From positions 1,426,001 to 1,490,000 of the forward strand of contig NZ_AP024269.1 of assembly GCF_016629525.1 (NCBI RefSeq): a stretch of 64,000 nt of DNA, given 5' to 3'. Positions 1 to 64,000 of this stretch are shown in pieces. The notes under the pieces were generated by a model that did no database searches, was not told where the DNA came from, and saw only the letters and a program-made list of their open reading frames with translations. The translations under genes and the position numbers were made by a program. Every line of letters starts with the position of its first letter. Within the stretch, counting starts at the first letter, position 1. The stretch is from Kaistia sp. 32K. GTDB lineage: Bacteria; Pseudomonadota; Alphaproteobacteria; Rhizobiales; Kaistiaceae.

Positions 1-14
1 TCGTCGCCTCCCGA

Positions 15-986
15 TCAAACCGCCACGGCGACCTGCTTGACGATCTCGTCGATGACGTCGTCGGCATGCAGCCCGTCGGCGCTCGCCTCGTAGGTCAGCG
101 ACAGGCGATGGCGCAGGCAGTCATGCGCGACCGCCTGCACGTCCTCCGGCGTGACGTAGTCGCGGCCCTGCAGCCAGGCGAAGACGCGCGACGACTTGTC
201 GAGCGCCAGCGAACCGCGCGGGCTGGCGCCGATGGCGATCCAGTCCTTCAGCTTGTCGCCGAACTCGGCCGGGCGCCGGCTCGCCGCGATCAGCGCGACG
301 ATGTAGGTCTCGACCGCGTCGGCCGATTTCACCGCGTCGATCTCCTTGCGGGCGTCGAAGATCACCTGCTGCGGGATCTTTTCCGGATCGGCGGCGGACG
401 TGCCGGCGGTCTCGGCGCGCACCAGCTGCAGCACCTTCACCTCGTCGCCGTCGCTCGGATAGTCGATCCGGACATGCATCAGGAAGCGGTCCATCTGGGC
501 TTCGGGCAGCGGATAGGTGCCTTCCTGCTCGATCGGGTTCTGCGTTGCCAGCACCATGAAGAGATCCGGCAGCGTGTAGCGCTTGCCGGAGACGGTGACC
601 TGGCGTTCCTCCATCGCCTCGAGCAGCGCCGACTGCACCTTGGCGGGGGCGCGGTTGATCTCGTCGGCGAGCACGAGGTTGCCGAAGATCGGCCCCTTGC
701 GGAACTCGAACGAGCCGGCGCCGCCGGCATCGGTGCGATAGATCTCGCCGCCGGTGACGTCGGAGGGCAGCAGGTCCGGCGTGAACTGGATGCGGCTGAA
801 TTCCGATTCCAGCGCCTTCGACAGGCTCTTGATGGCGCGCGTCTTGGCAAGGCCGGGCAGGCCCTCGACCAGCACGTTGCCATTGGCGAGCAGCGCGATG
901 ACGAGCCGCTCGACCACGCGCTCCTGGCCAATGACGGCGGCGTTCACGCGCTTTTCGATTTCGAGGATGGAGTCGCGGGCTGTCAT
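15..986 (-). CDS. MoxR-family AAA+ ATPase
   Basis: A 323-residue cytoplasmic AAA+ ATPase of the MoxR/RavA class, whose members act as chaperones that help mature or activate partner proteins, often together with DUF58 and von Willebrand A-domain proteins. Walker A is GLPGLAKT (residues 42-49) and Walker B is LVLADEIN with D108/E109. The C-terminal part has the lid-like helical domain usual for the family, and the length is typical. The DUF58 partner, if present, would lie beyond the left edge of the window, downstream on this strand. The ATG has only a weak ribosome binding site. Family assignment is secure; the client is unknown. Confidence 0.95.
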   Translation of the reverse strand: MTARDSILEIEKRVNAAVIGQERVVERLVIALLANGNVLVEGLPGLAKTRAIKSLSKALESEFSRIQFTPDLLPSDVTGGEIYRTDAGGAGSFEFRKGPIFGNLVLADEINRAPAKVQSALLEAMEERQVTVSGKRYTLPDLFMVLATQNPIEQEGTYPLPEAQMDRFLMHVRIDYPSDGDEVKVLQLVRAETAGTSAADPEKIPQQVIFDARKEIDAVKSADAVETYIVALIAASRRPAEFGDKLKDWIAIGASPRGSLALDKSSRVFAWLQGRDYVTPEDVQAVAHDCLRHRLSLTYEASADGLHADDVIDEIVKQVAVAV

Positions 987-1120
987 CGGGAGCGGGATCC
1001 GTCTGGCTGGAGGTGGGGTAGTTGGCTCTTCTGAAGGGAGAGGCGGGCGGGGGGTGGAGAGGGGTGGCGGCCGCTTTCAGTCCGATCTTCCTGCTTGATC
1101 CGAGTTGGTACACCCTCCGT

Positions 1121-1230
1121 CGTCATCCCGGCGAAGGCCGGGATCCATACACACCGGCCCGTGGCGAGCAGGCTGAGCCAAGCTTTCTTGGCCGGTGTTC
1201 ATGGGCCCCGGCCTTCGCCGGGGCGACGGT
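1121..1230. repeat. Dispersed palindromic repeat, copy 1
   Basis: The 428-base stretch 987-1414 holds no convincing gene. Its main content is a pair of inverted arms, 1121-1149 (GTCATCCCGGCGAAGGCCGG then GATCCATA) and 1200-1230 (CATGGGCCCCGGCCTTCGCC then GGGGCGAC). Each arm is itself a GC palindrome. Related pairs lie at 29448-29549 and 32296-32369, so this is an interspersed repeat family and not a single terminator. Confidence 0.75.
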
Positions 1231-1414
1231 GCACTGCGCACGGGCCATGGACTGCATGGCGACATCCGGTGTTCCCTGGACCCTCCTTCGCGGCCCGGCT
1301 GCGCCTGATATCTCAGGATGTTGGCTGAGTTTGGTGGGGAGAGGGGGACGCGCTTCTCCGGGAACGTCGAAGAAGCGCGCTGAGGTTCCAATATCGCCAC
1401 CGGCTGCTCCCGCC

Positions 1415-2428
1415 TCATTTCTCGAACGGGTAGATGACCTTCCAGTCATCCTTCATGCTGACCACCGTCCAGCCGCGCTTCGGCGCTTCGTCGAGCGCCT
1501 TGTCGAGCTTGCCGACATCGGAATCCCGGTCATAGGCCCATTCGCGCTTGGCGTCGGTGTGGTGGACGATCATGCCGAAGCGCGGGCCGGGGTTGAGCGT
1601 CGTCCATTGCAGCATCTCGAGATCGCCGTCGGAATTGCCGGCGGCGAAGACGGGGCGCTTGCCGATGAACCGATTGATGCCGACCGGCTTGCCGGGGCCG
1701 TCATCGACGAACTCGATCGCCGGCAGCTTCTGGATCGAGACCTTGTCGCCATCGAGCTTGAATTCGGTCTTGCCGGAGGAGCCGACGACCTGCTGCGGCG
1801 GGATGCCGTAGACGCCCTCGGTCCAGGGCCGCATGAACTCGACGCCGCCGCCGGAGACGATGAAGGTCTGGTAGTCGTTGGCGCGCAGATAGGCGAGCAA
1901 CTCAAGCATCGGCTGGAAGACGAGATCCGTATAGGGCTTGTTGAAGCGCGGCTCGCGCGCCGTCTTGGTCCATTCGACCACTTGCGCCGAGAAGTCCTCG
2001 ACCGACATGCCGGAGGAACTGGCGGCGAGGAGTTCGCCGAGGCCCTTGTGGCCCGACGCCACCACAGCCTTCATGTCGTTTTCCAGCACGCCCTTGAAGG
2101 GCTGCGTGTCCTTCCATTCGGGATGGTCCTTGGCCATCGCCTTGATCCGGTCCATGACGAAGACGCCCTGGAAGTAGAACGGCTTCTCGGACCAGAGCGT
2201 GCCGTCATTGTCGAAGGTGGCGATGCGGTCGCCGACGGCGACGAAGTCGGGGCCGGGCGTCGTCGTCCGGGTCACGAAATCGACGATCGCGGTCTTGGCG
2301 GCGCCGTCGTTCCAGGATGGCAGTGGATCGGCCTCGGCCGCCACGGGCAGCGCGACCGAGAGGGCCAGCGTCCCGGCGAGGCCGAGCTGAAGCAGGGTGC
2401 GTCGTGTCAGGCGGGCAAATGCACTCAT
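1415..2428 (-). CDS. Exported HAD-family hydrolase
   Basis: A 337-residue haloacid dehalogenase superfamily hydrolase, probably a periplasmic phosphatase. HAD motif I is DNDGT (D73, D75), the SGGG stretch supplies motif II, and GNSDGD is motif IV. The N-terminus (TRRTLLQLG followed by a hydrophobic stretch and an Ala-rich site) looks like a signal peptide, possibly twin-arginine. The ATG at 2428 is preceded by a strong GGAGGA; the reading frame stays open upstream but only into the gap after the previous gene. It is last in the sulfatase operon, 28 bases after the formylglycine-generating enzyme gene. The substrate is unknown; the operon suggests organic sulfate or phosphate esters. Confidence 0.88.
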   Translation of the reverse strand: MSAFARLTRRTLLQLGLAGTLALSVALPVAAEADPLPSWNDGAAKTAIVDFVTRTTTPGPDFVAVGDRIATFDNDGTLWSEKPFYFQGVFVMDRIKAMAKDHPEWKDTQPFKGVLENDMKAVVASGHKGLGELLAASSSGMSVEDFSAQVVEWTKTAREPRFNKPYTDLVFQPMLELLAYLRANDYQTFIVSGGGVEFMRPWTEGVYGIPPQQVVGSSGKTEFKLDGDKVSIQKLPAIEFVDDGPGKPVGINRFIGKRPVFAAGNSDGDLEMLQWTTLNPGPRFGMIVHHTDAKREWAYDRDSDVGKLDKALDEAPKRGWTVVSMKDDWKVIYPFEK

Positions 2429-2456
2429 CCTTGTCCTCCGCTTCTGTTGGGAGCGC

Positions 2457-3422
2457 CTAGCCGGGCCGCGTGCGACGGACGCAGCGGAACCCGACATGGC
2501 TGGTCGAGGTATCGATCGGCTCGGCGTGGCGGGCGGCCGGGCGGTAGCGCCGGCAATAGTTCGGCGCGCAGAGATGCGAGCCGCCCTTCAGCACCTTGCG
2601 CGGGATGCGGACCTCCGGCTGGCGTGGGTCGTAGCTCGCCTCCATCGGGCCGCCGCGCGGGTTCTCCGGCACGCAGCACGCCTTCGGCGCATCGGCCGGG
2701 TGGCGCGTCGACCAGAAATCCGAGGTCCATTCCCAGACATTGCCGATCATGTCGTAGAGGCCGTAGCCGTTCGGCGGGAAGACGCCGACCGGCGAGGTGC
2801 GCTCATAGCCGTCGGTCTTCAAATTCTGCGAGGGAAAGAGGCCCTGCCAGGTATTGGCCATCTCGCGGCCGTCCGGGTTGAGCTCGTCGCCCCAGGCGAA
2901 TTCGGCGCCGTCGAGGCCGCCGCGGGCGGCGAATTCCCACTCCGCCTCGGTCGGCAGTTCCTTGCCGACCCACTTCGCATAGGCCTCGGCGTCGCTATAG
3001 GCGACATGCACGACCGGATGGTCGTCGAGGCCCTTGATCGAGCTGCCGGGGCCATAGGGCCGGCGCCAGTTGGCGCGGAAGCGGAACGCCCACCATTGCG
3101 ACCAGTCGCGCGTGTCGACGGGATAGTCGGGCGGGGTGAAGACCAGCGATCCCGCCTTCAGCATGTGCGGCAGGGCGTTCGGGTAATCCTTCGGGTCCGG
3201 CGCGATCTCGGCGAAGGTGACATGGCCGGTCGCCTCGACGAAGCGGCGGAACTCGGCATTGGTCACCGGCGTCGGATCGATGAAGTATCCGTCGACCGTG
3301 ACGCGGTGGCTCGGCTTCTCCTCCGGATAATGCTCGTCGGAGCCCATGCGGAACGTACCGCCGGGAATCCAGACCATCGTATCGGCAGCGGGCCGTTCTT
3401 GCGCTTTCGTCTCGGCTGACAT
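2457..3422 (-). CDS. Formylglycine-generating enzyme family protein (sulfatase maturation)
   Basis: A 321-residue SUMF1/FGE-domain protein. FGE oxidises the active-site cysteine of sulfatases to formylglycine within a C-x-[AP]-x-R motif. The two catalytic, copper-binding cysteines are present in LCAPNYCRRYR (C285 and C290), with the usual GNVWEWTSD core and the C-terminal GFRCVR. No signal peptide is visible, so it should act in the cytoplasm on sulfatase precursors before export. It lies 58 bases downstream of a sulfatase gene, and both sulfatases of the operon carry CTAGR, a fitting substrate. The retained cysteine pair argues for a real FGE and not a catalytically unrelated SUMF1-fold protein. 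Confidence 0.93.
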   Translation of the reverse strand: MSAETKAQERPAADTMVWIPGGTFRMGSDEHYPEEKPSHRVTVDGYFIDPTPVTNAEFRRFVEATGHVTFAEIAPDPKDYPNALPHMLKAGSLVFTPPDYPVDTRDWSQWWAFRFRANWRRPYGPGSSIKGLDDHPVVHVAYSDAEAYAKWVGKELPTEAEWEFAARGGLDGAEFAWGDELNPDGREMANTWQGLFPSQNLKTDGYERTSPVGVFPPNGYGLYDMIGNVWEWTSDFWSTRHPADAPKACCVPENPRGGPMEASYDPRQPEVRIPRKVLKGGSHLCAPNYCRRYRPAARHAEPIDTSTSHVGFRCVRRTRPG

Positions 3423-3443
3423 GGCAGCGTCCTTCGCGTGTTG

Positions 3444-3468
3444 CGGTCTCCCGGGGGCCGGGAGACCG
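3444..3468 (-). other. Intercistronic GC hairpin
   Basis: A perfect 11-bp stem (CGGTCTCCCGG with CCGGGAGACCG) and a 3-base loop between the first sulfatase gene and the FGE gene. No U-tract follows on the minus strand, so it looks more like an mRNA processing or stability element than a full terminator. Confidence 0.6.
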
Positions 3469-3480
3469 CCATCTTCGTGT

Positions 3481-5148
3481 TTATTGCGGCGCCAGCGACT
3501 CCAGCTGTTTCAGGCGCTGCAGCGCGGCCTGCTGGCGCAGCAGGCCGTAATTGATCCCGCTCGCGTTCAGCGTGCTGCCCTCCTGGTAGGGGAACTCGCT
3601 GAAGTCGGCGAAGAATTCCTTGATCTTCCCCTGGATCGGCACCAGCAGCCACATGTTGCGCGCCAGGAATTCGGTGGCGCCGCCACCCTCGTGCAAGCCG
3701 CGCTCGTAGGGATCCATCCGGAGGTTGGTGATCAGGGCCCAGTTGGGCACCTCGCGCGTCGCCGTCGCGATATTGCCCTCGCTGGCGATGGCGAAGGAGA
3801 GCTTCCAGTCGTTCCAGCGGATGGCGTTCAGATTGCCGCCCTGGTCGAAATAATAGACCGCGTCGCGCGGCGGGTCCTTCGCGTCGCCCTTCAGCAGATC
3901 GCTGAGGTCGTAGCCGTCGAGATGCACCTTGAAGGTCTTGGATCCGGCGGCGAAGCCCTTCTTCATCTGCTCCTTGACGTCGGGAATGCCGGCGGCGGTG
4001 GCGAAGGTCGGCAGCCAGTCGATCAGCGTCACGGGATCGTTGATCTGGGTGCCGGGCTTCACCACGCCCGGCCAGCGCACCATCATCGGGATGCGGAAGC
4101 CGCCCTCCCAGGTGGTGCCCTTCTCGCCGTGGAACATCGTCATGGCGCCATCCGGCCAGAGCGCGATCTCGGCGCCGTTGTCGGTGGTGTAGAGCACGAT
4201 GGTGTCTTCGGTGATGCCGAGATCGTCGAGCTGCTGCAGAAGCTGGCCGACATGGCCGTCATGCTCCGCCATGCCGTCGGCGTGCAGGCCCTTGCCCGTC
4301 TTGCCGTTCGATTCCGGCTTCAGGTGGGTGAAGATGTGCATGCGGGTCGAGTTGAACCACACGAAGAACGGCTTGTCGGCCTTGTGCTGGCGGTCGATGA
4401 AGTCCTTGGCGGCGGCCAGGAACTCCTCGTCGATGGTCTCCATCCGCTTGGTGTTGAGCGGGCCGGTATCCTCGATCTTGCCGTCGGCGAAGGAGTGGAT
4501 GACGCCGCGCGGGCCGTATTTCTTCCGGAATTCGGGATCCTTCGGGTAGAAATAGCCCTCCGGCTCCTCCTCGGCGTTCAGGTGGTAGAGATTGCCGAAG
4601 AACTCGTCGAAGCCGTGATTGGTCGGCAGATGCTGGTCCTGGTCGCCGAGATGGTTCTTGCCGAACTGGCCGGTGGCGTAGCCCTTGGTCTTCAGCACGT
4701 CGGCGATCGTCGGCATCCAGTCCTGGATGCCGTGCGGGTCGCCCGGCATGCCGATCGTCAGGAGGCCGGTGCGGAACGGTTCCTGGCCCAGGATGAAGGA
4801 GGCGCGGCCGGCGGTGCAGCTCTGCTGTCCGTAGGAATCGGTGAAGATCGCGCCTTCGCTGGCGATCCGGTCGATATTGGGTGTCCGGTAACCCATCAGC
4901 CCCATCGTGTAGGCGCTGATCTGCGGGATGCCGATGTCGTCGCCGAAGATGACGAGGATGTTCGGCGTCTTGCCCGACGCGGCCGGCGTCTTCGCCGCGT
5001 CCTGCGCCAGAGCGGAAACCGGCCGCGCCGCCGAGGCGGCGCCGGCGACCAGCGCCGACGTCGCGATCAGCGCGGTCGTTCCCTTGAGAAGCGAGCGCCG
5101 GCTGACGCTCTCGGTCGTATGCCCAGTCTCTTCCTGCCGGTCTGTCAT
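3481..5148 (-). CDS. Arylsulfatase, Tat-exported
   Basis: A 555-residue type I sulfatase that hydrolyses sulfate esters in the periplasm. The catalytic cysteine is C111 in SCTAGR, the FGE target; the metal-binding N-terminal motif is NILVIFGDD and a YTTDNG motif lies further on. The N-terminus has SRRSLLKG before a hydrophobic stretch, a good twin-arginine signal. I place the start at the ATG at 5148, behind GTGGAGA; a TTG ten codons upstream is possible but has no ribosome binding site. It sits in the operon between a paralogous sulfatase and its maturase. The natural substrate is unknown. Confidence 0.93.
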   Translation of the reverse strand: MTDRQEETGHTTESVSRRSLLKGTTALIATSALVAGAASAARPVSALAQDAAKTPAASGKTPNILVIFGDDIGIPQISAYTMGLMGYRTPNIDRIASEGAIFTDSYGQQSCTAGRASFILGQEPFRTGLLTIGMPGDPHGIQDWMPTIADVLKTKGYATGQFGKNHLGDQDQHLPTNHGFDEFFGNLYHLNAEEEPEGYFYPKDPEFRKKYGPRGVIHSFADGKIEDTGPLNTKRMETIDEEFLAAAKDFIDRQHKADKPFFVWFNSTRMHIFTHLKPESNGKTGKGLHADGMAEHDGHVGQLLQQLDDLGITEDTIVLYTTDNGAEIALWPDGAMTMFHGEKGTTWEGGFRIPMMVRWPGVVKPGTQINDPVTLIDWLPTFATAAGIPDVKEQMKKGFAAGSKTFKVHLDGYDLSDLLKGDAKDPPRDAVYYFDQGGNLNAIRWNDWKLSFAIASEGNIATATREVPNWALITNLRMDPYERGLHEGGGATEFLARNMWLLVPIQGKIKEFFADFSEFPYQEGSTLNASGINYGLLRQQAALQRLKQLESLAPQ

Positions 5149-5250
5149 GCCATTCTCCACAAAGACAAAAGGGTTCAAAATGTCCGTTGGATTGCGATGC
5201 TGTCCGTTGCGATAGAGATGCCTTGGCTGTCTGAAACAACGCTTCCCGAA

Positions 5251-5282
5251 GGGAGACGGGCGAGGGGACCCGCCCGTCTCCC
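5251..5282 (-). other. Intercistronic GC hairpin
   Basis: Inverted repeat GGGAGACGGGCG / CGCCCGTCTCCC just after the stop codon of the upstream sulfatase gene. No U-tract follows on the minus strand. It resembles the hairpin at 3444-3468 after the other sulfatase gene. Confidence 0.6.
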
Positions 5283-5290
5283 CGCGGCGA

Positions 5291-6871
5291 CTAGTTCGGC
5301 TTCGGCCCGCCTTCGAGCGACTTCATCAGCGCCTCGACCATCTGGTCGACGCTGAAGCTCGCCGGGCGCTGGCTCGGCGGGAATTCCTTGAAGGTCTCGA
5401 GGAAGGGCGCGACGCGCCAGACGCCGTACTGGATCAGGTAGGCGTTCTTCGCCAGCCAGTCGTAATACTGGTCGGAGACGACGTCCGCCCGCTCGAACGG
5501 GTCCATGCGGAGGTTGAAGACCTTCGGCGCCCGAAGGCAGGTGAAGGGGTTTGCCCAGACCGGGAAGCCGCCCGGCGCGCGCTGCTCGCAGAAGACGATC
5601 TTCCAGTCGTTGTAGCGATAGGCGACGAGATTGCCGTCATCGTTGAAATAGAAGAACTCGTTGCGCGCGGATTTCGGCGCCTGGCCGGTCAGGTAGGGCA
5701 GCTGGTTGTAGCCGTCGAGATGGACCTTGAAGCTGTTGCTGCCGAGCTGCGTGCCCTTGAGCAGCTTGTCCTTGATGTCCGGCTCGCCCGCCGCCGCCAG
5801 CAGGGTCGGGAACCAGTCGAGGCCCGAGACCACCTGGTTGGAAACCTCGCCGGCCTTGATGTGGCCCGGCCAGCGCACCATCGCCGGCACGCGGAAGGCG
5901 CCTTCCCAGTTGGTGTCCTTCTCCGAGCGGAACGGCGTCGTCGCCGCATCCGGCCACGACCACTGGTTCGGGCCGTTGTCGGTCGTGTAGACGACGATGG
6001 TGTTGTCGGCGATGCCGAGATCGTCCAGCGCCTTCAAGAGCTTCCCGACATCGCCGTCATGCTCGATCATGCCGTCGGCATAGTCGTTGCCGGGCATCCC
6101 GCTCTGGCCCTGCATTTCGGGGCGCACATGCGTGAAGGCGTGCATGCGCGTCGTGTTCATCCAGGTGAAGAACGGCTTCTTCGCCTTGACCTGCCGGTCG
6201 ATGAAGTCGATCGCGGCGGCGGTGGTCTCGTCGTCGATCGTCTCCATCCGCTTGCGATCGAGCGGACCGGTATCCTCGATCTTGCCGTCGGCGGAAGCGC
6301 GCAGCACGCCGCGCGGCGAGTTCGACTTGACGAAGGCCAGGTCGTCCTTCGGGTAATAGGGCCGCTCCGGCTCCTCTTCGGCATTCAGATGGTAGAGATT
6401 GCCGAAGAACTCGTCGAAGCCGTGCCGGGTCGGCAGGTATTCGTCGCGGTCGCCGAGATGGTTCTTGCCGAACTGGCCGGTGGCGTAGCCGAGCGGCTTC
6501 AGCGCCTGCGCGATCGTCACGTCGCGGTCCTGCAATCCGACGGTGGCGCCGGGAATGCCGACCTTGCAGAGGCCGGTGCGCAGGCAGGTCTGGCCGGTGA
6601 TGAAGGTCGAGCGTCCGGCGGTGCAGCTGTTCTCCGCGTAGTAGTCGGTGAACTTGATGCCTTCCTTGGCGATGCGATCGATGTTCGGCGTCCGGTAGCC
6701 GACCAGGCCCTCGCTATAGGCGCTGATGTTGGTCTGGCCGATGTCGTCACCGAAGATGACGAGGATGTTCGGCTGGCTCGGCGCGGCGTCCTGGGCGAGT
6801 GCCGGCGCCGTCGGCGCCAGCAATCCGGCGCCGACGACGGCGGCGGACGCGATCCATCGTGATATTCGCAT
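5291..6871 (-). CDS. Arylsulfatase, Sec-exported
   Basis: A 526-residue paralogue of the neighbouring sulfatase. The catalytic cysteine is C83 in NSCTAGR, with the same NILVIFGDD metal motif and the same YRTPNIDRIA stretch. The N-terminus (MRISRWIASA, a hydrophobic core, then an ALAQ cleavage site) is a Sec-type signal with no twin-arginine motif, unlike its paralogue. The ATG at 6871 is chosen because GGGAGAAGG lies just upstream; the ATG seven codons earlier lacks a ribosome binding site. It lies 142 bases before the other sulfatase gene in the same operon. Substrate unknown. Confidence 0.93.
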   Translation of the reverse strand: MRISRWIASAAVVGAGLLAPTAPALAQDAAPSQPNILVIFGDDIGQTNISAYSEGLVGYRTPNIDRIAKEGIKFTDYYAENSCTAGRSTFITGQTCLRTGLCKVGIPGATVGLQDRDVTIAQALKPLGYATGQFGKNHLGDRDEYLPTRHGFDEFFGNLYHLNAEEEPERPYYPKDDLAFVKSNSPRGVLRASADGKIEDTGPLDRKRMETIDDETTAAAIDFIDRQVKAKKPFFTWMNTTRMHAFTHVRPEMQGQSGMPGNDYADGMIEHDGDVGKLLKALDDLGIADNTIVVYTTDNGPNQWSWPDAATTPFRSEKDTNWEGAFRVPAMVRWPGHIKAGEVSNQVVSGLDWFPTLLAAAGEPDIKDKLLKGTQLGSNSFKVHLDGYNQLPYLTGQAPKSARNEFFYFNDDGNLVAYRYNDWKIVFCEQRAPGGFPVWANPFTCLRAPKVFNLRMDPFERADVVSDQYYDWLAKNAYLIQYGVWRVAPFLETFKEFPPSQRPASFSVDQMVEALMKSLEGGPKPN

Positions 6872-7035
6872 GGCCTTCTCCCGTATTTCCATAAAGGGGC
6901 GGTCGCGTCACGGATGTGTCGAGAGGAAGAAACGCTCGTTGTGTTCGACTTCCGCGAAATTCTTCTTGAAGTCTTCTGGAACAAACAGTCTCGCCATCCG
7001 CTCGGGCGGGTGGCCAGATCATCGTCGAGGGTGCT

Positions 7036-8073
7036 TCAGGTCTCGGGCTTGGCCTCCGGGAAGGTCCATTTGCCGTCGAGGATTTCCTTGTGGGGCCGGT
7101 AGAGCCTTACCATGTAATTCCATCCTGCCACCGTTGGCAAGCAGTTGGCAATATTGTCGGCACAGCCGCCGAACTGTACGGCAACTGATCCGTCCGGCGA
7201 TTTCTTTGCCGTGATATTGTTGAGGGAATAGGCGTCGAGCGGATTCTTTGCATAGTATCCGTCAGCGTTGTAGACGCTGATCGACCAGAAGCCGTCGACG
7301 GGCACATCCCTGACGTCGAGCTTGTAGATCGTCTCGCCGTCGTTCTTTGGCGGCGTGACGTTCAGGTAGATCGCCTCCGTCTCCGGATTGCCGCCCCAGG
7401 CGGAGGCCGAGCCGATCAGCCGGCGGACGGGATCGACCTGCTGCTTGGTGCCGAACATGCGGTTGGTGTCGGGCAGCGTCGAGGCGAGCACGAGCAACGC
7501 CTCGCGCACCTTGTCCTGGCTTGCCGGGTCCCAGTTCGGGACCTCGAAGACGCCGACATTCTTCTGCTCGACCTGGATCGCATCCTGCAGGGCATGCACC
7601 GCCTTCAGGTCCTCGGGATCGGCGGGATCGACCAGGATGCGGATGCCGGCGACCACATAGCGGGTGCCGATATCGTCCTTCGACAGCGTGTATTTTCCCG
7701 GCTTGTAGTGGACGCCGTGGGTGTACTGGTCCTCGTCGATCACCTGCAACGAAAAGAAGCGCTTGCCGGCGTCGGGAAGGGTGATGGTCGCCGGTCCGGC
7801 GTCGAGATCGAGGACCACCGACGAATAGAGCGTATCGCGGTTCAGCCGGATGACCGTCTGGTGGTCGATCGGTGCCGGTTCGCGCCGGTGCTGAAGCTTG
7901 CCGATCCCGACGTCCTTGATCAGTCCGGCCAGATAACGATCCGATTCCGCCCGCACGAAATTGTCCGGCGTCACCGGAATGGCGGCGCCGGGCGTCTCGG
8001 CGGCCTGAGCCGCGAGGGCGGGGCTGCTGGCGGCGAGGGCGATGGCGAGGAGGAATGCGGAACGGGTCTTCAT
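7036..8073 (-). CDS. DUF1254/DUF1214 domain protein, exported
   Basis: A 345-residue protein with a clear signal peptide (MKTRSAFLLA to LAAQA). The DUF1254 part contains the family stretch NRDTLYSSVVLDLDAG and the C-terminal DUF1214 part contains GFWSISVYNADGYY. The family has no agreed biochemical role. It is the first gene of the minus-strand sulfatase operon, 164 bases before the next gene, so it may share the regulation of the sulfatases. Family assignment is good; function is unknown. Confidence 0.88.
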   Translation of the reverse strand: MKTRSAFLLAIALAASSPALAAQAAETPGAAIPVTPDNFVRAESDRYLAGLIKDVGIGKLQHRREPAPIDHQTVIRLNRDTLYSSVVLDLDAGPATITLPDAGKRFFSLQVIDEDQYTHGVHYKPGKYTLSKDDIGTRYVVAGIRILVDPADPEDLKAVHALQDAIQVEQKNVGVFEVPNWDPASQDKVREALLVLASTLPDTNRMFGTKQQVDPVRRLIGSASAWGGNPETEAIYLNVTPPKNDGETIYKLDVRDVPVDGFWSISVYNADGYYAKNPLDAYSLNNITAKKSPDGSVAVQFGGCADNIANCLPTVAGWNYMVRLYRPHKEILDGKWTFPEAKPET

Positions 8074-8706
8074 GGCGTTTCCCTGTGTCTGGCGGACGCG
8101 TGGACCGGTTTTGCTGCCAACTAGCGCCGACGGTTCCGGCGGCCAGAGGCAATCCCTGTGGTTGTCCGGAGCCGGCGCCGTTTGCCGGCGGCCTGGCTTC
8201 GGTGGAGGCTTTCCGGAAGGCGGGCCCTTCCGGGTCCTCTCGGGATCGGGCCTTCCTCCGGCGAAACGGGGTGTGGTTCGTGATCCGGATATACTATGGC
8301 TTCGGTCTATAAATCTCTCATTCCCTATCGGAATGATGGCAGACTAGGGAGAGGTTCGCGCGAGGTCCAGCGTCTTTTTCAGTCTGAAAACAATCCGATG
8401 TCGCCATGACCTCAAGGGAATGGCGAGGATTGTTGATACGGTTACATTATGGAAATTGTGTCGAATTTCGAAGTTTGCCGTTGGACTGGAACTTTGTTGG
8501 TTTCGCGTGAAATTTCTCCATCCGCAACCGGGTCGTGATGAGCGCGATGGCGCGCGGCCGGATGGCCACGACGCGCCGGCTCGCAACCGGTCTCGCCGGC
8601 CGCAACCTCTTGAAATCGCCGCCCCCTCCGGCTAGGACGGGCATGCGCTGGACGACCTGCGCCGTGGTGACAATCGGGGACGGCCCCGCCTTCTGAGGGG
8701 GCGGCC
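8074..8706. other. Intergenic region without a convincing gene
   Basis: About 630 bases between the divergent DUF1254 and atpB genes. The middle part (about 8280-8520) is more AT-rich than its surroundings and probably holds promoters for one or both sides. Short ORFs on both strands have neither good ribosome binding sites nor recognisable products. I see no RNA gene here. Confidence 0.5.
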
Positions 8707-9456
8707 GTGGCCGGACCTATCGAACAATTTGAGATCAAGCCGCTTCTGCATCTGTTCGATGTCGGGGGCGTCGAGATCGTCCTGACCAATTCGGCCGCCC
8801 ATATGGGACTGGCCGTCGCGATCATCTTCGCCTTCCTGATGCTGGCGACGCGGAAGGGCCTGATCATCCCGTCCCGCTTCCAGTCGTCGGCCGAACTGCT
8901 CTACGTCTTCGTCCGCGACATGTTGCGCGAGAATGTCGGGCAGGGCGGCATGCGCTTCTTCCCGCTGGTCTTCTCGCTGTTCATGTTCGTGCTGGTCGCC
9001 AATCTGATCGGCATGTTTCCCTATGCCTTCACGGCGACCAGCCAGATCATCCTGACCTTCTCGCTGGCGATGACGGTGTTCCTGACCGTCACCATCTACG
9101 GGCTCATTCTGAACGGCTTCGGCTTCTTCCGGCTGTTCCTGCCGTCCGGCGTTCCGCTGGTGCTGGCGCCGATCGTCATCCCGATCGAGATGGTGTCCTA
9201 TCTGTCGCGGCCGATCAGCCATTCGGTGCGTCTGTTCGCCGTGATGCTCGCCGGCCATATCACGCTGAAGGTGTTCGCCGGCTTCGTCGCCGATCTCTCC
9301 GGCGCCGGCGCCATGGGGCTCGCGACGGCGATCCTGCCGCTCATCATGACCGTGGCGCTGACGGGCCTGGAATTGCTGATGTCGCTCATTCAGGCCTATA
9401 TCTTCGCAATGCTCACCTGCATGTATCTGAACGACGCGCTCCACCCTGCGCATTGA
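8707..9456 (+). CDS. atpB: F0F1 ATP synthase subunit a, lone copy
   Basis: A 249-residue membrane protein matching the a subunit of F-type ATP synthase, which forms the proton half-channels against the c-ring. The essential arginine is present in [12 protein letters not shown], and [11 protein letters not shown] carries the Glu and Gln of the last helix. The position four residues after the arginine, normally Asn (RLFAN), is Val here. The GTG start follows GAGGGG with good spacing. Unusually, no other atp gene (atpI, E, F or F') is adjacent; the next gene is a SugE-type exporter. It may be a displaced or second copy. Confidence 0.9.
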
Positions 9457-9484
9457 CCGGAGCGTGAGCGGACTGCCACGGGCT

Positions 9485-9525
9485 GGATGACCTGCCTGCT
9501 GGATAAGAACCACCGGGACAACCCG
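9485..9525 (+). promoter_or_regulatory. Possible degenerate guanidine-II-like twin hairpins
   Basis: Upstream of the SugE-type gene there are two small stem-loops, GG-ATGA-CC (9485-9492) and CGGG-ACAA-CCCG (9514-9525). Guanidine-II (mini-ykkC) riboswitches consist of two hairpins with ACGR loops ahead of such exporters. Here neither loop matches ACGR exactly, and the second lacks the ligand-contacting G. Position and pairing are suggestive, but the sequence fit is poor. Confidence 0.18.
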
Positions 9526-9547
9526 CATTGTACATAGGCAAAACCAA

Positions 9548-9865
9548 ATGGCCTGGGTCTATCTCATCATCGCCGGCATCCTCGAAGTCGTCTGGGCGTT
9601 CTCGATGAAGCAGTCGGAAGGCTTCTCCAAGCTCATCCCGACGATCGTCACCATCGTCATGATGATCGGCAGCTTCGGCTTGCTGTCGATCTCGATGCGG
9701 TCGCTGCCGCTCGGCACCGCCTATACGATCTGGACGGGCATCGGCGCGGTCGGCGCCTTCATCGTCGGCATCGTCGTGCTCGGCGAAAGCGCTTCGCCGA
9801 CGCGGATCGCCGCCGCGGCGATGATCGTCTGCGGCCTCGTCGTCATGAAGGTCTCGTCGAGCTGA
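9548..9865 (+). CDS. SMR-family exporter, SugE/Gdx type
   Basis: A 105-residue, four-helix small multidrug resistance protein. Many SugE/Gdx members export guanidinium in exchange for protons. The conserved membrane glutamate E13 is present (IAGILEVVWA), and GTAYTIWTGIGAVG matches the SugE/Gdx subgroup better than EmrE. It is transcribed alone and ends at a strong terminator. A weak two-hairpin leader lies upstream. Subfamily likely; substrate inferred. Confidence 0.9.
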   Translation: MAWVYLIIAGILEVVWAFSMKQSEGFSKLIPTIVTIVMMIGSFGLLSISMRSLPLGTAYTIWTGIGAVGAFIVGIVVLGESASPTRIAAAAMIVCGLVVMKVSSS

Positions 9866-9895
9866 AAACGCTCTGACGAAATCGCCAGCCAACAG

Positions 9896-9930
9896 ATGGC
9901 CCGCATCCCTCGCCGGATGCGGGCCATTTT
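9896..9930 (+). terminator. Rho-independent terminator after the SugE-type gene
   Basis: Perfect 13-bp stem ATGGCCCGCATCC / GGATGCGGGCCAT with a 5-base loop followed by TTTT. Confidence 0.9.
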
Positions 9931-10069
9931 GCTTAGGGTTAGGGCGGTTGCGGCCTCGGCGGGGACAACGCGTGGTGTCGACCTCCGGTGTTTGCTAGGG
10001 TCGGGTCGCAATCCCTGCCTGATCCGTCCTTGCCTGATCCGTCCCTGCCGTCTCCAGAAGGAGTTTCCG

Positions 10070-10489
10070 ATGCGTGCCTTTTCTGGCCTTGCGATCGCTG
10101 TTGCCGCGATGATTTGGATCTGGGCTGCGCCCGCCGCTCGTGCCGCCGATTGCGGTGATCTTCAGACACAGACCGAGATGACCATCTGCGCCGGCGATGC
10201 GTTCAAGAAAACCGACGCCGAACTGAACAAGCTCTATCGCCAGATCCAGGAGCGCCTCACCGACGACGCGGACACCCGCCGCCTGCTGGTCGCGACGCAG
10301 CGCGCCTGGGTCTCGTTCCGCGACGCCGAATGTGCCTTCAGGGGTTCCGCCGTGGCCGGCGGCAGCGCCGAGCCGATGATCGTCAGCCAGTGCAACGACA
10401 ATCTTACCCGGCTCAGGATCGAGGACCTCAAGGGCTATCTGGCCTGCCAGGAGGGCGATCTCGACTGCCCGGTCCCGGCCGCGGAGTAG
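10070..10489 (+). CDS. LprI/DUF1311-like secreted protein
   Basis: A 139-residue protein with a signal peptide (MRAFSGLAIA to AARAAD) and a mature part of the DUF1311 type, which includes the mycobacterial lysozyme inhibitor LprI. Visible family features are the early cysteines (DCGDLQTQTEMTICAG), the helical stretch LNKLYRQI and further cysteines near the end. The ATG at 10070 follows AAGGAG; the frame is open upstream, but that part has no start signal and contains a short repeat of CCTGATCCGTC. Function probably periplasmic; inhibition of lysozyme is only a family-based possibility. Confidence 0.82.
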   Translation: MRAFSGLAIAVAAMIWIWAAPAARAADCGDLQTQTEMTICAGDAFKKTDAELNKLYRQIQERLTDDADTRRLLVATQRAWVSFRDAECAFRGSAVAGGSAEPMIVSQCNDNLTRLRIEDLKGYLACQEGDLDCPVPAAE

Positions 10490-10635
10490 GGCGGCCGGTT
10501 CGCGCGGCTGTTCAGCCACCCTCCCCACCAGCACCGCAGGATCGTTCAATCCCGGCGGCGCGCGCCTCCGTATCCTGCCGCCCGGCCGAGGCGATCGCGT
10601 CCGGCCGAAGGTGAACGGAAGAGGAGGGAATGGAA

Positions 10636-11412
10636 ATGCTGAACGGTCTCACTCTGGCTGTCTCTGTGGCGGCGCTCGTTCTCGGCATGAGCGCGACGGG
10701 CGCCTCGGCTGCGGACAAGGCGGCGACGAAGTCCATCATTCTCGTGCATGGCGGCTTCGTGGACGGCGCCGGATGGCAAGGCGTCTACGACATCCTGAAG
10801 AAGAAGGGATATGACGTCACCATCGTCCAGAACCCGACGACGTCGCTCGCCGATGATGTCGCCGTCACCAAGCGGGCCATCGCGGCCGCGCCGAACAAGG
10901 TGATCCTGGTCGGGCATTCCTATGGCGGCGCCGTCATTTCCGAGGCCGGCACCGATCCCAAGGTGGCGGGCGTCGTCTACATCGCCGCCTTTGCGCCCGA
11001 CGCCGGCGAATCCGTCTCGAGCCTGATCGCCAATCCGCCGCCGGGCGCGCCGGTGCCGCCGATCCTGCCGCCGGTCGACGGGTTCCTGTTCCTCGACCGC
11101 GCCAAATTCGCCGGGGCCTTCGCGGCGGATGTCCGCCCGGATCTCGCGGCGTTCATGGCGGATGCGCAGGTTCCCTGGGGCGTCGCGGCGCTCGACGGCA
11201 AGGTCACCGCGCCGGCCTGGAAGGCGAAGCCGAGCTGGTACCTGATCGCGACCGAGGACAAGATGATCCCGCCGCCGGCGCAGCACGCCATGGCCGCGCG
11301 CGCCAAGGCCGTCACCGTCGAGGCCACCGGCAGCCATGCCATCTATGTCTCGAAGCCCGAGGCGGTCGCCGCGCTGATCGAGAAGGCGGCCGCCGGCGTC
11401 CCGGCGAACTGA
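10636..11412 (+). CDS. Exported alpha/beta hydrolase
   Basis: A 258-residue alpha/beta-hydrolase fold enzyme with a signal peptide (LTLAVSVAAL to ASAAD). The oxyanion segment is HGGF and the nucleophile elbow is GHSYGG; the likely catalytic acid is in ATEDKM and the histidine in GSHAIYV. I prefer the ATG at 10636, eight bases after AGGAGG, over the ATG at 10630, which is only two bases from it. The gene lies ahead of an AraC-type regulator on the same strand, which may control it. Ester or amide substrate unknown. Confidence 0.88.
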   Translation: MLNGLTLAVSVAALVLGMSATGASAADKAATKSIILVHGGFVDGAGWQGVYDILKKKGYDVTIVQNPTTSLADDVAVTKRAIAAAPNKVILVGHSYGGAVISEAGTDPKVAGVVYIAAFAPDAGESVSSLIANPPPGAPVPPILPPVDGFLFLDRAKFAGAFAADVRPDLAAFMADAQVPWGVAALDGKVTAPAWKAKPSWYLIATEDKMIPPPAQHAMAARAKAVTVEATGSHAIYVSKPEAVAALIEKAAAGVPAN

Positions 11413-11565
11413 GCCGCTCGACAATACCGGCCTCGCCGGCGCCCGTTGCCCTGCCGGCGACGGCCCATAGCAGCCTCCGGTGCGTGGGCCAATCTGCGCC
11501 GCCTCGATCCCTGTGGTTGCGGCGGCGCGGATTTGCTATTCTACGGGGACGAGCCGGAGGTTCCC

Positions 11566-12468
11566 ATGACCCTCGATGCGATCGTCCATGTCGTCGATAA
11601 GGCTGTCGGCTTGGCATCCGTCCCGGTCGGGCTTCCGGCCAGCTCGAACCACAGGCTCGCCTTTCGGGGCATCTCCCGCTCGCGGCTGATCTCGGCCGAT
11701 ATCCGCTACGGCCCGACGCCGGCCCATTCCGCCGCCGCGACGCGGCCGTCGAGCCGCTGCAACTGGACCGACGCCTGTTCGATCGGCGTGCGCCTGCAGG
11801 ACGAGACGTCGGACGTCTTCGAGACGCATCGGCCCTATCTCTCCGGCGTCGAGCCAATCGACTTCAACGCGCCGCGCCACGCGGTCGAGATCATCCTGCC
11901 GCAGAGCTTCCTGCGCGAGATCGCCGAGGATCTGGAGGTGCCGTATGTCACGCATCTCGGGAACAGCCTCTATCCCATCGTCGACGATCCCTTCCTGATG
12001 CAGCTGGTGCTGCGCATCCATCCGTTCTTCGAGGCGCCCGAGACGCTCGATCCGCGGCTCGCCGACCATCTGATGTGGGAGCTCGGCATCTATGTCTGCG
12101 CGCGCTATGGCGATCTCGCGACGCGCCGGCGCGTCGTCGGCGGCTTGAGCACCTGGCAGGAGCGGTTGGCGAAGGAGATCATCGAGACCAGCCTGATCGG
12201 CGGCATCGGCCTGGCGGAGCTCGCCGCGCCCTGCGGGTTGCGCACGAGCCAGTTCGCCCATGCCTTCAAGCGCTCGACCGGCGTCGCGCCGCACCAATGG
12301 CTGCTCGGCCGCCGCATGGCGCGCGCCACCGAGATGATCGCAGCGCGCCAGGTCTCGCTCGCCGACGTCGCCGGGATGTGCGGCTTCGCCGACCAGGCGC
12401 ACATGACCCGCATGTTCTCCCGGCATCTCGGCAAGACGCCCGCGACCTACCGTTCGGCGCCGCACTGA
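11566..12468 (+). CDS. AraC-family transcriptional regulator
   Basis: A 300-residue regulator. The C-terminal hundred residues form the AraC/XylS double helix-turn-helix (LAELAAPCGLRTSQFAHAFK and the second motif VSLADVAGMCGFADQAHMTR). The N-terminal 190 residues would be the effector-sensing or dimerisation part and match no specific subgroup that I recognise. The ATG at 11566 follows CCGGAGG; the open frame upstream is not needed. It is 150 bases downstream of the alpha/beta hydrolase gene, its most obvious candidate target. Confidence 0.92.
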   Translation: MTLDAIVHVVDKAVGLASVPVGLPASSNHRLAFRGISRSRLISADIRYGPTPAHSAAATRPSSRCNWTDACSIGVRLQDETSDVFETHRPYLSGVEPIDFNAPRHAVEIILPQSFLREIAEDLEVPYVTHLGNSLYPIVDDPFLMQLVLRIHPFFEAPETLDPRLADHLMWELGIYVCARYGDLATRRRVVGGLSTWQERLAKEIIETSLIGGIGLAELAAPCGLRTSQFAHAFKRSTGVAPHQWLLGRRMARATEMIAARQVSLADVAGMCGFADQAHMTRMFSRHLGKTPATYRSAPH

Positions 12469-12634
12469 ACCATCCGCCGCCGGGCGGTCAGGATGCCATC
12501 GCGACGCTCCACCGTTCGCCGCGATACTTCTGCCAGGGGGAGAGAGCGAGACTCGAAGCGGGACGGGATCGAATGAGCCGCTTGGCTCGTTGATAGCCTG
12601 CGCCGGATCCCGGCGTAACTGGAGATACGGAATC

Positions 12635-13066
12635 ATGACCCTGCATATCCCGAAGATCGCGTTCGCCCTCGCCGCGACGAGCCTGCTCCTCGCCTTCCCG
12701 GCATCGGCCAAGACCGTCGCCTACAAGGCGGACCTGACCGGCAAGCAGGAGACACCCCCCAATACGAGCAAGGGGCAGGGGACGCTGAAGGCCGATTACG
12801 ACAGCGCCAACAAGACGCTGAAATGGACCGTCACCTTCACGGATTTGACCGGGCCGGTGACGGCCGCGCATTTCCATGGACCCGCCGCGGCGGGCGCCAA
12901 GGCGCCGCCGGTCATCCCGATCAAGGGCAAGATGGCGAGCCCGATCACCGGTTCCGCCACGCTGACCGCCAAGCAGGCGTCGGAGCTCGAAGCGGGCCAG
13001 CTCTACTTCAACCTGCATACGGCGAAATTCCCGGACGGCGAGATCCGGGGACAGGTGGCCAAGTGA
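12635..13066 (+). CDS. CHRD-domain secreted protein
   Basis: A 143-residue protein with a signal peptide (IAFALAATSL to ASAK) followed by one CHRD domain, a fold first seen in chordin and common in bacterial secreted proteins. Characteristic pieces are FTDLTGPVTAAHFHGPA and, near the end, LYFNLHTAKFPDGEIRGQV. The ATG at 12635 follows GGAGA. The family has no defined role in bacteria. A stem-loop lies about 45 bases after the stop. Confidence 0.9.
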   Translation: MTLHIPKIAFALAATSLLLAFPASAKTVAYKADLTGKQETPPNTSKGQGTLKADYDSANKTLKWTVTFTDLTGPVTAAHFHGPAAAGAKAPPVIPIKGKMASPITGSATLTAKQASELEAGQLYFNLHTAKFPDGEIRGQVAK

Positions 13067-13108
13067 GGTCGGAGTAGCGCCGGGCGCCCTCGCGGCGCCA
13101 GTCTGAGA

Positions 13109-13146
13109 GAAACCCGCCGACCAGACGGGACCGGTCGACGGGTTTC
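13109..13146 (+). terminator. Terminator-like stem-loop
   Basis: Long inverted repeat (AAACCCGcCGACC with GGTCGaCGGGTTT, one mismatch) between the CHRD gene and the convergent Crp/Fnr gene. No long U-tract follows on the plus strand, so it could be bidirectional and weak. Confidence 0.5.
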
Positions 13147-13258
13147 AAGAGTGCAGGGCGGGGGCATTGCACCCTCGCATTCTCAACGCGTACCGGTTGT
13201 ATCGGTTCCGCGCCGCCTGCGGAAATCGTCCGCAGTCCAAGGCGCGGGGCGGAGGGTC

Positions 13259-13954
13259 TCAGCCGATCAGGCGTCGATATTCCCGCTCCGGCACGCCATA
13301 GAAGCCATCGACGCTGGCCTCCAGTCCCGCGCGGTCGAGCACGAGGATGCGGTTGCGCGTCGCCTTGATCAGGCCCTTGCCCTCGAGCATGTGGATGGCG
13401 ATCGTCACGCCGGGCCGCCGCACGCCCAGCATCGCCGCGATGAGATCGTGCGTCAGCGGCAGTTCATCGCCCGGAACCCGGTCGAGCGACATCAGGATCC
13501 AGCGCGCCAGCCGGCCCTCGAGCTTCTGGCGGCTGCTCGCCAGCACGGTGTAGGACACCTGGATGAAGAAGGCCTGCGCATAGGCCAGCAGGACGGCCCG
13601 CAGCCCGGGGCTGATTGCGAGGAGCTCGCGCAGATCCACCGCCGGGATCTCCAGGGCGGTTCCGGGGATCTGGACGAAGACCTCGTGCGGCGATTGATAG
13701 TCGCCGAGCAGGATGCAGGAGCCGGAGCATCCTTCCGGGCCGATCAGGCCGATTTCGACCCGGTCGCGCTCGCCGCCGACCGCCACCACCGAGGCGACGG
13801 CGGTTTCCAGGAAATAGATCGACGAAACCGGCTGGTCGGGCGTCTGCAGGCGCGTCCTTGTGTCGAGCGAGACCCGCTTCAGCCGGGGAAAGATCCGCCT
13901 CCGGTCTTCGATGCCGAGCGTCTTCAGGAGCCGGTTGTTCGTCCTCTCGGGCAT
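13259..13954 (-). CDS. Crp/Fnr-family transcriptional regulator
   Basis: A 231-residue regulator with an N-terminal cyclic-nucleotide-binding-like beta-roll (about residues 25-120) and a C-terminal Crp-type winged helix (LPLTHDLIAAMLGVRRPGVT, about residues 170-190). There is no Fnr-type N-terminal cysteine cluster, so an iron-sulfur sensor is unlikely. It is divergent from a small unknown gene at 14140, with an AT-rich intergenic region between them that could hold its site. Signal and targets unknown. Confidence 0.92.
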   Translation of the reverse strand: MPERTNNRLLKTLGIEDRRRIFPRLKRVSLDTRTRLQTPDQPVSSIYFLETAVASVVAVGGERDRVEIGLIGPEGCSGSCILLGDYQSPHEVFVQIPGTALEIPAVDLRELLAISPGLRAVLLAYAQAFFIQVSYTVLASSRQKLEGRLARWILMSLDRVPGDELPLTHDLIAAMLGVRRPGVTIAIHMLEGKGLIKATRNRILVLDRAGLEASVDGFYGVPEREYRRLIG

Positions 13955-14075
13955 CGCCTGCCTCGCTCCGGCGCGTGTCCGTCGCGGCGTCCCGCCGGGC
14001 CGCGTCCGATCTCCTCCCGAAATGTTCGCAATCGAACCCGCGCGCTAAGCGTATGAAATAGTACAGAGAATTTTC

Positions 14076-14103
14076 TTGAAAAGTGTCCATTGGCATCTAT
14101 TTT
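14076..14103 (+). promoter_or_regulatory. Predicted sigma70-type promoter
   Basis: TTGAAA (14076-14081) and TATTTT (14098-14103) separated by 16 bases in a locally AT-rich stretch, 36 bases ahead of the start at 14140. Confidence 0.5.
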
Positions 14104-14139
14104 TCGAGATCAATCTAGATCTGTCATCGGGAGTAGGTG

Positions 14140-14343
14140 ATGCCGGTTCTGTTAGAGGAAATTATCATTTCTGAAGTAATGCATGCGCAGTATGCTGGAG
14201 CTTTGGTTGAATTTCAGGATGTGGTCGAGCGGATCAAGGGTATATTCCCTACGGAAGGTGTGACGGACGGCGAGATTGAACTGGCGCTCGTCAATGCCGC
14301 CGCGGCGCGAAAGGTGGGCGTTTCGCTGTCGCGCGCCGCGTGA
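14140..14343 (+). CDS. Small unknown protein
   Basis: A 67-residue acidic protein (MPVLLEEIIISEVMHAQYAG onward), unlike any family I know. A GGGAG lies six bases before the ATG at 14140, and a GTG one codon upstream is also possible. The region ahead of it is AT-rich with a plausible promoter, and the divergent Crp/Fnr gene could regulate it. No signal peptide or membrane segment is visible. Confidence 0.6.
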   Translation: MPVLLEEIIISEVMHAQYAGALVEFQDVVERIKGIFPTEGVTDGEIELALVNAAAARKVGVSLSRAA

Positions 14344-14633
14344 CCTCGTCGCTGCTGTGGCCCGGCTGTCCCCCGAAAGTTATGAGGCGACCCGGCTCCA
14401 CCTCTCATCTTCCCTAAGGTAATCTTCGTCCCGGCGAGGGGGATCGCCGGGCAGGTGGGGCAGGTGCTCCGCTCCGCGGCGCATCGCCGGACGAAGCCGC
14501 GGAAGCGCGTCTTCCACTTCGCTTGGGATAGGCGGGGATTTCGTCGGGGAGGGCGTTTCCCAGCCCGTCGCCGCGGCCTTGCGGAAGGCCGCGGCGACGC
14601 TTTTCGATCGATGGCGAAGGCCATCCGTCCGGA

Positions 14634-14969
14634 TTACGGGTTCGGCTTGTGCGACTGCTGGAAGCCGGCCACGTCGTATTGGGACACGCTCTTCGGATTG
14701 TTCGAGTTTTGCGGCTGCGTCCCGGCGTAATGGGTGCCGGCATTGCCGTTCGGATTGAAGGCGGAGCCGGGGGCGCTGGCGGCATGGCCCGGCGTGACGC
14801 TGCCGGTCTGCGGCGTGCCGATGGTCTGGCTCGGCTGGCCGGTCGTGCCCGTGACGGTGTGGACATTGGCGGCGAGCGCCAGGCCCGCCGAGGCGACGAG
14901 CAGCGTTGTGCCGAGGACGGTTGGTACGAGGAACTCTCTGGCGAACTGTTTGGCGATGAACTGTTTCAT
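14634..14969 (-). CDS. Small secreted protein of unknown function
   Basis: A 111-residue protein. The first 34 residues form a signal peptide or single membrane anchor (LVPTVLGTTLLVASAGLALA). The rest is a low-complexity chain rich in Gly, Thr, Pro, Asn and Ser (TVTGTTGQPSQTIG, then NNPKSVSQYDVAG), as in periplasmic or surface proteins of Rhizobiales with unknown roles. The ATG at 14969 follows GGGAGAAA. Confidence 0.7.
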   Translation of the reverse strand: MKQFIAKQFAREFLVPTVLGTTLLVASAGLALAANVHTVTGTTGQPSQTIGTPQTGSVTPGHAASAPGSAFNPNGNAGTHYAGTQPQNSNNPKSVSQYDVAGFQQSHKPNP

Positions 14970-15180
14970 GGCATTTCTCCCAGAAAACAGTGCTTCAGGA
15001 AGGCTCGGGCACGGGAAGCGCCCGGCCAGTCCCGGATTTTTCCACCGCGCACTTTCGCATGCCACCACCCTGCGCGAGCATGTCTGAATTGTAATGTTGG
15101 GCGCAAAGCGGCGCGGCGGTTGCAGGGCTGGTTGCCGAAGCCCATTGCGTCGTCACAGGGGGCGGACCGGACCTGGTACA

Positions 15181-16965
15181 TCAGAGGGCTCCGGCCCGGC
15201 GATATTCTTCAATCGCTCGATCCCGCATGAGAGCACATTGCGCGGACCCTTTCTGGGATGAAACGCTGCCGGTGGCCACCGTCTCATAGCTCACGGCGCC
15301 CACGAAAAAGTCTGCCCCGCAGGCATCGAACAGCTGGAGGTTGAAGGGCAGGTAGAGATCGTCCAGGTCGCGGGCGACATAGGCGCTCAGCAGCGTGGGC
15401 ATGAGGGTCAGCGGAAAGGGTGTCGGAATATCGAAGACGTTCGGGAGGCTGGAATCGATCTTGAACACGGTGTGTTGGATGGAATCCCGGGTGCGGTATG
15501 GGGTGAAATCGAATTTTGCCGCATCCGTCCCGGTGACCGTGTGCGGCTGGTGGTCCCCGTAGAGTGCGAGGACGAAGGGGCGTCCCGTTTGCAGTCTCAG
15601 TCGTTCGAGAAAGTCGCGGGCCGTGTCGAAGGCGGCCGCAGTATTGACCATGCGCAGCATGTATTCGTTGAGCTCGCAATTAATCTCGAACTGATCGGTG
15701 CCGGCCAGCGTCGTAAACATCTCTTCGGTCGACTTGAAGTTCTTGCAGTCATGCGGCGCATGGTTTTCCGACGTCGGGATAAAGGCGAAGAACGGATGGC
15801 TTTGGTCTTGATCCAGCCGCGCAATGAAATCATCCACCATCTGAGTATCGGTTCCTCCGCTGCCATCGCCCTTGCCAAGGTCATGGCTATCCAGGAAGGT
15901 CTGGAATCCGTAGTGGCGATAGGCATTGCGCGCGTTGAAGAACTCTCCGGGCCACGAATAGAATACATAGGTGCTGTATCCCTTGTCGCGCAGATAGCTC
16001 GCGAATCCGCGCCTCACGTAGGTCGATAGGGAGGAGTGTGTATAATATCCGAAATAGCCGAAGAACCTGGAGTCGAGCCCGGTGACAGACTCGAATTCGG
16101 AGACCCAGGAGCCGCCACCGATCGGAATGACTTTCAGGGATCCTTGCGCGGCGGTTAAGGGATGTCGCTCCAGAAGAGCGTTTCTGTAAGGTTCCCGGAG
16201 ATGGAAGGCCTTGTTCGGGTCGAAGGTAGATTCTGCCTGGATCAGAACGATATTCGGCAGCAAGTCGTCTCCGGTTTGTGCCGGCGTGACGAAGCGCCGG
16301 ATGGGTATGGGATCCAGGGACGCGCCGCCTTCCGGCAATGAGTCGGTAAATGCGGCTCGGGATGCGGCATCGAGCTGATGCGTCGCGACGAGGAATGGCA
16401 CCAGGCCGACGCGCTCCGAAAACATCGCGACACCCTCTGGCCCCCAGAAATCGGGCGCGGAATTGGCGGCGTCAGCAAGGCGGGTGCCTGTGAGGCCTGT
16501 AAACAAGCCAATCGAGATCGACCAGAGAACGGTGAGCGCCACCAGGGGAGCCAGGGGCCGTTGCGGCCTTTCAGCCTTCCTCCTGCGATGCCAGGCGTGC
16601 AGGGCGAGGCCGAGAAGCGCGCTCACGACCAGTGCCGCAGCGGCATAGACTTCTAGCACCGTGGCATGCGGCAATCCCATGGCGACGGCCAAGCCCGACA
16701 GGTTGCCGACAGAAATACGAAGGTCGGTGAAGGTGAGCGGAAGATGCGTGAGATCGATCTTGACGCGGTCGATCCATGTCAGCGCAGCAAAGATCAGGCT
16801 GCCCAGGACGAGGAGGGCAAAGGCGAGCGTGGCCGGAAGGAGCAAAAGCAGGATGGCAGCGTAGACAGCATAGATCTCTGATCCATGCAGGAGTGTGTCG
16901 AAGAGGGGGATTGTCCAGGTTGCGGTGACAACCAGCAGCAATACTGCCGCAGCAAGGCTTCGCAT
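15181..16965 (-). CDS. Membrane-bound LTA-synthase-like phosphotransferase
   Basis: A 594-residue protein of the alkaline phosphatase/sulfatase superfamily in the LTA synthase and phosphoglycerol transferase branch. Four or five membrane helices fill residues 1-170. The extracytoplasmic catalytic domain has the nucleophile threonine in LIQAESTFD, a GGGSWVSEFESVTG segment, and the metal motif YGDHQPH. Such enzymes move phosphoglycerol or phosphoethanolamine onto glycans or lipids outside the cytoplasm; in Rhizobiales a role in decorating periplasmic glucans is possible. It stands alone, so the acceptor cannot be read from its neighbours. Confidence 0.82.
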   Translation of the reverse strand: MRSLAAAVLLLVVTATWTIPLFDTLLHGSEIYAVYAAILLLLLPATLAFALLVLGSLIFAALTWIDRVKIDLTHLPLTFTDLRISVGNLSGLAVAMGLPHATVLEVYAAAALVVSALLGLALHAWHRRRKAERPQRPLAPLVALTVLWSISIGLFTGLTGTRLADAANSAPDFWGPEGVAMFSERVGLVPFLVATHQLDAASRAAFTDSLPEGGASLDPIPIRRFVTPAQTGDDLLPNIVLIQAESTFDPNKAFHLREPYRNALLERHPLTAAQGSLKVIPIGGGSWVSEFESVTGLDSRFFGYFGYYTHSSLSTYVRRGFASYLRDKGYSTYVFYSWPGEFFNARNAYRHYGFQTFLDSHDLGKGDGSGGTDTQMVDDFIARLDQDQSHPFFAFIPTSENHAPHDCKNFKSTEEMFTTLAGTDQFEINCELNEYMLRMVNTAAAFDTARDFLERLRLQTGRPFVLALYGDHQPHTVTGTDAAKFDFTPYRTRDSIQHTVFKIDSSLPNVFDIPTPFPLTLMPTLLSAYVARDLDDLYLPFNLQLFDACGADFFVGAVSYETVATGSVSSQKGSAQCALMRDRAIEEYRRAGAL

Positions 16966-17259
16966 CTGGTTCCCCCGGGCTGAGCCGAACGGGGATGCTA
17001 TTCCGTAGATAGCCGGATATGCAACCTAGGGGTATGTATCGATGATTTCGCTCGCGTTTGGCGAGATCATGGATGCCCTGGATATCGGCAAAGTGTCCCG
17101 ACCCGAATGGGGGTACGAACCCGCGACAGCGAATGGCTGGATCTTGCGGCTGGCGGTCGGGAAACGGATATCCGAGACAATCCTGGGTCGGATCTTGGGC
17201 CCATCGTTTCGCCCCGCTAGGGGAGAACTCAGATTTCTCAAGGATGTCGGGAAGATCGA

Positions 17260-17336
17260 TGGTCGGAGTGGCAGGATTTGAACCTGCGACCCCCTCGTCC
17301 CGAACGAGGTGCGCTACCAGGCTGCGCTACACTCCG
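17260..17336 (-). tRNA. tRNA-Pro(CGG)
   Basis: Complete cloverleaf on the minus strand: acceptor CGGAGTG/CACTCCG, D-stem GCGC/GCGC, anticodon loop TTCGGGA (anticodon CGG), T-loop TTCAAAT. The terminal CCA is encoded (complement of 17260-17262). Confidence 0.96.
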
Positions 17337-17520
17337 TGACCGCCGATGAGCCGGGTTATAGACAGTGGATTCGCCAGCCGCAAGGGGGCTTGTGAAGGTC
17401 TTCGACGACCCTGTGGATGACTGCGGAAGAGGGCTGTTGATGACGGGGGGCACGCACCGTTGCGGGCGCGGCGCCAACCGTCTATAGGACGGGCGTTGCG
17501 GTGCCCGCGGGCGCCGTTGC

Positions 17521-17595
17521 TGGGGCGTCGCCAAGCGGTAAGGCAGCGGTTTTTGGTACCGCCATTCGGAGGTTCGAATCCTCCCGCCCCAGCCA
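17521..17595 (+). tRNA. tRNA-Gln(TTG), integration site
   Basis: Complete cloverleaf: acceptor TGGGGCG/CGCCCCA, anticodon stem GCGGT/ACCGC, loop TTTTGGT (anticodon TTG), T-loop TTCGAAT, CCA encoded. Its 3' end forms the left copy of a 21-bp repeat found again at 26136-26156, and an integrase gene begins 94 bases downstream. Confidence 0.96.
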
Positions 17596-17599
17596 GTCA
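17579..17599 (+). repeat. attL direct repeat
   Basis: 21 bases covering the last part of the T arm, the 3' acceptor strand, GCCA and four bases beyond the tRNA; identical to 26136-26156. Confidence 0.9.
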
Positions 17600-17648
17600 T
17601 CCAATTTTCCAATAAATGTCAGAGACTTGCTTGCTCCCGAGAGCGGGC

Positions 17649-17673
17649 GTGTACTAAAAACCTGTACTAAAGT
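17649..17673 (+). repeat. Left internal twin repeat, candidate integrase arm site
   Basis: 25 bases containing CTGTACTAAAG preceded by a related GTGTACTAAAA, that is, two near-copies of TGTACTAAA on one strand. The same 25 bases with one mismatch occur at 26051-26075 near the other end of the element. It lies just ahead of the integrase start, so integrase binding could also repress int. Confidence 0.75.
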
Positions 17674-17688
17674 CGTGCAGGTTCTCCG

Positions 17689-19137
17689 ATGTCAGCTCCC
17701 CGCTATCTGAAGCTCCGAGGCAACGTTTATTGGTTCCAGATCGGCGTCCCGGCCGAGCTCCAGGTGCGTTACGGTAAGAAGCATGTTCAGGAAAATCTCC
17801 GAACGTCAGATCGATCCGTTGCGGCGCTCATGGCGCAGGGGCGGGCGGTTCACTGGAAGCGAGAATTCTCCCTCGACATGGAGACGCTTCGCGAGACGCG
17901 TACGCCTCGAGACGCTTTTTTGGAGACCCTGCGACAAATCGAATGGGTGAAGCGAAACTTCCCAGACCCCGAGGATGTAGAGCAGCACCTGGACATCCTG
18001 TGGGATAGCATTGCTGATCGAGAGGCAGCGCGCCTCGGTTTCGTCTACCTCAGTGAAGCTCCGGCTCATTTGGTATCTCCTGAAGTGGCGGCTGCTCTCG
18101 GCGCGATAAGAGCTGCTCAGCATGGGAAGGGAGGAATTCCAGCGGAATATGGCACGCCGTTCTCTGAACTCGCCGAACGGTTCAACAAGGACCGCCAGCG
18201 CGATTCACGCTCCAGCCTGTCGGACCAGACCATTAGTCAGCGAGAAGCCGTTTATCGGTTGTTCAAGGACCACATCAAGGATGCTGCGCTGGCGGTGGTC
18301 GATGTCCGGACGGCATCGGAGTTCTTCGATCGGGTGAAGAAGCTCCATCCCCATTGGGGGCGTTCTCCGAAAACCAAGTCGCGGTCGTTCAATGAGATCA
18401 TCGCCCTGTCGGAAAAATTGGACGGCGAGCGAATCTCCGGTCGGACCATTACCCGGTTCGCTTCCGATCTCGCCGCGCTGTGGGAGTGGGCCACGAAGCA
18501 AGGCGAGGTCACTGGCCCCAATCCGTTCGCCGGACAGAGGATGGAGAGCAAGGTTCGGAAGGGAGCCAACGCTCCTTGGCCCGTCGATGCTCTTCGCGAC
18601 TTGCTGCGTGGCTATGATGATGTCGGGTCCCTTGGACGCCCCGATCCAATCTACTGGCTACCTCGCATCGCGCTGCTTTCCGGAATGCGGTTGAACGAGA
18701 TCTGCTCCTTGGAAGCCGTCAACATCTGTGAGGCGGAGGGAGTCCGCTACTTTGACATCACGGCGGGCAAGACGGAGAGCAGTGTCCGCGTCGTTCCCAT
18801 TCACGCGGCGCTGGACCCATTTCTCGCCCTCGCGCCAATCAACGGATATCTGTTCGCCGATCTCAGGCCGAGCAAGCTGGACGGCAAGCGTGGCGCGAGC
18901 ATCGGCAAGACCCTTGGGCGGCGATTCAAGCTCATACCTGGCCACTCGACCTTCCACGCCTTCCGCAAGAACGTCGCTCAGACCTTCGAGCGTCATCGCA
19001 TCCCTGACACGGAGGCGGCCCAAATTCTCGGTCACAAGAAGGCTGGTATGACGTACGGCGTCTACTCCCCGAACGGGCTAGAAATTGATCAAAAGCGAGA
19101 TCTGATTGGATTGTTGGTGTTACCGGAAGGGCGCTGA
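17689..19137 (+). CDS. int: Tyrosine-type site-specific integrase
   Basis: A 482-residue phage-type integrase. The N-terminus (YLKLRGNVYWFQIGVP) matches the DUF6538-type N-terminal domain of many island integrases. The catalytic part has the first arginine in LLSGMRLNEIC, H-x-x-R in FHAFRKN, LGHKKAGMTYGVYS with the late histidine, and the nucleophile tyrosine in YGVYS. It starts 94 bases after tRNA-Gln and reads away from it, the classical arrangement for an integrase that targets that tRNA. The ribosome binding site is weak (AGG, 8 bases upstream). Confidence 0.95.
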   Translation: MSAPRYLKLRGNVYWFQIGVPAELQVRYGKKHVQENLRTSDRSVAALMAQGRAVHWKREFSLDMETLRETRTPRDAFLETLRQIEWVKRNFPDPEDVEQHLDILWDSIADREAARLGFVYLSEAPAHLVSPEVAAALGAIRAAQHGKGGIPAEYGTPFSELAERFNKDRQRDSRSSLSDQTISQREAVYRLFKDHIKDAALAVVDVRTASEFFDRVKKLHPHWGRSPKTKSRSFNEIIALSEKLDGERISGRTITRFASDLAALWEWATKQGEVTGPNPFAGQRMESKVRKGANAPWPVDALRDLLRGYDDVGSLGRPDPIYWLPRIALLSGMRLNEICSLEAVNICEAEGVRYFDITAGKTESSVRVVPIHAALDPFLALAPINGYLFADLRPSKLDGKRGASIGKTLGRRFKLIPGHSTFHAFRKNVAQTFERHRIPDTEAAQILGHKKAGMTYGVYSPNGLEIDQKRDLIGLLVLPEGR

Positions 19138-19308
19138 GATTTTGAGCCGTGCTGGAGCGTGCGAGGCAGAGGGAGATATCTATCAAGGAATGGGCGTGGC
19201 CCCAGGCGAGCAGCCTGTTGGAGGCCCCACTGACCTAAGAATCATTATATCTTTTTGCTGGAACAGACATTCGAAGCTGGTCTGAGTTCAATTCGGCAGA
19301 AAGACCTC

Positions 19309-19318
19309 GGGGGGGGGG
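19309..19318 (+). repeat. Poly-G tract, ten G, upstream of a TTG start
   Basis: A run of ten G, the longest mononucleotide run I noticed in the window, ends seven bases before the TTG at 19326. It is the only Shine-Dalgarno-like sequence ahead of that gene. Confidence 0.85.
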
Positions 19319-19325
19319 ATCTCAT

Positions 19326-20375
19326 TTGTCACGACGACTGCGCCTCACAAAATTTCGTCACCTTTCGATCGACGATCCCTTTTTCGATAGCTTGAAGGCT
19401 GGCTATCGCGGCTTTCCCGCGTGGTTCGCCTCAAAAGCCGAAGAGGACGTGTATATTGTCGACGACGACGGACGTGTTAGCGGCATGATTTACCTTAAGC
19501 AGGAGATCGGCCCTATTCTGGACGTCAAGCCGCCGCTCGGATCAGGCAAGTGGTTGAAGGTCGGCACCCTTAAGATTGAGGGGCGCGGCACGAAACTCGG
19601 TGAACGAGTGCTAAAAAAGATTCTTGATACGGCGATTTCAGAAGGTCAGGACGGCGTCTATGTGACCGTCTTCGATATCCACGCAGACCTGATTGCTCTC
19701 TTCGAGAGGTATGGGTTCCAAAGGCACGCCACTAAAGCCACCGATGATGGCGTGGAACTGGTCCTCGCCAGAGATCTTAATACTGCAGTCGGGGACATCA
19801 TTGCCGATTATCCGTTCTTGCATCTCAATGGGAGGCGCTCTTGGTTGTTGGCGGTCTACCCACAGTATCACTCGCGACTGCTCCCCGACTCGATATTGAA
19901 TAATGAGCCGCGTGAGATAGTCCAGGATGTATCTCATACCAACACGATACATAAAATGTACATTGGTGGCGTCCCGTTAACTAGAATGTCTCGGGGCGAC
20001 ATGGTGGTTATATATAGGACATCGGATAGGCCCGGGCACGCTTATTTTCGATCTGTCGCAACATCGGTTTGTGTCGTCGAGGAGGTTCGGCGACGGAGTG
20101 ACTTTCTTAATGTCGACGACTTTGTAGCCTACGCGCTCCGTCATTCTGTTTATTCAGAAGACGAGCTTCGGGACAAATACGAAACTAGTAGCAGATTGTA
20201 CGTTGTGAAGATGACCTACAATGTGGCGTTCAGTAGGCGGACAACACGTGGACGATTGATGGAAGAGGCGGGGATTAGTGAGCAGCCTCGCTGGGATTTG
20301 AGAGAGCTGTCCGATGAGCAATTTGGTAGAATATTAGAACTTGGTCAGGTTGATGCGCGTCTTGTTATCCATTAA
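19326..20375 (+). CDS. GNAT acetyltransferase fused to a PUA/EVE-like domain
   Basis: A 349-residue protein. Residues 1-150 look like a GNAT acetyltransferase (GMIYLKQEIG, then the acetyl-CoA loop region RGTKLGERVLKK, then VYVTVFDIHADLIALFERYG). Residues about 155-349 form a second domain with MSRGDMVVIYRT, SVCVVEEV and LYVVKMTYN, which recalls PUA/EVE-type RNA- or modified-base-binding folds. The start is TTG, behind a ten-G run. It is the first gene of a tightly overlapping operon with an ASCH protein and a P-loop kinase. Base composition is more AT-rich than the host genes. The domain calls are by eye; the substrate could be RNA, a protein or a small molecule. Confidence 0.75.
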   Translation: MSRRLRLTKFRHLSIDDPFFDSLKAGYRGFPAWFASKAEEDVYIVDDDGRVSGMIYLKQEIGPILDVKPPLGSGKWLKVGTLKIEGRGTKLGERVLKKILDTAISEGQDGVYVTVFDIHADLIALFERYGFQRHATKATDDGVELVLARDLNTAVGDIIADYPFLHLNGRRSWLLAVYPQYHSRLLPDSILNNEPREIVQDVSHTNTIHKMYIGGVPLTRMSRGDMVVIYRTSDRPGHAYFRSVATSVCVVEEVRRRSDFLNVDDFVAYALRHSVYSEDELRDKYETSSRLYVVKMTYNVAFSRRTTRGRLMEEAGISEQPRWDLRELSDEQFGRILELGQVDARLVIH

Positions 20376-20778
20376 GCCGGTACATGTCGAGAAAATCCTG
20401 TCTGGCGTGAAGACTTTTGAGTTTCGTCGCCGAATATTTGCGCGCTGCGACGTAAGGACGGTGCTTGTCTATAGCACGATGCCGGTCGGGAGATTTGTTG
20501 CGGAGTTTGATATCTCCGACATAATTGTCGATGAGCCGGAGAGGTTATGGATGCGGACACGTGGCGGTGCCGGGATTTCGAAGGACTATTTCGATGCCTA
20601 CTTTGTGGATCGGGACAAGGCATTTGCGCTGTCGATCGGTGAGGTGAGGTGTTTCGAACAGCCTATCAATCCTGTCGATGTTATGGAGAATTTCACGCCT
20701 CCACAATCGTACATGTACATCGGGAATAAATTCGAACGCGTCAATCGCGCTCAAAATCAACTTGAGATGGTAGTTTAG
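20353..20778 (+). CDS. ASCH-domain protein
   Basis: A 141-residue single-domain protein. It carries the ASCH signature G-x-K-x-x-E-x-R as GVKTFEFR after the opening LLSIKPVHVEKILS, and continues with VLVYSTMPVGRFVAEF. ASCH domains share the PUA fold and are thought to bind RNA; some members cleave RNA or modified nucleosides. The ATG at 20353 lies inside the end of the upstream gene (23-bp overlap), and its TAG shares one base with the GTG of the next gene (TAGTG). This implies translational coupling of all three products. Confidence 0.85.
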   Translation: MRVLLSIKPVHVEKILSGVKTFEFRRRIFARCDVRTVLVYSTMPVGRFVAEFDISDIIVDEPERLWMRTRGGAGISKDYFDAYFVDRDKAFALSIGEVRCFEQPINPVDVMENFTPPQSYMYIGNKFERVNRAQNQLEMVV

Positions 20779-21347
20779 TGGCTGATCTTATCGTTGTTTT
20801 TGGTATATCGGGCGTAGGAAAGACGACGGCGTGCCGGGCGTATGCATCGCGTGGTGCGGGTGTGTTGCATGTTGGCGCCAGTGAGCTGCTTCGGAAGCAA
20901 ACTATGCTTTCATCAAGCGAACTGAGGATGTCTTCTCAAGAAGGCATACTCGCACGACAGATGGGGCTCAAAGCCGCGCTGGACGAGCGCACGCGGGGGA
21001 GATCTGAGCCTATTGTTGTGCTCGATGCCCATAGCGTGGTTGATAACGATCGGGAACTTGTCGCCGTCCCGGTGGGCGTTGTTCGGGCGTTAGCACCTAC
21101 TGCGCTGGTGCTTCTTGAGGCGCCAATTAGTGCCGTCGTCAGTCGCCGCACGTCGGAGGAGCGGCGCCCTAGTCGGAGCGAAGAGGCAATTTTTACTGAG
21201 ATGGCTACGGCTAGGTCGGTCGTCGCGGACTATGCACTCAAGCTTCGATTGCCGCTTGCGGTAGGTTATGTTGTCGATAACTTTGAATTGGGGACGTTAA
21301 TCGAGCGCCTTCTTCAGGAGGTCCGAGAAACTCAGGAAAAATTATAG
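20778..21347 (+). CDS. Small P-loop NTPase, adenylate-kinase-like
   Basis: A 189-residue P-loop protein with Walker A GISGVGKTT (residues 9-17) and an early hydrophobic strand typical of small nucleotide or nucleoside kinases. The later stretch VVLDAHSVVDNDRE resembles the Walker B region of archaeal-type adenylate kinases. The start is GTG, overlapping the stop of the ASCH gene. Its 3' end overlaps the convergent GNAT gene by six bases. The phosphate acceptor is unknown. Confidence 0.78.
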   Translation: MADLIVVFGISGVGKTTACRAYASRGAGVLHVGASELLRKQTMLSSSELRMSSQEGILARQMGLKAALDERTRGRSEPIVVLDAHSVVDNDRELVAVPVGVVRALAPTALVLLEAPISAVVSRRTSEERRPSRSEEAIFTEMATARSVVADYALKLRLPLAVGYVVDNFELGTLIERLLQEVRETQEKL

Positions 21348-21845
21348 GTGGTCACCTTCATTGTATCCCAATTCGTTTTGGTTGGGGGTGTACTGCCCAT
21401 GACGAACTGAAGTTATGTTGAATCCGTACCATTCGAAAACCCTTTCAAAGGCCGGTAACTTTCTTTGACCGATCGTGAGGTGGGGCTTGTCGACATCGAG
21501 CCACTTCAGCAAAGCATCAAAAATGCGAAGGCCATGGCCCCTCCCTTCATAGAGTGGGCTGACTCTGACGGTGCAGATTTTATTCTCACCGGGCTCCCGC
21601 TTTGCAATTCCAAGGCCCACGAGTGTACCGTCCCGCTCAATGCGATGCAGTAGTCGGCTCTCGGTTCTTAGTCCGGGAACAACTTTGTTGGTGAACCAGG
21701 ATTCGATCGCCGGATATTCGCCAGATAGGGGTACTAAAAAGGCAAGTGCCTCTTGCTCTCGCTCGGTGAGCCTCAGCTTTGTGGCTCCGGTCTGGGCCAG
21801 CGCAGGAATACATGGGTATGTCGGGCGGACGCGGACAATGTTCAT
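21342..21845 (-). CDS. GNAT-family N-acetyltransferase
   Basis: A 167-residue single-domain GNAT protein. The acetyl-CoA binding loop is in VSPLYEGRGHGLRIFDALL, and the C-terminal part has the usual FEWYGF turn. It is the second gene of a minus-strand operon: its ATG shares the bases ATGA with the stop codon of the preceding membrane-protein gene. Two GNAT enzymes in opposing operons of one element is unusual. The substrate is unknown; GNAT toxins, antibiotic-type enzymes and protein acetylases are all possible. Confidence 0.83.
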   Translation of the reverse strand: MNIVRVRPTYPCIPALAQTGATKLRLTEREQEALAFLVPLSGEYPAIESWFTNKVVPGLRTESRLLHRIERDGTLVGLGIAKREPGENKICTVRVSPLYEGRGHGLRIFDALLKWLDVDKPHLTIGQRKLPAFERVFEWYGFNITSVRHGQYTPNQNELGYNEGDHL

Positions 21846-22999
21846 TGGTCATTTCTCGTCGTTAGGCGATGAGCAAGGCCTTGTTCTGCCCGTCTCTGTA
21901 TACCGTCTGCGTCTGGTTCTCGACCTAGCACGGACGTTATACCCGCTGCCGCTAGATTCCCTACGATGGCAAAAATGAAAGCGATGGCAAGGTACAGGAT
22001 CAACGCTTTACGGCCAGTACGGCGAATTTGAAGCTTCACAAACGCGGAGAAATCCACGACTCCCTGAGGCGTGCTGGAATCAACACGCCAGTGGTACACC
22101 ATCATCCCTGGGGGAATCCCAGAAGGCACGTACTTGGTCCAGATTTCGTGCTCTAGAAGCCGGGTTTTGTGGGCTACTTTGCTGCTCACAGTCATAGCCG
22201 CCGATACTGGTACGGCGGTAAGAAACGCCACTCGTGAAAGGACTACCTTTCTTTCTCCCTGCTCTGTGCGCATACGGGACTCGATTGCATCGGGCAGGGT
22301 GCGCGCCTCGTTCAGGCGGAAATCCACGTACTCAATCGTTTCGGAGGAGCTTTGAAAGAACCGATCCTTCGGAGTTATGACGCGCACGAAGGGGCTGGGA
22401 TGTTTAGTTCCCACGTAGAACCGAAGACGAAAATATGCCGGGCAGTCTACGGGCATATTCACGATGCACTCGTCCAGCGCCTTTCGGGCTATCGTTACAA
22501 TTACCCCTTCTGAAAATTCCTCAATTGCTAGATTATTGGTGTCTATCATTCCTCCGTTTTGCCAAAACTGATGCACTCTGCAGAAAGGCTTTCCGGATTT
22601 TCTTAGTTCTACGTACTTTGGTCCTGGTGGTCCGCCAGCGTTGCACGTAAGATACTCGTTGAAGATGCCCTGTGCTATTTCAGGGTCCGCAAACTTGGGG
22701 CCGCAGTCCATTAAGTCGGACCGATCTAGTTTCCAAGGTACATAAATACTCACCGAATCAATACGAGTCGGGTCGAAGAGGAGTATGCCGACTTCGATAA
22801 AATCGCGGACGACGGCTCCGTTGCTTTTCTTGAAGTCCGCGTCACCGGCTAGTCGCCAGTAGTTGAAATGGAGTTCGGCTCGTGCCTCCTCCTGTCCGGC
22901 ACGATGAACGCACCAAAGAGCCATGCTTCCATCGACCGCCATGTAGATCCGCGTCCCCCAATTTATGTACGAATCACTTAGCCAAAAACGTGTACGCAA
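21842..22999 (-). CDS. Unknown protein with C-terminal membrane anchor
   Basis: A 385-residue protein that I do not recognise. Residues 1-325 are soluble and mixed in composition; a single strong hydrophobic helix (about residues 332-357, LILYLAIAFIFAIVG) is followed by a 28-residue polar tail, so it is tail-anchored. No signal peptide is present and the bulk should face the cytoplasm. The start is uncertain: a TTG at 22999 or an ATG at 22942 (residue 20). It is translationally coupled to the downstream GNAT gene. AT-richer codon use marks it as part of the acquired cargo. Confidence 0.65.
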   Translation of the reverse strand: MRTRFWLSDSYINWGTRIYMAVDGSMALWCVHRAGQEEARAELHFNYWRLAGDADFKKSNGAVVRDFIEVGILLFDPTRIDSVSIYVPWKLDRSDLMDCGPKFADPEIAQGIFNEYLTCNAGGPPGPKYVELRKSGKPFCRVHQFWQNGGMIDTNNLAIEEFSEGVIVTIARKALDECIVNMPVDCPAYFRLRFYVGTKHPSPFVRVITPKDRFFQSSSETIEYVDFRLNEARTLPDAIESRMRTEQGERKVVLSRVAFLTAVPVSAAMTVSSKVAHKTRLLEHEIWTKYVPSGIPPGMMVYHWRVDSSTPQGVVDFSAFVKLQIRRTGRKALILYLAIAFIFAIVGNLAAAGITSVLGREPDADGIQRRAEQGLAHRLTTRNDQ

Positions 23000-23354
23000 G
23001 CGTTTCTGCAGTCAATGACTGCGGTGGTTCTGGGATGTTGGGGCATTCCAAAAAATTGGCCTTGATTTGTGAGGGGATTTTCAATCGCGGCGAAAGGCCA
23101 ATTTCCCCCATCCTCCCTCACACGCTCTCCAGATTCGAGGGTTATTCTTGGCCGAAACAATTCATCCGCATGGATGCCCTATGCAACTCCGTAAGTGTGC
23201 GTCAGCACAGTGATCTGGCTAGGCGTCCAGTAGGCCACGCCCTACCGGACGTGTCCGCTTCGACCTCAGGTCCGTTCAATAGGATAGGAATTGACATTTT
23301 GGACGCACTCGACTCTCATGCCTAGACCTTTTGGACACTCTGGGCGAGGACTTC
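23000..23354. promoter_or_regulatory. Divergent control region with repeated TTTTGGAC
   Basis: About 355 bases between the unknown membrane-protein gene and the resolvase gene. It holds no gene. The octamer TTTTGGAC occurs at 23297-23304 and 23329-23336, 32 bases apart (three helical turns), the first directly after a TTGACA (23291-23296). This could be the resolvase promoter with two binding sites for the recombinase itself. Confidence 0.4.
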
Positions 23355-23954
23355 ATGACGACGGCGCATCCTTCAACAGGCCAGCTTATCGGCTACGGCA
23401 GGATCTCGACTACCGAGCAGGAAGCCGGTCTTGATGCGCAGCGTCGCGACCTCCTCGCGGCCGGATGCGGCAAGCTCTACCTCGAACAGGCCTCGTCTGT
23501 CGGCAAGCGGCCTGAACTGGAGCGGGCCATGGACTATGTCCGCGAGGGCGACACGCTGGTGGTGACCAAGATCGATCGTCTGGCTCGGTCGACGATCAAT
23601 CTCTGGGATGTTGTCCGGGCACTGGATGAGAAGGGCGTCAGCCTCCGAGTGCTCAACCTCGGCGGCGAGACCGTCGACACCAAGAGCGCCACCGGTCGGC
23701 TGATCCTCAACATCTTCTCCGGCTTTGCCCAGTTCGAACGCGAGATGATGCTGGAACGGCAGCGCGAGGGCATCGCCAAGGCCAAGGCTGAGGGAAAGTA
23801 TCTGGGCCGTAAGCCGACCGCGCGCCTCAAGGCCGACGATGTCCGCAAGCTCCACGCGGAGGGCAAGACACCGACCGAGATCGCCAAGGCGCTCGGAATA
23901 GGGCGTGGCAGCGTCTACAGGGCGCTGGAAGGCGTCGACAACGCCGCAGAATAG
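23355..23954 (+). CDS. Serine recombinase (resolvase/invertase family)
   Basis: A 199-residue small serine recombinase. The catalytic serine is in GYGRIST, the family segment DRLARSTINLWDVV follows, and GRLILNIFSGFAQFEREM leads into the long E helix. A C-terminal helix-turn-helix (KTPTEIAKALGIGRGSVYRAL) binds DNA. The ATG at 23355 follows GCGAGGA. It probably resolves or inverts a site within the element. A decayed relative lies at 25715-25980, near the right end. Confidence 0.93.
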   Translation: MTTAHPSTGQLIGYGRISTTEQEAGLDAQRRDLLAAGCGKLYLEQASSVGKRPELERAMDYVREGDTLVVTKIDRLARSTINLWDVVRALDEKGVSLRVLNLGGETVDTKSATGRLILNIFSGFAQFEREMMLERQREGIAKAKAEGKYLGRKPTARLKADDVRKLHAEGKTPTEIAKALGIGRGSVYRALEGVDNAAE

Positions 23955-24460
23955 CTGTCAGGCATGGACGGCGGAAGCTGTCGAGGGGCCGGATTTAGTC
24001 TCCGGAACAGAGAAGGCGTGGAATCTACACGCTGATCGTGAGCACGCCAGTCGTCGCTCAACGGCTTGGCCAGCGATCGCAGATATCGCTGCCCATCTGA
24101 GGAGGCGCTCATGGTTTGCGAGTCCTCCATGGCGAACGTCGAGCAGTTAATCGCCCCAGTCGGCTAGGCGCACGCGTCGTTTCTCGGCGGCCTCGCGCCA
24201 CGCCTTCTCCGTCTCGCAACTTCATCGCACGTCCTCCGGCACGTCAGATCATCCTGACGCGCATCGGAGAGGCATGCCCATTCCAAAGGCATCTCTGTGA
24301 AATTCAACCAATCGTTCCTCGACGGCGTCACCGATGCGCCAATCCCGCTCCCGTCCTTGGCTCGGGCCTTATGGCGGCTCGCTGCTCAGGCCCGTCGGCT
24401 GTCGACAAATCTAAGATTGCTTTCATCAAGCCATGCCCCATTGTTCTGGAGCATCGGCTG
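23955..24460. other. Gap with one tiny ORF
   Basis: About 500 bases between the resolvase and the ATPase gene. The only start with a good ribosome binding site (GAGGAGG) is the ATG at 24111, but it opens just 18 codons (24111-24167). Elements of this type often carry an AlpA-like excisionase here; I see no helix-turn-helix, so that gene may be lost. An open frame runs into the ATPase gene from 24116 but has no start signal. Confidence 0.4.
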
Positions 24461-25525
24461 ATGTCGCGCCCTGCCGCAGAGCGGCCCGTCAATCGCCTGG
24501 TCAGCATCTCGGCTGGCGATTTATTAGCTCGATCGTTCCCTGAGCGACGCTACGTGATTGATCCTTGGTTGCGGTCGGGGGAGACCGCGCTGATCTGGGC
24601 TGCCTCAGGCGTTGGCAAGACCATGCTGAGCTTAAGTCTGGCGATGGCCATGGCGACCGGTGGCAGCGCTGGCACCTGGAAGTCAGACCGTCCCTGGAAG
24701 GTCCTCTATGTCGACGGCGAGATGCACCAGCAGGACATCAGGGACCGCCTTGTCATGCTGGAGGAAACCGAGGCCGTCGCAATCGGTCCCCATGCTAGCC
24801 TGGCTGGCGGCCTGGTCTTCGTTAATCGACAGGGTCAGGCCCCGGAGGCCACCTTCTACGACCTGTCGACGTCAGATGGACAGGCGACACTCCTCGACAT
24901 GTGCAAGCAGGTGAAGGCCGAAGTCCTCATCCTCGACAACTTCACGACGCTCAGTGAGGGACTGGAGGACGAGAACGCTGCAACGTCGCTCAAGAAGATC
25001 CAGAGCTTTCTCCTCACCACCAAGCAGATGGGCCTGACCACAATTCTCGTCCATCACTCCCGGAAGGACGGTGGGGCCTTCAGGGGCAGCGCCTCGATCG
25101 AGGTTACGTTCGAGGTTGTGCTCGAACTGCAAAAGCCAGCCATCGCTCGGGTCGGAGGAGCATCCTTCGTCCCTCGGTTTGGGAAGTTCAGGCAACGGAT
25201 GGATGAGCGTCTTCTACCCCGAGCGTGGTCTCTGACCGAAAACGGATGGGAGGTGTCGGATGAGGTGGTCGTAGGAGAAGACGATCCGGTCGTCCGATGC
25301 GTGAAGTCGTTGGAGTTCATCAGCCAGCAGGAGATTGTCAAACACACCGGCCTGTCCAAAGGCACCGTCAGCAAGCGAATCAAGAAGGCGATCGAGATGA
25401 AACTTCTCAAGCCCGACGAAGCTGGCGAGTGCTTTGCGTCCGCTCGACGGATCCGGGAGAGCCCGGAAACCGATGGCCTCGACCAGGAGGACGATCTGTC
25501 GGATGCGGAGAGCAGTCCCTTCTGA
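24461..25525 (+). CDS. RepA-like AAA ATPase with C-terminal helix-turn-helix
   Basis: A 354-residue RecA-fold ATPase of the AAA_25/RepA type found in plasmids and islands. Walker A is AASGVGKT (residues 47-54), Walker B is VLILDNF, and LVHHSRKDGGAFRGSASIE matches the RecA-fold core of hexameric helicases such as RSF1010 RepA. The last 100 residues include a winged-helix-like segment (QQEIVKHTGLSKGTVSKRIK). The ATG at 24461 follows GGAG; the 115 codons upstream are arginine- and proline-rich and look non-coding. It may drive replication of the excised circle. Confidence 0.85.
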   Translation: MSRPAAERPVNRLVSISAGDLLARSFPERRYVIDPWLRSGETALIWAASGVGKTMLSLSLAMAMATGGSAGTWKSDRPWKVLYVDGEMHQQDIRDRLVMLEETEAVAIGPHASLAGGLVFVNRQGQAPEATFYDLSTSDGQATLLDMCKQVKAEVLILDNFTTLSEGLEDENAATSLKKIQSFLLTTKQMGLTTILVHHSRKDGGAFRGSASIEVTFEVVLELQKPAIARVGGASFVPRFGKFRQRMDERLLPRAWSLTENGWEVSDEVVVGEDDPVVRCVKSLEFISQQEIVKHTGLSKGTVSKRIKKAIEMKLLKPDEAGECFASARRIRESPETDGLDQEDDLSDAESSPF

Positions 25526-25714
25526 CATGCAACTGGGGTGACATCAGGGAGAGCGAAGCTCCCTTCAGTCAGGGGAATTCGAGCGTGAGATCGAGTTTCT
25601 CTGTTTCGTTACCTTAGTGAAACGAAACCGGAAACAGGGGTTCGCTATGGTCCATGAGCGTGTTGATCACGCCGTGGCCAGATGCGAGCCCCTGTTTTTT
25701 CCGACGTCCGGCTG

Positions 25715-25980
25715 TCTCGACCTCAGCGAGGCTCCGCCTGAACTGGTCACGCCAGATACGATGCGGGCGAAGGCGACGCGATGGTGGTGGCCAAGATTCG
25801 ACCGACTGCCTCGACGACAAGGCGTTAGCCTGAGGGTGCCAACCTCGGCGGCGAGACCGTCGATACCGAGCGCCGCCGGGCGGTTGATCCTCAATGTGTT
25901 CTAGGGCTTTGCCCAGTTCGAGCGCGAGAGGATGCTGTAGCGGCGGCGCGAGGGCATCGCCAACCCCAAGGCGCAGGGCT
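25715..25980 (+). pseudogene. Decayed serine resolvase copy
   Basis: The DNA from about 25734 onward aligns by eye with the functional resolvase gene from about 23513. Shared stretches include GCCTGAACTGG, ACCTCGGCGGCGAGACCGTC, GGCTTTGCCCAGTTCGA and GCGCGAGGGCATCGCCAA. An internal segment of roughly 45 bases is missing, there are other indels, and at least two in-frame TAG codons interrupt the matching frame. No product is expected. Confidence 0.85.
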
Positions 25981-26050
25981 CCCCTGCGATCCAACGTACG
26001 ATGAAGGAGGGGGGGCGCCGAGCGCGACAAACGATTCCGACCGCTTCAGA

Positions 26051-26075
26051 GTGTACTAAAATCCTGTACTAAAGT
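26051..26075 (+). repeat. Right internal twin repeat, candidate integrase arm site
   Basis: Matches 17649-17673 at 24 of 25 bases and in the same orientation, 60 bases inside the right att repeat. It again holds two near-copies of TGTACTAAA. Confidence 0.75.
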
Positions 26076-26135
26076 GATGTAATCGCGTCCATCTAAGTAA
26101 TTGATATTGCTAGATAATAGGTGCATATCTGGGGC

Positions 26136-26156
26136 TCCTCCCGCCCCAGCCAGTCA
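26136..26156 (+). repeat. attR direct repeat
   Basis: Exact 21-base copy of the tRNA-Gln 3' end (17579-17599). The bases on either side differ from those at the left copy, which defines the duplicated core. Confidence 0.9.
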
Positions 26157-26405
26157 GCCCAAAATCCCCGAATTCAGTCTCTTTGCACGAAACGGCTCCC
26201 GCCAGTCCGATGCCGCTGCGCGGAGCCATGGATCGCGCGTCGCACGACCCTTGGTAGGGCCGGCGCGAGCGGGCGCTCGTCCCGGTTTTGATGCACCCTG
26301 TCGCCGAGGCGCCGCTGGCCGGCAGGATCTACTGAAACGCTTTACAGGGCCGCCTGTCGCTTCTACCTCTGCCGGCTTCGCAACGTTTGCTCGACAGGCC
26401 CCCCG

Positions 26406-28283
26406 ATGGTTTCCCCCGCCGCGCCGCTTCCCGCCGATCTCCTGATCGACGCCACCGATGAGATCGCGATCCGCCAGGATTTGACGCTGGTGGCGTTGGC
26501 CAAGCGCCCGGCCGATCGCGTGCTGCGCGTCGGGCGGCTGCTCGACGTGCATTCGCGGACTTGGGCGGACGATCAGGAGATCGTCATCAAGGGGCGGCGC
26601 ATTGCCTATGTCGGCCCGGCCGGTTCCTGGACGGGCGAGGCGGCCGAGCGCCTGCACGAGCCGTATCTTGCCGCCGTGCCCGGCTTCGGCGAGGCGCACA
26701 AGCATATCGAGAGCTCGCACCTGACGCCGGAGCACGAGGCGGCGCTGGTGATGCCGCACGGCGTCACCTGGGTCTGCGAGGCGAGCCACGAATTCTCCAA
26801 CGTCAACGGCGCCAACAATCTCGAGTTCTGGCTGGAGGCGCGCCGGCGCGGTTCGCCGATGAAGATTTTTCCGCTGCCGGGCTCGGCCGTGCCGCCGACC
26901 GCCTATGAATGGGGCGGCGGCTATTTCGGCTATGACGAGCAGAAGCAGTTTTTGAACGAGAGCCTGATGGTCGCCGGCCTCGACGAGGTGATGGACTGGC
27001 CGTCGGTCTGGAACCCGGAAAACCCGTCCTATGACCGGCTCTGGGGCATGATCCGCGCCACCTTCGAGAAGCGCGCCGTCGTCGAGGGCCATGCCGCCGG
27101 CCTGCGCGATCTCGCCTCGATCAATGCCTTCGCCGCCGCCGGCATGGCGTCCGACCACGAGGGCTGGTTCCTGGAGGAGGTCTGGGAGAAGCTGACGCAC
27201 GGCCTGTTCGTCGAGCTGCGCCCGCATTCGCTGCCCGAGCTGATCCAGGGGCTCCTCGCCAAGGGGCTTTCCGACTGGTCGCAGATCGCCTTCGTCACCG
27301 ACGACCGCAGCGCCAGCGACACGCTGAAGCTCGGCGCGACCGACTACAACATGCGGCTCGCGATCGAGAACGGCCTCGCGCCCGAGATCGCCATCCAGTG
27401 CGTCACCATCAACCCGGCCCGCCACATGCGGCTGACGCCCTGGGTCGGCTCGATCGCGCCGGGCCGTTTCGCCGACATCGTGCTGCTCGAGGACGTCGCC
27501 TCGCTGAAGATCGCCAAGGTCTGGGCCGATGGCCGTCCGGCCTCCGACGGCGCGAAGTTCGTCGGCGAGCTGCCGGCGATCGACTGGCCGGAATGGGCGA
27601 CGCGGACGGTGAAGATCGACCGCACCGTCACCGCCGAGGATTTCCGCATTGCAGCACCTGGCGAGGGCGCTACCGCCAAGGCGGCGCTGCTCCGGCCGTT
27701 CCACTGGCATGATGATTTTATAACCATGGAGCTCCCCGTCGAAGACGGCGCGGTGCAGCGCGATTTCGAGCGCAACGTGACGAAGTTCGCCATTGTCGAC
27801 CGCTTCTCCGGCGAGGCGAAGGTGTCAAAAATGTTCTGGCTGGGGACGGGGCCGCGCACGCCGGACACGGCGCTCGGCGCGACGCTCGGCCACGACAAGC
27901 ACAATATCTGGGTCGTCGGCTCGTCGGACGAGGCGATGGCCATGGTCGCCAACGAGCTCGCCGCGCAGCAGGGCGGCTGGGTGCTGGTCTCCGGCGGCAA
28001 GGTGGTGGCGCGGGTGCTCTACGAGGTCGGCGGGCTGATGACGGCGCGGCCGGCTGACGTCCTCGATGCCGAGATGCAGGCGCTCTATGCCGAGGGCGCC
28101 AAGATTGACTGGATGTACGAGCCGACCTTCTCGCCGCGCTGGTGGCCGGGCTTCCCGGAGCGGCTCTCCTTCGCGACGCTGACCTGCGCGCCCTGGCGCT
28201 GGGTGCTGGTGGCACCGTCGCCGCTGGCGCCCGAAGGCTTCGTCAATGTGGCGACCGGCGCGACCCATCCGGTCGTCTGGTAA
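26406..28283 (+). CDS. Adenine deaminase family protein
   Basis: A 625-residue amidohydrolase of the adenine deaminase (Ade) type, which converts adenine to hypoxanthine and ammonia with a metal centre. Motifs include PGFGEAHKHIESSHLTPEHE (the H-x-H metal ligands), FVTDDRSASD with an active-site aspartate, and INPARHMRL leading to the GSIAPGRFADIVLL segment. The C-terminal Ade domain (LGHDKHNIWVVG) is complete. It starts the plus-strand cluster that also encodes a BMP-type nucleoside transporter and lies 250 bases after the element's right end. The ATG at 26406 has a poor ribosome binding site. True substrate could be another purine. Confidence 0.88.
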   Translation: MVSPAAPLPADLLIDATDEIAIRQDLTLVALAKRPADRVLRVGRLLDVHSRTWADDQEIVIKGRRIAYVGPAGSWTGEAAERLHEPYLAAVPGFGEAHKHIESSHLTPEHEAALVMPHGVTWVCEASHEFSNVNGANNLEFWLEARRRGSPMKIFPLPGSAVPPTAYEWGGGYFGYDEQKQFLNESLMVAGLDEVMDWPSVWNPENPSYDRLWGMIRATFEKRAVVEGHAAGLRDLASINAFAAAGMASDHEGWFLEEVWEKLTHGLFVELRPHSLPELIQGLLAKGLSDWSQIAFVTDDRSASDTLKLGATDYNMRLAIENGLAPEIAIQCVTINPARHMRLTPWVGSIAPGRFADIVLLEDVASLKIAKVWADGRPASDGAKFVGELPAIDWPEWATRTVKIDRTVTAEDFRIAAPGEGATAKAALLRPFHWHDDFITMELPVEDGAVQRDFERNVTKFAIVDRFSGEAKVSKMFWLGTGPRTPDTALGATLGHDKHNIWVVGSSDEAMAMVANELAAQQGGWVLVSGGKVVARVLYEVGGLMTARPADVLDAEMQALYAEGAKIDWMYEPTFSPRWWPGFPERLSFATLTCAPWRWVLVAPSPLAPEGFVNVATGATHPVVW

Positions 28284-28411
28284 GGATTCCGGCAAACGGC
28301 ACGATTGGAGGCTGGAAAAGCCTTCGATTTGGGCTGGCCAAAACTTGTGCATGGATTAGAGCATTCGGCCAGACGGGCGTCTGACGCCACAGCAGGGGAA
28401 AGAGGTTGCAC

Positions 28412-29392
28412 ATGTTCGAGAAATTGAAGCAGGGAATTCGCGTCGCGGCGGTCGCCTTGCCGTTCGCGTTGGGCGGCGTCGTCACGGCCGAGGCGGAAGG
28501 CCTGAAGATCGCCATGGTCCTGCCGGGCCCGATCAGCGACAATGACTGGAACTCGGTCGGCTATAACGGCCTGCAGGCGGCCGCCAAGGCGCTCGGCGCC
28601 GAAGTCGCCTATTCCGAGAACGTCAACGACGCCGATGCCGAGCGGATCCTGCGCGACTACGCCGCGCGCGGCTACAACCTCGTCTTCGCTCATTCCTTCT
28701 CCTTCGGCGACGCGGCTCTGAACGTCGCCGAGGATTTCCCGGACACGGTGTTCATGGCCGGCACGGCCAAGGAACTGGCGCCCAATCTCGGCACCTATTC
28801 CAACCCGGACTACCAGGGCGCCTATCTCGCCGGCATGCTCGGCGCCGGCGCGTCCAAGTCGAAGACGATCGGCTGGGTCGGCGGCATGCCCGCTCCCAAC
28901 ATGCTCGCCAACCTGCACGCCTATGAGGCGGGCGCGAAGGAGATGGTGCCGGACGCCAAGGTGCTGCACACCTTCATCGGCTCGTGGTTCGATCCGCCGA
29001 AGGCCAAGGAAGCCGCCATCGCGCAGGTCGAGCAGGGCGCCGACGTGCTCTCCGCCCAGGGTGTCGGCGTCATCGACGCGGCGCTCGCCAAGAACGTCCT
29101 CGCGCTCGGCGCCATGACCGACCAGAACCACCTCGGCCCGAAGGTCGTGCTGACCAGCGTGCTCTGGGATCTCGGCCCGCTCGTCACCGCCGTCGGCAAG
29201 GCGGTCGAGGACAAGAGCTGGAAGAGCGAGAACTGGGCCTATGGCATCGCCGAGGGCTCGGTGAAGCTCGCCGACTTCCACGGCCTGGACGCCGGCGTGC
29301 CGCCGGAGGTGCTGAAGGCGGTGCAGGCCAAGTTCGACGCGATCAAGTCCGGCGCCTTCACCGTGCCGCTCGACACCTCGAACGCCGAGTAG
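28412..29392 (+). CDS. BMP-family ABC substrate-binding protein
   Basis: A 326-residue periplasmic binding protein of the basic membrane protein (BMP/PnrA) family, whose members bind purine nucleosides and related compounds. It has a signal peptide (VAVALPFALGG to TAEA) and the family stretch GLKIAMVLPGPISDNDWN. The ATG at 28412 follows GGGGAAAGAGG; a TTG two codons earlier is less likely. Placement between an adenine deaminase and matching ATPase and permease genes supports purine or nucleoside uptake. A stable hairpin follows the stop. Confidence 0.92.
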   Translation: MFEKLKQGIRVAAVALPFALGGVVTAEAEGLKIAMVLPGPISDNDWNSVGYNGLQAAAKALGAEVAYSENVNDADAERILRDYAARGYNLVFAHSFSFGDAALNVAEDFPDTVFMAGTAKELAPNLGTYSNPDYQGAYLAGMLGAGASKSKTIGWVGGMPAPNMLANLHAYEAGAKEMVPDAKVLHTFIGSWFDPPKAKEAAIAQVEQGADVLSAQGVGVIDAALAKNVLALGAMTDQNHLGPKVVLTSVLWDLGPLVTAVGKAVEDKSWKSENWAYGIAEGSVKLADFHGLDAGVPPEVLKAVQAKFDAIKSGAFTVPLDTSNAE

Positions 29393-29402
29393 TTTTTCTC
29401 CC

Positions 29403-29432
29403 GGCAGGCCGGGCGCTCGCGTCCGGCCTGCC
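29403..29432 (+). terminator. Hairpin after the binding-protein gene
   Basis: 10-bp stem GGCAGGCCGG / CCGGCCTGCC with a 10-base loop, eleven bases after the stop. No U-tract of note follows, so it may allow partial read-through into the ATPase gene while protecting the binding-protein mRNA. Confidence 0.55.
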
Positions 29433-29447
29433 ATTTGCATGCTCCGC

Positions 29448-29549
29448 CGCCATTCCGGGCTTGACCCGGGATCCATTCAGCCGTGGCGGACCGCGCTTAA
29501 GGCGACGATGTTTCGGCTGTATGGATCCCCGCCTTCGCGGGGATGACGG
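29448..29549. repeat. Dispersed palindromic repeat, copy 2
   Basis: Arms 29448-29480 (CATTCCGGGCTTGACCCGGG then ATCCATTCAG) and 29515-29549 (TGTATGGATCCCCGCCTTCG then CGGGGATGACGG), each palindromic and inverted to each other; same family as 1121-1230. Confidence 0.75.
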
Positions 29550-29624
29550 AGTTTGGGATGGCTGCTGCGACAGCCTCCCGACAGTTGTTTGCTTCCCGGC
29601 CCGCCAGACGGCGAGAGGACCGAT

Positions 29625-31196
29625 TTGACAGCTTCCGCCAACCCTCTCCTCGACATGCGCGGCATCCGCGTCGTGTTCGGGCCGCTCGTCGCCAATGATG
29701 ACGTCAACCTGGTGGTCGACCGGGGCGAGATCCACGCGCTGCTCGGCGAGAACGGCGCCGGCAAGTCGACGCTGATGCGGGCGCTCGCCGGCCTGCTCCA
29801 GCCTGCGGCGGGCGAGATCCGCATCGACGGCAAACTCGAGCCGCTCGGCTCGGCGCATGAGGCGATGCGGCTCGGTATCGGCATGGTGCATCAGCATTTC
29901 ATGCTCGTGCCGACGCTGACGGTGGCGGAGAATGTCTGTCTCGGCCTCGCCTCGACCGGCCGCGTCTTCCCGGATTTGAAGACCGCCGCGGCGAAAATCC
30001 GCGATCTGGCAGATACCTATGGCTTGGATGTCGATCCGAATGCGCGCGTCGCCGATCTGTCGATCGCCGGCCAGCAGCGCGTCGAGATCCTGAAGGCGCT
30101 CTATCGCGGCGCCCGCATCCTGATCCTCGACGAGCCGACCGCCGTGCTGACGCCGCAGGAGACGGAAGGGCTGTTCCGCATCCTGCGCTCGCTGGCGGCC
30201 GAGGGCACGGCGATCCTCTTCATCAGCCACAAGCTGAACGAGGTGATGGCGCTCACCTCCGGCGTCACGGTGCTCAGGCAGGGCAGGGTCGTCGCCTCTG
30301 CGAAGACCGCGGACACCGACGCACGCGGCCTGGCGCGGATGATGGTCGGTTCCGAGATCGAGCTGCCGAAGCTGGAAGACGTGCCGTCGCTGGAAGCGGC
30401 CGGCGCCGAGCCGGATGCCGCAGGCCAGCCGGCGCGGGCGACGGCGACGCCGATCCTCGCCGTCGAAAACGTCGTCTGCCGCGATGGGCGCGGAACGATC
30501 CGGGTCGATCGCGCCAGCCTCAAAGTGCGGCCGGGCGAGATCGTCGGCGTCGCCGGCGTTGACGGCAATGGCCAGCAGGAACTCGCCGAAGCGATCGTCG
30601 GCCTTGCGAAGACCGAGGCCGGCACGATCCGCCTGATGGGCGAGGACGTGACGGCGGCCTCGGTGGCGCGTCGCATCGCGCTCGGCCTCGCGCATATCCC
30701 CGAGGACCGGCACCGCACGGCGATCGTCGGACCGATGTCGATCGAGGACAATCTCATTCTGGAGCAGGCCGGCGACGCGCCGCTCTCGAAGCGCGGCTGG
30801 CTCGACCGCCGCGCCATCGCCGAGAATGCGCGGCGGATCATGGCCGAATTCGACGTGCGCGCGACCGGCGCGAACCAGAAGGTCGGCACGCTCTCGGGCG
30901 GCAACCAGCAGAAGGTGGTGCTCGGCCGGGCACTGTCGCGTGCGCCAAACCTCGTCGTCGCGGTGCAGCCGGTGCGCGGGCTCGATGTCGGCGCGACTGC
31001 CTTCGTGCACCGGCAGTTGCTGGCGCGCCGGGCGGCCGGCGCCGGCGTGCTGCTGATCTCGACGGAGTTGGACGAGATCCTGGCGCTGTCGGACCGCATC
31101 GTCGTGATGTTCAAGGGCGCGATCATGGGCGAACTCGCCCGCGCCGAAGTGACGGTTGAAAGGCTCGGACTGATGATGGCGGGACGGACGGCATGA
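29625..31196 (+). CDS. ABC transporter ATP-binding protein, nucleoside/BMP type
   Basis: A 523-residue protein with two ABC cassettes, as in the NupO/YufO group. The first has Walker A GENGAGKST and LDEPT; the second has a degenerate P-loop (GVDGNGQQE) with a good signature (LSGGNQQKVVLGRAL), the usual pattern in this subfamily. I take the TTG at 29625 as start, behind GAGAGG; the next ATG is ten codons on. Its stop overlaps the permease ATG by four bases (ATGA). Confidence 0.92.
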   Translation: MTASANPLLDMRGIRVVFGPLVANDDVNLVVDRGEIHALLGENGAGKSTLMRALAGLLQPAAGEIRIDGKLEPLGSAHEAMRLGIGMVHQHFMLVPTLTVAENVCLGLASTGRVFPDLKTAAAKIRDLADTYGLDVDPNARVADLSIAGQQRVEILKALYRGARILILDEPTAVLTPQETEGLFRILRSLAAEGTAILFISHKLNEVMALTSGVTVLRQGRVVASAKTADTDARGLARMMVGSEIELPKLEDVPSLEAAGAEPDAAGQPARATATPILAVENVVCRDGRGTIRVDRASLKVRPGEIVGVAGVDGNGQQELAEAIVGLAKTEAGTIRLMGEDVTAASVARRIALGLAHIPEDRHRTAIVGPMSIEDNLILEQAGDAPLSKRGWLDRRAIAENARRIMAEFDVRATGANQKVGTLSGGNQQKVVLGRALSRAPNLVVAVQPVRGLDVGATAFVHRQLLARRAAGAGVLLISTELDEILALSDRIVVMFKGAIMGELARAEVTVERLGLMMAGRTA

Positions 31197-32263
31197 GCGC
31201 GGTCGAACCGATGCCCGCCGCGAAATTCAAACTGCCGCCGGCGCTCGCCGGCAGCATCTTCGCGGTGCTGGCCGCCTTCGTTGTCGGCGCGGCTTTGATC
31301 GCCGCCGTCGGCGTCAATCCAATCACCGCCTATTCGGCGCTGTTCGAGGCGGCACTCGGCAGCCGCAACGGCCTCGCCGAGACGCTGCTGCGCACCGTGC
31401 CGCTGGCGCTTTGCGGCCTCGGCATCGCGCTGGCCTTCCGGGCCGGCGTGTTCAATGTCGGCGCCGAGGGCCAGCTCTTTCTCGGCGGCACGGCGGCGGC
31501 GGCCGTCGGCGTGGCGGGGGCAGGGCTGCCAGGCTATCTGCTGCTGCCGGCGATGGGGCTTTCGGCGATGATCGCCGGCGCGCTCTGGTCGGGCCTTGCC
31601 GCCTGGCTGAAGCTGCGCTTCCGCGCCGATGAGCTGATCACCACGATCATGCTGAACTATGTCGCGATCCACCTCGTCGGCTTCCTGCTGCACGGGCCGC
31701 TGCGCGATCCCAATGCGGCGTTGGCGCAGACCGCGCGACTGACGGCCGACGCGCGCCTGCCGGTGCTGCTCTCTGGCACGCGGCTGCATGCGGGCATCCT
31801 GATCGTCGTCATCGCCGTCATCCTCGCCCATCTGTTCCTCTGGAAGCGCACCAACGGTTTTCGCCTGCGCGTCGTGGGACTTAACCCACGCGCGGCGCTG
31901 AACGCCGGCATGAATGTGCGCGGCACCATCCTGTTCGGCTTTCTCATCTGCGGCGCGCTGGCGGGGCTCGCCGGTTTCGCCGAGGTTTCCGGCGTGCAGC
32001 GGCGGATGATCGAGAACCTGTCGCCCGGCTTCGGCTACACGGCGATCATCGTGGCGCTGCTCGGCCAGACCAACCCGTTTGGCGTGCTCGCCGCCGCCTT
32101 CCTGTTCGCGGCGCTGCAGATCGGCGCCACGACGATGGAATCGGCGGCCGGCGTTCCTGGCACGCTCACCACCGTGATCCAGGGCCTCGTCGTGCTGTTC
32201 CTCCTCGGCCGCCCGGCGCTCGCCATGCTGCGCGACCGGCTTTTTGGCGGAGGCGCGAGATGA
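31193..32263 (+). CDS. ABC transporter permease (nucleoside/BMP type), first
   Basis: A 356-residue membrane protein with about eight to ten hydrophobic helices and the family segments FNVGAEGQLFLGG and GFRLRVVGLNPRAALNAGMN. It is the larger of the two permease subunits. The ATG overlaps the ATPase gene stop, so the two are translationally coupled. Confidence 0.92.
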   Translation: MSAVEPMPAAKFKLPPALAGSIFAVLAAFVVGAALIAAVGVNPITAYSALFEAALGSRNGLAETLLRTVPLALCGLGIALAFRAGVFNVGAEGQLFLGGTAAAAVGVAGAGLPGYLLLPAMGLSAMIAGALWSGLAAWLKLRFRADELITTIMLNYVAIHLVGFLLHGPLRDPNAALAQTARLTADARLPVLLSGTRLHAGILIVVIAVILAHLFLWKRTNGFRLRVVGLNPRAALNAGMNVRGTILFGFLICGALAGLAGFAEVSGVQRRMIENLSPGFGYTAIIVALLGQTNPFGVLAAAFLFAALQIGATTMESAAGVPGTLTTVIQGLVVLFLLGRPALAMLRDRLFGGGAR

Positions 32264-32295
32264 GGACTGTCTTGTCTCTCACCACCAATCTCCGG

Positions 32296-32369
32296 CGTCG
32301 TCCCGGGGATCCATACAGCTTCCGTCGGAAGGCGGCTGCATGGATCCCGGGCCAAGCCCGGGATGACGG
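32296..32369. repeat. Dispersed palindromic repeat, copy 3
   Basis: Shorter copy of the family at 1121-1230: arms 32296-32318 (CGTCGTCCCGGGGATCCATA) and 32337-32369 (CTGCATGGATCCCGGGCCAA then GCCCGGGATGACGG). It sits in the 178-base gap between the two permease genes. Confidence 0.75.
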
Positions 32370-32441
32370 CGAGGGTGAAATAGGCGTCGGAGCCACGACT
32401 GCTACGGCCCATATCGAAGCCTCGAGCGAGAGGCCCGTTCC

Positions 32442-33395
32442 ATGCAGTTCCTGAATTTCCTCACCGATCCGGTGCTTGCCGGCTTCCTCGCCGCCTCGAT
32501 GCGGCTCGCCATCCCGATCATGCTGGCAGCACTCGGCGGGCTGTTTTCCGAGCGCTCCGGCGTGCTCAACATCGGCCTCGAGGGCGCGATGCTGATCGGC
32601 GCCTTTGTCGGTTTCGTCGCCGCCTTCCTGAGCGGCAGCCTGGCGCTCGGCGTCCTCGCGGCTGTTCTCGCCGGCATCGTCTTCGGCCTGATCCTCGGCT
32701 TCTACACGATCACGCTCGGCGCCAATCAGGTCGTCGTCGGCATCGCGATGAACCTGCTCGCGGTCGGCGTCACCGCCTTTTTCTACCGGCTGATCTTCGG
32801 CTCCGGCACGCAGAGCCCGCGCATCGACGCCTTCCCGCCGCTCGATCTGGGCGCGCTCGCCGATATCCCTCTGATCGGCCCGCTGCTGTTCCGGCAGGAT
32901 CTCCTCGCCTATGTCGCGCTCGGCCTCGTCGTCGTCGCCTGGGTGGTGATGGCAAAGACCCGCCTCGGCCTCAACATCCGCGCCGTCGGCGAACATCCGG
33001 AAGCGGCGGAGACGCTCGGCCTCGACGTCTACCGCATCCGCTATCTCGCCGTCGCCATCTCCGGCGCGCTCGCCGGTCTTGGCGGCGCGTTCCTGTCGCT
33101 CTCGGCGACCGGCATCTTCATCGACAACATGACGGCGGGACGCGGCTATATCGCGCTGGCGATCCTGATCCTCGGCCGCCGCCATCCCGTCGGCGTGCTG
33201 CTGGCAGCGCTCCTTTTCGGCGCAGCCGACGCGCTGCAGCTGCGCGCGCAGCTGCTGCCGACCGGCGTGCCGTTCCAGTTCATGCTGATGCTTCCCTACG
33301 TTCTCACCATCATTGTGCTGGCCGGCTTCGTCGGACGCGGCGGCGCACCCGCAGCCCTCGGCGTGCCGTTCCGGCGCGGCCGCTCCGGAGACTGA
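32442..33395 (+). CDS. ABC transporter permease (nucleoside/BMP type), second
   Basis: A 317-residue membrane protein, partner of the preceding permease. Family segments are FSERSGVLNIGLEGAMLIGA and RTKL-like AKTRLGLNIRAVGEHPEAAE. It completes a full BMP-type importer: binding protein, double ATPase, two permeases. The downstream amidohydrolase gene starts six bases after its stop. Confidence 0.93.
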   Translation: MQFLNFLTDPVLAGFLAASMRLAIPIMLAALGGLFSERSGVLNIGLEGAMLIGAFVGFVAAFLSGSLALGVLAAVLAGIVFGLILGFYTITLGANQVVVGIAMNLLAVGVTAFFYRLIFGSGTQSPRIDAFPPLDLGALADIPLIGPLLFRQDLLAYVALGLVVVAWVVMAKTRLGLNIRAVGEHPEAAETLGLDVYRIRYLAVAISGALAGLGGAFLSLSATGIFIDNMTAGRGYIALAILILGRRHPVGVLLAALLFGAADALQLRAQLLPTGVPFQFMLMLPYVLTIIVLAGFVGRGGAPAALGVPFRRGRSGD

Positions 33396-33400
33396 TTGCC

Positions 33401-34129
33401 ATGCTCGATCTTCATGCCGCCACGTCGCCGGAAGTGAAGGAAGCGCTCGAAAAGGGCGCGGTCGCGGTGCTCGCGGTCGGCGCGCTGGAGCAGCATGGCG
33501 CGCATCTGCCGCTCTCGACCGACACGATCATGGCGCAGGGCGTGGCAAGGCGGATCGCCGCCGAGATCGATGGCCTGCTGCTGCCGCCGATCGCCTATGG
33601 CGACGCGTGGAACAACGAGGGCTTCGCCGGCACGCTGTCGCTGTCCTCGGACACGATGCGGGCGATCTTCCTCGATATCGGCCGCGGCCTGAAGCGGATG
33701 GGCGTCAAGGCGCTCATCATCATCAACGGCCATTTCGGCAATCGCGTCGCGATCAGCCAAGCGGCGCAGGTGCTGAAGGTCGAGGCCGGCTTCCCGGTGA
33801 TGTATCTCGACTATCCCGGCATGGAAGCGATCGCGTCCAAGATCTGCGACAGCGAGCCGGCGGCGCCGACCTTCTACCACGCCGACGAGGTGGAGACCTC
33901 GATGGTGCTGGCGCTGGAGCCGGAGCTGGTGCGGATGGACAAGGCGGCGCCGGAATATCCGGTGTTCCCCGAGACGTTCGGGCTGGAGCCGATGGGGCTC
34001 GACAGCTTCAACAAGTCCGGCGTGTTCGGCGACCCGCGTCCGTCGACGGCGGAAAAGGGCGAGACGCTCATCGCCGGCATCACGGAAGAGAGCGTCCGGC
34101 TGATCCGGCTCTTTCTCGCGAAGCTCTGA
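33401..34129 (+). CDS. Creatininase-family amidohydrolase
   Basis: A 242-residue metal-dependent hydrolase of the creatininase superfamily. Metal ligands are visible in GALEQHGAHLPLSTD (Glu, His, Asp), in INGHFGN and in HADEVETSM. The family opens cyclic amides such as creatinine or formamide-type intermediates. It is the last gene of the purine cluster, so hydrolysis of an imported purine-derived or cyclic amide compound is a reasonable inference. A strong terminator follows. Confidence 0.9.
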   Translation: MLDLHAATSPEVKEALEKGAVAVLAVGALEQHGAHLPLSTDTIMAQGVARRIAAEIDGLLLPPIAYGDAWNNEGFAGTLSLSSDTMRAIFLDIGRGLKRMGVKALIIINGHFGNRVAISQAAQVLKVEAGFPVMYLDYPGMEAIASKICDSEPAAPTFYHADEVETSMVLALEPELVRMDKAAPEYPVFPETFGLEPMGLDSFNKSGVFGDPRPSTAEKGETLIAGITEESVRLIRLFLAKL

Positions 34130-34151
34130 CGCTTTTCAACGCATGGTCTGC

Positions 34152-34186
34152 ATCACGCAGGGGGCAGGGCCCCCTGCGTGATTTGT
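34152..34186 (+). terminator. Rho-independent terminator of the purine cluster
   Basis: Perfect 14-bp stem (ATCACGCAGGGGGC / GCCCCCTGCGTGAT), 3-base loop, then TTGTT. Confidence 0.92.
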
Positions 34187-34197
34187 TATAGCCGCGA

Positions 34198-36318
34198 TCA
34201 GGCGGCCGAGATCTTGACCGCGTCGGTCGAGAGCGCGCCCTCGCGGACGGTCAAGCCGATGCCGCCATCCCGGAACGCTTCAGCGCTGTCGTCGGTCGCC
34301 TCGATGGCGACGCCGCCGACGGTGGCCGAGATCGTCGAGCCGACGACCTTGGCGTGGACGGGGATCGCCTGCTCCAGCACGAAGTCGAACGGCTTCGAAG
34401 CCAGGACAACTTCCTTGTCGTCGCGGACGCGCACGATCTGCAACTCGCCGCTCTGCGTGACGCGCAGGTCGTAGTAGCGACGCAGGCCCTGGACGCGCAG
34501 CGCGACGCCGCCATAGACGGCGAGATGGATCATGATGTCGGCGTCGAGCGCGTAATCGGTCCATTCGCGCGTGCCGTGCGAGACGATGCCGTCACCGAGC
34601 GACTGCGAGATGCGGAAGCTCGGCGGGAAGCGCTTCGAGAAGAAGCTGACGCCGTTGACCCAGGCCATGCGCCAGAAATCGCCGTCGCCGGCCGGACGCT
34701 TCAGCGTCACTTCCGGCGCGCCGTCCCAGCGCAGATAGTCGACCAGGATCTTGCCGTCGGCGCGCGGACCGGATGCCGTCAGCACGACGCCGATCTCGGC
34801 GATCGGCTGGCCGTCGAGCTCCGGCAGGCGCCACGAGAGCACGGTGTCGGCGCCGGGGGCGAGCGTCACCGCCTCGCCGTCGACATCGCGCAGCTTGTCG
34901 GCGCCGTCATAGACGCGCAGACGCAGGCGAGCTTCGACGGCGCCCTTGTTGGCGGCCGGCGCCACGAGGCGCGCCGTCACCACCTGGCCCGGATAGACCA
35001 GCGGCGTCGCCATCAGGTCGTAGGTGCGCATGTTGAGCAGCTCGGGCGGCGAGAAGGTCGGCGTGATCGCCGCCGCTTCCTGGCCGGGGCCGAGCGCCTC
35101 GTAGCCGATCGAGAGCGCGCGCGCCGGGCCGAACTCCTCGTTGCCGACGCGGAGGAACGCATTCGCCGTGAAGCCGCCCTGCGGCCGGAAACCCTGCTGG
35201 CTGCCCGGCAGCGAGAAGTGGAACTGCGCGCCGTCCTTCGGCTTGTCGAGACGGCCTTCGCCGGCGAGCAGGCGGCCGAGATTGGCGAGGTAGTAGGAAA
35301 CGCGGACGGCGTCGTTGATCGAATTGCCGCCATCGGCCGAGGAGATCAGCAGACGGTCGGCGATCGGGCCGCGCCAGTCGGGGCCGGCCTCGATGCCGTC
35401 GAGACCCAGCATGATGCCCATCAGGCAGCCGACATTGCCGGCGTTGCAATCGGTGTCCCAGCCCGACGTGTTGACGATCATCTGCGCCTTCTGGAAATCG
35501 TCGGGCGCATAGAGCACCGACATGATCATCAGCGCGTGGTTCGGCACGACGTGACAGTTGCCGGGATATTTGTCGTAGCCGTAATGGTCCTGGATCAGCT
35601 GCCGGGCGACGCGCCAGTCGGCGTTCTCCTTGTGCCAGCGGCGGACGTCGGCGATCAGCTTGGCGATCAGGCTGTCGGCCGGGATGACCGAGAGGCCGAC
35701 ATCGAGCAGGTGGTCGATGTCGCGGCTCTTGAAGGCTTCCGCTTCCATCGCCGCCCAGAGCATGGCCGCATAGACGGATTCGCCGTCATGGCTGACCTTG
35801 CCGGCCTGCTCGGCGAGCTTCGCCGCCAGCTTCGGCTGGTTCGGCGCGACCAGCGCCCAGCCGTCGATGAAGATCTGCGCGCCGATCTGCTCGGCGACCG
35901 GCTGGCCGTTGACGGCGATCGAGCCGGAGGCGGGGGCGGGGATGCCCTTCTTCAGGTTGATCCAGGCAGTGTGCTCGGTCGAGTTGCCGACGCCACCCCA
36001 CCACAGGATCGAGCGCTCCTCGACGATGTAGTTGAGCCAGGCCTTGCCGATGTCCTCGGCCTTGAGGTCCGGCGAGATGCCGTAGTCTTCCAGCGCGCGG
36101 ACGAAGGTGAAGGTGCCGGCGACGTCGTCATCGGTGACGACGAGCGGCTGGTCGAGGCGATCGTGGACGTAATAGTCGATCGGCCCCAGCTCTTCCATGA
36201 TGCGCTGGTAGGTCCAGCCCTCGAACGGGCGGCCGAGATAGACGCCGATCAGCTTGCCGAGAACGCCGGCATAGACGCGGTCCAGATAATCGTTCGGTAG
36301 GGTCAATGTTGCCTCCAT
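34198..36318 (-). CDS. ADP-ribosylglycohydrolase-fold enzyme with beta-sandwich C-terminus
   Basis: A 706-residue protein. Residues 1-350 match the ARH/DraG fold: the metal motifs are VTDDDVAGTF and GWDTDCNAGNVG, with early GVLGKLIGVYLGRPFEG. The remaining 350 residues look like one or two all-beta, lectin-like domains (FWRMAWVNG, WTDYALDADIMIH), as in carbohydrate-active enzymes. No signal peptide is seen. It lies 13 bases after a sugar-ABC permease gene, so a cytoplasmic N- or O-glycosidase for the imported sugar is more likely than a protein de-ADP-ribosylase. The start may be the TTG at 36306, behind GGAGG, not the ATG. Confidence 0.85.
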   Translation of the reverse strand: MEATLTLPNDYLDRVYAGVLGKLIGVYLGRPFEGWTYQRIMEELGPIDYYVHDRLDQPLVVTDDDVAGTFTFVRALEDYGISPDLKAEDIGKAWLNYIVEERSILWWGGVGNSTEHTAWINLKKGIPAPASGSIAVNGQPVAEQIGAQIFIDGWALVAPNQPKLAAKLAEQAGKVSHDGESVYAAMLWAAMEAEAFKSRDIDHLLDVGLSVIPADSLIAKLIADVRRWHKENADWRVARQLIQDHYGYDKYPGNCHVVPNHALMIMSVLYAPDDFQKAQMIVNTSGWDTDCNAGNVGCLMGIMLGLDGIEAGPDWRGPIADRLLISSADGGNSINDAVRVSYYLANLGRLLAGEGRLDKPKDGAQFHFSLPGSQQGFRPQGGFTANAFLRVGNEEFGPARALSIGYEALGPGQEAAAITPTFSPPELLNMRTYDLMATPLVYPGQVVTARLVAPAANKGAVEARLRLRVYDGADKLRDVDGEAVTLAPGADTVLSWRLPELDGQPIAEIGVVLTASGPRADGKILVDYLRWDGAPEVTLKRPAGDGDFWRMAWVNGVSFFSKRFPPSFRISQSLGDGIVSHGTREWTDYALDADIMIHLAVYGGVALRVQGLRRYYDLRVTQSGELQIVRVRDDKEVVLASKPFDFVLEQAIPVHAKVVGSTISATVGGVAIEATDDSAEAFRDGGIGLTVREGALSTDAVKISAA

Positions 36319-36331
36319 GGAAACTTTGTTC

Positions 36332-37177
36332 TCAGCCCTTCACCGAGCCGCCGGCCATGCCTTCGATGAAGCGGCGCTGCAGCAGGACGAAGAGGATGAC
36401 GACGGGAAGGACGATGATCAGCGCGGCGGCCATGATCTCACCCCAGTCCGAGCTGTACTGGCCGCTCAGCAGGAAGAAGGAGACGATGGCCGTCATGTTG
36501 TCGGAGCCCTGCAGGAAGGTCGTGGCGATCAGGAACTCGTTCCACGAATAGAGCCCGATGATCAGCGCGACGGTCAGGATGCCGGGCGAGACGATCGGCA
36601 GCATCACCCGGGTGAAGATCTGCCAGTGATTGGCGCCGTCGATCTGGGCTGCTTCTTCCAGCTCGCGCGGAATGGCGAGGAAATAGGTCCGCAGCAGCAT
36701 GACGGCGAAGGGCGAGAAGATCGCCGTGTAGATCAGCGCCACGGCGAAGGGGTTGTTGATCAGCCCGAGCTTGGCGAAGCCGAAATAGAGCGGGAACAGG
36801 AAGAGCTGGATCGGCGCCGTGGTGGTGCCGAGCAGGTAGAAGGTGACGATCTTCCAGCTCTCGATCTTGCGCCGGGCCAGAACATAGGCCGTCAGCGACG
36901 ACGTCGAGCACACCAGGACGATGGTGGTCGCCGTCAGGATGGCCGAGTTCAGCATGGTGGTCGAGAAGCGGGCGTCTTCCCAGGCGCGGGTGAAATTGTC
37001 CCAGCGGAAGGTTTCCGGCCACGCCAGCGGATTCTGCACGATCTGCGCCGCCGGCTTGACGGAATTGAGCACCAGCAGCGCGATCGGGAACAGCGTGATA
37101 ACAAGCGCGATGACGAGCACGCCATAGGTCAGGAGGAGCGTCGTCCGGCTCTCGACGAGTTTCACTTCGTGCTTCAC
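36332..37177 (-). CDS. Carbohydrate ABC permease, MalG type
   Basis: A 281-residue permease with six predicted helices and the EAA loop (YFLAIPRELEEAAQIDGAN) of CUT1 importers. The GTG start overlaps the TGA of the upstream permease gene (GTGA). It pairs with that gene as the MalF/MalG-type channel for the solute-binding protein at 38084. Confidence 0.93.
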   Translation of the reverse strand: MKHEVKLVESRTTLLLTYGVLVIALVITLFPIALLVLNSVKPAAQIVQNPLAWPETFRWDNFTRAWEDARFSTTMLNSAILTATTIVLVCSTSSLTAYVLARRKIESWKIVTFYLLGTTTAPIQLFLFPLYFGFAKLGLINNPFAVALIYTAIFSPFAVMLLRTYFLAIPRELEEAAQIDGANHWQIFTRVMLPIVSPGILTVALIIGLYSWNEFLIATTFLQGSDNMTAIVSFFLLSGQYSSDWGEIMAAALIIVLPVVILFVLLQRRFIEGMAGGSVKG

Positions 37178-38019
37178 TGGTGGAACTCCTTGGCCTGCGC
37201 CCGGATGTAGAAGGCGGTCGCGATCAGGCCGAACAGGCTGATGACGACGGCGACGGCCGCGGCCTTGCCGACGGCGAGGTCATAGAAGGCGCTGCGATAG
37301 GCGAGGGTGGAGAGCACTTCGCTGGAGAAGGCGGGGCCGCCCTGGGTCAGGATGTAGACGAAGTCGAAGACGAGGAACGACCAGATGACGGTCATGATCA
37401 TCATCAGCGTGATGGTCGGCCGGATGGCCGGGATCAGCACGTAGCGCAACGTGTTCCAGAAGCTGACGCCTTCGACGCGGGCGAACTCGATCTGCTCCTG
37501 CGGCACCTGGCGCAGCGCGGCAAAGAAGATCACGCAGAGGAAGCCCCACCAGTGCCAGAGGTCGACGGTGGCGATGCCGAGTAGCGCGGTGGAGGGCTGC
37601 GTCAGCGGGTCGACCGTCGGGAAGCCCATGCGCTGGAGCATGCCGTTCACGCCCGAGACCGGGCTGTAGATCATGCCCTGCCAGACGCGCGCCAGGATGG
37701 CGGTCGCGATGATCATCGGCATGAAATAGATCACCTGGAAGAACATGCTGCCGCGCTTGGCGACGAGCAGCAGCGTCGCCGCCAGCAATCCCATGAAGAT
37801 CGGGATCGTCAGGAAGATGCCGGTCCAGATCAGATTGTTGGTGAGCGCCGTCCAGAACACGCGGTCGTACCAGAGCGCCTGGAAATTCTGCAAGCCGATG
37901 AAGACGGGCGTCGTGATGCCGTCCCAGCGGAAGAAGGCCAGCGCGATGGTCAGGAGTGCCGGAATAAGGATGATGACGACATTGATGAGCAATGTCGGGA
38001 CGAGATAGAGCCGATGCAT
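37174..38019 (-). CDS. Carbohydrate ABC permease, MalF type
   Basis: A 281-residue permease with six predicted helices and the EAA loop region (QVPQEQIEFARVEGVSFWNT). Together with the MalG-type partner it forms the membrane channel. An ATPase gene is missing from this operon, so an ATPase encoded elsewhere (shared MsmK/UgpC-type) must energise it. Confidence 0.93.
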   Translation of the reverse strand: MHRLYLVPTLLINVVIILIPALLTIALAFFRWDGITTPVFIGLQNFQALWYDRVFWTALTNNLIWTGIFLTIPIFMGLLAATLLLVAKRGSMFFQVIYFMPMIIATAILARVWQGMIYSPVSGVNGMLQRMGFPTVDPLTQPSTALLGIATVDLWHWWGFLCVIFFAALRQVPQEQIEFARVEGVSFWNTLRYVLIPAIRPTITLMMIMTVIWSFLVFDFVYILTQGGPAFSSEVLSTLAYRSAFYDLAVGKAAAVAVVISLFGLIATAFYIRAQAKEFHQ

Positions 38020-38083
38020 GCTGGTTTCTCCGCGGGAAGGCGCGGCGGCGCCGATCGCGCCGCCGCTCCGTCAGGCGTGGGGT

Positions 38084-39400
38084 TTACCGGGCCGGGATGG
38101 CCGGCACCTTGCCGTCGGCCTTTTCCTGCAGGAACGACGCGTTCAACTGCTCCAGGAACTGGGCGGTGGTGGTGCGGCCGAGCCAGACTTCCTCGATGCC
38201 GCTGACCAGGTAGGAATCGGTCGCCGGCGGCAGGAAGGTCCAGGTCGTGTAGCCGTAGTGGTTGTCGCCGACGGCGTCGGCCAGTGTCTTCATCGTCTCG
38301 TTGTAGAGCGGCAGGCCGTTGTCGACCTTCACCTTCGACAGGTCGTCCAGCGGCGTGTTCCACTCGCCCGGCCAGACCGAGTTCATGACGCCGTAGGTGC
38401 GGTCGGAGAAGATGTAGTCGATCGCCGTCGCGGCGCCGTCGGCGTTCTTGGAAGCCGAGGCGATCGAGAAGGTCGAGCCGACGCCGAGCGGATAGACCGG
38501 GCCGGCGAGGCCCTCGGCGCTCGGGAAGCCGACGAAGCCGGCCTCGGCGTTGTTGCGCGGGAAATAGGTGTTCACGCGCTGGAACTGCCAGGTGCCCGTG
38601 GGCATCATGCCGGCTTGGCCGGATGCCATCTGGGCGAAGGCCTGCTCGTCGGTGAGCGAGAAGTAGTTGGGGCCGAAATAGCCCTTCTGCCACCAGCGGT
38701 TCAGCGTATCGATCGCCTTGACGAAGGGCTCGGCCGTCCAGGGAATCTCGCCCTTCAGCGCCTTGTAGACGTTCTCCGGACCGGCGATCGAGTTCAGTAC
38801 GATCGAGACATAGTGCTCGTTGGCCGGGCGCCAGTTGGCGTTGCCCGAGGCGAAGGGCACGATCTTCTCGGCCAGCATGGCGTCGGCCAGCGTCTCGATC
38901 TCGGCGATCGTCGTCGGCGCCTTCCAGCCATGCTTCTCGAACAGGGTCTTGTTGTAGAAGAGGCCGAGCGTCTCGTAGGTCTTCGGCAGCGCATAGAGCT
39001 TGCCGTCATACTTGCCCATCTCGATGAAGACGGGGAGGATGCGGTCGCCCCAGCCGAAGCGGGTGAGATAGTCGTCGAGCGGCAGCAGCTGGCCGGCTCG
39101 GGCCATCGGCGCGACATAGGTCGGGCCGGCGGTATAGACGATGTCGGGGCCGTTGCCGGACAGAAGCGCCACGCGCATCTGCTTGTCGAGCTCGGTGCCG
39201 CGATAGTCGATGGTCAGCTTGAGGTCCGGGTGGTCGGCATTGAAGGGCTCGATGATGCCGGTCTTGATGAAGCCCTGCTGCTGCGGATCGGCCGCCTCGT
39301 ACCACCAGGTGATGGGCTTGCCCCCCGCGAGGGCGCTGCCGATCAGGGCGGTGCTGGCGAGGAGCCCGAGGGATCCGGCGATGAATGTGCGTCTGTTCAT
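38084..39400 (-). CDS. Carbohydrate ABC extracellular solute-binding protein
   Basis: A 438-residue family 1 solute-binding protein with a signal peptide (MNRRTFIAGSLGLLASTA), whose RRTF start is compatible with Tat export. The mature chain has the WWYEAADPQQQ opening and the MPTGTWQF hinge segment of sugar-binding proteins. Second gene of the operon after the LacI regulator gene. The sugar is unknown. Confidence 0.92.
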   Translation of the reverse strand: MNRRTFIAGSLGLLASTALIGSALAGGKPITWWYEAADPQQQGFIKTGIIEPFNADHPDLKLTIDYRGTELDKQMRVALLSGNGPDIVYTAGPTYVAPMARAGQLLPLDDYLTRFGWGDRILPVFIEMGKYDGKLYALPKTYETLGLFYNKTLFEKHGWKAPTTIAEIETLADAMLAEKIVPFASGNANWRPANEHYVSIVLNSIAGPENVYKALKGEIPWTAEPFVKAIDTLNRWWQKGYFGPNYFSLTDEQAFAQMASGQAGMMPTGTWQFQRVNTYFPRNNAEAGFVGFPSAEGLAGPVYPLGVGSTFSIASASKNADGAATAIDYIFSDRTYGVMNSVWPGEWNTPLDDLSKVKVDNGLPLYNETMKTLADAVGDNHYGYTTWTFLPPATDSYLVSGIEEVWLGRTTTAQFLEQLNASFLQEKADGKVPAIPAR

Positions 39401-39427
39401 GGTTTCCTCCTGAGATCAGTCTGACGT

Positions 39428-40432
39428 CTAGACCGTGCCGCGCTCGATCAGCTGGAACGGCATTTCCTCGGTAGTGCCTCCGCCCGAGCGGGATCCGCTC
39501 AGACGGTCGATCAGGATTTCGGCTGCCTTCTCTCCCATCCGGTCCTGGAACTGAGCGACGGTGCTGAGCGGCGGGGTCACCAGCCGCGCCGCCGAGATGT
39601 CGTCGAAACCGAAGACGGCGATCTGGCCGGGGATGTCGATGCCCCGCTCGCGCAGCGCCTGCATGACGCCGATCGCCATCAAATCGTTGGCGGCGAAGAT
39701 CGCGGTCGGCTCGTAGCCGGTGGCGAGGATCGCCTCGGCGGCGCGAAATCCACCCGCCTCGCTGAAGGCGCTCTCGATCGCGACCAGCGGCTCGATGCCG
39801 GCGCGGGCGAGCGCCTCGCGATAGCCCTCGACGCGCACACCCTGCGGTCCGCCGCTGCCCGCCACCATGGCGATGCGCCGATGGCCCTTGGCGATGAGGT
39901 GCTCGGTGACGGCGACGGCGGCGGCCCGGCTGTCGACGAAGATGTCGTCGACGGCGAGATCGCCGCCTCGCTTCTTGGCCGATTCAATCCGCACCACCGG
40001 GACGCCGGTGTTGAGCAGGGGCACGAAATCCTGCACGCGCACCGTGAAGAAGACGCCGATGACGCCGTCGACGCGGCCCTGCCGGGCCCAGTCGAGAAAG
40101 TGCCGCTCGCGCGCCGGCACGCCGTCGGTGTTGACGGCGATGACGTCGTAGTCGCGCTCCTGGGCGATCTTCTGAACGCCGCGGATGAGGCCCGGATAGA
40201 AGGGGTTGGTGATGTCGGGGACGATGCAGGCGATGGTCATCGTCCGGCGCGTCTTCAGCGCCTGCGCGAAGCGGTTCGGGACATAGCCGAGCTCCTCGGC
40301 GACGGCGCGGATCCGCTGCACGGTCTCGGCCGAGACCGACTGCGTGCTGGCGCCTCCCAGCACCATCGACACCGTCGCCTGCGAGACGCCGGCACGGATG
40401 GCGACATCCTTCTGGGTTGGCCTGCTCGACAC
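39428..40432 (-). CDS. LacI-family transcriptional regulator
   Basis: A 334-residue repressor with an N-terminal helix-turn-helix (TQKDVAIRAGVSQATVSMVL) and a sugar-binding core. The GTG start follows AGGAGG at good spacing. It is the first gene of the sugar operon and is preceded by a strong palindrome at 40444-40470, so it very probably represses itself and the transporter until the sugar or a derivative is present. Confidence 0.95.
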   Translation of the reverse strand: MSSRPTQKDVAIRAGVSQATVSMVLGGASTQSVSAETVQRIRAVAEELGYVPNRFAQALKTRRTMTIACIVPDITNPFYPGLIRGVQKIAQERDYDVIAVNTDGVPARERHFLDWARQGRVDGVIGVFFTVRVQDFVPLLNTGVPVVRIESAKKRGGDLAVDDIFVDSRAAAVAVTEHLIAKGHRRIAMVAGSGGPQGVRVEGYREALARAGIEPLVAIESAFSEAGGFRAAEAILATGYEPTAIFAANDLMAIGVMQALRERGIDIPGQIAVFGFDDISAARLVTPPLSTVAQFQDRMGEKAAEILIDRLSGSRSGGGTTEEMPFQLIERGTV

Positions 40433-40443
40433 CGATGCTCCTC

Positions 40444-40470
40444 CTTATACGTATTATTTATACGTATAAG
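40444..40470. promoter_or_regulatory. LacI-type operator palindrome
   Basis: Perfect inverted repeat with 10-bp arms, CTTATACGTA and TACGTATAAG, around a 7-base AT spacer; each arm also contains the smaller palindrome TACGTA. It lies 12 bases upstream of the LacI gene start, overlapping the zone of its ribosome binding site, and stands out as AT-rich in GC-rich surroundings. Confidence 0.8.
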
Positions 40471-40651
40471 TGAGCTTTTGCGGAGTCAAATGGATTCCTT
40501 TGCTCCATCTCCGCCTCGCGGTGAAAGACCCGTCCGGTGGACAGGCTGTTCAACGCCAGGCTGTGGCGGCGGCATGGCCGAAGCGGCTCCGGCGACCTAC
40601 ATGGGGCTCGAACAAGCGCGGATTTCGCGCTTTGAGCCACGGGAGATCCCC

Positions 40652-41581
40652 ATGTCGAACGGCATCCATCACGTTACCGCGATCTCCGGCCCGGCCCGCC
40701 GCAACCTCGGGTTCTATGCCGGCATTCTCGGGCTGCGCCTCGTCAAGAAGACCGTCAATTTCGACGATCCCGGCACCTATCACTTCTATTATGGCGACGA
40801 GGCGGGCCATCCGGGCACGCTTCTGACCTTCTTCCCCTGGGAGACGGCGTCGAAGGGCCAGGTCGGCACCGGCGAGACCTTCGAGACGGCGTTCCGCGTG
40901 CCGGCGGCCGCGATCGGCTACTGGGCGCAGCGCTTCGTCGAGAAGGGCGTCGCACACGAGACGCCGGCGCGGCGTTTCGGCGAGCCGGTGCTGTCGTTCC
41001 GCGATCCCGACGGCATGCGGCTGGCGCTGGTCGGCGTCGCCGGCGCGGAAAGCGAGCCCGGACGGGAAGCGGCCGACATTCCGGCCGAGATGGCGATCCG
41101 CGGCTTCCATTCGGTGACGCTGCTGATCGAGGACGCGCAGCCGACCGGCGGCATCCTCGCCGACGTCTTCGGCTTCGCCGAGACGGCGAGCGAGGGGACG
41201 ACGGTTCGCTACCAGGTCGCGGGTGAGGGGCAGGGCGGCATCGTCGACCTTCGCGTCGCGCCCGGCTTTCCGCGTGGAAACCTCGGCGCTGCGTCGGTGC
41301 ATCACGTCGCCTTCCGCGCCGCCGACGACGCGGCGCAGGCGGCGATGGTCGAGAGGCTGGTGGCGAACCACGGCCTCCGGACGACACGGCAGAAGGACCG
41401 CGCCTATTTCCGCTCGGTCTATTTCCACGAGCCGAACGGCGTCCTGTTCGAGATCGCCACCGACGTCCCGGGCTTCGCCGTCGACGAGCCGCTGGCCGGT
41501 CTCGGCCAGTCGCTGAAGCTGCCGGCCTTCCTCGAGCCCCGCCGCGCCACGCTCGAGCGCGTCCTGCCGGATCTCGGCTGA
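40652..41581 (+). CDS. Ring-cleaving dioxygenase-like VOC protein
   Basis: A 309-residue protein with two vicinal-oxygen-chelate halves, resembling MhqO-type ring-cleaving dioxygenases. Metal ligands are probably His in IHHVTAIS and in VHHVAFR and Glu in GVLFEIATD. The ATG at 40652 follows GGGAG; the long open frame upstream is antisense to the LacI gene and not coding. Such enzymes act on hydroquinones or catechols. It is convergent with an MFS transporter gene. Confidence 0.88.
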   Translation: MSNGIHHVTAISGPARRNLGFYAGILGLRLVKKTVNFDDPGTYHFYYGDEAGHPGTLLTFFPWETASKGQVGTGETFETAFRVPAAAIGYWAQRFVEKGVAHETPARRFGEPVLSFRDPDGMRLALVGVAGAESEPGREAADIPAEMAIRGFHSVTLLIEDAQPTGGILADVFGFAETASEGTTVRYQVAGEGQGGIVDLRVAPGFPRGNLGAASVHHVAFRAADDAAQAAMVERLVANHGLRTTRQKDRAYFRSVYFHEPNGVLFEIATDVPGFAVDEPLAGLGQSLKLPAFLEPRRATLERVLPDLG

Positions 41582-41587
41582 GGCGCC

Positions 41588-41622
41588 CAAACGAAAACGG
41601 CCCGCGCGAAAGCGCGGGCCGT
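41588..41622 (-). terminator. Terminator for the MFS gene
   Basis: 11-bp stem ACGGCCCGCGC / GCGCGGGCCGT with a 4-base loop; on the minus strand it is followed by TTTTCGTTT. It sits between convergent genes and may work both ways. Confidence 0.85.
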
Positions 41623-41649
41623 AAAAGATGGACTGGACGAAGCCGGTGC

Positions 41650-42999
41650 TTACGCGTCGATGTCGACGTCCTTGGTCTCCTTGCCGGCGATGAGCGCGAT
41701 CAGCGTCAGCGTCGCCATCGCCGACAAATAGATGCCGACCCAGAACGGGCTGCCGCCGCCATAGCTCCAGAGCGCCACGGCGACGAAGGGCGCCACGGCG
41801 GCGCCGAGGATCGACGACACGTTGTAGGAGATGCCCGAGCCGGTATAGCGGACATTGGCCGGGAACAGTTCCGGCAGCAGCGCGCCCATCGGCCCGAAGG
41901 TCATGCCCATCAGCGTGAAGCCGAGGATCAGCCAGGCCATGACGCCGACCGTGCCGGCGGCGAGCAGCGGCACCCAGACGAGGCCGAACAGGATGATGGC
42001 GAGCGTGATCCAGATCAGCGTCTTGCGGCGGCCCCAGCGATCGGCCCAGGGGCCGGACGCGAGCGTGAAGATGCCGAAGAAGACGACGCCGATGATCATC
42101 ATGACGACGAAGGTGCGGTAGTCGTAGCCGAGGCCCGGCAGCGCGGCGTCGATCGCGGCGCGGCCATAGCTGAGCGAGAACGTCGTCATCAGGTAGAACA
42201 GCACATAGGTCGCCAGCATGTAGAAGGTGCCGAGGATCAGCTGCCGCCAATGCAGCTTGAAGGCGGCGGCGAGCGGAACCTTCTGCACCTTGCCGGTCTC
42301 GACCGTCTTCTCGAAGGCCGCGCTCTCGACGAGGTTCAGCCGGACCCAGAGCCCGACGATCACCATCACGACCGAGAACAGGAACGGGATGCGCCAGCCC
42401 CAGTCGAGGAAGGCGGTCGACGGGCGGGACGGATCGTCGGAGGGCATCAGCGCGGCGATGATCAGGAACAGGCCGTTGGCGATGATGAAGCCGACCGGCG
42501 CGCCGAGCTGCGGGAAGGTGCCGAAGATGGCGCGCTTTCCGGCGGGCGCGTTTTCCGTCGCGACCAGCGCCGCGCCGCTCCATTCGCCGCCGATCGCGAA
42601 GCCCTGCGCGAGGCGCAGCAGCACGAGCAGCCCCGGCGCGAACCAGCCGACCATCGCATAGGTCGGCAGCAGGCCGATCAGGAAGGTGGCGATGCCCATG
42701 GTGAGCAATGCGCCGACCAGCGTGATCTTGCGCCCGCGCTTGTCGCCGAGATGGCCGAAGAAGATGGCGCCGATCGGCCGCGCCACCATCGCCGCGCCGA
42801 AGATGGCGAAGGAGTTCAACAGCGCCGTCGTCTCGTTGCCGGGCGGGAAGAACAGATGCGGGAAGACCAGCACGGCCGCCGTCGCATAGACGTAGAAATC
42901 ATAGAATTCGATGGTCGTGCCAACCAGGCTCGCGAGGATGACGCGCGAGCGAGAATTGGCGGGGGCGGCGGGCAGGGCCGCCGCGGTGGTCGATGTCAT
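41650..42999 (-). CDS. MFS transporter, metabolite:H+ symporter type
   Basis: A 449-residue, twelve-helix transporter of the MHS branch (ProP/KgtP/ShiA). Typical motifs are GHLGDKRGRK between helices 2 and 3 and RLAQGFAIGGEWSGA in helix 4-5. These proteins import organic acids, osmolytes or aromatic acids with protons. The ATG is preceded by GGAG. The convergent dioxygenase suggests, but does not prove, an aromatic substrate. Confidence 0.92.
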   Translation of the reverse strand: MTSTTAAALPAAPANSRSRVILASLVGTTIEFYDFYVYATAAVLVFPHLFFPPGNETTALLNSFAIFGAAMVARPIGAIFFGHLGDKRGRKITLVGALLTMGIATFLIGLLPTYAMVGWFAPGLLVLLRLAQGFAIGGEWSGAALVATENAPAGKRAIFGTFPQLGAPVGFIIANGLFLIIAALMPSDDPSRPSTAFLDWGWRIPFLFSVVMVIVGLWVRLNLVESAAFEKTVETGKVQKVPLAAAFKLHWRQLILGTFYMLATYVLFYLMTTFSLSYGRAAIDAALPGLGYDYRTFVVMMIIGVVFFGIFTLASGPWADRWGRRKTLIWITLAIILFGLVWVPLLAAGTVGVMAWLILGFTLMGMTFGPMGALLPELFPANVRYTGSGISYNVSSILGAAVAPFVAVALWSYGGGSPFWVGIYLSAMATLTLIALIAGKETKDVDIDA

Positions 43000-43368
43000 G
43001 GCAAATGGGCTCCACGAGGACGAAGCAGCAGCGACCGGGGTTTTTTACCCACGCGGGACGCGGGTGCGTTGGCCTGCCTGGGCGGGCCCGCCCGTTCGGT
43101 CGTGTTGCCGACTTTTGGAATTATCGACGGAGCGTATAGCCGAGGTTGAGCGTCCGTGCACGCATTCTGTGCAGGAGAGCTCGCGCGCTAAGCGGCGCGT
43201 TCGCCTGCCGCAATCCAGGCGGGTCGCAGTAGATCGATGCCGCGCATAGGTAGCGGCCAAGATGACGCCGTGCCCGATACTGCGGCGGAACTGGCGTTTC
43301 GCGGCGCGACGGCTTTCGGGCCGTCGGGGAATGGCTGTGGCGGAGACCGTGCGCTCCCGGCGCGGGGC
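43000..43368. other. Intergenic region without a convincing gene
   Basis: About 370 bases upstream of the MFS gene. Short ORFs on both strands lack start signals. It probably holds the MFS promoter; I could not identify clear -35/-10 boxes. Confidence 0.4.
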
Positions 43369-43402
43369 AAAAAAGCGGCGCGCGGAACGGGTCCGCGCGC
43401 CG
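43369..43402 (-). terminator. Rho-independent terminator of the small gene at 43422
   Basis: 11-bp stem (CGGCGCGCGGA / TCCGCGCGCCG) followed on the minus strand by C then six T. Confidence 0.85.
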
Positions 43403-43421
43403 GCAATTTCCTGCCTTTCGG

Positions 43422-43667
43422 CTATTCCTTGTCGGCCATCCGCTTCAGCCGGTCGAGCACTTCGGCGACGACGATGTTCGGCGGCGGCTGGCGCGTGCCG
43501 GCCTTCATATTGCTCGGCACGTTCAGGCGCACCTTGACGGCTTCGATATCGACATCCTTGGCGCCGGGGATCGAGGCGACGAAGGCCATGATCGCCGTCA
43601 TGCCGGCATCGATATTGCGCATGGCGTGATTGATCTCGTCGATCAAAGCCTGGGTATTCGGTTCCAT
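43422..43667 (-). CDS. Small conserved-looking protein of unknown function
   Basis: An 81-residue soluble protein (MEPNTQALIDEINHAMRNID onward) with a helical first half and a basic C-terminus (VAEVLDRLKRMADKE). It has a GGAG ahead of the ATG at 43667 and its own terminator, both of which support a real gene. I do not recognise the family; no signal peptide or membrane segment. Confidence 0.65.
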   Translation of the reverse strand: MEPNTQALIDEINHAMRNIDAGMTAIMAFVASIPGAKDVDIEAVKVRLNVPSNMKAGTRQPPPNIVVAEVLDRLKRMADKE

Positions 43668-44169
43668 TACGCCGTTCTCCTTGGATGGGCGCGGCTTGAT
43701 CCCATGAATTGCCGGAGCTGTCGACCCTTGGCGACGTATCCGGCCGGCGCCGCCGTCTTCCGGAGCGTGACGGTGATTCGCCCGCGTCACGGGCCGACGT
43801 GCTTTCCCATGTGCACAACCAAGGAATGTGTGTCGTATGGGCAACAATCCAAAAAATCGAACCCCGCCCCACAACCGAAAATGCGCCATTTTTCATCGAT
43901 GCACGCATGGCGATTATTCGTATGGCTGACGAACGATACCTCGGACATGTAGTTCAAAATTCAAACTAAATGCTGATCTTTCCACCCCTAAAGGTTGCAT
44001 AAATCAGGAAGTCAACACGAGTTGAGTCCTTAAGGTTGTCTTATTCAACCTGAAGATGCCGTGACTGGACTCCGCCACCGAGCTCTGGCTCATATCTCAG
44101 CCATGTAAATGCGCCTGGCGGCTCGTGGGGCTGTCGCCGGCTATGGCTTGGATGAATCCGGGGGTCTGG
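43668..44169. promoter_or_regulatory. Autotransporter upstream region
   Basis: About 500 bases, AT-richer from 43830 to 44060, with no gene. It holds two related boxes, CCTAAAGGTTGCATAAAT (43987-44004) and CCTTAAGGTTGTCTTATT (44028-44045), 41 bases apart (about four helical turns). The second continues into CAACCT, making AGGTTG-7-CAACCT an inverted repeat (44033-44051). These look like binding sites of a regulator for the large gene downstream. Confidence 0.4.
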
Positions 44170-47100
44170 ATGTCGATTTCGAAATGGAATGCTGGCCGCA
44201 AGGCCTCGCTGCTGAGCTCGGCCTCCGGCGCGGTGCTGCTCGCGGGCATGGCGGTGATGACGCCACAGCAGGTGATGGCAGCGTGTTTTAATATTTCGGG
44301 GACGGTCGCCTGCGGGGGATCAAGCGGCAACGTAACTGGCACTGCTACGAGCGTCACCATTGTTCCCACTGGCGGCGGGTCCAGCTTCAACTTGAACATC
44401 GGTGCCGGCTCGAATACGGGCACAGTTCAGGCGTCAGGCGACGGTGTCACCGCGATATTCCCGCGGAACTTTAATCTAACTGTGAACTCTGGGTCTTCTA
44501 TCACGGGCAGCAACGGTGTCCTATCGGCCGTCACGGGCAATATCGTCATTGATAATAACGGCAAAGTAACTGGCACGTCCGGCGATGGTATTCGAATCGG
44601 TACACAGGCCGTTGTCGCTGGAGTGACGACTCCCATCCCTTCGATCGGCAATGTCACGATAAACAATATCGCGAGCCCCATTGGGCAGGGCACCATTGAG
44701 GGCGGACAGAACGGCATTTCAGCGTTCATCGCTGGTGAGTTGAGGATCAATAACAGGGAAGGTCTCATCTACGGACACAGCGGCGACGGTATCCAGATCG
44801 GGAGAGAGTTCCTGATCTCCGGCACGAACACGCCACTGCCTTCGGGCGGTAATGCTTTTGTGAACAACATGGGCACTATCGTTGGTGGTCAGAACGGCAT
44901 CTCTGCGTTCCTGACGGGGGACCTGACGGTCGACAATTCGGCGAGTCTTGGCGCTGCCGTCATCTACGGAGGGAGCGGCGACGGTATCCGGATCGGCACC
45001 GAGGCCCTGATCTCCGGTGCGATCACACCGGTCCCCTCGATCGGCAATGCCTTGGTGCGCAACGATGGTGGCACTATCACCGGTGGTCAGAACGGCATCT
45101 CCGCTTTTGTTACCGGCGACCTGAAGGTCGAGAACAGAGCGTACGGTCTGCCACCGGGCACGATCGTGGGCGGGGTCAACGGGATTAAGCTCGGAACGAC
45201 CGTTTCGGGCGTGCCGGTTCCGGTTGTCGGGAATGTGTCGATCCAGAACGGTGCCGGCGGCGAGATTCTGGGGCAGACGGGCAGCGGCATTGTCGGATCG
45301 GCGGCCGGCCAGATCGACATCGCCAATTGGGCAACCGGCAAGATCCTTGGCGGCACGGATGGCATCAATGTTCTGTCCGTGACCAAGGACGTCAAAATCT
45401 CCAATGGCGGCGAAATCACGGGCGGGCAGACGGGCATCCAGGCTATCGCCGCCGCTGGCAACCTCGTTGTTAATGGCAGCGGCGGGAACTACGGCACGGT
45501 CACCGGCACAAACGGACCGGGCATCTTCGGCGTCGCCGGCAAGGAAGTCACGATCGATGCGGGCACGGTCAATGCCGGCGCCGGGACGCTCGATCTTGCC
45601 AGTATCGTCCCCGGGGTCGATCTCGGAGCGATCATCGGCGGCGCGGCCGGCATCGATCTGACCGGGGTAGGCATCGGCGGCGGCGTGATCGGCGTCGCTG
45701 TGGCGGACAAGGCGACGGTCAACCTGCATGGTAATGTGACGGTGGCCAATGGCGGCCTGCTCGGCGCCGCCGCCTTCTCCGTCAACAAGGACGCCAGCGT
45801 CTCTCTCGATCCGAACGTCACGGTGAGCGGCGCCCAGATCGGCGCAGCGGCCGCGGCGTTCACCAACGGCAAAGCCACGGTCACGCTCGGCCAGGGAAGC
45901 AAGGTTGAAGCAGATCTCGTCGGCGTGGCCGGCGCCACCCTCGGCACGGGCAAGGTCAGCGTCATCATCGACGAAAAGGCCCAGGTCAACAGCGGCGGTA
46001 TCGGCGTCGCGGGCCTCGCTTTGAATTCGTCAGTTGATATCGACATCAAGCAGGATGGCTCCATCAACGGCGGTGGCGGCGCCATCGTTCCGGTCGTCGT
46101 CTCCTATTCGAAGACCGGGACCACGATCAACAATGCGGGCCAGATCAGCGGTGCCGGCGGGACCGGCCAGATCGCCGTGGCGACGGCTGGCGGCCATCTT
46201 GACCTGAACAACACCGGCAAGGTTGTCGGCTCGGTGATCGCCTACACGACCGGCGACAATGCCGCCAACTTCATCCACAACAAGGCAGGCGGCATTTGGG
46301 AGACCTCGGGCCTCAGCGTCCTGGCGAGAGACGGGGCGGGCGACAATCGCATCCAGAATGACGGGACGGTCGATGCCTCCGGCAACGCCGTTGTCGCCAT
46401 GGTCGCGGATGAGGGCAACAACGCCATCACCAACAACGGCGCCTTCAACGTCAATGTCGGCAAGCCGGCGACCCTGGCCAACACGTCGCTCTTCGCGCAA
46501 TACAGCCAGGGCGGCCAGAACACGATCACCAACAACGGCGCCATGAACCTTGGCGGCATCACCAATTTCGTCCAGTGGACCGACAAGGGCGGCAATCAGG
46601 TCACGAACACGCTCAACGGCACCATCAACGCCACGGGCCTGACGACCTTCACGCTCGGCACGGGCAAGGGGACGAACGAACTCGTCAATGACGGCGAGAT
46701 CAACGGCAAAGACCTCGCCTTCACCCTGCTGAACGGCGGCGGCAACAACGCGGTGACGAATACCGGGGCACTGAACACCACCGGCTCTGCTGTGTTCACG
46801 CTCGCCACCGAGGCCGGCACGAACACCCTGACAAACACCGGCAACATCAAGATCGACGATGCGTCGGTGGTCACGCTGTTCGCGGCCAACGGCGTCAACG
46901 AGGTCGTCAACAAGGGCAGCTTCGTGACGGGCGACACCGCAGTGTTCACGCTCGGCGCGCTCGAGGGCTCGAACTCGGTGACGAACTTCGCCGGCGGGAC
47001 GTTCCGCACTGGTGACGACGCGGTCTTCACGCTGGCGACGGGCGAAGGCGCGAATACCGTCAACAATGGCGGTCTCTTCGTGGCGGGCAGCGATGCCGTC

Positions 47101-50100
47101 TTCACGCTCGGCGCGGTGAAGGGCCACAACTTGGTGACGAATGACGCCAGCGGGACCTTCCTGACGGGCGACGATGCCGTGTTCACGCTGGCGACCGGCG
47201 ACGGCACCAATACGGTCGGCAACGCCGGCCGCTTCGTGGCGGGTGACGACGCCGTATTCACGCTGGGCGCGGTCAAGGGCTCCAACTTGGTGGCGAATGC
47301 CACAGGCGGGACGTTCCGCACGGGCGGGGACGCGGTGTTTTCGCTGGCGACCGGCGACGGCACCAATACGGTCGGCAACGCCGGCCGCTTCGTGGCGGGT
47401 GACGACGCCGTATTCACGCTGGGCGCGGTCAAGGGCTCCAACTTGGTGGCGAATGCCACAGGCGGGACGTTCCGCACGGGCGGGGACGCGGTGTTTTCGC
47501 TGGCGACCGGCGACGGCACCAATACGGTCGGCAACGCCGGCCGCTTCGTGGCGGGTGACGACGCCGTATTCACGCTGGGCGCGGTCAAGGGCTCCAACTT
47601 GGTGGCGAATGCCACCGGCGCGACGTTCCGCACGGGCGACGACGCCGTGTTCTCGCTCGTGACGGGGGCCGGCGGGAACCTGGTCAGCAATGACGGTCGC
47701 TTCGTAGCGGGCAATGACGCGGCGTTCACACTGGTGAACGGCGACGGCAACAACACCGTCAGCAACACCGGCCGCTTCTTCGCTGGGAACGACGCGATCT
47801 TCACGCTCGCCGCGGTCAAGGGCCACAACGCTGTGACGAACCTCGCCAGCGGGACGTTCCGCACCGGCGATGACGCGGTGTTCTCGCTGGCGACGGGCGC
47901 CGGCAACAACCGAGTGGACAACGAAGGTCGCTTCGTGGCGGGCGACGACGCCGCGTTCACCCTGGCGACGGGCGACGGCGTCAACACGGTCAGCAACGAT
48001 GGTCGCTTCGTGGCGGGCGACGATGCCGTGTTCACGCTGTTCGCAGGCGGTGGCGCCACTGCTGCCAATATCGTCAGCAACGATGGCGACTTCCTCACCG
48101 GAAAGGATGCGATCTTCACGCTCGGGGCCGTCAAGGGCTCGAACTCGGTAACGAACGGCCCGAACGGGACGTTCCGCACCGGCGACGACGCCGTGTTCAC
48201 GCTGGCGACGGGTGATGGCATCAACACGGTCAGCAACGATGGTCGCTTCCTGGCTGGTGATGATGCGGTGTTCTCGCTCGCCGCGGTCAAGGGCGACAAC
48301 ACGGTGTCGAACCTCACCGGCGGGACGTTCCGCACCGGCGATGATGCCGTGTTCTCGCTGGCCACGGGTGATGGCGTCAACACAGTCAGCAACGCCGGTC
48401 GCTTCGTGGCGGGCGACGACGCGGTGTTCTCGCTGTTCGCAGGCGGTGGCGCCAATGCTGCCAATATCGTCAGCAACGATGGCGACTTCCTCGCCGGAAA
48501 CGATGCGATCTTCACGCTCGGGGCCGTCAAGGGCTCGAACACGGTAACGAACAGCACGAATGGGACGTTCCGCACCGGCGACGACGCCGTGTTCACGCTG
48601 GTGAACGGGGACGGCACCAACACGGTCAGCAATGCCGGCGCCTTCGTGGCGGGCGATGACGCGGTGTTCTCGCTCGGCGCGGTCAAGGGCGACAACACGG
48701 TGACTAACCTTGCCGGCGGGACGTTCCGCACCGGCGATGACGCGGTGTTCTCGCTGGCGACGGGCGCAGGCACCAACACGGTCAGCAATGCCGGCAGCTT
48801 CGTAGCCGGCGACGATGCCGTGTTCTCGCTGTTCGCAGGCGGTGGGGCCAATGCTGCCAATATCGTCAGTAACGATGGCGACTTCCTCGCCGGACACGAC
48901 GCTGTCTTCACGCTCGGCGCCGTCAAGGGCTCGAACACGGTAACGAACGGCACGAATGGGACGTTCAGCACCGGCGATGACGCCGTGTTCACGCTGGTGA
49001 ACGGCGACGGCACCAACACGGTCAACAATGCCGGCAGCTTCGTGGCGGGCGATGATGCGGTGTTCACGCTCGGCGCGCTCAAGGGCGATAACTCGGTGTC
49101 GAACATCGCCGGCGGGACGTTCCGCACCGGCGACGACGCGGTGTTCTCGCTGGCCACGGGGGATGGCACCAACACCGTCAGCAATGCCGGCGACTTCCTC
49201 GCCGGTGACGATGCCGTCTTCACGCTCGCGGCGGTCAAGGGTGACAACAATCTGACGAACAGCGGTCGTTTCGAGGTTGGCGACACCTCGGCCTTCACGC
49301 TGGTGAGCGGCAAGGGCAACAACACCATCGACAATTCCGGGACCTTCCTGGGAGGCGATACCACGGTGTTCACGCTCGGCACGCTGGACGGCGACAACAG
49401 CCTCCGGAACAGCGATGCGTTCGAAGTCTCGGGAACGTCGGTGTTCACGCTCGGAACCGCGCTCGGCGACAACGAGGTCCTCAACACCGGCAACTTCAAG
49501 GCGACCGGCACGACGGTGTTCGCGCTCGGAACCGGGGCTGGCGACAGCCATGTCCGGAACGGCTCCGGAGCGAACTTCGACGTCAACGGCTTCACCGCCT
49601 TCAGCTTCTTTGGCGGCGGCGGCAGCCTGGTCGAGAACGAGGGCACGTTTAAGTCGACGGGGCTGACGACGTTCACCGGCCTCGACAACTTCAACAACAC
49701 CGGCCTGCTCAGCATGCAGAACGGCCTGGTCGGCCACGCGCCGATGCTGGCGCCGTATTACGGCTCGAACGTCGGCGACGTCACCTACATGTCCGGCAAC
49801 TTCAACGCCGGCGCCGGCAGCAAGCTCGCGGTCGACGCCATCCTTGCCGGCCGCTACAACTCCGCCTCCGATCTCCTGATCGTCGGCGGCGACGTAACCG
49901 GCAAGACGGCCGTCTATGTCAACTTCGACCCGACGGTGAACGCCGAATACAATCCGGTCGGCACGCCGGTCGTCGGCGTCGTCCTCGGCAATGCGTCGAA
50001 GGACGCCTTCTACCTCGCCAATGGACCGATCGATCGCGGGCTCTTCACCTACGATCTCTTCCTCGACACGCCCGGTCCCTCGGCACCGCCCGGTTCCAAC

Positions 50101-51084
50101 GCCTTCGTGCTGGCGAACTATGCCGACAGCAGCGCCTATGCGCTGGCCGAGTTCGCCGGTCTCGCCGGTGGCATCTGGAACACGACGTCCGACAGCTGGA
50201 TCGACCGGGCGGGCGACCTGCGCGTCAGCGCCCAGCAGGGCACGGCCGACCCGACCAAGAAGTCGGGCATCTGGGCCCGTCTGATCGGCAACGGCGCCGA
50301 GCGCAGCACGGAAACGACGATCACGCCGTTCCAGAACCAGTCGGTGACGCTCGATACCGGCTATGACCAGACGCTCTGGGGCTTCCAGGGCGGTATCGAC
50401 CACGAGTTCGAGGGCACGGTCGCCGACGGCGTCCTGATCGCCGGCGTGCTCGCGGGCTACGTGACCAGCAATGTCGACTTCAACAATGGCGACAACGTCC
50501 GGTTCTCGGGTCCGCAGGTCGGCGTCTATGCCAGCTGGGTCAAGGGTGGCGCGTATGTCGACGCGCTGATCAAGGGCGACTTCCTCAAGGCCGACTACGA
50601 TATCGGCGGCGCGAGCGACAGCACCGACTCGACGACGATCGGCGGGCGGGTCGAGACCGGCTACCGCTTCTACACGGCGACCGGCATGTTCATCGAGCCC
50701 AATGCCAGCCTGGCCTACGCCCATACCCGGATCGACAACGTCACGATCCAGGGCACGCCGGTCAATTTCGACAATGGCGACGGCCTCGAGGGCAAGCTCG
50801 GCGCGCGGTTCGGCGGTTCGTCGCTGAAGGACGGCGTCAAGTACGACCCCTATGTCAGCATCGGCATCGCCGGCCAGCTGCTCAGCAACAACACGGTCTT
50901 CTTCGACAGCGGCCCGGGCCTCGTCGTCGAGGACGACGCGCCGGATGTCTTCGGCGAGATCGGCGCGGGCATCAACATATTCTCGACGAAGAGCGGATGG
51001 ACGGGCTTTGCCAAGGCGGACCTGCGCTTCGGCGACGACTATATCGGCGGCACCGGCAAGATCGGCGCCCGCTGGGCCTGGTAG
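44170..51084 (+). CDS. Giant repeat-containing autotransporter (type Va)
   Basis: A protein of about 2,304 residues. The N-terminus has a signal peptide (KASLLSSASGAVLLAGMAVM), then a passenger predicted as a long beta-solenoid. Its first part carries three longer repeats ending in GGQNGISAF; residues about 820-1840 hold about 40 repeats of 25-28 residues (RFVAGDDAVFTLGAVKGSN type). A passenger-associated segment (YMSGNFNAGAGSKLAVDAIL) leads to a C-terminal beta-barrel of about 275 residues ending in RWAW, an aromatic end as usual for outer-membrane barrels. Start chosen at ATG 44170; GTG 44125 and ATG 44143 are alternatives giving a longer leader. Likely an adhesin or surface fibre. Confidence 0.92.
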   Translation: MSISKWNAGRKASLLSSASGAVLLAGMAVMTPQQVMAACFNISGTVACGGSSGNVTGTATSVTIVPTGGGSSFNLNIGAGSNTGTVQASGDGVTAIFPRNFNLTVNSGSSITGSNGVLSAVTGNIVIDNNGKVTGTSGDGIRIGTQAVVAGVTTPIPSIGNVTINNIASPIGQGTIEGGQNGISAFIAGELRINNREGLIYGHSGDGIQIGREFLISGTNTPLPSGGNAFVNNMGTIVGGQNGISAFLTGDLTVDNSASLGAAVIYGGSGDGIRIGTEALISGAITPVPSIGNALVRNDGGTITGGQNGISAFVTGDLKVENRAYGLPPGTIVGGVNGIKLGTTVSGVPVPVVGNVSIQNGAGGEILGQTGSGIVGSAAGQIDIANWATGKILGGTDGINVLSVTKDVKISNGGEITGGQTGIQAIAAAGNLVVNGSGGNYGTVTGTNGPGIFGVAGKEVTIDAGTVNAGAGTLDLASIVPGVDLGAIIGGAAGIDLTGVGIGGGVIGVAVADKATVNLHGNVTVANGGLLGAAAFSVNKDASVSLDPNVTVSGAQIGAAAAAFTNGKATVTLGQGSKVEADLVGVAGATLGTGKVSVIIDEKAQVNSGGIGVAGLALNSSVDIDIKQDGSINGGGGAIVPVVVSYSKTGTTINNAGQISGAGGTGQIAVATAGGHLDLNNTGKVVGSVIAYTTGDNAANFIHNKAGGIWETSGLSVLARDGAGDNRIQNDGTVDASGNAVVAMVADEGNNAITNNGAFNVNVGKPATLANTSLFAQYSQGGQNTITNNGAMNLGGITNFVQWTDKGGNQVTNTLNGTINATGLTTFTLGTGKGTNELVNDGEINGKDLAFTLLNGGGNNAVTNTGALNTTGSAVFTLATEAGTNTLTNTGNIKIDDASVVTLFAANGVNEVVNKGSFVTGDTAVFTLGALEGSNSVTNFAGGTFRTGDDAVFTLATGEGANTVNNGGLFVAGSDAVFTLGAVKGHNLVTNDASGTFLTGDDAVFTLATGDGTNTVGNAGRFVAGDDAVFTLGAVKGSNLVANATGGTFRTGGDAVFSLATGDGTNTVGNAGRFVAGDDAVFTLGAVKGSNLVANATGGTFRTGGDAVFSLATGDGTNTVGNAGRFVAGDDAVFTLGAVKGSNLVANATGATFRTGDDAVFSLVTGAGGNLVSNDGRFVAGNDAAFTLVNGDGNNTVSNTGRFFAGNDAIFTLAAVKGHNAVTNLASGTFRTGDDAVFSLATGAGNNRVDNEGRFVAGDDAAFTLATGDGVNTVSNDGRFVAGDDAVFTLFAGGGATAANIVSNDGDFLTGKDAIFTLGAVKGSNSVTNGPNGTFRTGDDAVFTLATGDGINTVSNDGRFLAGDDAVFSLAAVKGDNTVSNLTGGTFRTGDDAVFSLATGDGVNTVSNAGRFVAGDDAVFSLFAGGGANAANIVSNDGDFLAGNDAIFTLGAVKGSNTVTNSTNGTFRTGDDAVFTLVNGDGTNTVSNAGAFVAGDDAVFSLGAVKGDNTVTNLAGGTFRTGDDAVFSLATGAGTNTVSNAGSFVAGDDAVFSLFAGGGANAANIVSNDGDFLAGHDAVFTLGAVKGSNTVTNGTNGTFSTGDDAVFTLVNGDGTNTVNNAGSFVAGDDAVFTLGALKGDNSVSNIAGGTFRTGDDAVFSLATGDGTNTVSNAGDFLAGDDAVFTLAAVKGDNNLTNSGRFEVGDTSAFTLVSGKGNNTIDNSGTFLGGDTTVFTLGTLDGDNSLRNSDAFEVSGTSVFTLGTALGDNEVLNTGNFKATGTTVFALGTGAGDSHVRNGSGANFDVNGFTAFSFFGGGGSLVENEGTFKSTGLTTFTGLDNFNNTGLLSMQNGLVGHAPMLAPYYGSNVGDVTYMSGNFNAGAGSKLAVDAILAGRYNSASDLLIVGGDVTGKTAVYVNFDPTVNAEYNPVGTPVVGVVLGNASKDAFYLANGPIDRGLFTYDLFLDTPGPSAPPGSNAFVLANYADSSAYALAEFAGLAGGIWNTTSDSWIDRAGDLRVSAQQGTADPTKKSGIWARLIGNGAERSTETTITPFQNQSVTLDTGYDQTLWGFQGGIDHEFEGTVADGVLIAGVLAGYVTSNVDFNNGDNVRFSGPQVGVYASWVKGGAYVDALIKGDFLKADYDIGGASDSTDSTTIGGRVETGYRFYTATGMFIEPNASLAYAHTRIDNVTIQGTPVNFDNGDGLEGKLGARFGGSSLKDGVKYDPYVSIGIAGQLLSNNTVFFDSGPGLVVEDDAPDVFGEIGAGINIFSTKSGWTGFAKADLRFGDDYIGGTGKIGARWAW
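46633..49680 (+). repeat. Array of about 40 coding repeats in the autotransporter
   Basis: By eye I count 40 consecutive units of 25-28 codons with the pattern F-x-x-G-D-D-A-V-F-[TS]-L-x4-G-x-N-x-V-x-N. Units alternate between TFRTGDDAVFSLATGDG and RFVAGDDAVFTLGAVKG types, giving a 52-residue super-repeat. Edge units are more diverged than central ones. Confidence 0.9.
47186..47615 (+). repeat. Perfect 156-bp tandem repeat
   Basis: The bases 47191-47346 are repeated exactly at 47347-47502 and again, up to base 47615, at 47503 onward. The period of 156 bases equals 52 codons, so copy number changes keep the reading frame. Confidence 0.92.
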
Positions 51085-51108
51085 TCTTCCGGTTCGGGAC
51101 AAGAACAG

Positions 51109-51144
51109 GAACCGCCGGCCGCAAGGTCGGCGGTTCAGCCTTTT
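51109..51144 (+). terminator. Terminator after the autotransporter gene
   Basis: 12-base arms GAACCGCCGGCC / GGTCGGCGGTTC (one G-T pair), GCAA loop, followed by AGCCTTTT. Confidence 0.85.
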
Positions 51145-51314
51145 GCAGCGTCGCCCAAGGGTTCGGGCGGCACCGGTTCTGACGGGCTGCTCGGACGAGC
51201 CGGCCGGATGGCTCCGCGGCGGCCGCTGGCGGGGATAGGGACCGCGACCTGCTTTCACCATCTTGCCGGGAGCACCGACTCCGGCGAAACTCCGCGAAAT
51301 TTCTGGGGGACTAT

Positions 51315-51821
51315 ATGACCAAGCATTTTGGACGCGGGTTCGGGCCTGCGCTGGCCGGCGCGGCGCTGTTCTTCGCGGCGCCTTCTCTCGCGGTGGCGCA
51401 GGACGCCCCGGCGGCGCCGAGCTGGATCAGCACCTGCCAGGGGCCGGGCCGCGCCGCCGAGCTCGAATGCCAGATGGAGCAGCGCGCCGTCATTTCCGGC
51501 TCGGGCCAGCTCGTCGGTTCGATCACGGTGCGCGTGCCGTCGCAGACGCGCGCGCCCGTGCTGATGATCCGCGGGCCGCTCGGCCTGTCGCTGGCCGGCG
51601 GCGTCACCATCGACGTCGACGGTGCCAGCGGCGAAGTGCTGCCCCTGCAGACCTGTGACGCCGGCGGCTGCTATGCCGGCGCGCCGGTGAGCGACGCGCT
51701 TTTGGCCGCGATGTTCAAGGGCAAGGTCTTCAACGTCACCTTCCAGAACCTGAACAAGGAAGCGATCAAGCTGCCGATGTCGCTGGCTGGCTTCTCGGCG
51801 ACCTACGGCAAGATCAAGTGA
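51315..51821 (+). CDS. IalB-family secreted protein
   Basis: A 168-residue protein with a signal peptide (LAGAALFFAAPSLAVAQ) and the invasion-associated locus B fold, seen in WISTCQGPG, ECQMEQRAV, GVTIDVD and the LQTCDAGGCYA cysteine pair. IalB was described in Bartonella as an invasion factor, but homologues occur widely in non-pathogenic Rhizobiales, so a general envelope role is more likely. It follows the autotransporter by 230 bases behind that gene's terminator. Confidence 0.9.
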   Translation: MTKHFGRGFGPALAGAALFFAAPSLAVAQDAPAAPSWISTCQGPGRAAELECQMEQRAVISGSGQLVGSITVRVPSQTRAPVLMIRGPLGLSLAGGVTIDVDGASGEVLPLQTCDAGGCYAGAPVSDALLAAMFKGKVFNVTFQNLNKEAIKLPMSLAGFSATYGKIK

Positions 51822-51879
51822 TCGGCTGACGGCGGCCGCGAAAGCGGCCGGCAGGAACGACGCCAAGTATGGCGCCAGG

Positions 51880-51920
51880 CGTCGCGCCAAGAACGACACT
51901 AAGAACGGCACCAAGAATGA
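51880..51920. repeat. Short imperfect tandem repeat
   Basis: About three units of the form GCCAAGAACGAC / ACTAAGAACGGC / ACCAAGAATGAC (12 bases each) in the gap between the two IalB-family genes. No gene covers them on a convincing frame. Confidence 0.6.
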
Positions 51921-52023
51921 CGCCCCCTGCTGAAGGGAGCGCGGCGGCGGGAGCGGGGGCACGCCGCCCGGGGAAGTCCGAAACCGGGCTTCCCGTTGCG
52001 ATCCGCCGTGGGGGGCAGGCGAA

Positions 52024-52650
52024 ATGATCGGGGACGACTATGACGTCTATGACGAGGAGGAGCCGTCGGGGCGACGCTCCTGGCTCTGGGCTCTCGTCTT
52101 CGTGCTCGTCGTCGTGTTTTCCGCCACCGTCGGGATCGTCTGGAAGGACCAGCTGATCGACCCCGCCGTCGCCTGGGCGCGGACGGCCCTCGCGGCGGCG
52201 CGCGGCGGGGCGCCGGACGCTTCCGTGTCGGGCAAAAGCGTCGGCGCCTGGGGGCTTCGCTGCGATGCCGGATCCGTCTGCGCGCTGGTCCAGTCCAGGC
52301 GGGACGAGGGCGGCCTCGACGCGACCTGGCGCATCGAGCGCGCCGGGGACGGCGAGATGCACGCGGTCTGGACCGTGCCGACCGGGGTGATGGTGCGGGC
52401 GGGCATGTCGCTTCATTTCGACGACAAGCAGCCGATCGACGTGCCCTATGATTCCTGCGTCGCGGCTTCGTGTGAGGTTCGCGCCAAGCTGACGCCGGGC
52501 TTCGTCGACAGCATGCGCGCGGCGAAGGTCAGCGTGGTCCAGGTGACGCTGAAGCCGGGCGGCAAGCCGGCCTTCACCTTCAGCCATGACGGCCTGGCGG
52601 AGGGGTTGGCCCTGCTGGCGTCGGGCCAGGCGGTTCGCCAGGGGGATTGA
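52024..52650 (+). CDS. Membrane-anchored IalB-like protein
   Basis: A 208-residue protein. An acidic cytoplasmic start (MIGDDYDVYDEEEP) is followed by one membrane helix (LWALVFVLVVVFSATVGIVW) and a periplasmic domain that resembles IalB: WGLRCD, CALVQS, VWTVPTGVMVRAGMSLHFDD, and PYDSCVAASC. Lying next to a secreted IalB protein, it is probably a diverged, membrane-held paralogue. The ATG has no strong ribosome binding site. Confidence 0.75.
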   Translation: MIGDDYDVYDEEEPSGRRSWLWALVFVLVVVFSATVGIVWKDQLIDPAVAWARTALAAARGGAPDASVSGKSVGAWGLRCDAGSVCALVQSRRDEGGLDATWRIERAGDGEMHAVWTVPTGVMVRAGMSLHFDDKQPIDVPYDSCVAASCEVRAKLTPGFVDSMRAAKVSVVQVTLKPGGKPAFTFSHDGLAEGLALLASGQAVRQGD

Positions 52651-52715
52651 GGCCCAGGGGATTGACGTCCAAGGGAGCGGACGCCCACTGAGATTGGCCC
52701 AAGGGGATTGACGCC
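52636..52715. repeat. Short GGGGATTGACG repeats
   Basis: The unit CCCAGGGGATTGACG or close variants occurs at 52638, 52653 and 52698, with a decayed copy between. The first copy overlaps the end of the IalB-like gene and supplies its stop codon. Confidence 0.6.
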
Positions 52716-52807
52716 GGGCCCGCGTGTCGGCAGCCTGCTCCTACAGCTTCCGGTTGGGTCGATCCGCCCGAAGCGTCGTGAAAATGGCGTGGCCGTGGCG
52801 GGTTCGG

Positions 52808-54109
52808 ATGACCGGCGATCTGGCTTCCCTGTTTCGCATGCCCGTGCTTGCCGCGCTCGCGCTGCTCATGGCCAGCGACGCCTTGGGCGGGCCGCTGCGC
52901 TATGGGCTTTCGCAGCTCGGCCTGGTCGGCCTCTCCTATGCGCCGATCCTCGTGGCGGCGGCCGTCGTCGTCGCCTATCTCGGCCTGCGCTTCGGCTCGC
53001 TTCGGGCCGATCCGGCGGCGATCGCTATTTTCGCCATATCCACGCTCTGGCTGTTCCATGCGCTCTGGCTCGGGCGGGCGCCGCTGCAGGCGGCGTTCGG
53101 GCTCTACACCTTCATGCCGCTCTTCCTCGGCATGCTGGTCGTCGCGGTCGGCGGGCTGCCGGCGGTGCTGCGGATGGTTGGGGCGCTCTGGTGGATCGCG
53201 GTGCTCGGCGTCTTCGTCAGCGCCGTCGTCTGGTTCCCGTGGCACGGCCAGAGCTACGAGATCCTCGGCGTGAAGACCGTGTTCGCGCGCAGTTGGAGCG
53301 CCTTCGAGGTCGAGCGGCTGCCCGGCTTCTCGCGGGCGAGCTTCACGGCCGCCAACCAGATCGCGCTCGGCGGCGCGCTGCTGCTCGTCGGCCGGCTTGG
53401 ACGGCCGGCCAAGGTGGCCGTCTGGATCGTCTCGCTCGCCGCCGTCTGGCTGACGACGTCGAAGGCGCCGCTGGTCGCGGTGCTGCTCACGCCGCTGTTC
53501 GTCGCCTTTTTCGACCATGCCGGCCGTCGGCCCGGCGCCTTCGAACGCCGCCAGGGATTGCTGGTCCTACTGCTTGCGATCCTGATCGGCCTGCCGGTCG
53601 CCGCGCTCCTCGGCCTGCGCCTGCCGCAATGGGGGAATGCCGGGTTCCTGTCTTTGGGCTCGCTGAACCTGCGCCTGGCCGACATGTGGCCGCGCGCCTT
53701 CGCTCTGCTCGATCCGCCCTGGCCGCATCTGCTCCTCGGCCTCGGCTTCGGCGGCATCGGCGCCGGCCAGGCCTATTTCGATCCGGCCCGCTACAGCGCC
53801 GCCGACAATCTGTTCGTCTTTCTCTATGCGAGCTTCGGCATCGGCTCGGCCCTCTTCTTGCTCGCCTTCCTGCAAGGCAATCGCGCGCTCGCCGCCGCCG
53901 CCCCGGCGGTGTTCCGGAAAGTCTTCGTGCTGGCGGCGGTCCTCCTCGTCATCGGCATGATGTCGAATGTCGTCGAATCGATCCTGCCGGCCTTCCTGCT
54001 CGGCCTGCTCGCTGGCAAGGCGCTGGATCCGCTCGCCGCCGCCGGTTTGGCGGCGCCGGTGCGATCCTCCGGCGTCGCGGCGAACCTTCCCGCGCCGGTC
54101 CGCGTCTGA
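52808..54109 (+). CDS. O-antigen ligase/polymerase-like membrane protein
   Basis: A protein of about 433 residues with ten or more membrane helices and a large central extracytoplasmic loop (HGQSYEILGVKTVFA to RASFTAANQ), the architecture of Wzy polymerases and WaaL ligases. The later segment GLGFGGIGAGQAYFDPARYSAADNLFVFL resembles the second periplasmic loop of that superfamily. Start uncertain: ATG 52808, ATG 52784 or further upstream. Its stop overlaps the next ATG (TGATG), so it is coupled to a glycosyltransferase gene and probably belongs to surface glycan synthesis. Confidence 0.78.
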   Translation: MTGDLASLFRMPVLAALALLMASDALGGPLRYGLSQLGLVGLSYAPILVAAAVVVAYLGLRFGSLRADPAAIAIFAISTLWLFHALWLGRAPLQAAFGLYTFMPLFLGMLVVAVGGLPAVLRMVGALWWIAVLGVFVSAVVWFPWHGQSYEILGVKTVFARSWSAFEVERLPGFSRASFTAANQIALGGALLLVGRLGRPAKVAVWIVSLAAVWLTTSKAPLVAVLLTPLFVAFFDHAGRRPGAFERRQGLLVLLLAILIGLPVAALLGLRLPQWGNAGFLSLGSLNLRLADMWPRAFALLDPPWPHLLLGLGFGGIGAGQAYFDPARYSAADNLFVFLYASFGIGSALFLLAFLQGNRALAAAAPAVFRKVFVLAAVLLVIGMMSNVVESILPAFLLGLLAGKALDPLAAAGLAAPVRSSGVAANLPAPVRV

Positions 54110-55332
54110 TGACGATGCGGATCCTGCTGATCGCCGCGCTCTATCCACCCAATGCGCGGGGAGGCGCAGAGAATTCGGCCGCCAATCTCGCCGCCTGGCT
54201 CGCCGGGCAGGGGCATGAGGTCGCGGTCCTGACCGGGGCTCGGCGGGACGACGAGATCCTCGACGGCGAGATCGTCGGCGGCTTGCGGATCTGGCGGCTG
54301 CGCACCGCCCATCTCTATCCCGCCGTCGAAGCGCCGGACGCGCCGCTCTGGCAGAAGCCGATCTGGCACCTGCAGGATCATTTCGATCCGCGCAATCGCC
54401 GGCTCGTCGCGCGCGTGCTCGACGCCTTCCGGCCGGATTTCGTCGGCGTCCATATCATCCAGGGGATCGGCTATGCAGCGCTCGCCGAGATCGCCGACCG
54501 CGACCTGCCGACGCTCGTCATGCTGCATGATCTCGGTCTCGCCTGCATCCGGATGTCGATGTTCCGCAGCGGTGAGAATTGTCGCCGCCAATGCGTCGGG
54601 TGCCGGCTCTCGGCGCGCTACAAGCTGTCGCTCATCCGCCGTTTCCGGCGCGTCGGGTTCAACTCGCCGTCTGAGGCCAATCTGGCGGCGCTCGCGGCCT
54701 TCTTTCCGGTTTCGCAATATCCGCACGCCAGCATTCCGAATCCGAACCACTACCTGCCGCCCATGGTGGCGCGCACCGGCTCGGACCGGGTGCGGCTGCT
54801 CTATGTCGGCCGCCTGCATCGGAGCAAGGGCGTCGAGATCCTGCTCGACGCTGCGGCGTCGCTGGCCCGCTCGCACCGTTTCCAGCTCGCGATCGTCGGC
54901 GGCGGCGTGGAGGAGGCGAGGCTGAGGGCCCGCTATCCGGGCGCGGCCTGGCTGCGCTTCCATGGCCAGGTCTCCGAGACGGAGGTCGCCGACCACATGC
55001 AGAACGCTGATCTTCTCTGCGTCCCGTCCGTCTGGCGGGAGAACTGGCCGGGTGTCGTCGTGCGGGCGCAGAGCCTCGGCCTGCCTGTGCTCGGCAGCCG
55101 GATCGGCGGCATTCCCGAGCTCGTCGAGCCCGGGGTCACCGGCGATCTGGCTGCGCCGGGCGATCGGCGGGACTGGGAGGCGGCGCTCGGCCGGATTCTC
55201 GCCGAGCCGGAGCGGCTCACGGCGTGGCGGCGGAACGCGGAAGCGACGCGGGACCGGTTCGACCAAGATGCGCTCGGCCAGCGGATGGTTGCGTTCATGC
55301 GGGCGATCGCCGCCGCGCCGAAAAGGCTTTAG
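54109..55332 (+). CDS. Glycosyltransferase family 4 protein
   Basis: A 407-residue GT-B enzyme. The N-terminal half has PPNARGGAENSAANLAAWLA, typical of GT4; the C-terminal half has RLLYVGRLHRSKGVEILLDA and PSVWRENWPGVVVRAQSLGL with the nucleotide-sugar E-x7-E-like region. A cysteine cluster (CRRQCVGC) in the middle is seen in some GT4 subgroups. It overlaps the upstream polymerase-like gene by one base and the convergent GGDEF-EAL gene by four. Donor and acceptor sugars unknown. Confidence 0.9.
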   Translation: MTMRILLIAALYPPNARGGAENSAANLAAWLAGQGHEVAVLTGARRDDEILDGEIVGGLRIWRLRTAHLYPAVEAPDAPLWQKPIWHLQDHFDPRNRRLVARVLDAFRPDFVGVHIIQGIGYAALAEIADRDLPTLVMLHDLGLACIRMSMFRSGENCRRQCVGCRLSARYKLSLIRRFRRVGFNSPSEANLAALAAFFPVSQYPHASIPNPNHYLPPMVARTGSDRVRLLYVGRLHRSKGVEILLDAAASLARSHRFQLAIVGGGVEEARLRARYPGAAWLRFHGQVSETEVADHMQNADLLCVPSVWRENWPGVVVRAQSLGLPVLGSRIGGIPELVEPGVTGDLAAPGDRRDWEAALGRILAEPERLTAWRRNAEATRDRFDQDALGQRMVAFMRAIAAAPKRL

Positions 55333-57653
55333 GCGACCCGCCAGCGTCGCGACGAGACGGAATCGACGAAGTCGGTGACGAAGCCCGGCACGTCTTCCGC
55401 CGCCATCGGCTGGGCGATCAGATAGCCCTGGATGATCGGGCAACCGAGCGCGCGCACGGCGTCGAGCTGGGCCCGCGTCTCGACGCCCTCGGCGATGATC
55501 TCGAGTTCCAGCGCCGCGGCGAGCTCGATGATCGAGCGGACGATCGCGTTGGTCTTGGGGTCGTGCTCGAGATCGGTGACGAAGGAGCGATCGATCTTGA
55601 GGCTGTTGACGGGGAGGGCGCGCAGATGGCTGAGCGAGGCGTAGCCCGTGCCGAAATCGTCGAGCGCGATCGAGAAGCCGAGCCGGCGCAGTTCATGCAG
55701 CGTCGCCTCGATGCGTTCGGCGTCGCGCGACAGGATGGTCGTCTCGGTCACCTCGATGCCGAGCTGGTCGCTGTCCAGCCCGTGCCGGCGCAGCTGCGCC
55801 ACCAGATCGTCGGCGAAGCCGGGATTGCGCAGATCAAACGCCGTGACGTTCATGTTGGTCCGGATCGCCAGGCCCTGGCTACGCCAGTTGGCGAGATCCT
55901 CCAGCACGCGACCGAGCATCATCTTGGTCATCGCCTGCGCGATGTCGGGTTCGTCGAAGGTCTCGGCGAAAGCGGCGGGGGCCAGCATGCCGCGCTCCGG
56001 ATGCTGCCAGCGGGCGAGCGCCTCGAAGCCGGCCAGTCCGCCGGTGCGGATGTCGACCAGCGGCTGGTACACCGGCATGATCTGCCCGGCGTCGAGCGCC
56101 AGGCGCAGCGCCTTCAGCAGGCCGTAGCGGCGCTCGGCGTCGTCGCGCATCGACGGCTCGAAGAACACCGTGCGGCCGCGGCCGGCGCGCTTGGCGCGGT
56201 AGACGGCGATGTCGGCATCCGCCATCAGCTCGCCGAAGGTGCGGCCGTCGGCCGGGAAGATGGCGATGCCGGCGCTCAGGCTGATCGGCACGTCCTGGCC
56301 CTTGACCGAGAACGGGCGGGCGACGGCCACCATCATGCGCCGGACGGCGGTGGCGGCGTCCTCGATGTCGTGCGCGTTGGTGAGCACGACGGCGAACTCG
56401 TCGCCGCCGAGCCGGCCGATGACGTCCGATTTGCGGATGGTGCTGCGCAGGCGGCTCGAGATCTCGCGCAACACCATGTCGCCGGCGTCGTGGCCGAGGC
56501 TGTCGTTGATGTCCTTGAAGTGGTCGAGGTCGATGATGCAGAGCGCGGCGCGGCGGCGGGCGCGCTTCATCTGCTTCAGCTTCTCCTCGAAGCGCAGCTC
56601 GAAGAAGCTGCGGTTGGGCAGGCTGGTCAGGCTGTCGTGATGGGCGAGATGCACCAGCTCCGCCTCGAGGGCGCGATTGCGGGTGATCTCGTCGCGCAGT
56701 TCCTGCGTGGTGCGTTCGAGCGATTCATAGCTCGCCATCAGATCGATGGCGCGCGCCTCCAGCATCTCGTTCGCCTTGATCAGGTCCTGATGCTGCTGGT
56801 TGATCGCGCGGGCGGCCGCCAGAGTCGGCCCGATGTCGACATCGGTAATGGTGAGCCCTTCGCCATGCGGCGCCAGCCGCAGCTGCCGATCGACAAGCTT
56901 GCCGTCCTGCGGATAGCTGGCGTCGAAGACGTCCGAGATCTGGCTCTCGACGGCGCGCACGAAACGGGCGAGCAGGCCTTTTTCCTGGGCAAACGGCCAG
57001 ATCTCGCGGATCGACCTGCCGATCAGCAATTCCGGCGTCGCGTTGAGCCGCCGCGCGGATTCGGCGTTCGCCGCCAGGACGCCGAAATCCTCGATCGCGC
57101 CGCTGGCATTGCGGAAGGCATGGATGACGGTGATGGCGTCGGCGCTGACGTTGAACACCGAGCGCAGGATGTTGGTGGCGTCCTCGCGGGGGCGGATATA
57201 GCAGAGGAGGCAGGGCGTGCCCCGGTCCTGGACGGGAAGGATCAGCCGCTCGGTGATGCCGACCGCGCCGAAGCCGACCTTGTTGTGCAGGCCGAGGCCG
57301 GGCCGGCCGCTCCGCAGCACGTCGACATAGACGGGGCGGAACGAGATCGCGCCGGGATTGGTCAGCGCCTCGAGCGCCTTGCCGGTGGGGTCGTGGCCGA
57401 ACAGCGCCAGGACGCGGCTGCCGACATGCGCGTAGACGAGCGCGTCGCCATCGGCGCGCAGCAACAGCGTGCGCTCGCCCAGCGGACCCGTGAGCCAGTC
57501 GGCGAAAAGCGCGAGCTCCGGCAGCGCGCCGCCCTTCGTCTGGAGCCACAATGCATGCAGATCCCGAACGTCGCTGAAGTCGGTCGTTAGCTCGATGTCG
57601 TCTGAACGGACGTCAATGTAGTTCGTCAAACGGGACGCTTTCCTGAGGACCAC
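55329..57653 (-). CDS. PAS-GGDEF-EAL cyclic-di-GMP protein
   Basis: A 774-residue cytoplasmic signalling protein. Residues 30-155 and 160-280 look like two PAS-type sensor domains, joined by a coiled coil (290-335). The GGDEF motif is intact (416-420) with an RxxD inhibitory site five residues before it (R407-D410). The EAL domain has EAL at 544-546 and the metal and catalytic motifs NVTAFD, EVTETT, DDFGTGYASL, KIDR and EGVET. Both making and breaking of cyclic di-GMP are therefore possible. Start: GTG at 57653, or the TTG eight codons on. Confidence 0.93.
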   Translation of the reverse strand: MVLRKASRLTNYIDVRSDDIELTTDFSDVRDLHALWLQTKGGALPELALFADWLTGPLGERTLLLRADGDALVYAHVGSRVLALFGHDPTGKALEALTNPGAISFRPVYVDVLRSGRPGLGLHNKVGFGAVGITERLILPVQDRGTPCLLCYIRPREDATNILRSVFNVSADAITVIHAFRNASGAIEDFGVLAANAESARRLNATPELLIGRSIREIWPFAQEKGLLARFVRAVESQISDVFDASYPQDGKLVDRQLRLAPHGEGLTITDVDIGPTLAAARAINQQHQDLIKANEMLEARAIDLMASYESLERTTQELRDEITRNRALEAELVHLAHHDSLTSLPNRSFFELRFEEKLKQMKRARRRAALCIIDLDHFKDINDSLGHDAGDMVLREISSRLRSTIRKSDVIGRLGGDEFAVVLTNAHDIEDAATAVRRMMVAVARPFSVKGQDVPISLSAGIAIFPADGRTFGELMADADIAVYRAKRAGRGRTVFFEPSMRDDAERRYGLLKALRLALDAGQIMPVYQPLVDIRTGGLAGFEALARWQHPERGMLAPAAFAETFDEPDIAQAMTKMMLGRVLEDLANWRSQGLAIRTNMNVTAFDLRNPGFADDLVAQLRRHGLDSDQLGIEVTETTILSRDAERIEATLHELRRLGFSIALDDFGTGYASLSHLRALPVNSLKIDRSFVTDLEHDPKTNAIVRSIIELAAALELEIIAEGVETRAQLDAVRALGCPIIQGYLIAQPMAAEDVPGFVTDFVDSVSSRRWRVA

Positions 57654-58002
57654 ACCGGCGACGAAACTATAGGACCCTGCCTTTACAAGCGATTAAGTGA
57701 AGATCCCGCCCAATTCAATCAATGGGTGCAAGGTTAAGGGACCCTGACAGATTGCGTTGCAAATCGCCCAATCGGCTTCAGCCCCGACCCCGACCTCGCG
57801 CCGCGAGCACGAGAGGGGGAACGCTTGTGCTGCGTCCCCGAGATGGATGGAGGTTGGTGACCGAAACCCTCGCCCGTGAGCGGGAGAGGGCAGGCGAGGG
57901 GCAAGTCGTTTTGAAGGGCGGGAGGGTCGGCAGGAACGTCCAGCGCCCTCCGCATGTCCTCATGGGGCCCGCGCGCCTGACATCGGCGCGCGGATCCGAA
58001 TA
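57654..58002. other. Intergenic region with a REP-like palindrome
   Basis: About 350 bases. The stretch 57869-57902 contains CTCGCCCGTGAGCGGGAGAG, an inverted repeat of the REP type common in Rhizobiales, and 57790-57815 contains CGCGCCGCGAGCACGAGAGG. No gene is convincing here. Confidence 0.45.
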
Positions 58003-58203
58003 TCAGGACGCGCGCGCCAGTTGTGTCGTGGGATGGCGGCGGATCTTGCGCGCGGCGCGCTCCGCGGCGATCACATCCGTGAAGATCTGGCCTTCGAGCG
58101 TCGCGAAGGCGCCCTCCAGCGCGTGAAATGCGAAGCTCCTGCCGGACCGGATCAGGATGCCGGCCGCCTCGTCGTCGATCTCGATAATGTAGTTGTCGAA
58201 CAC
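58003..58203 (-). CDS. Small unknown protein
   Basis: A 66-residue protein (MFDNYIIEIDDEAAGILIRS onward) with a basic C-terminus. The GTG at 58203 follows GGAG at seven bases; the longer frame upstream is read from the overlapping gene. I do not know the family; the compact alpha/beta look recalls small DUF proteins of Rhizobiales. Confidence 0.6.
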   Translation of the reverse strand: MFDNYIIEIDDEAAGILIRSGRSFAFHALEGAFATLEGQIFTDVIAAERAARKIRRHPTTQLARAS

Positions 58204-58424
58204 CGAAGTTCTCCTTTCGCCGCCGAAACCTGCCATGCAAGCTTCAGGCCGCGATCGATCATGTCTCTTTTCGAGAGCCATCCGGACACCGCCCGGCGAC
58301 CCTCAATGTCGAAATTCAGCCAGAGTTCCGACAGCGGCGACACATCATCATTCGGCGGAGGGGATGACGCAGGGTTGCTGTTGTTTTCGGCATCGAAGAT
58401 CTCCTCATCGAAATCCAGAGCCAC
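58152..58424 (-). CDS. Small unknown acidic protein
   Basis: A 90-residue protein with an acidic, Pro/Ser-rich start (MALDFDEEIFDAENNSNPAS) and a helical middle (GWLSKRDMIDRGLKLAWQVS). The start is GTG with a weak ribosome binding site. Its last 17 codons overlap the start of the next small gene in another frame. The two may be a coupled pair; it may also be shorter or non-coding. Confidence 0.45.
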   Translation of the reverse strand: MALDFDEEIFDAENNSNPASSPPPNDDVSPLSELWLNFDIEGRRAVSGWLSKRDMIDRGLKLAWQVSAAKGELRCSTTTLSRSTTRRPAS

Positions 58425-58699
58425 GAACCCGTCGTGACGCTTTAGCGTTTGGTGTCGCGGCGCAAGCTGCTTTTCAAATCACCGCGGCATCGCGTGGATG
58501 CGATGCTCATATGGGGCCGAACGGCGCCTTCCTACCAGTCATGCATTTCCTTTTTTTGACACTCGTCGAGGAGGATGTTGCGGGCTTTTCCGCAATGGCG
58601 AAAGTCGGGGGAAATTCACGCCTGTGCGCTGTGCGAGGAACGGATTGACAAGTGGGGTCGCTTGCAACGTTCTTGAGCCCTGCACGGGAGCGAGCGCAC

Positions 58700-60172
58700 A
58701 TGACTTATATCGGCATCGACATCGGCACATCGGCAGTGAAGGCGCTGCTCGTCGACGAGAACCAGGCGGTGCTCGCCGAAACGGATGTCCCGCTGCCGAT
58801 CTCCCGGCCGCACCCGCTCTGGTCGGAGCAGGATCCGGAGGATTGGTGGCGCGCCACCGAGAGCGCGCTTGCCGCGCTCCGCGCCAAGGCCCCGGCCGCG
58901 TTCGAGGCTACCGTCGGCATCGGTCTCTCCGGCCAGATGCACGGCGCCGTGCTGCTCGATCAGGCAGGTCGGGTCCTGCGCCCGGCCATCCTCTGGAACG
59001 ACGGCCGCAGCCATGCCGAATGCGCCCAGCTCGAACACCGGCTGCCGGATCTCGGCCGCATTGCCGGCGTGCCCGCCATGCCGGGCTTCACGGCGCCGAA
59101 GCTGCTCTGGGTCGCTCGGCACGAGCCGGAGATCTTCGCCAGCATCGCGCATGTGCTGCTCCCGAAGGATTATGTCCGCTTCCGCCTGACCGGCACCTAT
59201 GTCTCGGAAATGTCGGACGCGGCCGGCACGCTCTGGCTCGACGAGGCGGAGCGCCGCTGGTCGCCGGAAGTGATGAGCGCGACGGGGCTCGATCCCGCCG
59301 TGATGCCGAGGCTGGTCGAGGGCTCCGACGTTTCCGGCGCCGTGGCCGCTTCTGTCGCGGCGGCGCTCGGCCTGAAGCCCGGCGTGATCGTCGCGGGCGG
59401 CGCGGGTGACGCGGCCGCCGGCGGCGTCGGCATCGGTGCGATCGACGAGGGCGACGCCTTCATCTCGCTCGGCACGTCGGGCCAGTATTTCGTCGTCAAC
59501 GAGACCTATCGCCCGCATCCGGCCGCCTATGTCCACGCCTTCGCGCATGCCCTGCCTGGGCGCTGGTTCCAGATGGCGGCGATGCTGAACGGCGCCAGCG
59601 CGCTCGCCTGGGCGGCGCAGCTGGTCGGCGAGGCGGATATCGGCAAATTGCTCGCCCGCGTCGAGGCCGAGCCGGTCCGCAACAGCGACCTCCTGTTCCT
59701 GCCCTATCTCGCCGGCGAGCGCACGCCGCACAACGATCCCTATGCCCGCGGCGTCTTCTTCGGGCTGACGCCCGCGACGCAGACGACCGACCTGGTCCGT
59801 GCCGTGCTGGAGGGCGTCGCCTTCTCCTTCGCCGACGCGCAGGCGGCGCTGGCCGCCGCCGGCACGCGCCCGACGCGAATGGCGGTCATCGGCGGCGGCG
59901 CCAGGAGCCCGCTCTGGATCAAGATGTTCGCCGACGTGCTCGGCGTGCAGATCGTGCTCAACGAGGGCGGCGCCAAGGGACCCGCCTTCGGCGCGGCCAG
60001 GCTCGCCATCCTCGCCGCGACGGGCGGACAGCCGGCCCGCATCTGCACGGCTCCGCCGATCCGCGCGACGATCGATCCGGACCCGGCGGAAACCGCCCGC
60101 TACGCCGAGAAGATCGAGCGCTTCCGCCGGCTCTATACCGTGCTGAAGCCCGAGTTCGCCGCCGGCGCTTGA
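58700..60172 (+). CDS. xylB: Xylulokinase
   Basis: A 490-residue FGGY-family sugar kinase that phosphorylates D-xylulose to xylulose 5-phosphate. Family motifs are the phosphate loop GIDIGTSAVKALLVD, the xylulokinase-type substrate loop GLSGQMHGAVLLD, the catalytic aspartate in GGAGDAAAGGVG and the C-terminal GGGARSPLW. The ATG at 58700 follows GGGAG. Its stop lies in the loop of a small GC hairpin. It sits upstream of a sugar ABC transporter with two gene remnants between. The FGGY family is certain; xylulose as substrate is likely. Confidence 0.9.
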   Translation: MTYIGIDIGTSAVKALLVDENQAVLAETDVPLPISRPHPLWSEQDPEDWWRATESALAALRAKAPAAFEATVGIGLSGQMHGAVLLDQAGRVLRPAILWNDGRSHAECAQLEHRLPDLGRIAGVPAMPGFTAPKLLWVARHEPEIFASIAHVLLPKDYVRFRLTGTYVSEMSDAAGTLWLDEAERRWSPEVMSATGLDPAVMPRLVEGSDVSGAVAASVAAALGLKPGVIVAGGAGDAAAGGVGIGAIDEGDAFISLGTSGQYFVVNETYRPHPAAYVHAFAHALPGRWFQMAAMLNGASALAWAAQLVGEADIGKLLARVEAEPVRNSDLLFLPYLAGERTPHNDPYARGVFFGLTPATQTTDLVRAVLEGVAFSFADAQAALAAAGTRPTRMAVIGGGARSPLWIKMFADVLGVQIVLNEGGAKGPAFGAARLAILAATGGQPARICTAPPIRATIDPDPAETARYAEKIERFRRLYTVLKPEFAAGA

Positions 60173-60212
60173 AGCGCCGGGACGCTGTTTGAGATAGCAG
60201 GAGACGAGCCTT

Positions 60213-60458
60213 TTGCTGCAGCTCGTCTCCGGCGGCGTGCTGCTCTCGGCCGAGGCGAGCGCGCTGGTCCGCAATCCCGCCTTCCAGCTCAAGATGGCGA
60301 TGCTTCTGATCGGCCTCGTCAATGTCGCGGCGTTTCACGGCTTCGTCGCCGGCGATCTCCGGCGCGGCGATCTCGGACGGGCGCGGCCGTTCGCGGCGCT
60401 CTCGCTCGCCGTCTGGGTGGTCGTGCTGCTCGCCGGCCGCGCCATCGCCTATCTCTGA
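60213..60458 (+). pseudogene. C-terminal fragment of a DUF6644-like membrane protein
   Basis: An 81-codon frame from a TTG with two membrane helices (LKMAMLLIGLVNVAAFHGFV and AALSLAVWVVVLLAGRAIAY). It resembles the C-terminal half of DUF6644/DUF2214-type membrane proteins of about 150 residues; the expected N-terminal half is not encoded between it and xylB. Probably a remnant, though a small two-helix protein cannot be excluded. Confidence 0.5.
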
Positions 60459-60581
60459 TGCACCGTCTCTGCCGCAGCGCGGTGACGAATCCATATTGAC
60501 TTAAAGGAAGCTGCGTCGACTAACTGCGTGAAAACAAGTTAATCGAGCGGCTGAAAAGCAGCCCGCCGCAGGGAGGCAGGA

Positions 60582-60845
60582 TTGGAGAGGCCCGGCACGG
60601 GTCGTGGAAGTAATTCCGCGCAACTTCGCCGCTATTGGGAGTGTCTCGTCCTGCATAGGTTGCGCCGCGCGGGCGAAGCCTGCAAGGCTGACCTTGCCCA
60701 CGCCGCCGATCTGACCAGCACCGCCATCGGCGCCATCATCCGCAAGATGTTCTTCAATGTCTCGTCCCGCGCCTCGATCCCAATGCGCGACGACGACAGG
60801 GACCTCGATACCGGCGGAACCCTCGGTTTCGCCGGCGTCACCTAG
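60582..60845 (+). pseudogene. Truncated ROK-family regulator
   Basis: An 87-codon frame starting at TTG. GSNSAQLRRYWECLVLHRLR and ADLAHAADLTSTAIGAIIRK match the N-terminal winged helix of ROK repressors, here ahead of a fructose-type transporter where an FrcR-like ROK gene is expected. After residue 55 the match ends and the chain continues with unrelated sequence to a stop, so the sugar-binding kinase-like domain (about 300 residues) is missing. A TTGACT at 60496 could be an old promoter. Confidence 0.7.
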
Positions 60846-60929
60846 CATTCTCGGGAGGAGACCGGGAGCGTCGCGGAGAGACTGGTCGCTTCGCGGACGA
60901 GAACAAGAAACGACCAGGGAGGAACGGAC

Positions 60930-61931
60930 ATGCTGAAGAAACTTCTGCTTGCCGGCGGCATACTGGCGTTGAGCGCGGCGCCGGTTCTGGCTGACGAGGT
61001 CATCGGCCTGATCACCAAGACCGAGACCAACCCCTTCTTCGTCAAGATGCGCGAGGGCGCCCAGGCGAAGGCCAAGGAGCTCGGTGTCACCCTCATCACC
61101 GCCGCCGGCAAGTATGACGGCGACAATGACGGCCAGGTCGCGGCGATCGAGAATTTGATCGCGGCCGGCGCCAAGGGCTTTGCCATCGTTCCCTCGGACT
61201 CAAAGGCGATCGTGCCGACGATCCAGAAGGCGCGCGACGCGGGCCTGAAGGTGATCGTGCTCGACACGCCGCTCGATCCGATGAACGCGGCCGACGCCAC
61301 CTTCGCCACCGACAACCGCAAGGCCGGCCAGCTGATCGGCCAGTGGGCCAAGGGCACGCTCGGCGACAAGGCCAAGGACGCGAAGATCGTCTTCCTCGAC
61401 CTCGCCACCAACCAGCCGACCGTCGACTTCCTGCGCGACCAGGGCTTCATGCAGGGCTTCGGCATCGACGTGAAGGATCCGAACAAGTACGGCGACGAGG
61501 ACGATCCGCGCATCTGCACGCATGAAATCAGCCAGGGCGACCAGGAGAAGGGCCGCACGGCGATGGAGAACGCGCTGCAGAAATGCCCGGACGTGAACGT
61601 TGTCTACACGATCAACGAGCCGGCGGCGGCCGGCGCGTGGGAAGCGTTGAAGGCGGTCGGCAAGGATGACGGCAGCGTGCTGCTCGTCTCGATCGACGGC
61701 GGCTGCCCGGGCGTCAAGAACGTCCAGGCCGGAACCCTCGGCGCCACCTCGCAGCAATATCCGCTGAAGATGGCGGCGATGGCGCTCGAGGCGATCCATG
61801 CCGGCAAGATCCCGGAGATCGACCCGAAGGCCGGCTTCCTCGACACCGGCGCGCAGCTGATCACCGCCAAGCCGGTCGACGGCGTTCCGTCGATCACTGT
61901 CGAAGAGGGCCTCAAGCTCTGCTGGGGCTGA
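60930..61931 (+). CDS. frcB: Sugar ABC substrate-binding protein, FrcB type
   Basis: A 333-residue periplasmic binding protein of the ribose/fructose (RbsB-like) family. The signal peptide is [18 protein letters not shown]; the mature chain begins [18 protein letters not shown], close to FrcB of Sinorhizobium meliloti, which binds fructose, mannose and ribose. GGAGG precedes the ATG. It begins an operon with a permease and ATPase. Confidence 0.9.
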
Positions 61932-62018
61932 GACTTTCGCGCCGCGCAAGCGGCTGTCGTCGTAAGACGTGGGGGCGCTTCGGCGCTCCCACGATGAGGC
62001 GTCGGGGAGGATGGCCTT

Positions 62019-63133
62019 ATGAGTGACAATGCAACGGGCTCGGCCGCGGCGGAGAGCGGATTGACCGAATCCGCCCCGGTCGGTGTTGCGACCTTCGACG
62101 AGATGGACCGCGGCCCGATCCGGCGCGCGCAGGAGTTCCTGCATCGGTTTCCGACCAGCATCCCCTTCATCGTGCTCTTGATCGGCATCGTGATCTTCTC
62201 GTTCGCCGCGCCCGGCAAGTTCCTGTCGGCATTCAATTTCTCGCTGATCCTCCAGCAGGTGACGATCATCGCGATCCTCGGCGTCGCGCAGACGCTGGTG
62301 ATCCTGACCGCCGGCATCGACTTGTCCGTCGGCGTGATCATGATCCTCGCCTCGGTGGTGATGGGACGCACGGCCGTCGTCTATGGCGTGCCGGTCGAGA
62401 TCGCCTTTCCGCTGGGACTTTTGGTCGGCTTCGCCTGCGGCATGGTCAACGGGCTGATCGTCACCAAGCTGCGGCTGCCGCCCTTCATCGTGACGCTCGG
62501 CACCTGGAGCATCTTCGGCGCGCTCAACGTCTGGTATTCGAAGAGCGAGACGATCCGCCAGGCCGACATGCAGGAAACCGCGCCCTTCCTGCAATGGACC
62601 GGCACGATCCTCCGGCCCTACAATTTCTTCGCCGAGATGGGCCTCGACTGGACCTTCCTGAAGGGCTGGGTGCTGAACTACGGCTCGATCGTGATGCTGC
62701 TGGTCGCGGCGGTCATCTGGTACGTGCTGAACAAGACGGCGTTCGGCCGCCACGTCTACGCGGCGGGCGACGATCCCGACGCGGCGCGCCTCGCCGGCAT
62801 CAATACCGATCGCACGCTGATCGCCGTCTATGCGCTGGCGGGTTTCATCTGCGCCATCGCCGCCTGGGTGCTGATCGGCCGTATCGGCGGCGTCAGCCCG
62901 CAGGCCGGCCAGACCGCCAATCTCGATTCGATCACCGCCGTGGTGATCGGCGGCACCAGCCTGTTCGGCGGGCGCGGCTCGATCATCGGCACGCTAGTGG
63001 GCGCGCTGATCGTCGGCGTCTTCCGGAACGGCCTGGCGCTCTCCGGCCTCGAGCTGCTCTGGCAGGACTTCGCCGTCGGCGTGCTGATCATCGTCGCCGT
63101 CACCATCGACCAGTGGATCCGGAAGATTTCGTC

Positions 63134-63137
<4 letters not shown>
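62019..63137 (+). CDS. frcC: Sugar ABC permease, FrcC type
   Basis: A 372-residue RbsC-like permease with about ten helices and the family segments LVILTAGIDLSVGVIMILAS and FGRHVYAAGDDPDAARLAGI. An N-terminal soluble stretch of about 50 residues precedes the first helix. Its TGA overlaps the ATG of the ATPase gene (ATGA). Confidence 0.92.
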
Positions 63138-63970
<833 letters not shown>

Positions 63971-64000
63971 ATCGCGGGAGAGCCGCTGAGGCGGCTTTCC

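What the first reader, a model, noticed from the sequence alone, without database searches (positions are those of the whole stretch)
19326..21347. Candidate new system: GNAT-PUA fusion, ASCH protein and P-loop kinase in one overlapping operon
Seen: three genes overlapping by 23 and 1 bases, on an island, in AT-richer DNA. GNAT plus a PUA/EVE-like domain, the ASCH signature GVKTFEFR and a kinase P-loop are all visible. Known: PUA, EVE and ASCH folds bind RNA or modified bases, and GNAT enzymes include tRNA-acetylating toxins. Inference: the three act together on an RNA or nucleotide target, perhaps for phage defence or as a toxin with its control proteins. I know of no named system with this composition.
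Basis: partly seen in the sequence, partly recalled or inferred. Interest (0 to 1): 0.85.

Follow-up and report, generated by a model that had tools for sequence, protein, structure and literature searches.

The report
Five-gene acetyltransferase toxin-antitoxin island
The three overlapping genes are a real, mobile gene set whose core pair is already catalogued as a suspected phage-defence or toxin-antitoxin system, but here it comes with a kinase, a second acetyltransferase and an unknown membrane protein that recur together in other bacteria.

Summary
GNAT-EVE (19326-20375), ASCH (20353-20778) and an AAA_17 kinase (20778-21347) overlap by 23 and 1 bases in an AT-richer island at a tRNA-Gln. 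The composition is not new. Bell et al. 2020 (PMC7641849) describe (PIN)-GNAT-EVE + ASCH + AAA_17 operons as predicted toxin-antitoxin systems. PADLOC lists the pair as PDC-M11A/B (9.6e-125, 2e-43). A phage record (PV340567.1) annotates the homologous pair as "GevT toxin / GevA antitoxin", next to cI. Of 53 related loci, 51 have an ASCH of this type and 47 the exact 23-base overlap. Beyond this, the convergent genes 21342-21845 (a second GNAT) and 21842-22999 ("X", C-terminal membrane helix, no known family) belong to the set: kinase, second GNAT and X occur together in 18 of the 53, in three gene orders, and the second GNAT in none of the 30 without the kinase. Best reading: a mobile toxin-antitoxin-type defence module, GNAT-EVE the toxin, ASCH its translationally coupled antitoxin, the other three accessory. 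Toxicity, target and phage protection are untested here. The ASCH lacks the catalytic threonine of the acetylcytidine hydrolase YqfB, so a YqfB-style "eraser" is not supported.

The parts
17579..17602 (+). left attachment-like repeat at the 3' end of tRNA-Gln (tRNA 17521-17595)
   Evidence: 24-base direct repeat, 23 of 24 identical to 26136-26159; homology of same-genus genomes to the left flank ends at window 17595-17610
17689..19137 (+). tyrosine integrase of the island (DUF6538 + Phage_integrase)
   Evidence: Pfam 50.7 and 37.2 bits, above cut-offs
19326..20375 (+). GNAT-EVE protein (GevT / PDC-M11A homologue); predicted toxin or effector
   Evidence: PDC-M11A 9.6e-125; Acetyltransf_1 22.3 bits; confident AlphaFold2 model, mean pLDDT 88.8, pTM 0.86
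20353..20778 (+). ASCH protein (GevA / PDC-M11B homologue), ATG start inside the GNAT-EVE gene; predicted antitoxin
   Evidence: PDC-M11B 2e-43; ZmASCH 5gus by profile 3.5e-21; 23-base overlap in 47 of 53 loci
20778..21347 (+). AAA_17 adenylate-kinase-like P-loop kinase, GTG start
   Evidence: AAA_17 58 bits; Walker A residues G9, S11, G12, V13, G14, K15 invariant in 17 of 17 aligned
21342..21845 (-). GNAT2, a second, stand-alone GNAT, convergent with the kinase
   Evidence: Acetyltransf_1 24.2 bits, cut-off 20.7; homologue in 18 of 23 kinase-bearing loci and 0 of 30 others
21842..22999 (-). X, 385 aa, no known family, C-terminal membrane helix
   Evidence: no Pfam family for it at E 5 and no PADLOC family for any of 14 aligned homologues; C-terminal hydrophobic segment in 14 of 14; present in all 18 loci with GNAT2
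26136..26159 (+). right attachment-like repeat
   Evidence: right edge not confirmed by an empty site

Best explanation
A horizontally mobile toxin-antitoxin-type defence module of five genes. Shown by sequence: the five genes recur together, with the ASCH start codon embedded in the 3' end of the GNAT-EVE gene. Inferred: GNAT-EVE is an acyl-CoA-dependent toxin whose EVE/PUA-like half picks a particular (probably modified) nucleic acid or nucleotide; translation of ASCH is coupled to that of the toxin, and ASCH keeps it in check through its base- or RNA-binding pocket. Infection, or loss of the element, upsets the balance and the toxin stops growth. The kinase, GNAT2 and the membrane protein X form an accessory set that sets the trigger or adds a second, membrane-located output.
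For: A homologous pair is annotated as GevT toxin and GevA antitoxin in Escherichia phage PhiR47_2, directly after cI; the same place in Lambda_4A7. ASCH of this type in 51 of 53 GNAT-EVE loci, exact 23-base overlap in 47 of 53. ASCH may be fused to an XRE-type HTH (L086), as expected of a self-regulating antitoxin. In five loci with a broken GNAT-EVE frame an ASCH-type frame remains unbroken, though in L039 without a start codon at the usual place; ASCH split in 0 of 51 (P about 0.07 by length, so only suggestive). Kinase and GNAT2 linked: 18 of 23 against 0 of 30, Fisher 5e-10 (loci not independent). In every X-anchored locus whose DNA I read (3 genomes, 4 viral contigs, 3 of 6 plasmids) an ASCH gene is near X. 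Defence neighbours: type I REase, Hhe/PDC-S37, type IIG, SIR2. Patchy: 8 of 297 genomes of the order, 0 of 6 others of the same genus in that sample.
Against: No experiment was seen; GevT/GevA is an annotation as deposited. The acyl-CoA loop of GNAT-EVE is atypical (K or R in 44 of 51 and G in 0 of 51 where a glycine is usual), so acetyl transfer is not assured. EVE is sub-threshold in the window protein. 30 of 53 loci lack the kinase, so it is not essential to the core; X also follows GNAT-EVE and ASCH in a Rhizobium plasmid with no kinase found (L146). Two loci carry ASCH, kinase, GNAT2 and X without a GNAT-EVE hit (L118, L137), and 5 of 11 genomes of the class sample with this ASCH have no GNAT-EVE hit; a simple toxin-antitoxin reading does not predict these. 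4 of 8 hand-picked neighbour proteins had no PADLOC match, and the neighbour count has no background control.
Confidence: 0.55

Rival explanations
1. Writer and eraser of an acylated base: GNAT-EVE acetylates a base in DNA or RNA (Iyer et al. proposed a DNA base, according to Bell 2020), and ASCH is an amidohydrolase that removes the mark, like E. coli YqfB on N4-acetylcytidine.
For: ASCH proteins can be N4-acetylcytidine hydrolases (PMC6972931, passages). In two Methylobacterium loci (L031, L019) the usual ASCH is missing and the gene after GNAT-EVE is another ASCH (Pfam 22.3 and 27.2 bits, cut-off 21.2) with the YqfB-like order K-x-x-T-x-R.
Against: The window-type ASCH has Glu in 41 of 41 sequences where YqfB has its catalytic Thr24 (the YqfB alignment is weak, 17-21% identity). 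The Methylobacterium ASCH starts 121-233 bases after GNAT-EVE rather than overlapping it, has no PDB sequence match and no profile match to the usual ASCH. K-x-x-T-x-R may be common in ASCH proteins generally (recalled), and one of the two GNAT-EVE genes, L019, is broken.
Confidence: 0.15
2. ASCH is the active RNase-like partner, as ZmASCH, and GNAT-EVE its regulator.
For: Profile match to ZmASCH over nearly the whole ASCH (3.5e-21); Tyr47 and Ser128 of ZmASCH correspond to Y40 and S119, each invariant in 41 of 41; ZmASCH cleaves single-stranded RNA (PMC5615036, passages).
Against: The Lys53 position is Gly in 35 of 41 and Lys in 1 of 41. ASCH is split in 0 of 51 loci while GNAT-EVE is in 5 of 53. 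The phage record calls the ASCH the antitoxin.
Confidence: 0.1
3. Pure addiction module that stabilises islands, prophages and plasmids, with no effect on phages.
For: Mobile contexts: att-flanked island, prophages, plasmids (33 of 72,556 records).
Against: Position after cI, where lambda carries its exclusion genes rexAB (recalled), and nearness to restriction and other defence genes in some loci are more typical of defence; an addiction module needs no kinase, GNAT2 or X.
Confidence: 0.15
4. Unrelated cargo genes that happen to overlap.
For: None beyond the absence of functional data.
Against: Overlap and co-occurrence counts, gene fusions and re-shuffled orders of the same gene set.
Confidence: 0.02

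Closest known systems
(PIN)-GNAT-EVE / ASCH / AAA_17 operons (Bell, Wolf and Koonin 2020, PMC7641849, citing Iyer et al.)
   Same: GNAT-EVE fusion, separate ASCH protein, AAA_17 ATPase in one operon; predicted toxin-antitoxin
   Different: No PIN domain here; GNAT2 and X are not mentioned in the passages read (figures and supplements not seen)
PADLOC candidate defence system PDC-M11 (A and B)
   Same: Both proteins match over nearly their whole length
   Different: The kinase matches no M11 model and X no PADLOC model at all
GevT/GevA of Escherichia phage PhiR47_2 (PV340567.1)
   Same: 45.6% identity for the first gene, same order, same 23-base overlap
   Different: Two genes only; kinase, GNAT2 and X not found in the 14.8 kb read
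ZmASCH (PDB 5gus/5guq), single-strand RNase
   Same: Closest solved ASCH by sequence; Y40 and S119 kept
   Different: Lys53 not kept
YqfB-type N4-acetylcytidine amidohydrolases
   Same: ASCH domain; Lys and Arg of the motif kept
   Different: Catalytic Thr replaced by Glu in 41 of 41
GNAT toxins of type II systems (AtaT/TacT kind; recalled)
   Same: GNAT-fold toxin with a small partner gene
   Different: Partner is ASCH, not a ribbon-helix-helix protein; toxin carries an EVE-like half

Membership tests
(PIN)-GNAT-EVE/ASCH/AAA_17 operon (Bell 2020) | GNAT domain | tested here: met
   Acetyltransf_1 22.3 bits, cut-off 20.7
(PIN)-GNAT-EVE/ASCH/AAA_17 operon (Bell 2020) | C-terminal EVE domain | tested here: inconclusive
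   Pfam EVE 11.8 bits, cut-off 23; a 55.6% identical homologue is annotated EVE domain-containing; C-terminal half modelled mostly with confidence but no fold comparison was possible
(PIN)-GNAT-EVE/ASCH/AAA_17 operon (Bell 2020) | ASCH gene in the operon | tested here: met
   PDC-M11B 2e-43; aligned with ASCH homologues; sub-threshold in Pfam
(PIN)-GNAT-EVE/ASCH/AAA_17 operon (Bell 2020) | AAA_17 ATPase (frequent) | tested here: met
   58 bits, cut-off 27
PADLOC PDC-M11 | both M11A and M11B | tested here: met
PADLOC PDC-M11 | anti-phage activity | not testable with these tools
   needs phage assays
GevT/GevA toxin-antitoxin | homologous adjacent pair with the same overlap | tested here: met
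GevT/GevA toxin-antitoxin | toxicity relieved by the partner | not testable with these tools
   needs expression
YqfB-type amidohydrolase | Thr24 nucleophile | tested here: not met
   Glu in 41 of 41
YqfB-type amidohydrolase | Lys21 and Arg26 | tested here: met
   K20 and R25, 41 of 41 each
YqfB-type amidohydrolase | Glu74 | not tested
   alignment too weak in that region
ZmASCH-type RNase | Tyr47 and Ser128 | tested here: met
   Y40 and S119, 41 of 41 each
ZmASCH-type RNase | Lys53 | tested here: not met
   Gly in 35 of 41, Lys in 1 of 41
canonical GNAT acyl-CoA loop ([RQ]xxGx[GA], recalled) | glycine at the fourth position | tested here: not met
   GNAT-EVE: G in 0 of 51; GNAT2 by contrast has G103 and G105 in 14 of 14

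The most novel reading that the evidence does not exclude
ASCH + kinase + GNAT2 + membrane protein X form an unrecognised sensor or signalling core that is plugged onto different effectors: GNAT-EVE (window and 18 of 53 loci), PIN-type GNAT-EVE (L114 and L144: X and kinase), and, without any GNAT-EVE hit, loci beside an Hhe-like helicase (L118) and a type I restriction enzyme (L137). The kinase and GNAT2 would make or destroy a modified nucleotide that the ASCH pocket reads, with X as a membrane effector.
Probability: 0.25. Interest if true: 0.8.

Novelty: new variant of a known kind. Interest (0 to 1): 0.5.

Why it matters
It turns a catalogued but uncharacterised two-gene candidate into a defined five-gene module, with two extra proteins (GNAT2 and X) that make good genetic handles. 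ASCH and EVE/PUA domains are read as modified-base sensors; a system that couples them to an acetyltransferase and a kinase would test that idea directly. It also gives a clear prediction for prophages: the pair sits after cI in lambdoid phages, and the same DNA is carried at 99% identity or more by 274 of 5,426 complete E. coli genomes.

Tried and rejected
Chance overlap and unrelated cargo: rejected. YqfB-like catalysis for the window ASCH: nucleophile not met. L089 joins GNAT-EVE and kinase sequence, but the P-loop start is gone, so I treat it as a deletion, not a fusion. Empty site: not shown. In same-genus genomes the right flank does not follow tRNA-Gln; in one (G1004) homology to the window resumes only at 41,654 after about 6 kb of other DNA, so the variable region may be larger than the 8.6 kb att-bounded element. 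Pseudogene asymmetry: P about 0.07, not decisive. X: no Pfam family for the window protein and only single weak hits among 14 homologues (best E 0.036), none in PADLOC, none convincing in PDB sequences (best E 0.31); its structure job had not finished. Papers: PDC-M11 (none), GNAT-EVE (Bell 2020 only), ASCH with GNAT or antitoxin terms. GevT/GevA: one search was swamped by the surname Geva (20 of 10,572 listed) and one search listed 15 of 25 papers, in none of which GevT or PhiR47 occurs; so no paper was found, but the search was not exhaustive and covers open-licence PMC only. A 2026 BREX paper (PMC12839542, passages) describes other GNAT systems, not this one.
Full report
What is there. Three + strand genes lie in 52-53% GC DNA: GNAT-EVE 19326-20375, ASCH 20353-20778 and a kinase 20778-21347, overlapping by 23 and 1 bases. 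The ASCH start is the ATG at 20353; 48 of 51 relatives have ATG or GTG at the same model position. In my alignments the window ASCH was entered from its second residue; residue numbers here are counted from that ATG. The first gene starts with TTG at the same place as most of its aligned homologues.

Identity. Gene 1 matches PADLOC PDC-M11A over its full length (9.6e-125) and phrog_6345 (3.4e-129); Pfam sees the GNAT half (22.3 bits, cut-off 20.7) and only hints at EVE (11.8 bits, cut-off 23). AlphaFold2 gives a confident model (mean pLDDT 88.8, pTM 0.86); a fold search could not be run. Gene 2 matches PDC-M11B (2e-43) and, as a family profile, the solved RNase ZmASCH (3.5e-21). Gene 3 is an AAA_17 adenylate-kinase-like protein (58 bits).

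Known before. Bell, Wolf and Koonin 2020 (PMC7641849; [quoted passage not shown] In the phage collection 16 of 50,697 records have a homologue. One, Escherichia phage PhiR47_2, names the pair GevT toxin and GevA antitoxin, directly after cI and before kil; Lambda_4A7 has the same place. The same DNA is in 274 of 5,426 complete E. coli genomes at 99% identity or more over at least 80% of the query.

How tight is the core? I collected 53 loci with a GNAT-EVE gene, 34 from GTDB genomes and 19 from IMG/VR. They are not de-duplicated: for example L018 and L040 are identical. An ASCH of the GevA type is found in 51 of 53 (in L021 diverged and 441 bases away). The overlap is exactly 23 bases in 47 (by model position; in L038 the codon there is no start codon), 29 in two (L036, L037), 3 in L039, and absent in L019, L021 and L031. 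In L019 and L031 (Methylobacterium) the next gene is another ASCH protein (Pfam 27.2 and 22.3 bits) with a K-x-x-T-x-R motif as in YqfB, 121 and 233 bases downstream. Among 385 genomes of the class, 6 have a GNAT-EVE at 1e-10 and each of the 6 has an ASCH nearby; 11 have the ASCH at 1e-8, so 5 have it without a GNAT-EVE hit. In the phylum sample 10 of 398 genomes have a GNAT-EVE. One PIN-GNAT-EVE-ASCH fusion (L082) and one ASCH-kinase fusion (L080) were seen.

Beyond the stated coordinates. The genes convergent with the kinase, GNAT2 (21342-21845) and X (21842-22999), are part of the set. Of 53 loci, 23 have the kinase; 18 of these also have GNAT2 and X; 5 have the kinase alone (L021, L028, L046, L048, L058). 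GNAT2 occurs in 0 of the 30 loci without the kinase, and X in 1 of 30 (L038, weak). Fisher tests give 5e-10 and 9e-9, but the loci are related, so these are rough. The orders differ: GNAT-EVE>ASCH>kinase> <GNAT2<X in 11; kinase>GNAT-EVE>ASCH>GNAT2> <X in 6; kinase>GNAT-EVE>ASCH>X>GNAT2> in 1 (L032). On a tree of 46 GNAT-EVE rows that I chose and labelled (L033, L037 and L039 left out), the five-gene label needs 5 changes, and well-supported branches force 5: the set has been gained or lost repeatedly.

In 13 loci with a longer, PIN-type-like frame (500 aa or more; L114-L117, L123-L126, L129-L133) an ASCH is near in 13, a kinase in 10, X in 1 (L114) and GNAT2 in 0; Pfam sees PIN only weakly in the three scanned. 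So GNAT2 and X mark mainly the short GNAT-EVE form.

Starting from X instead: 3 of 297 genomes of the order have it, 6 of 72,556 plasmids and 4 viral contigs, two of which (L141, L142) are contigs already met as L041 and L043. The three genomes have ASCH, kinase and GNAT2 beside it. The six plasmids each have a GNAT-EVE hit within 2 kb by coordinates; I read the DNA of three, all with ASCH. The four viral loci have ASCH beside it; two are cut off by the end of the stretch at ASCH. In two Rhizobium plasmids X follows GNAT-EVE and ASCH directly, in one of them (L146) with no kinase found; in a Paracoccus plasmid X overlaps the kinase gene by 8 bases. Two genomes have X, GNAT2, kinase and ASCH but no GNAT-EVE hit: L118, next to a 1965-aa protein matching PDC-S37 and Hhe, and L137, between a Fic-like candidate and a type I restriction enzyme. 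Of 8 neighbour proteins picked for PADLOC, 4 matched (L118, two of L137, and a type IIG enzyme by L114) and 4 did not. In 14 of 14 aligned X proteins there is a C-terminal hydrophobic segment.

Residues. ASCH (41 sequences): K20, E23, R25, Y40, P44, F52, W66, Y83, P117-Q118-S119 and Y122 are invariant. YqfB is inactive without Lys21, Thr24 or Arg26 and much weakened without Glu74 (PMC6972931, passages): Lys and Arg are kept, Thr is Glu; the alignment to YqfB is weak (17-21%). ZmASCH uses Tyr47, Lys53 and Ser128 (PMC5615036, passages; positions placed by me from its printed mutagenesis primers and the alignment): Tyr and Ser are kept, Lys is not. GNAT-EVE (51 sequences): the acyl-CoA loop reads mostly [R/K/H]-G-T-[K/R]-L-G, with no glycine at the fourth place in any of 51; GNAT2 has both usual glycines in 14 of 14. 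The GNAT loop rule is recalled.

Mobility. tRNA-Gln (17521-17595), an integrase and a 24-base repeat (23 identical) delimit 8.6 kb. Same-genus genomes match the left flank only up to about the tRNA 3' end (17595-17610). The right edge is unconfirmed and the variable region may reach 41.6 kb. GNAT-EVE is found in 8 of 297 genomes of the order, and in none of the 6 other same-genus and 6 other same-family genomes of that sample.

Neighbours of the genome loci: of 162 candidate ORFs, 150 were printed; I dropped 34 by hand (30 of them module genes or their pieces, or the Methylobacterium ASCH and near neighbours; a few others) and scanned 116 from 32 of the 34 loci. Pfam finds Peptidase_S24 in 4, HTH_3 in 4, Phage_integrase in 2 (25 of 99 families shown). 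PADLOC hits at 1e-10 include pAgo, RmrA, HerA, SIR2, DndB and PDC-S25 models, one member each (25 of 78 families shown). There was no background control, so this is context, not enrichment.

Decay. GNAT-EVE is split over two or more frames in 5 of 53 loci (L019, L033, L037, L039, L057; L021 has several copies and is not counted), X in 3 of 19 (L033, L037, L039), the kinase in 1 of 23 (L039), ASCH in 0 of 51, GNAT2 in 2 of 18 (L033, L037). In L039 the ASCH frame has a stop codon where the start would be. Draft-assembly errors cannot be excluded. With seven breaks in GNAT-EVE, none in ASCH has P about 0.07.

Verdict. A real, mobile, conserved module. Its core is a known but, as far as I saw, experimentally open toxin-antitoxin and defence candidate; its five-gene form, with GNAT2 and X, is to my knowledge undescribed. 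I saw no figure or supplement of Bell 2020 and no paper on GevT/GevA, so this is held with caution.

Noticed in passing
window 46414-49713: Long array of imperfect repeats (13 copies of a 300-base reference, many at 156-base spacing; 22 copies of a 120-base one), probably a repetitive surface or secreted protein gene.
   Followed up: no
window 23331-23954 and 25840-25978: Serine recombinase gene (Resolvase 134.6 bits) and a partial second copy 2.2 kb away (111 bases at 85%).
   Followed up: no
window 24116-25525: AAA_25 ATPase with a winged-helix-like C-terminus, inside the att-bounded element.
   Followed up: no
L031 7280-7750, L019 7180-7644: A different ASCH protein with a K-x-x-T-x-R motif takes the place after GNAT-EVE in two Methylobacterium genomes.
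   Followed up: partly
L118 6355-8997, L137 8222-10929: X, GNAT2, kinase and ASCH without a GNAT-EVE hit, beside an Hhe/PDC-S37-like gene and a type I restriction gene respectively.
   Followed up: partly
L145 (Rhizobium anhuiense plasmid) 3609-9204: Two modules in tandem: GNAT-EVE/ASCH/X followed by a second, diverged ASCH/GNAT-EVE/kinase set.
   Followed up: no
L086 2843-3643 (minus strand): ASCH fused to an XRE-type HTH (HTH_3 36.8 bits), upstream of a GNAT-EVE-like gene.
   Followed up: no
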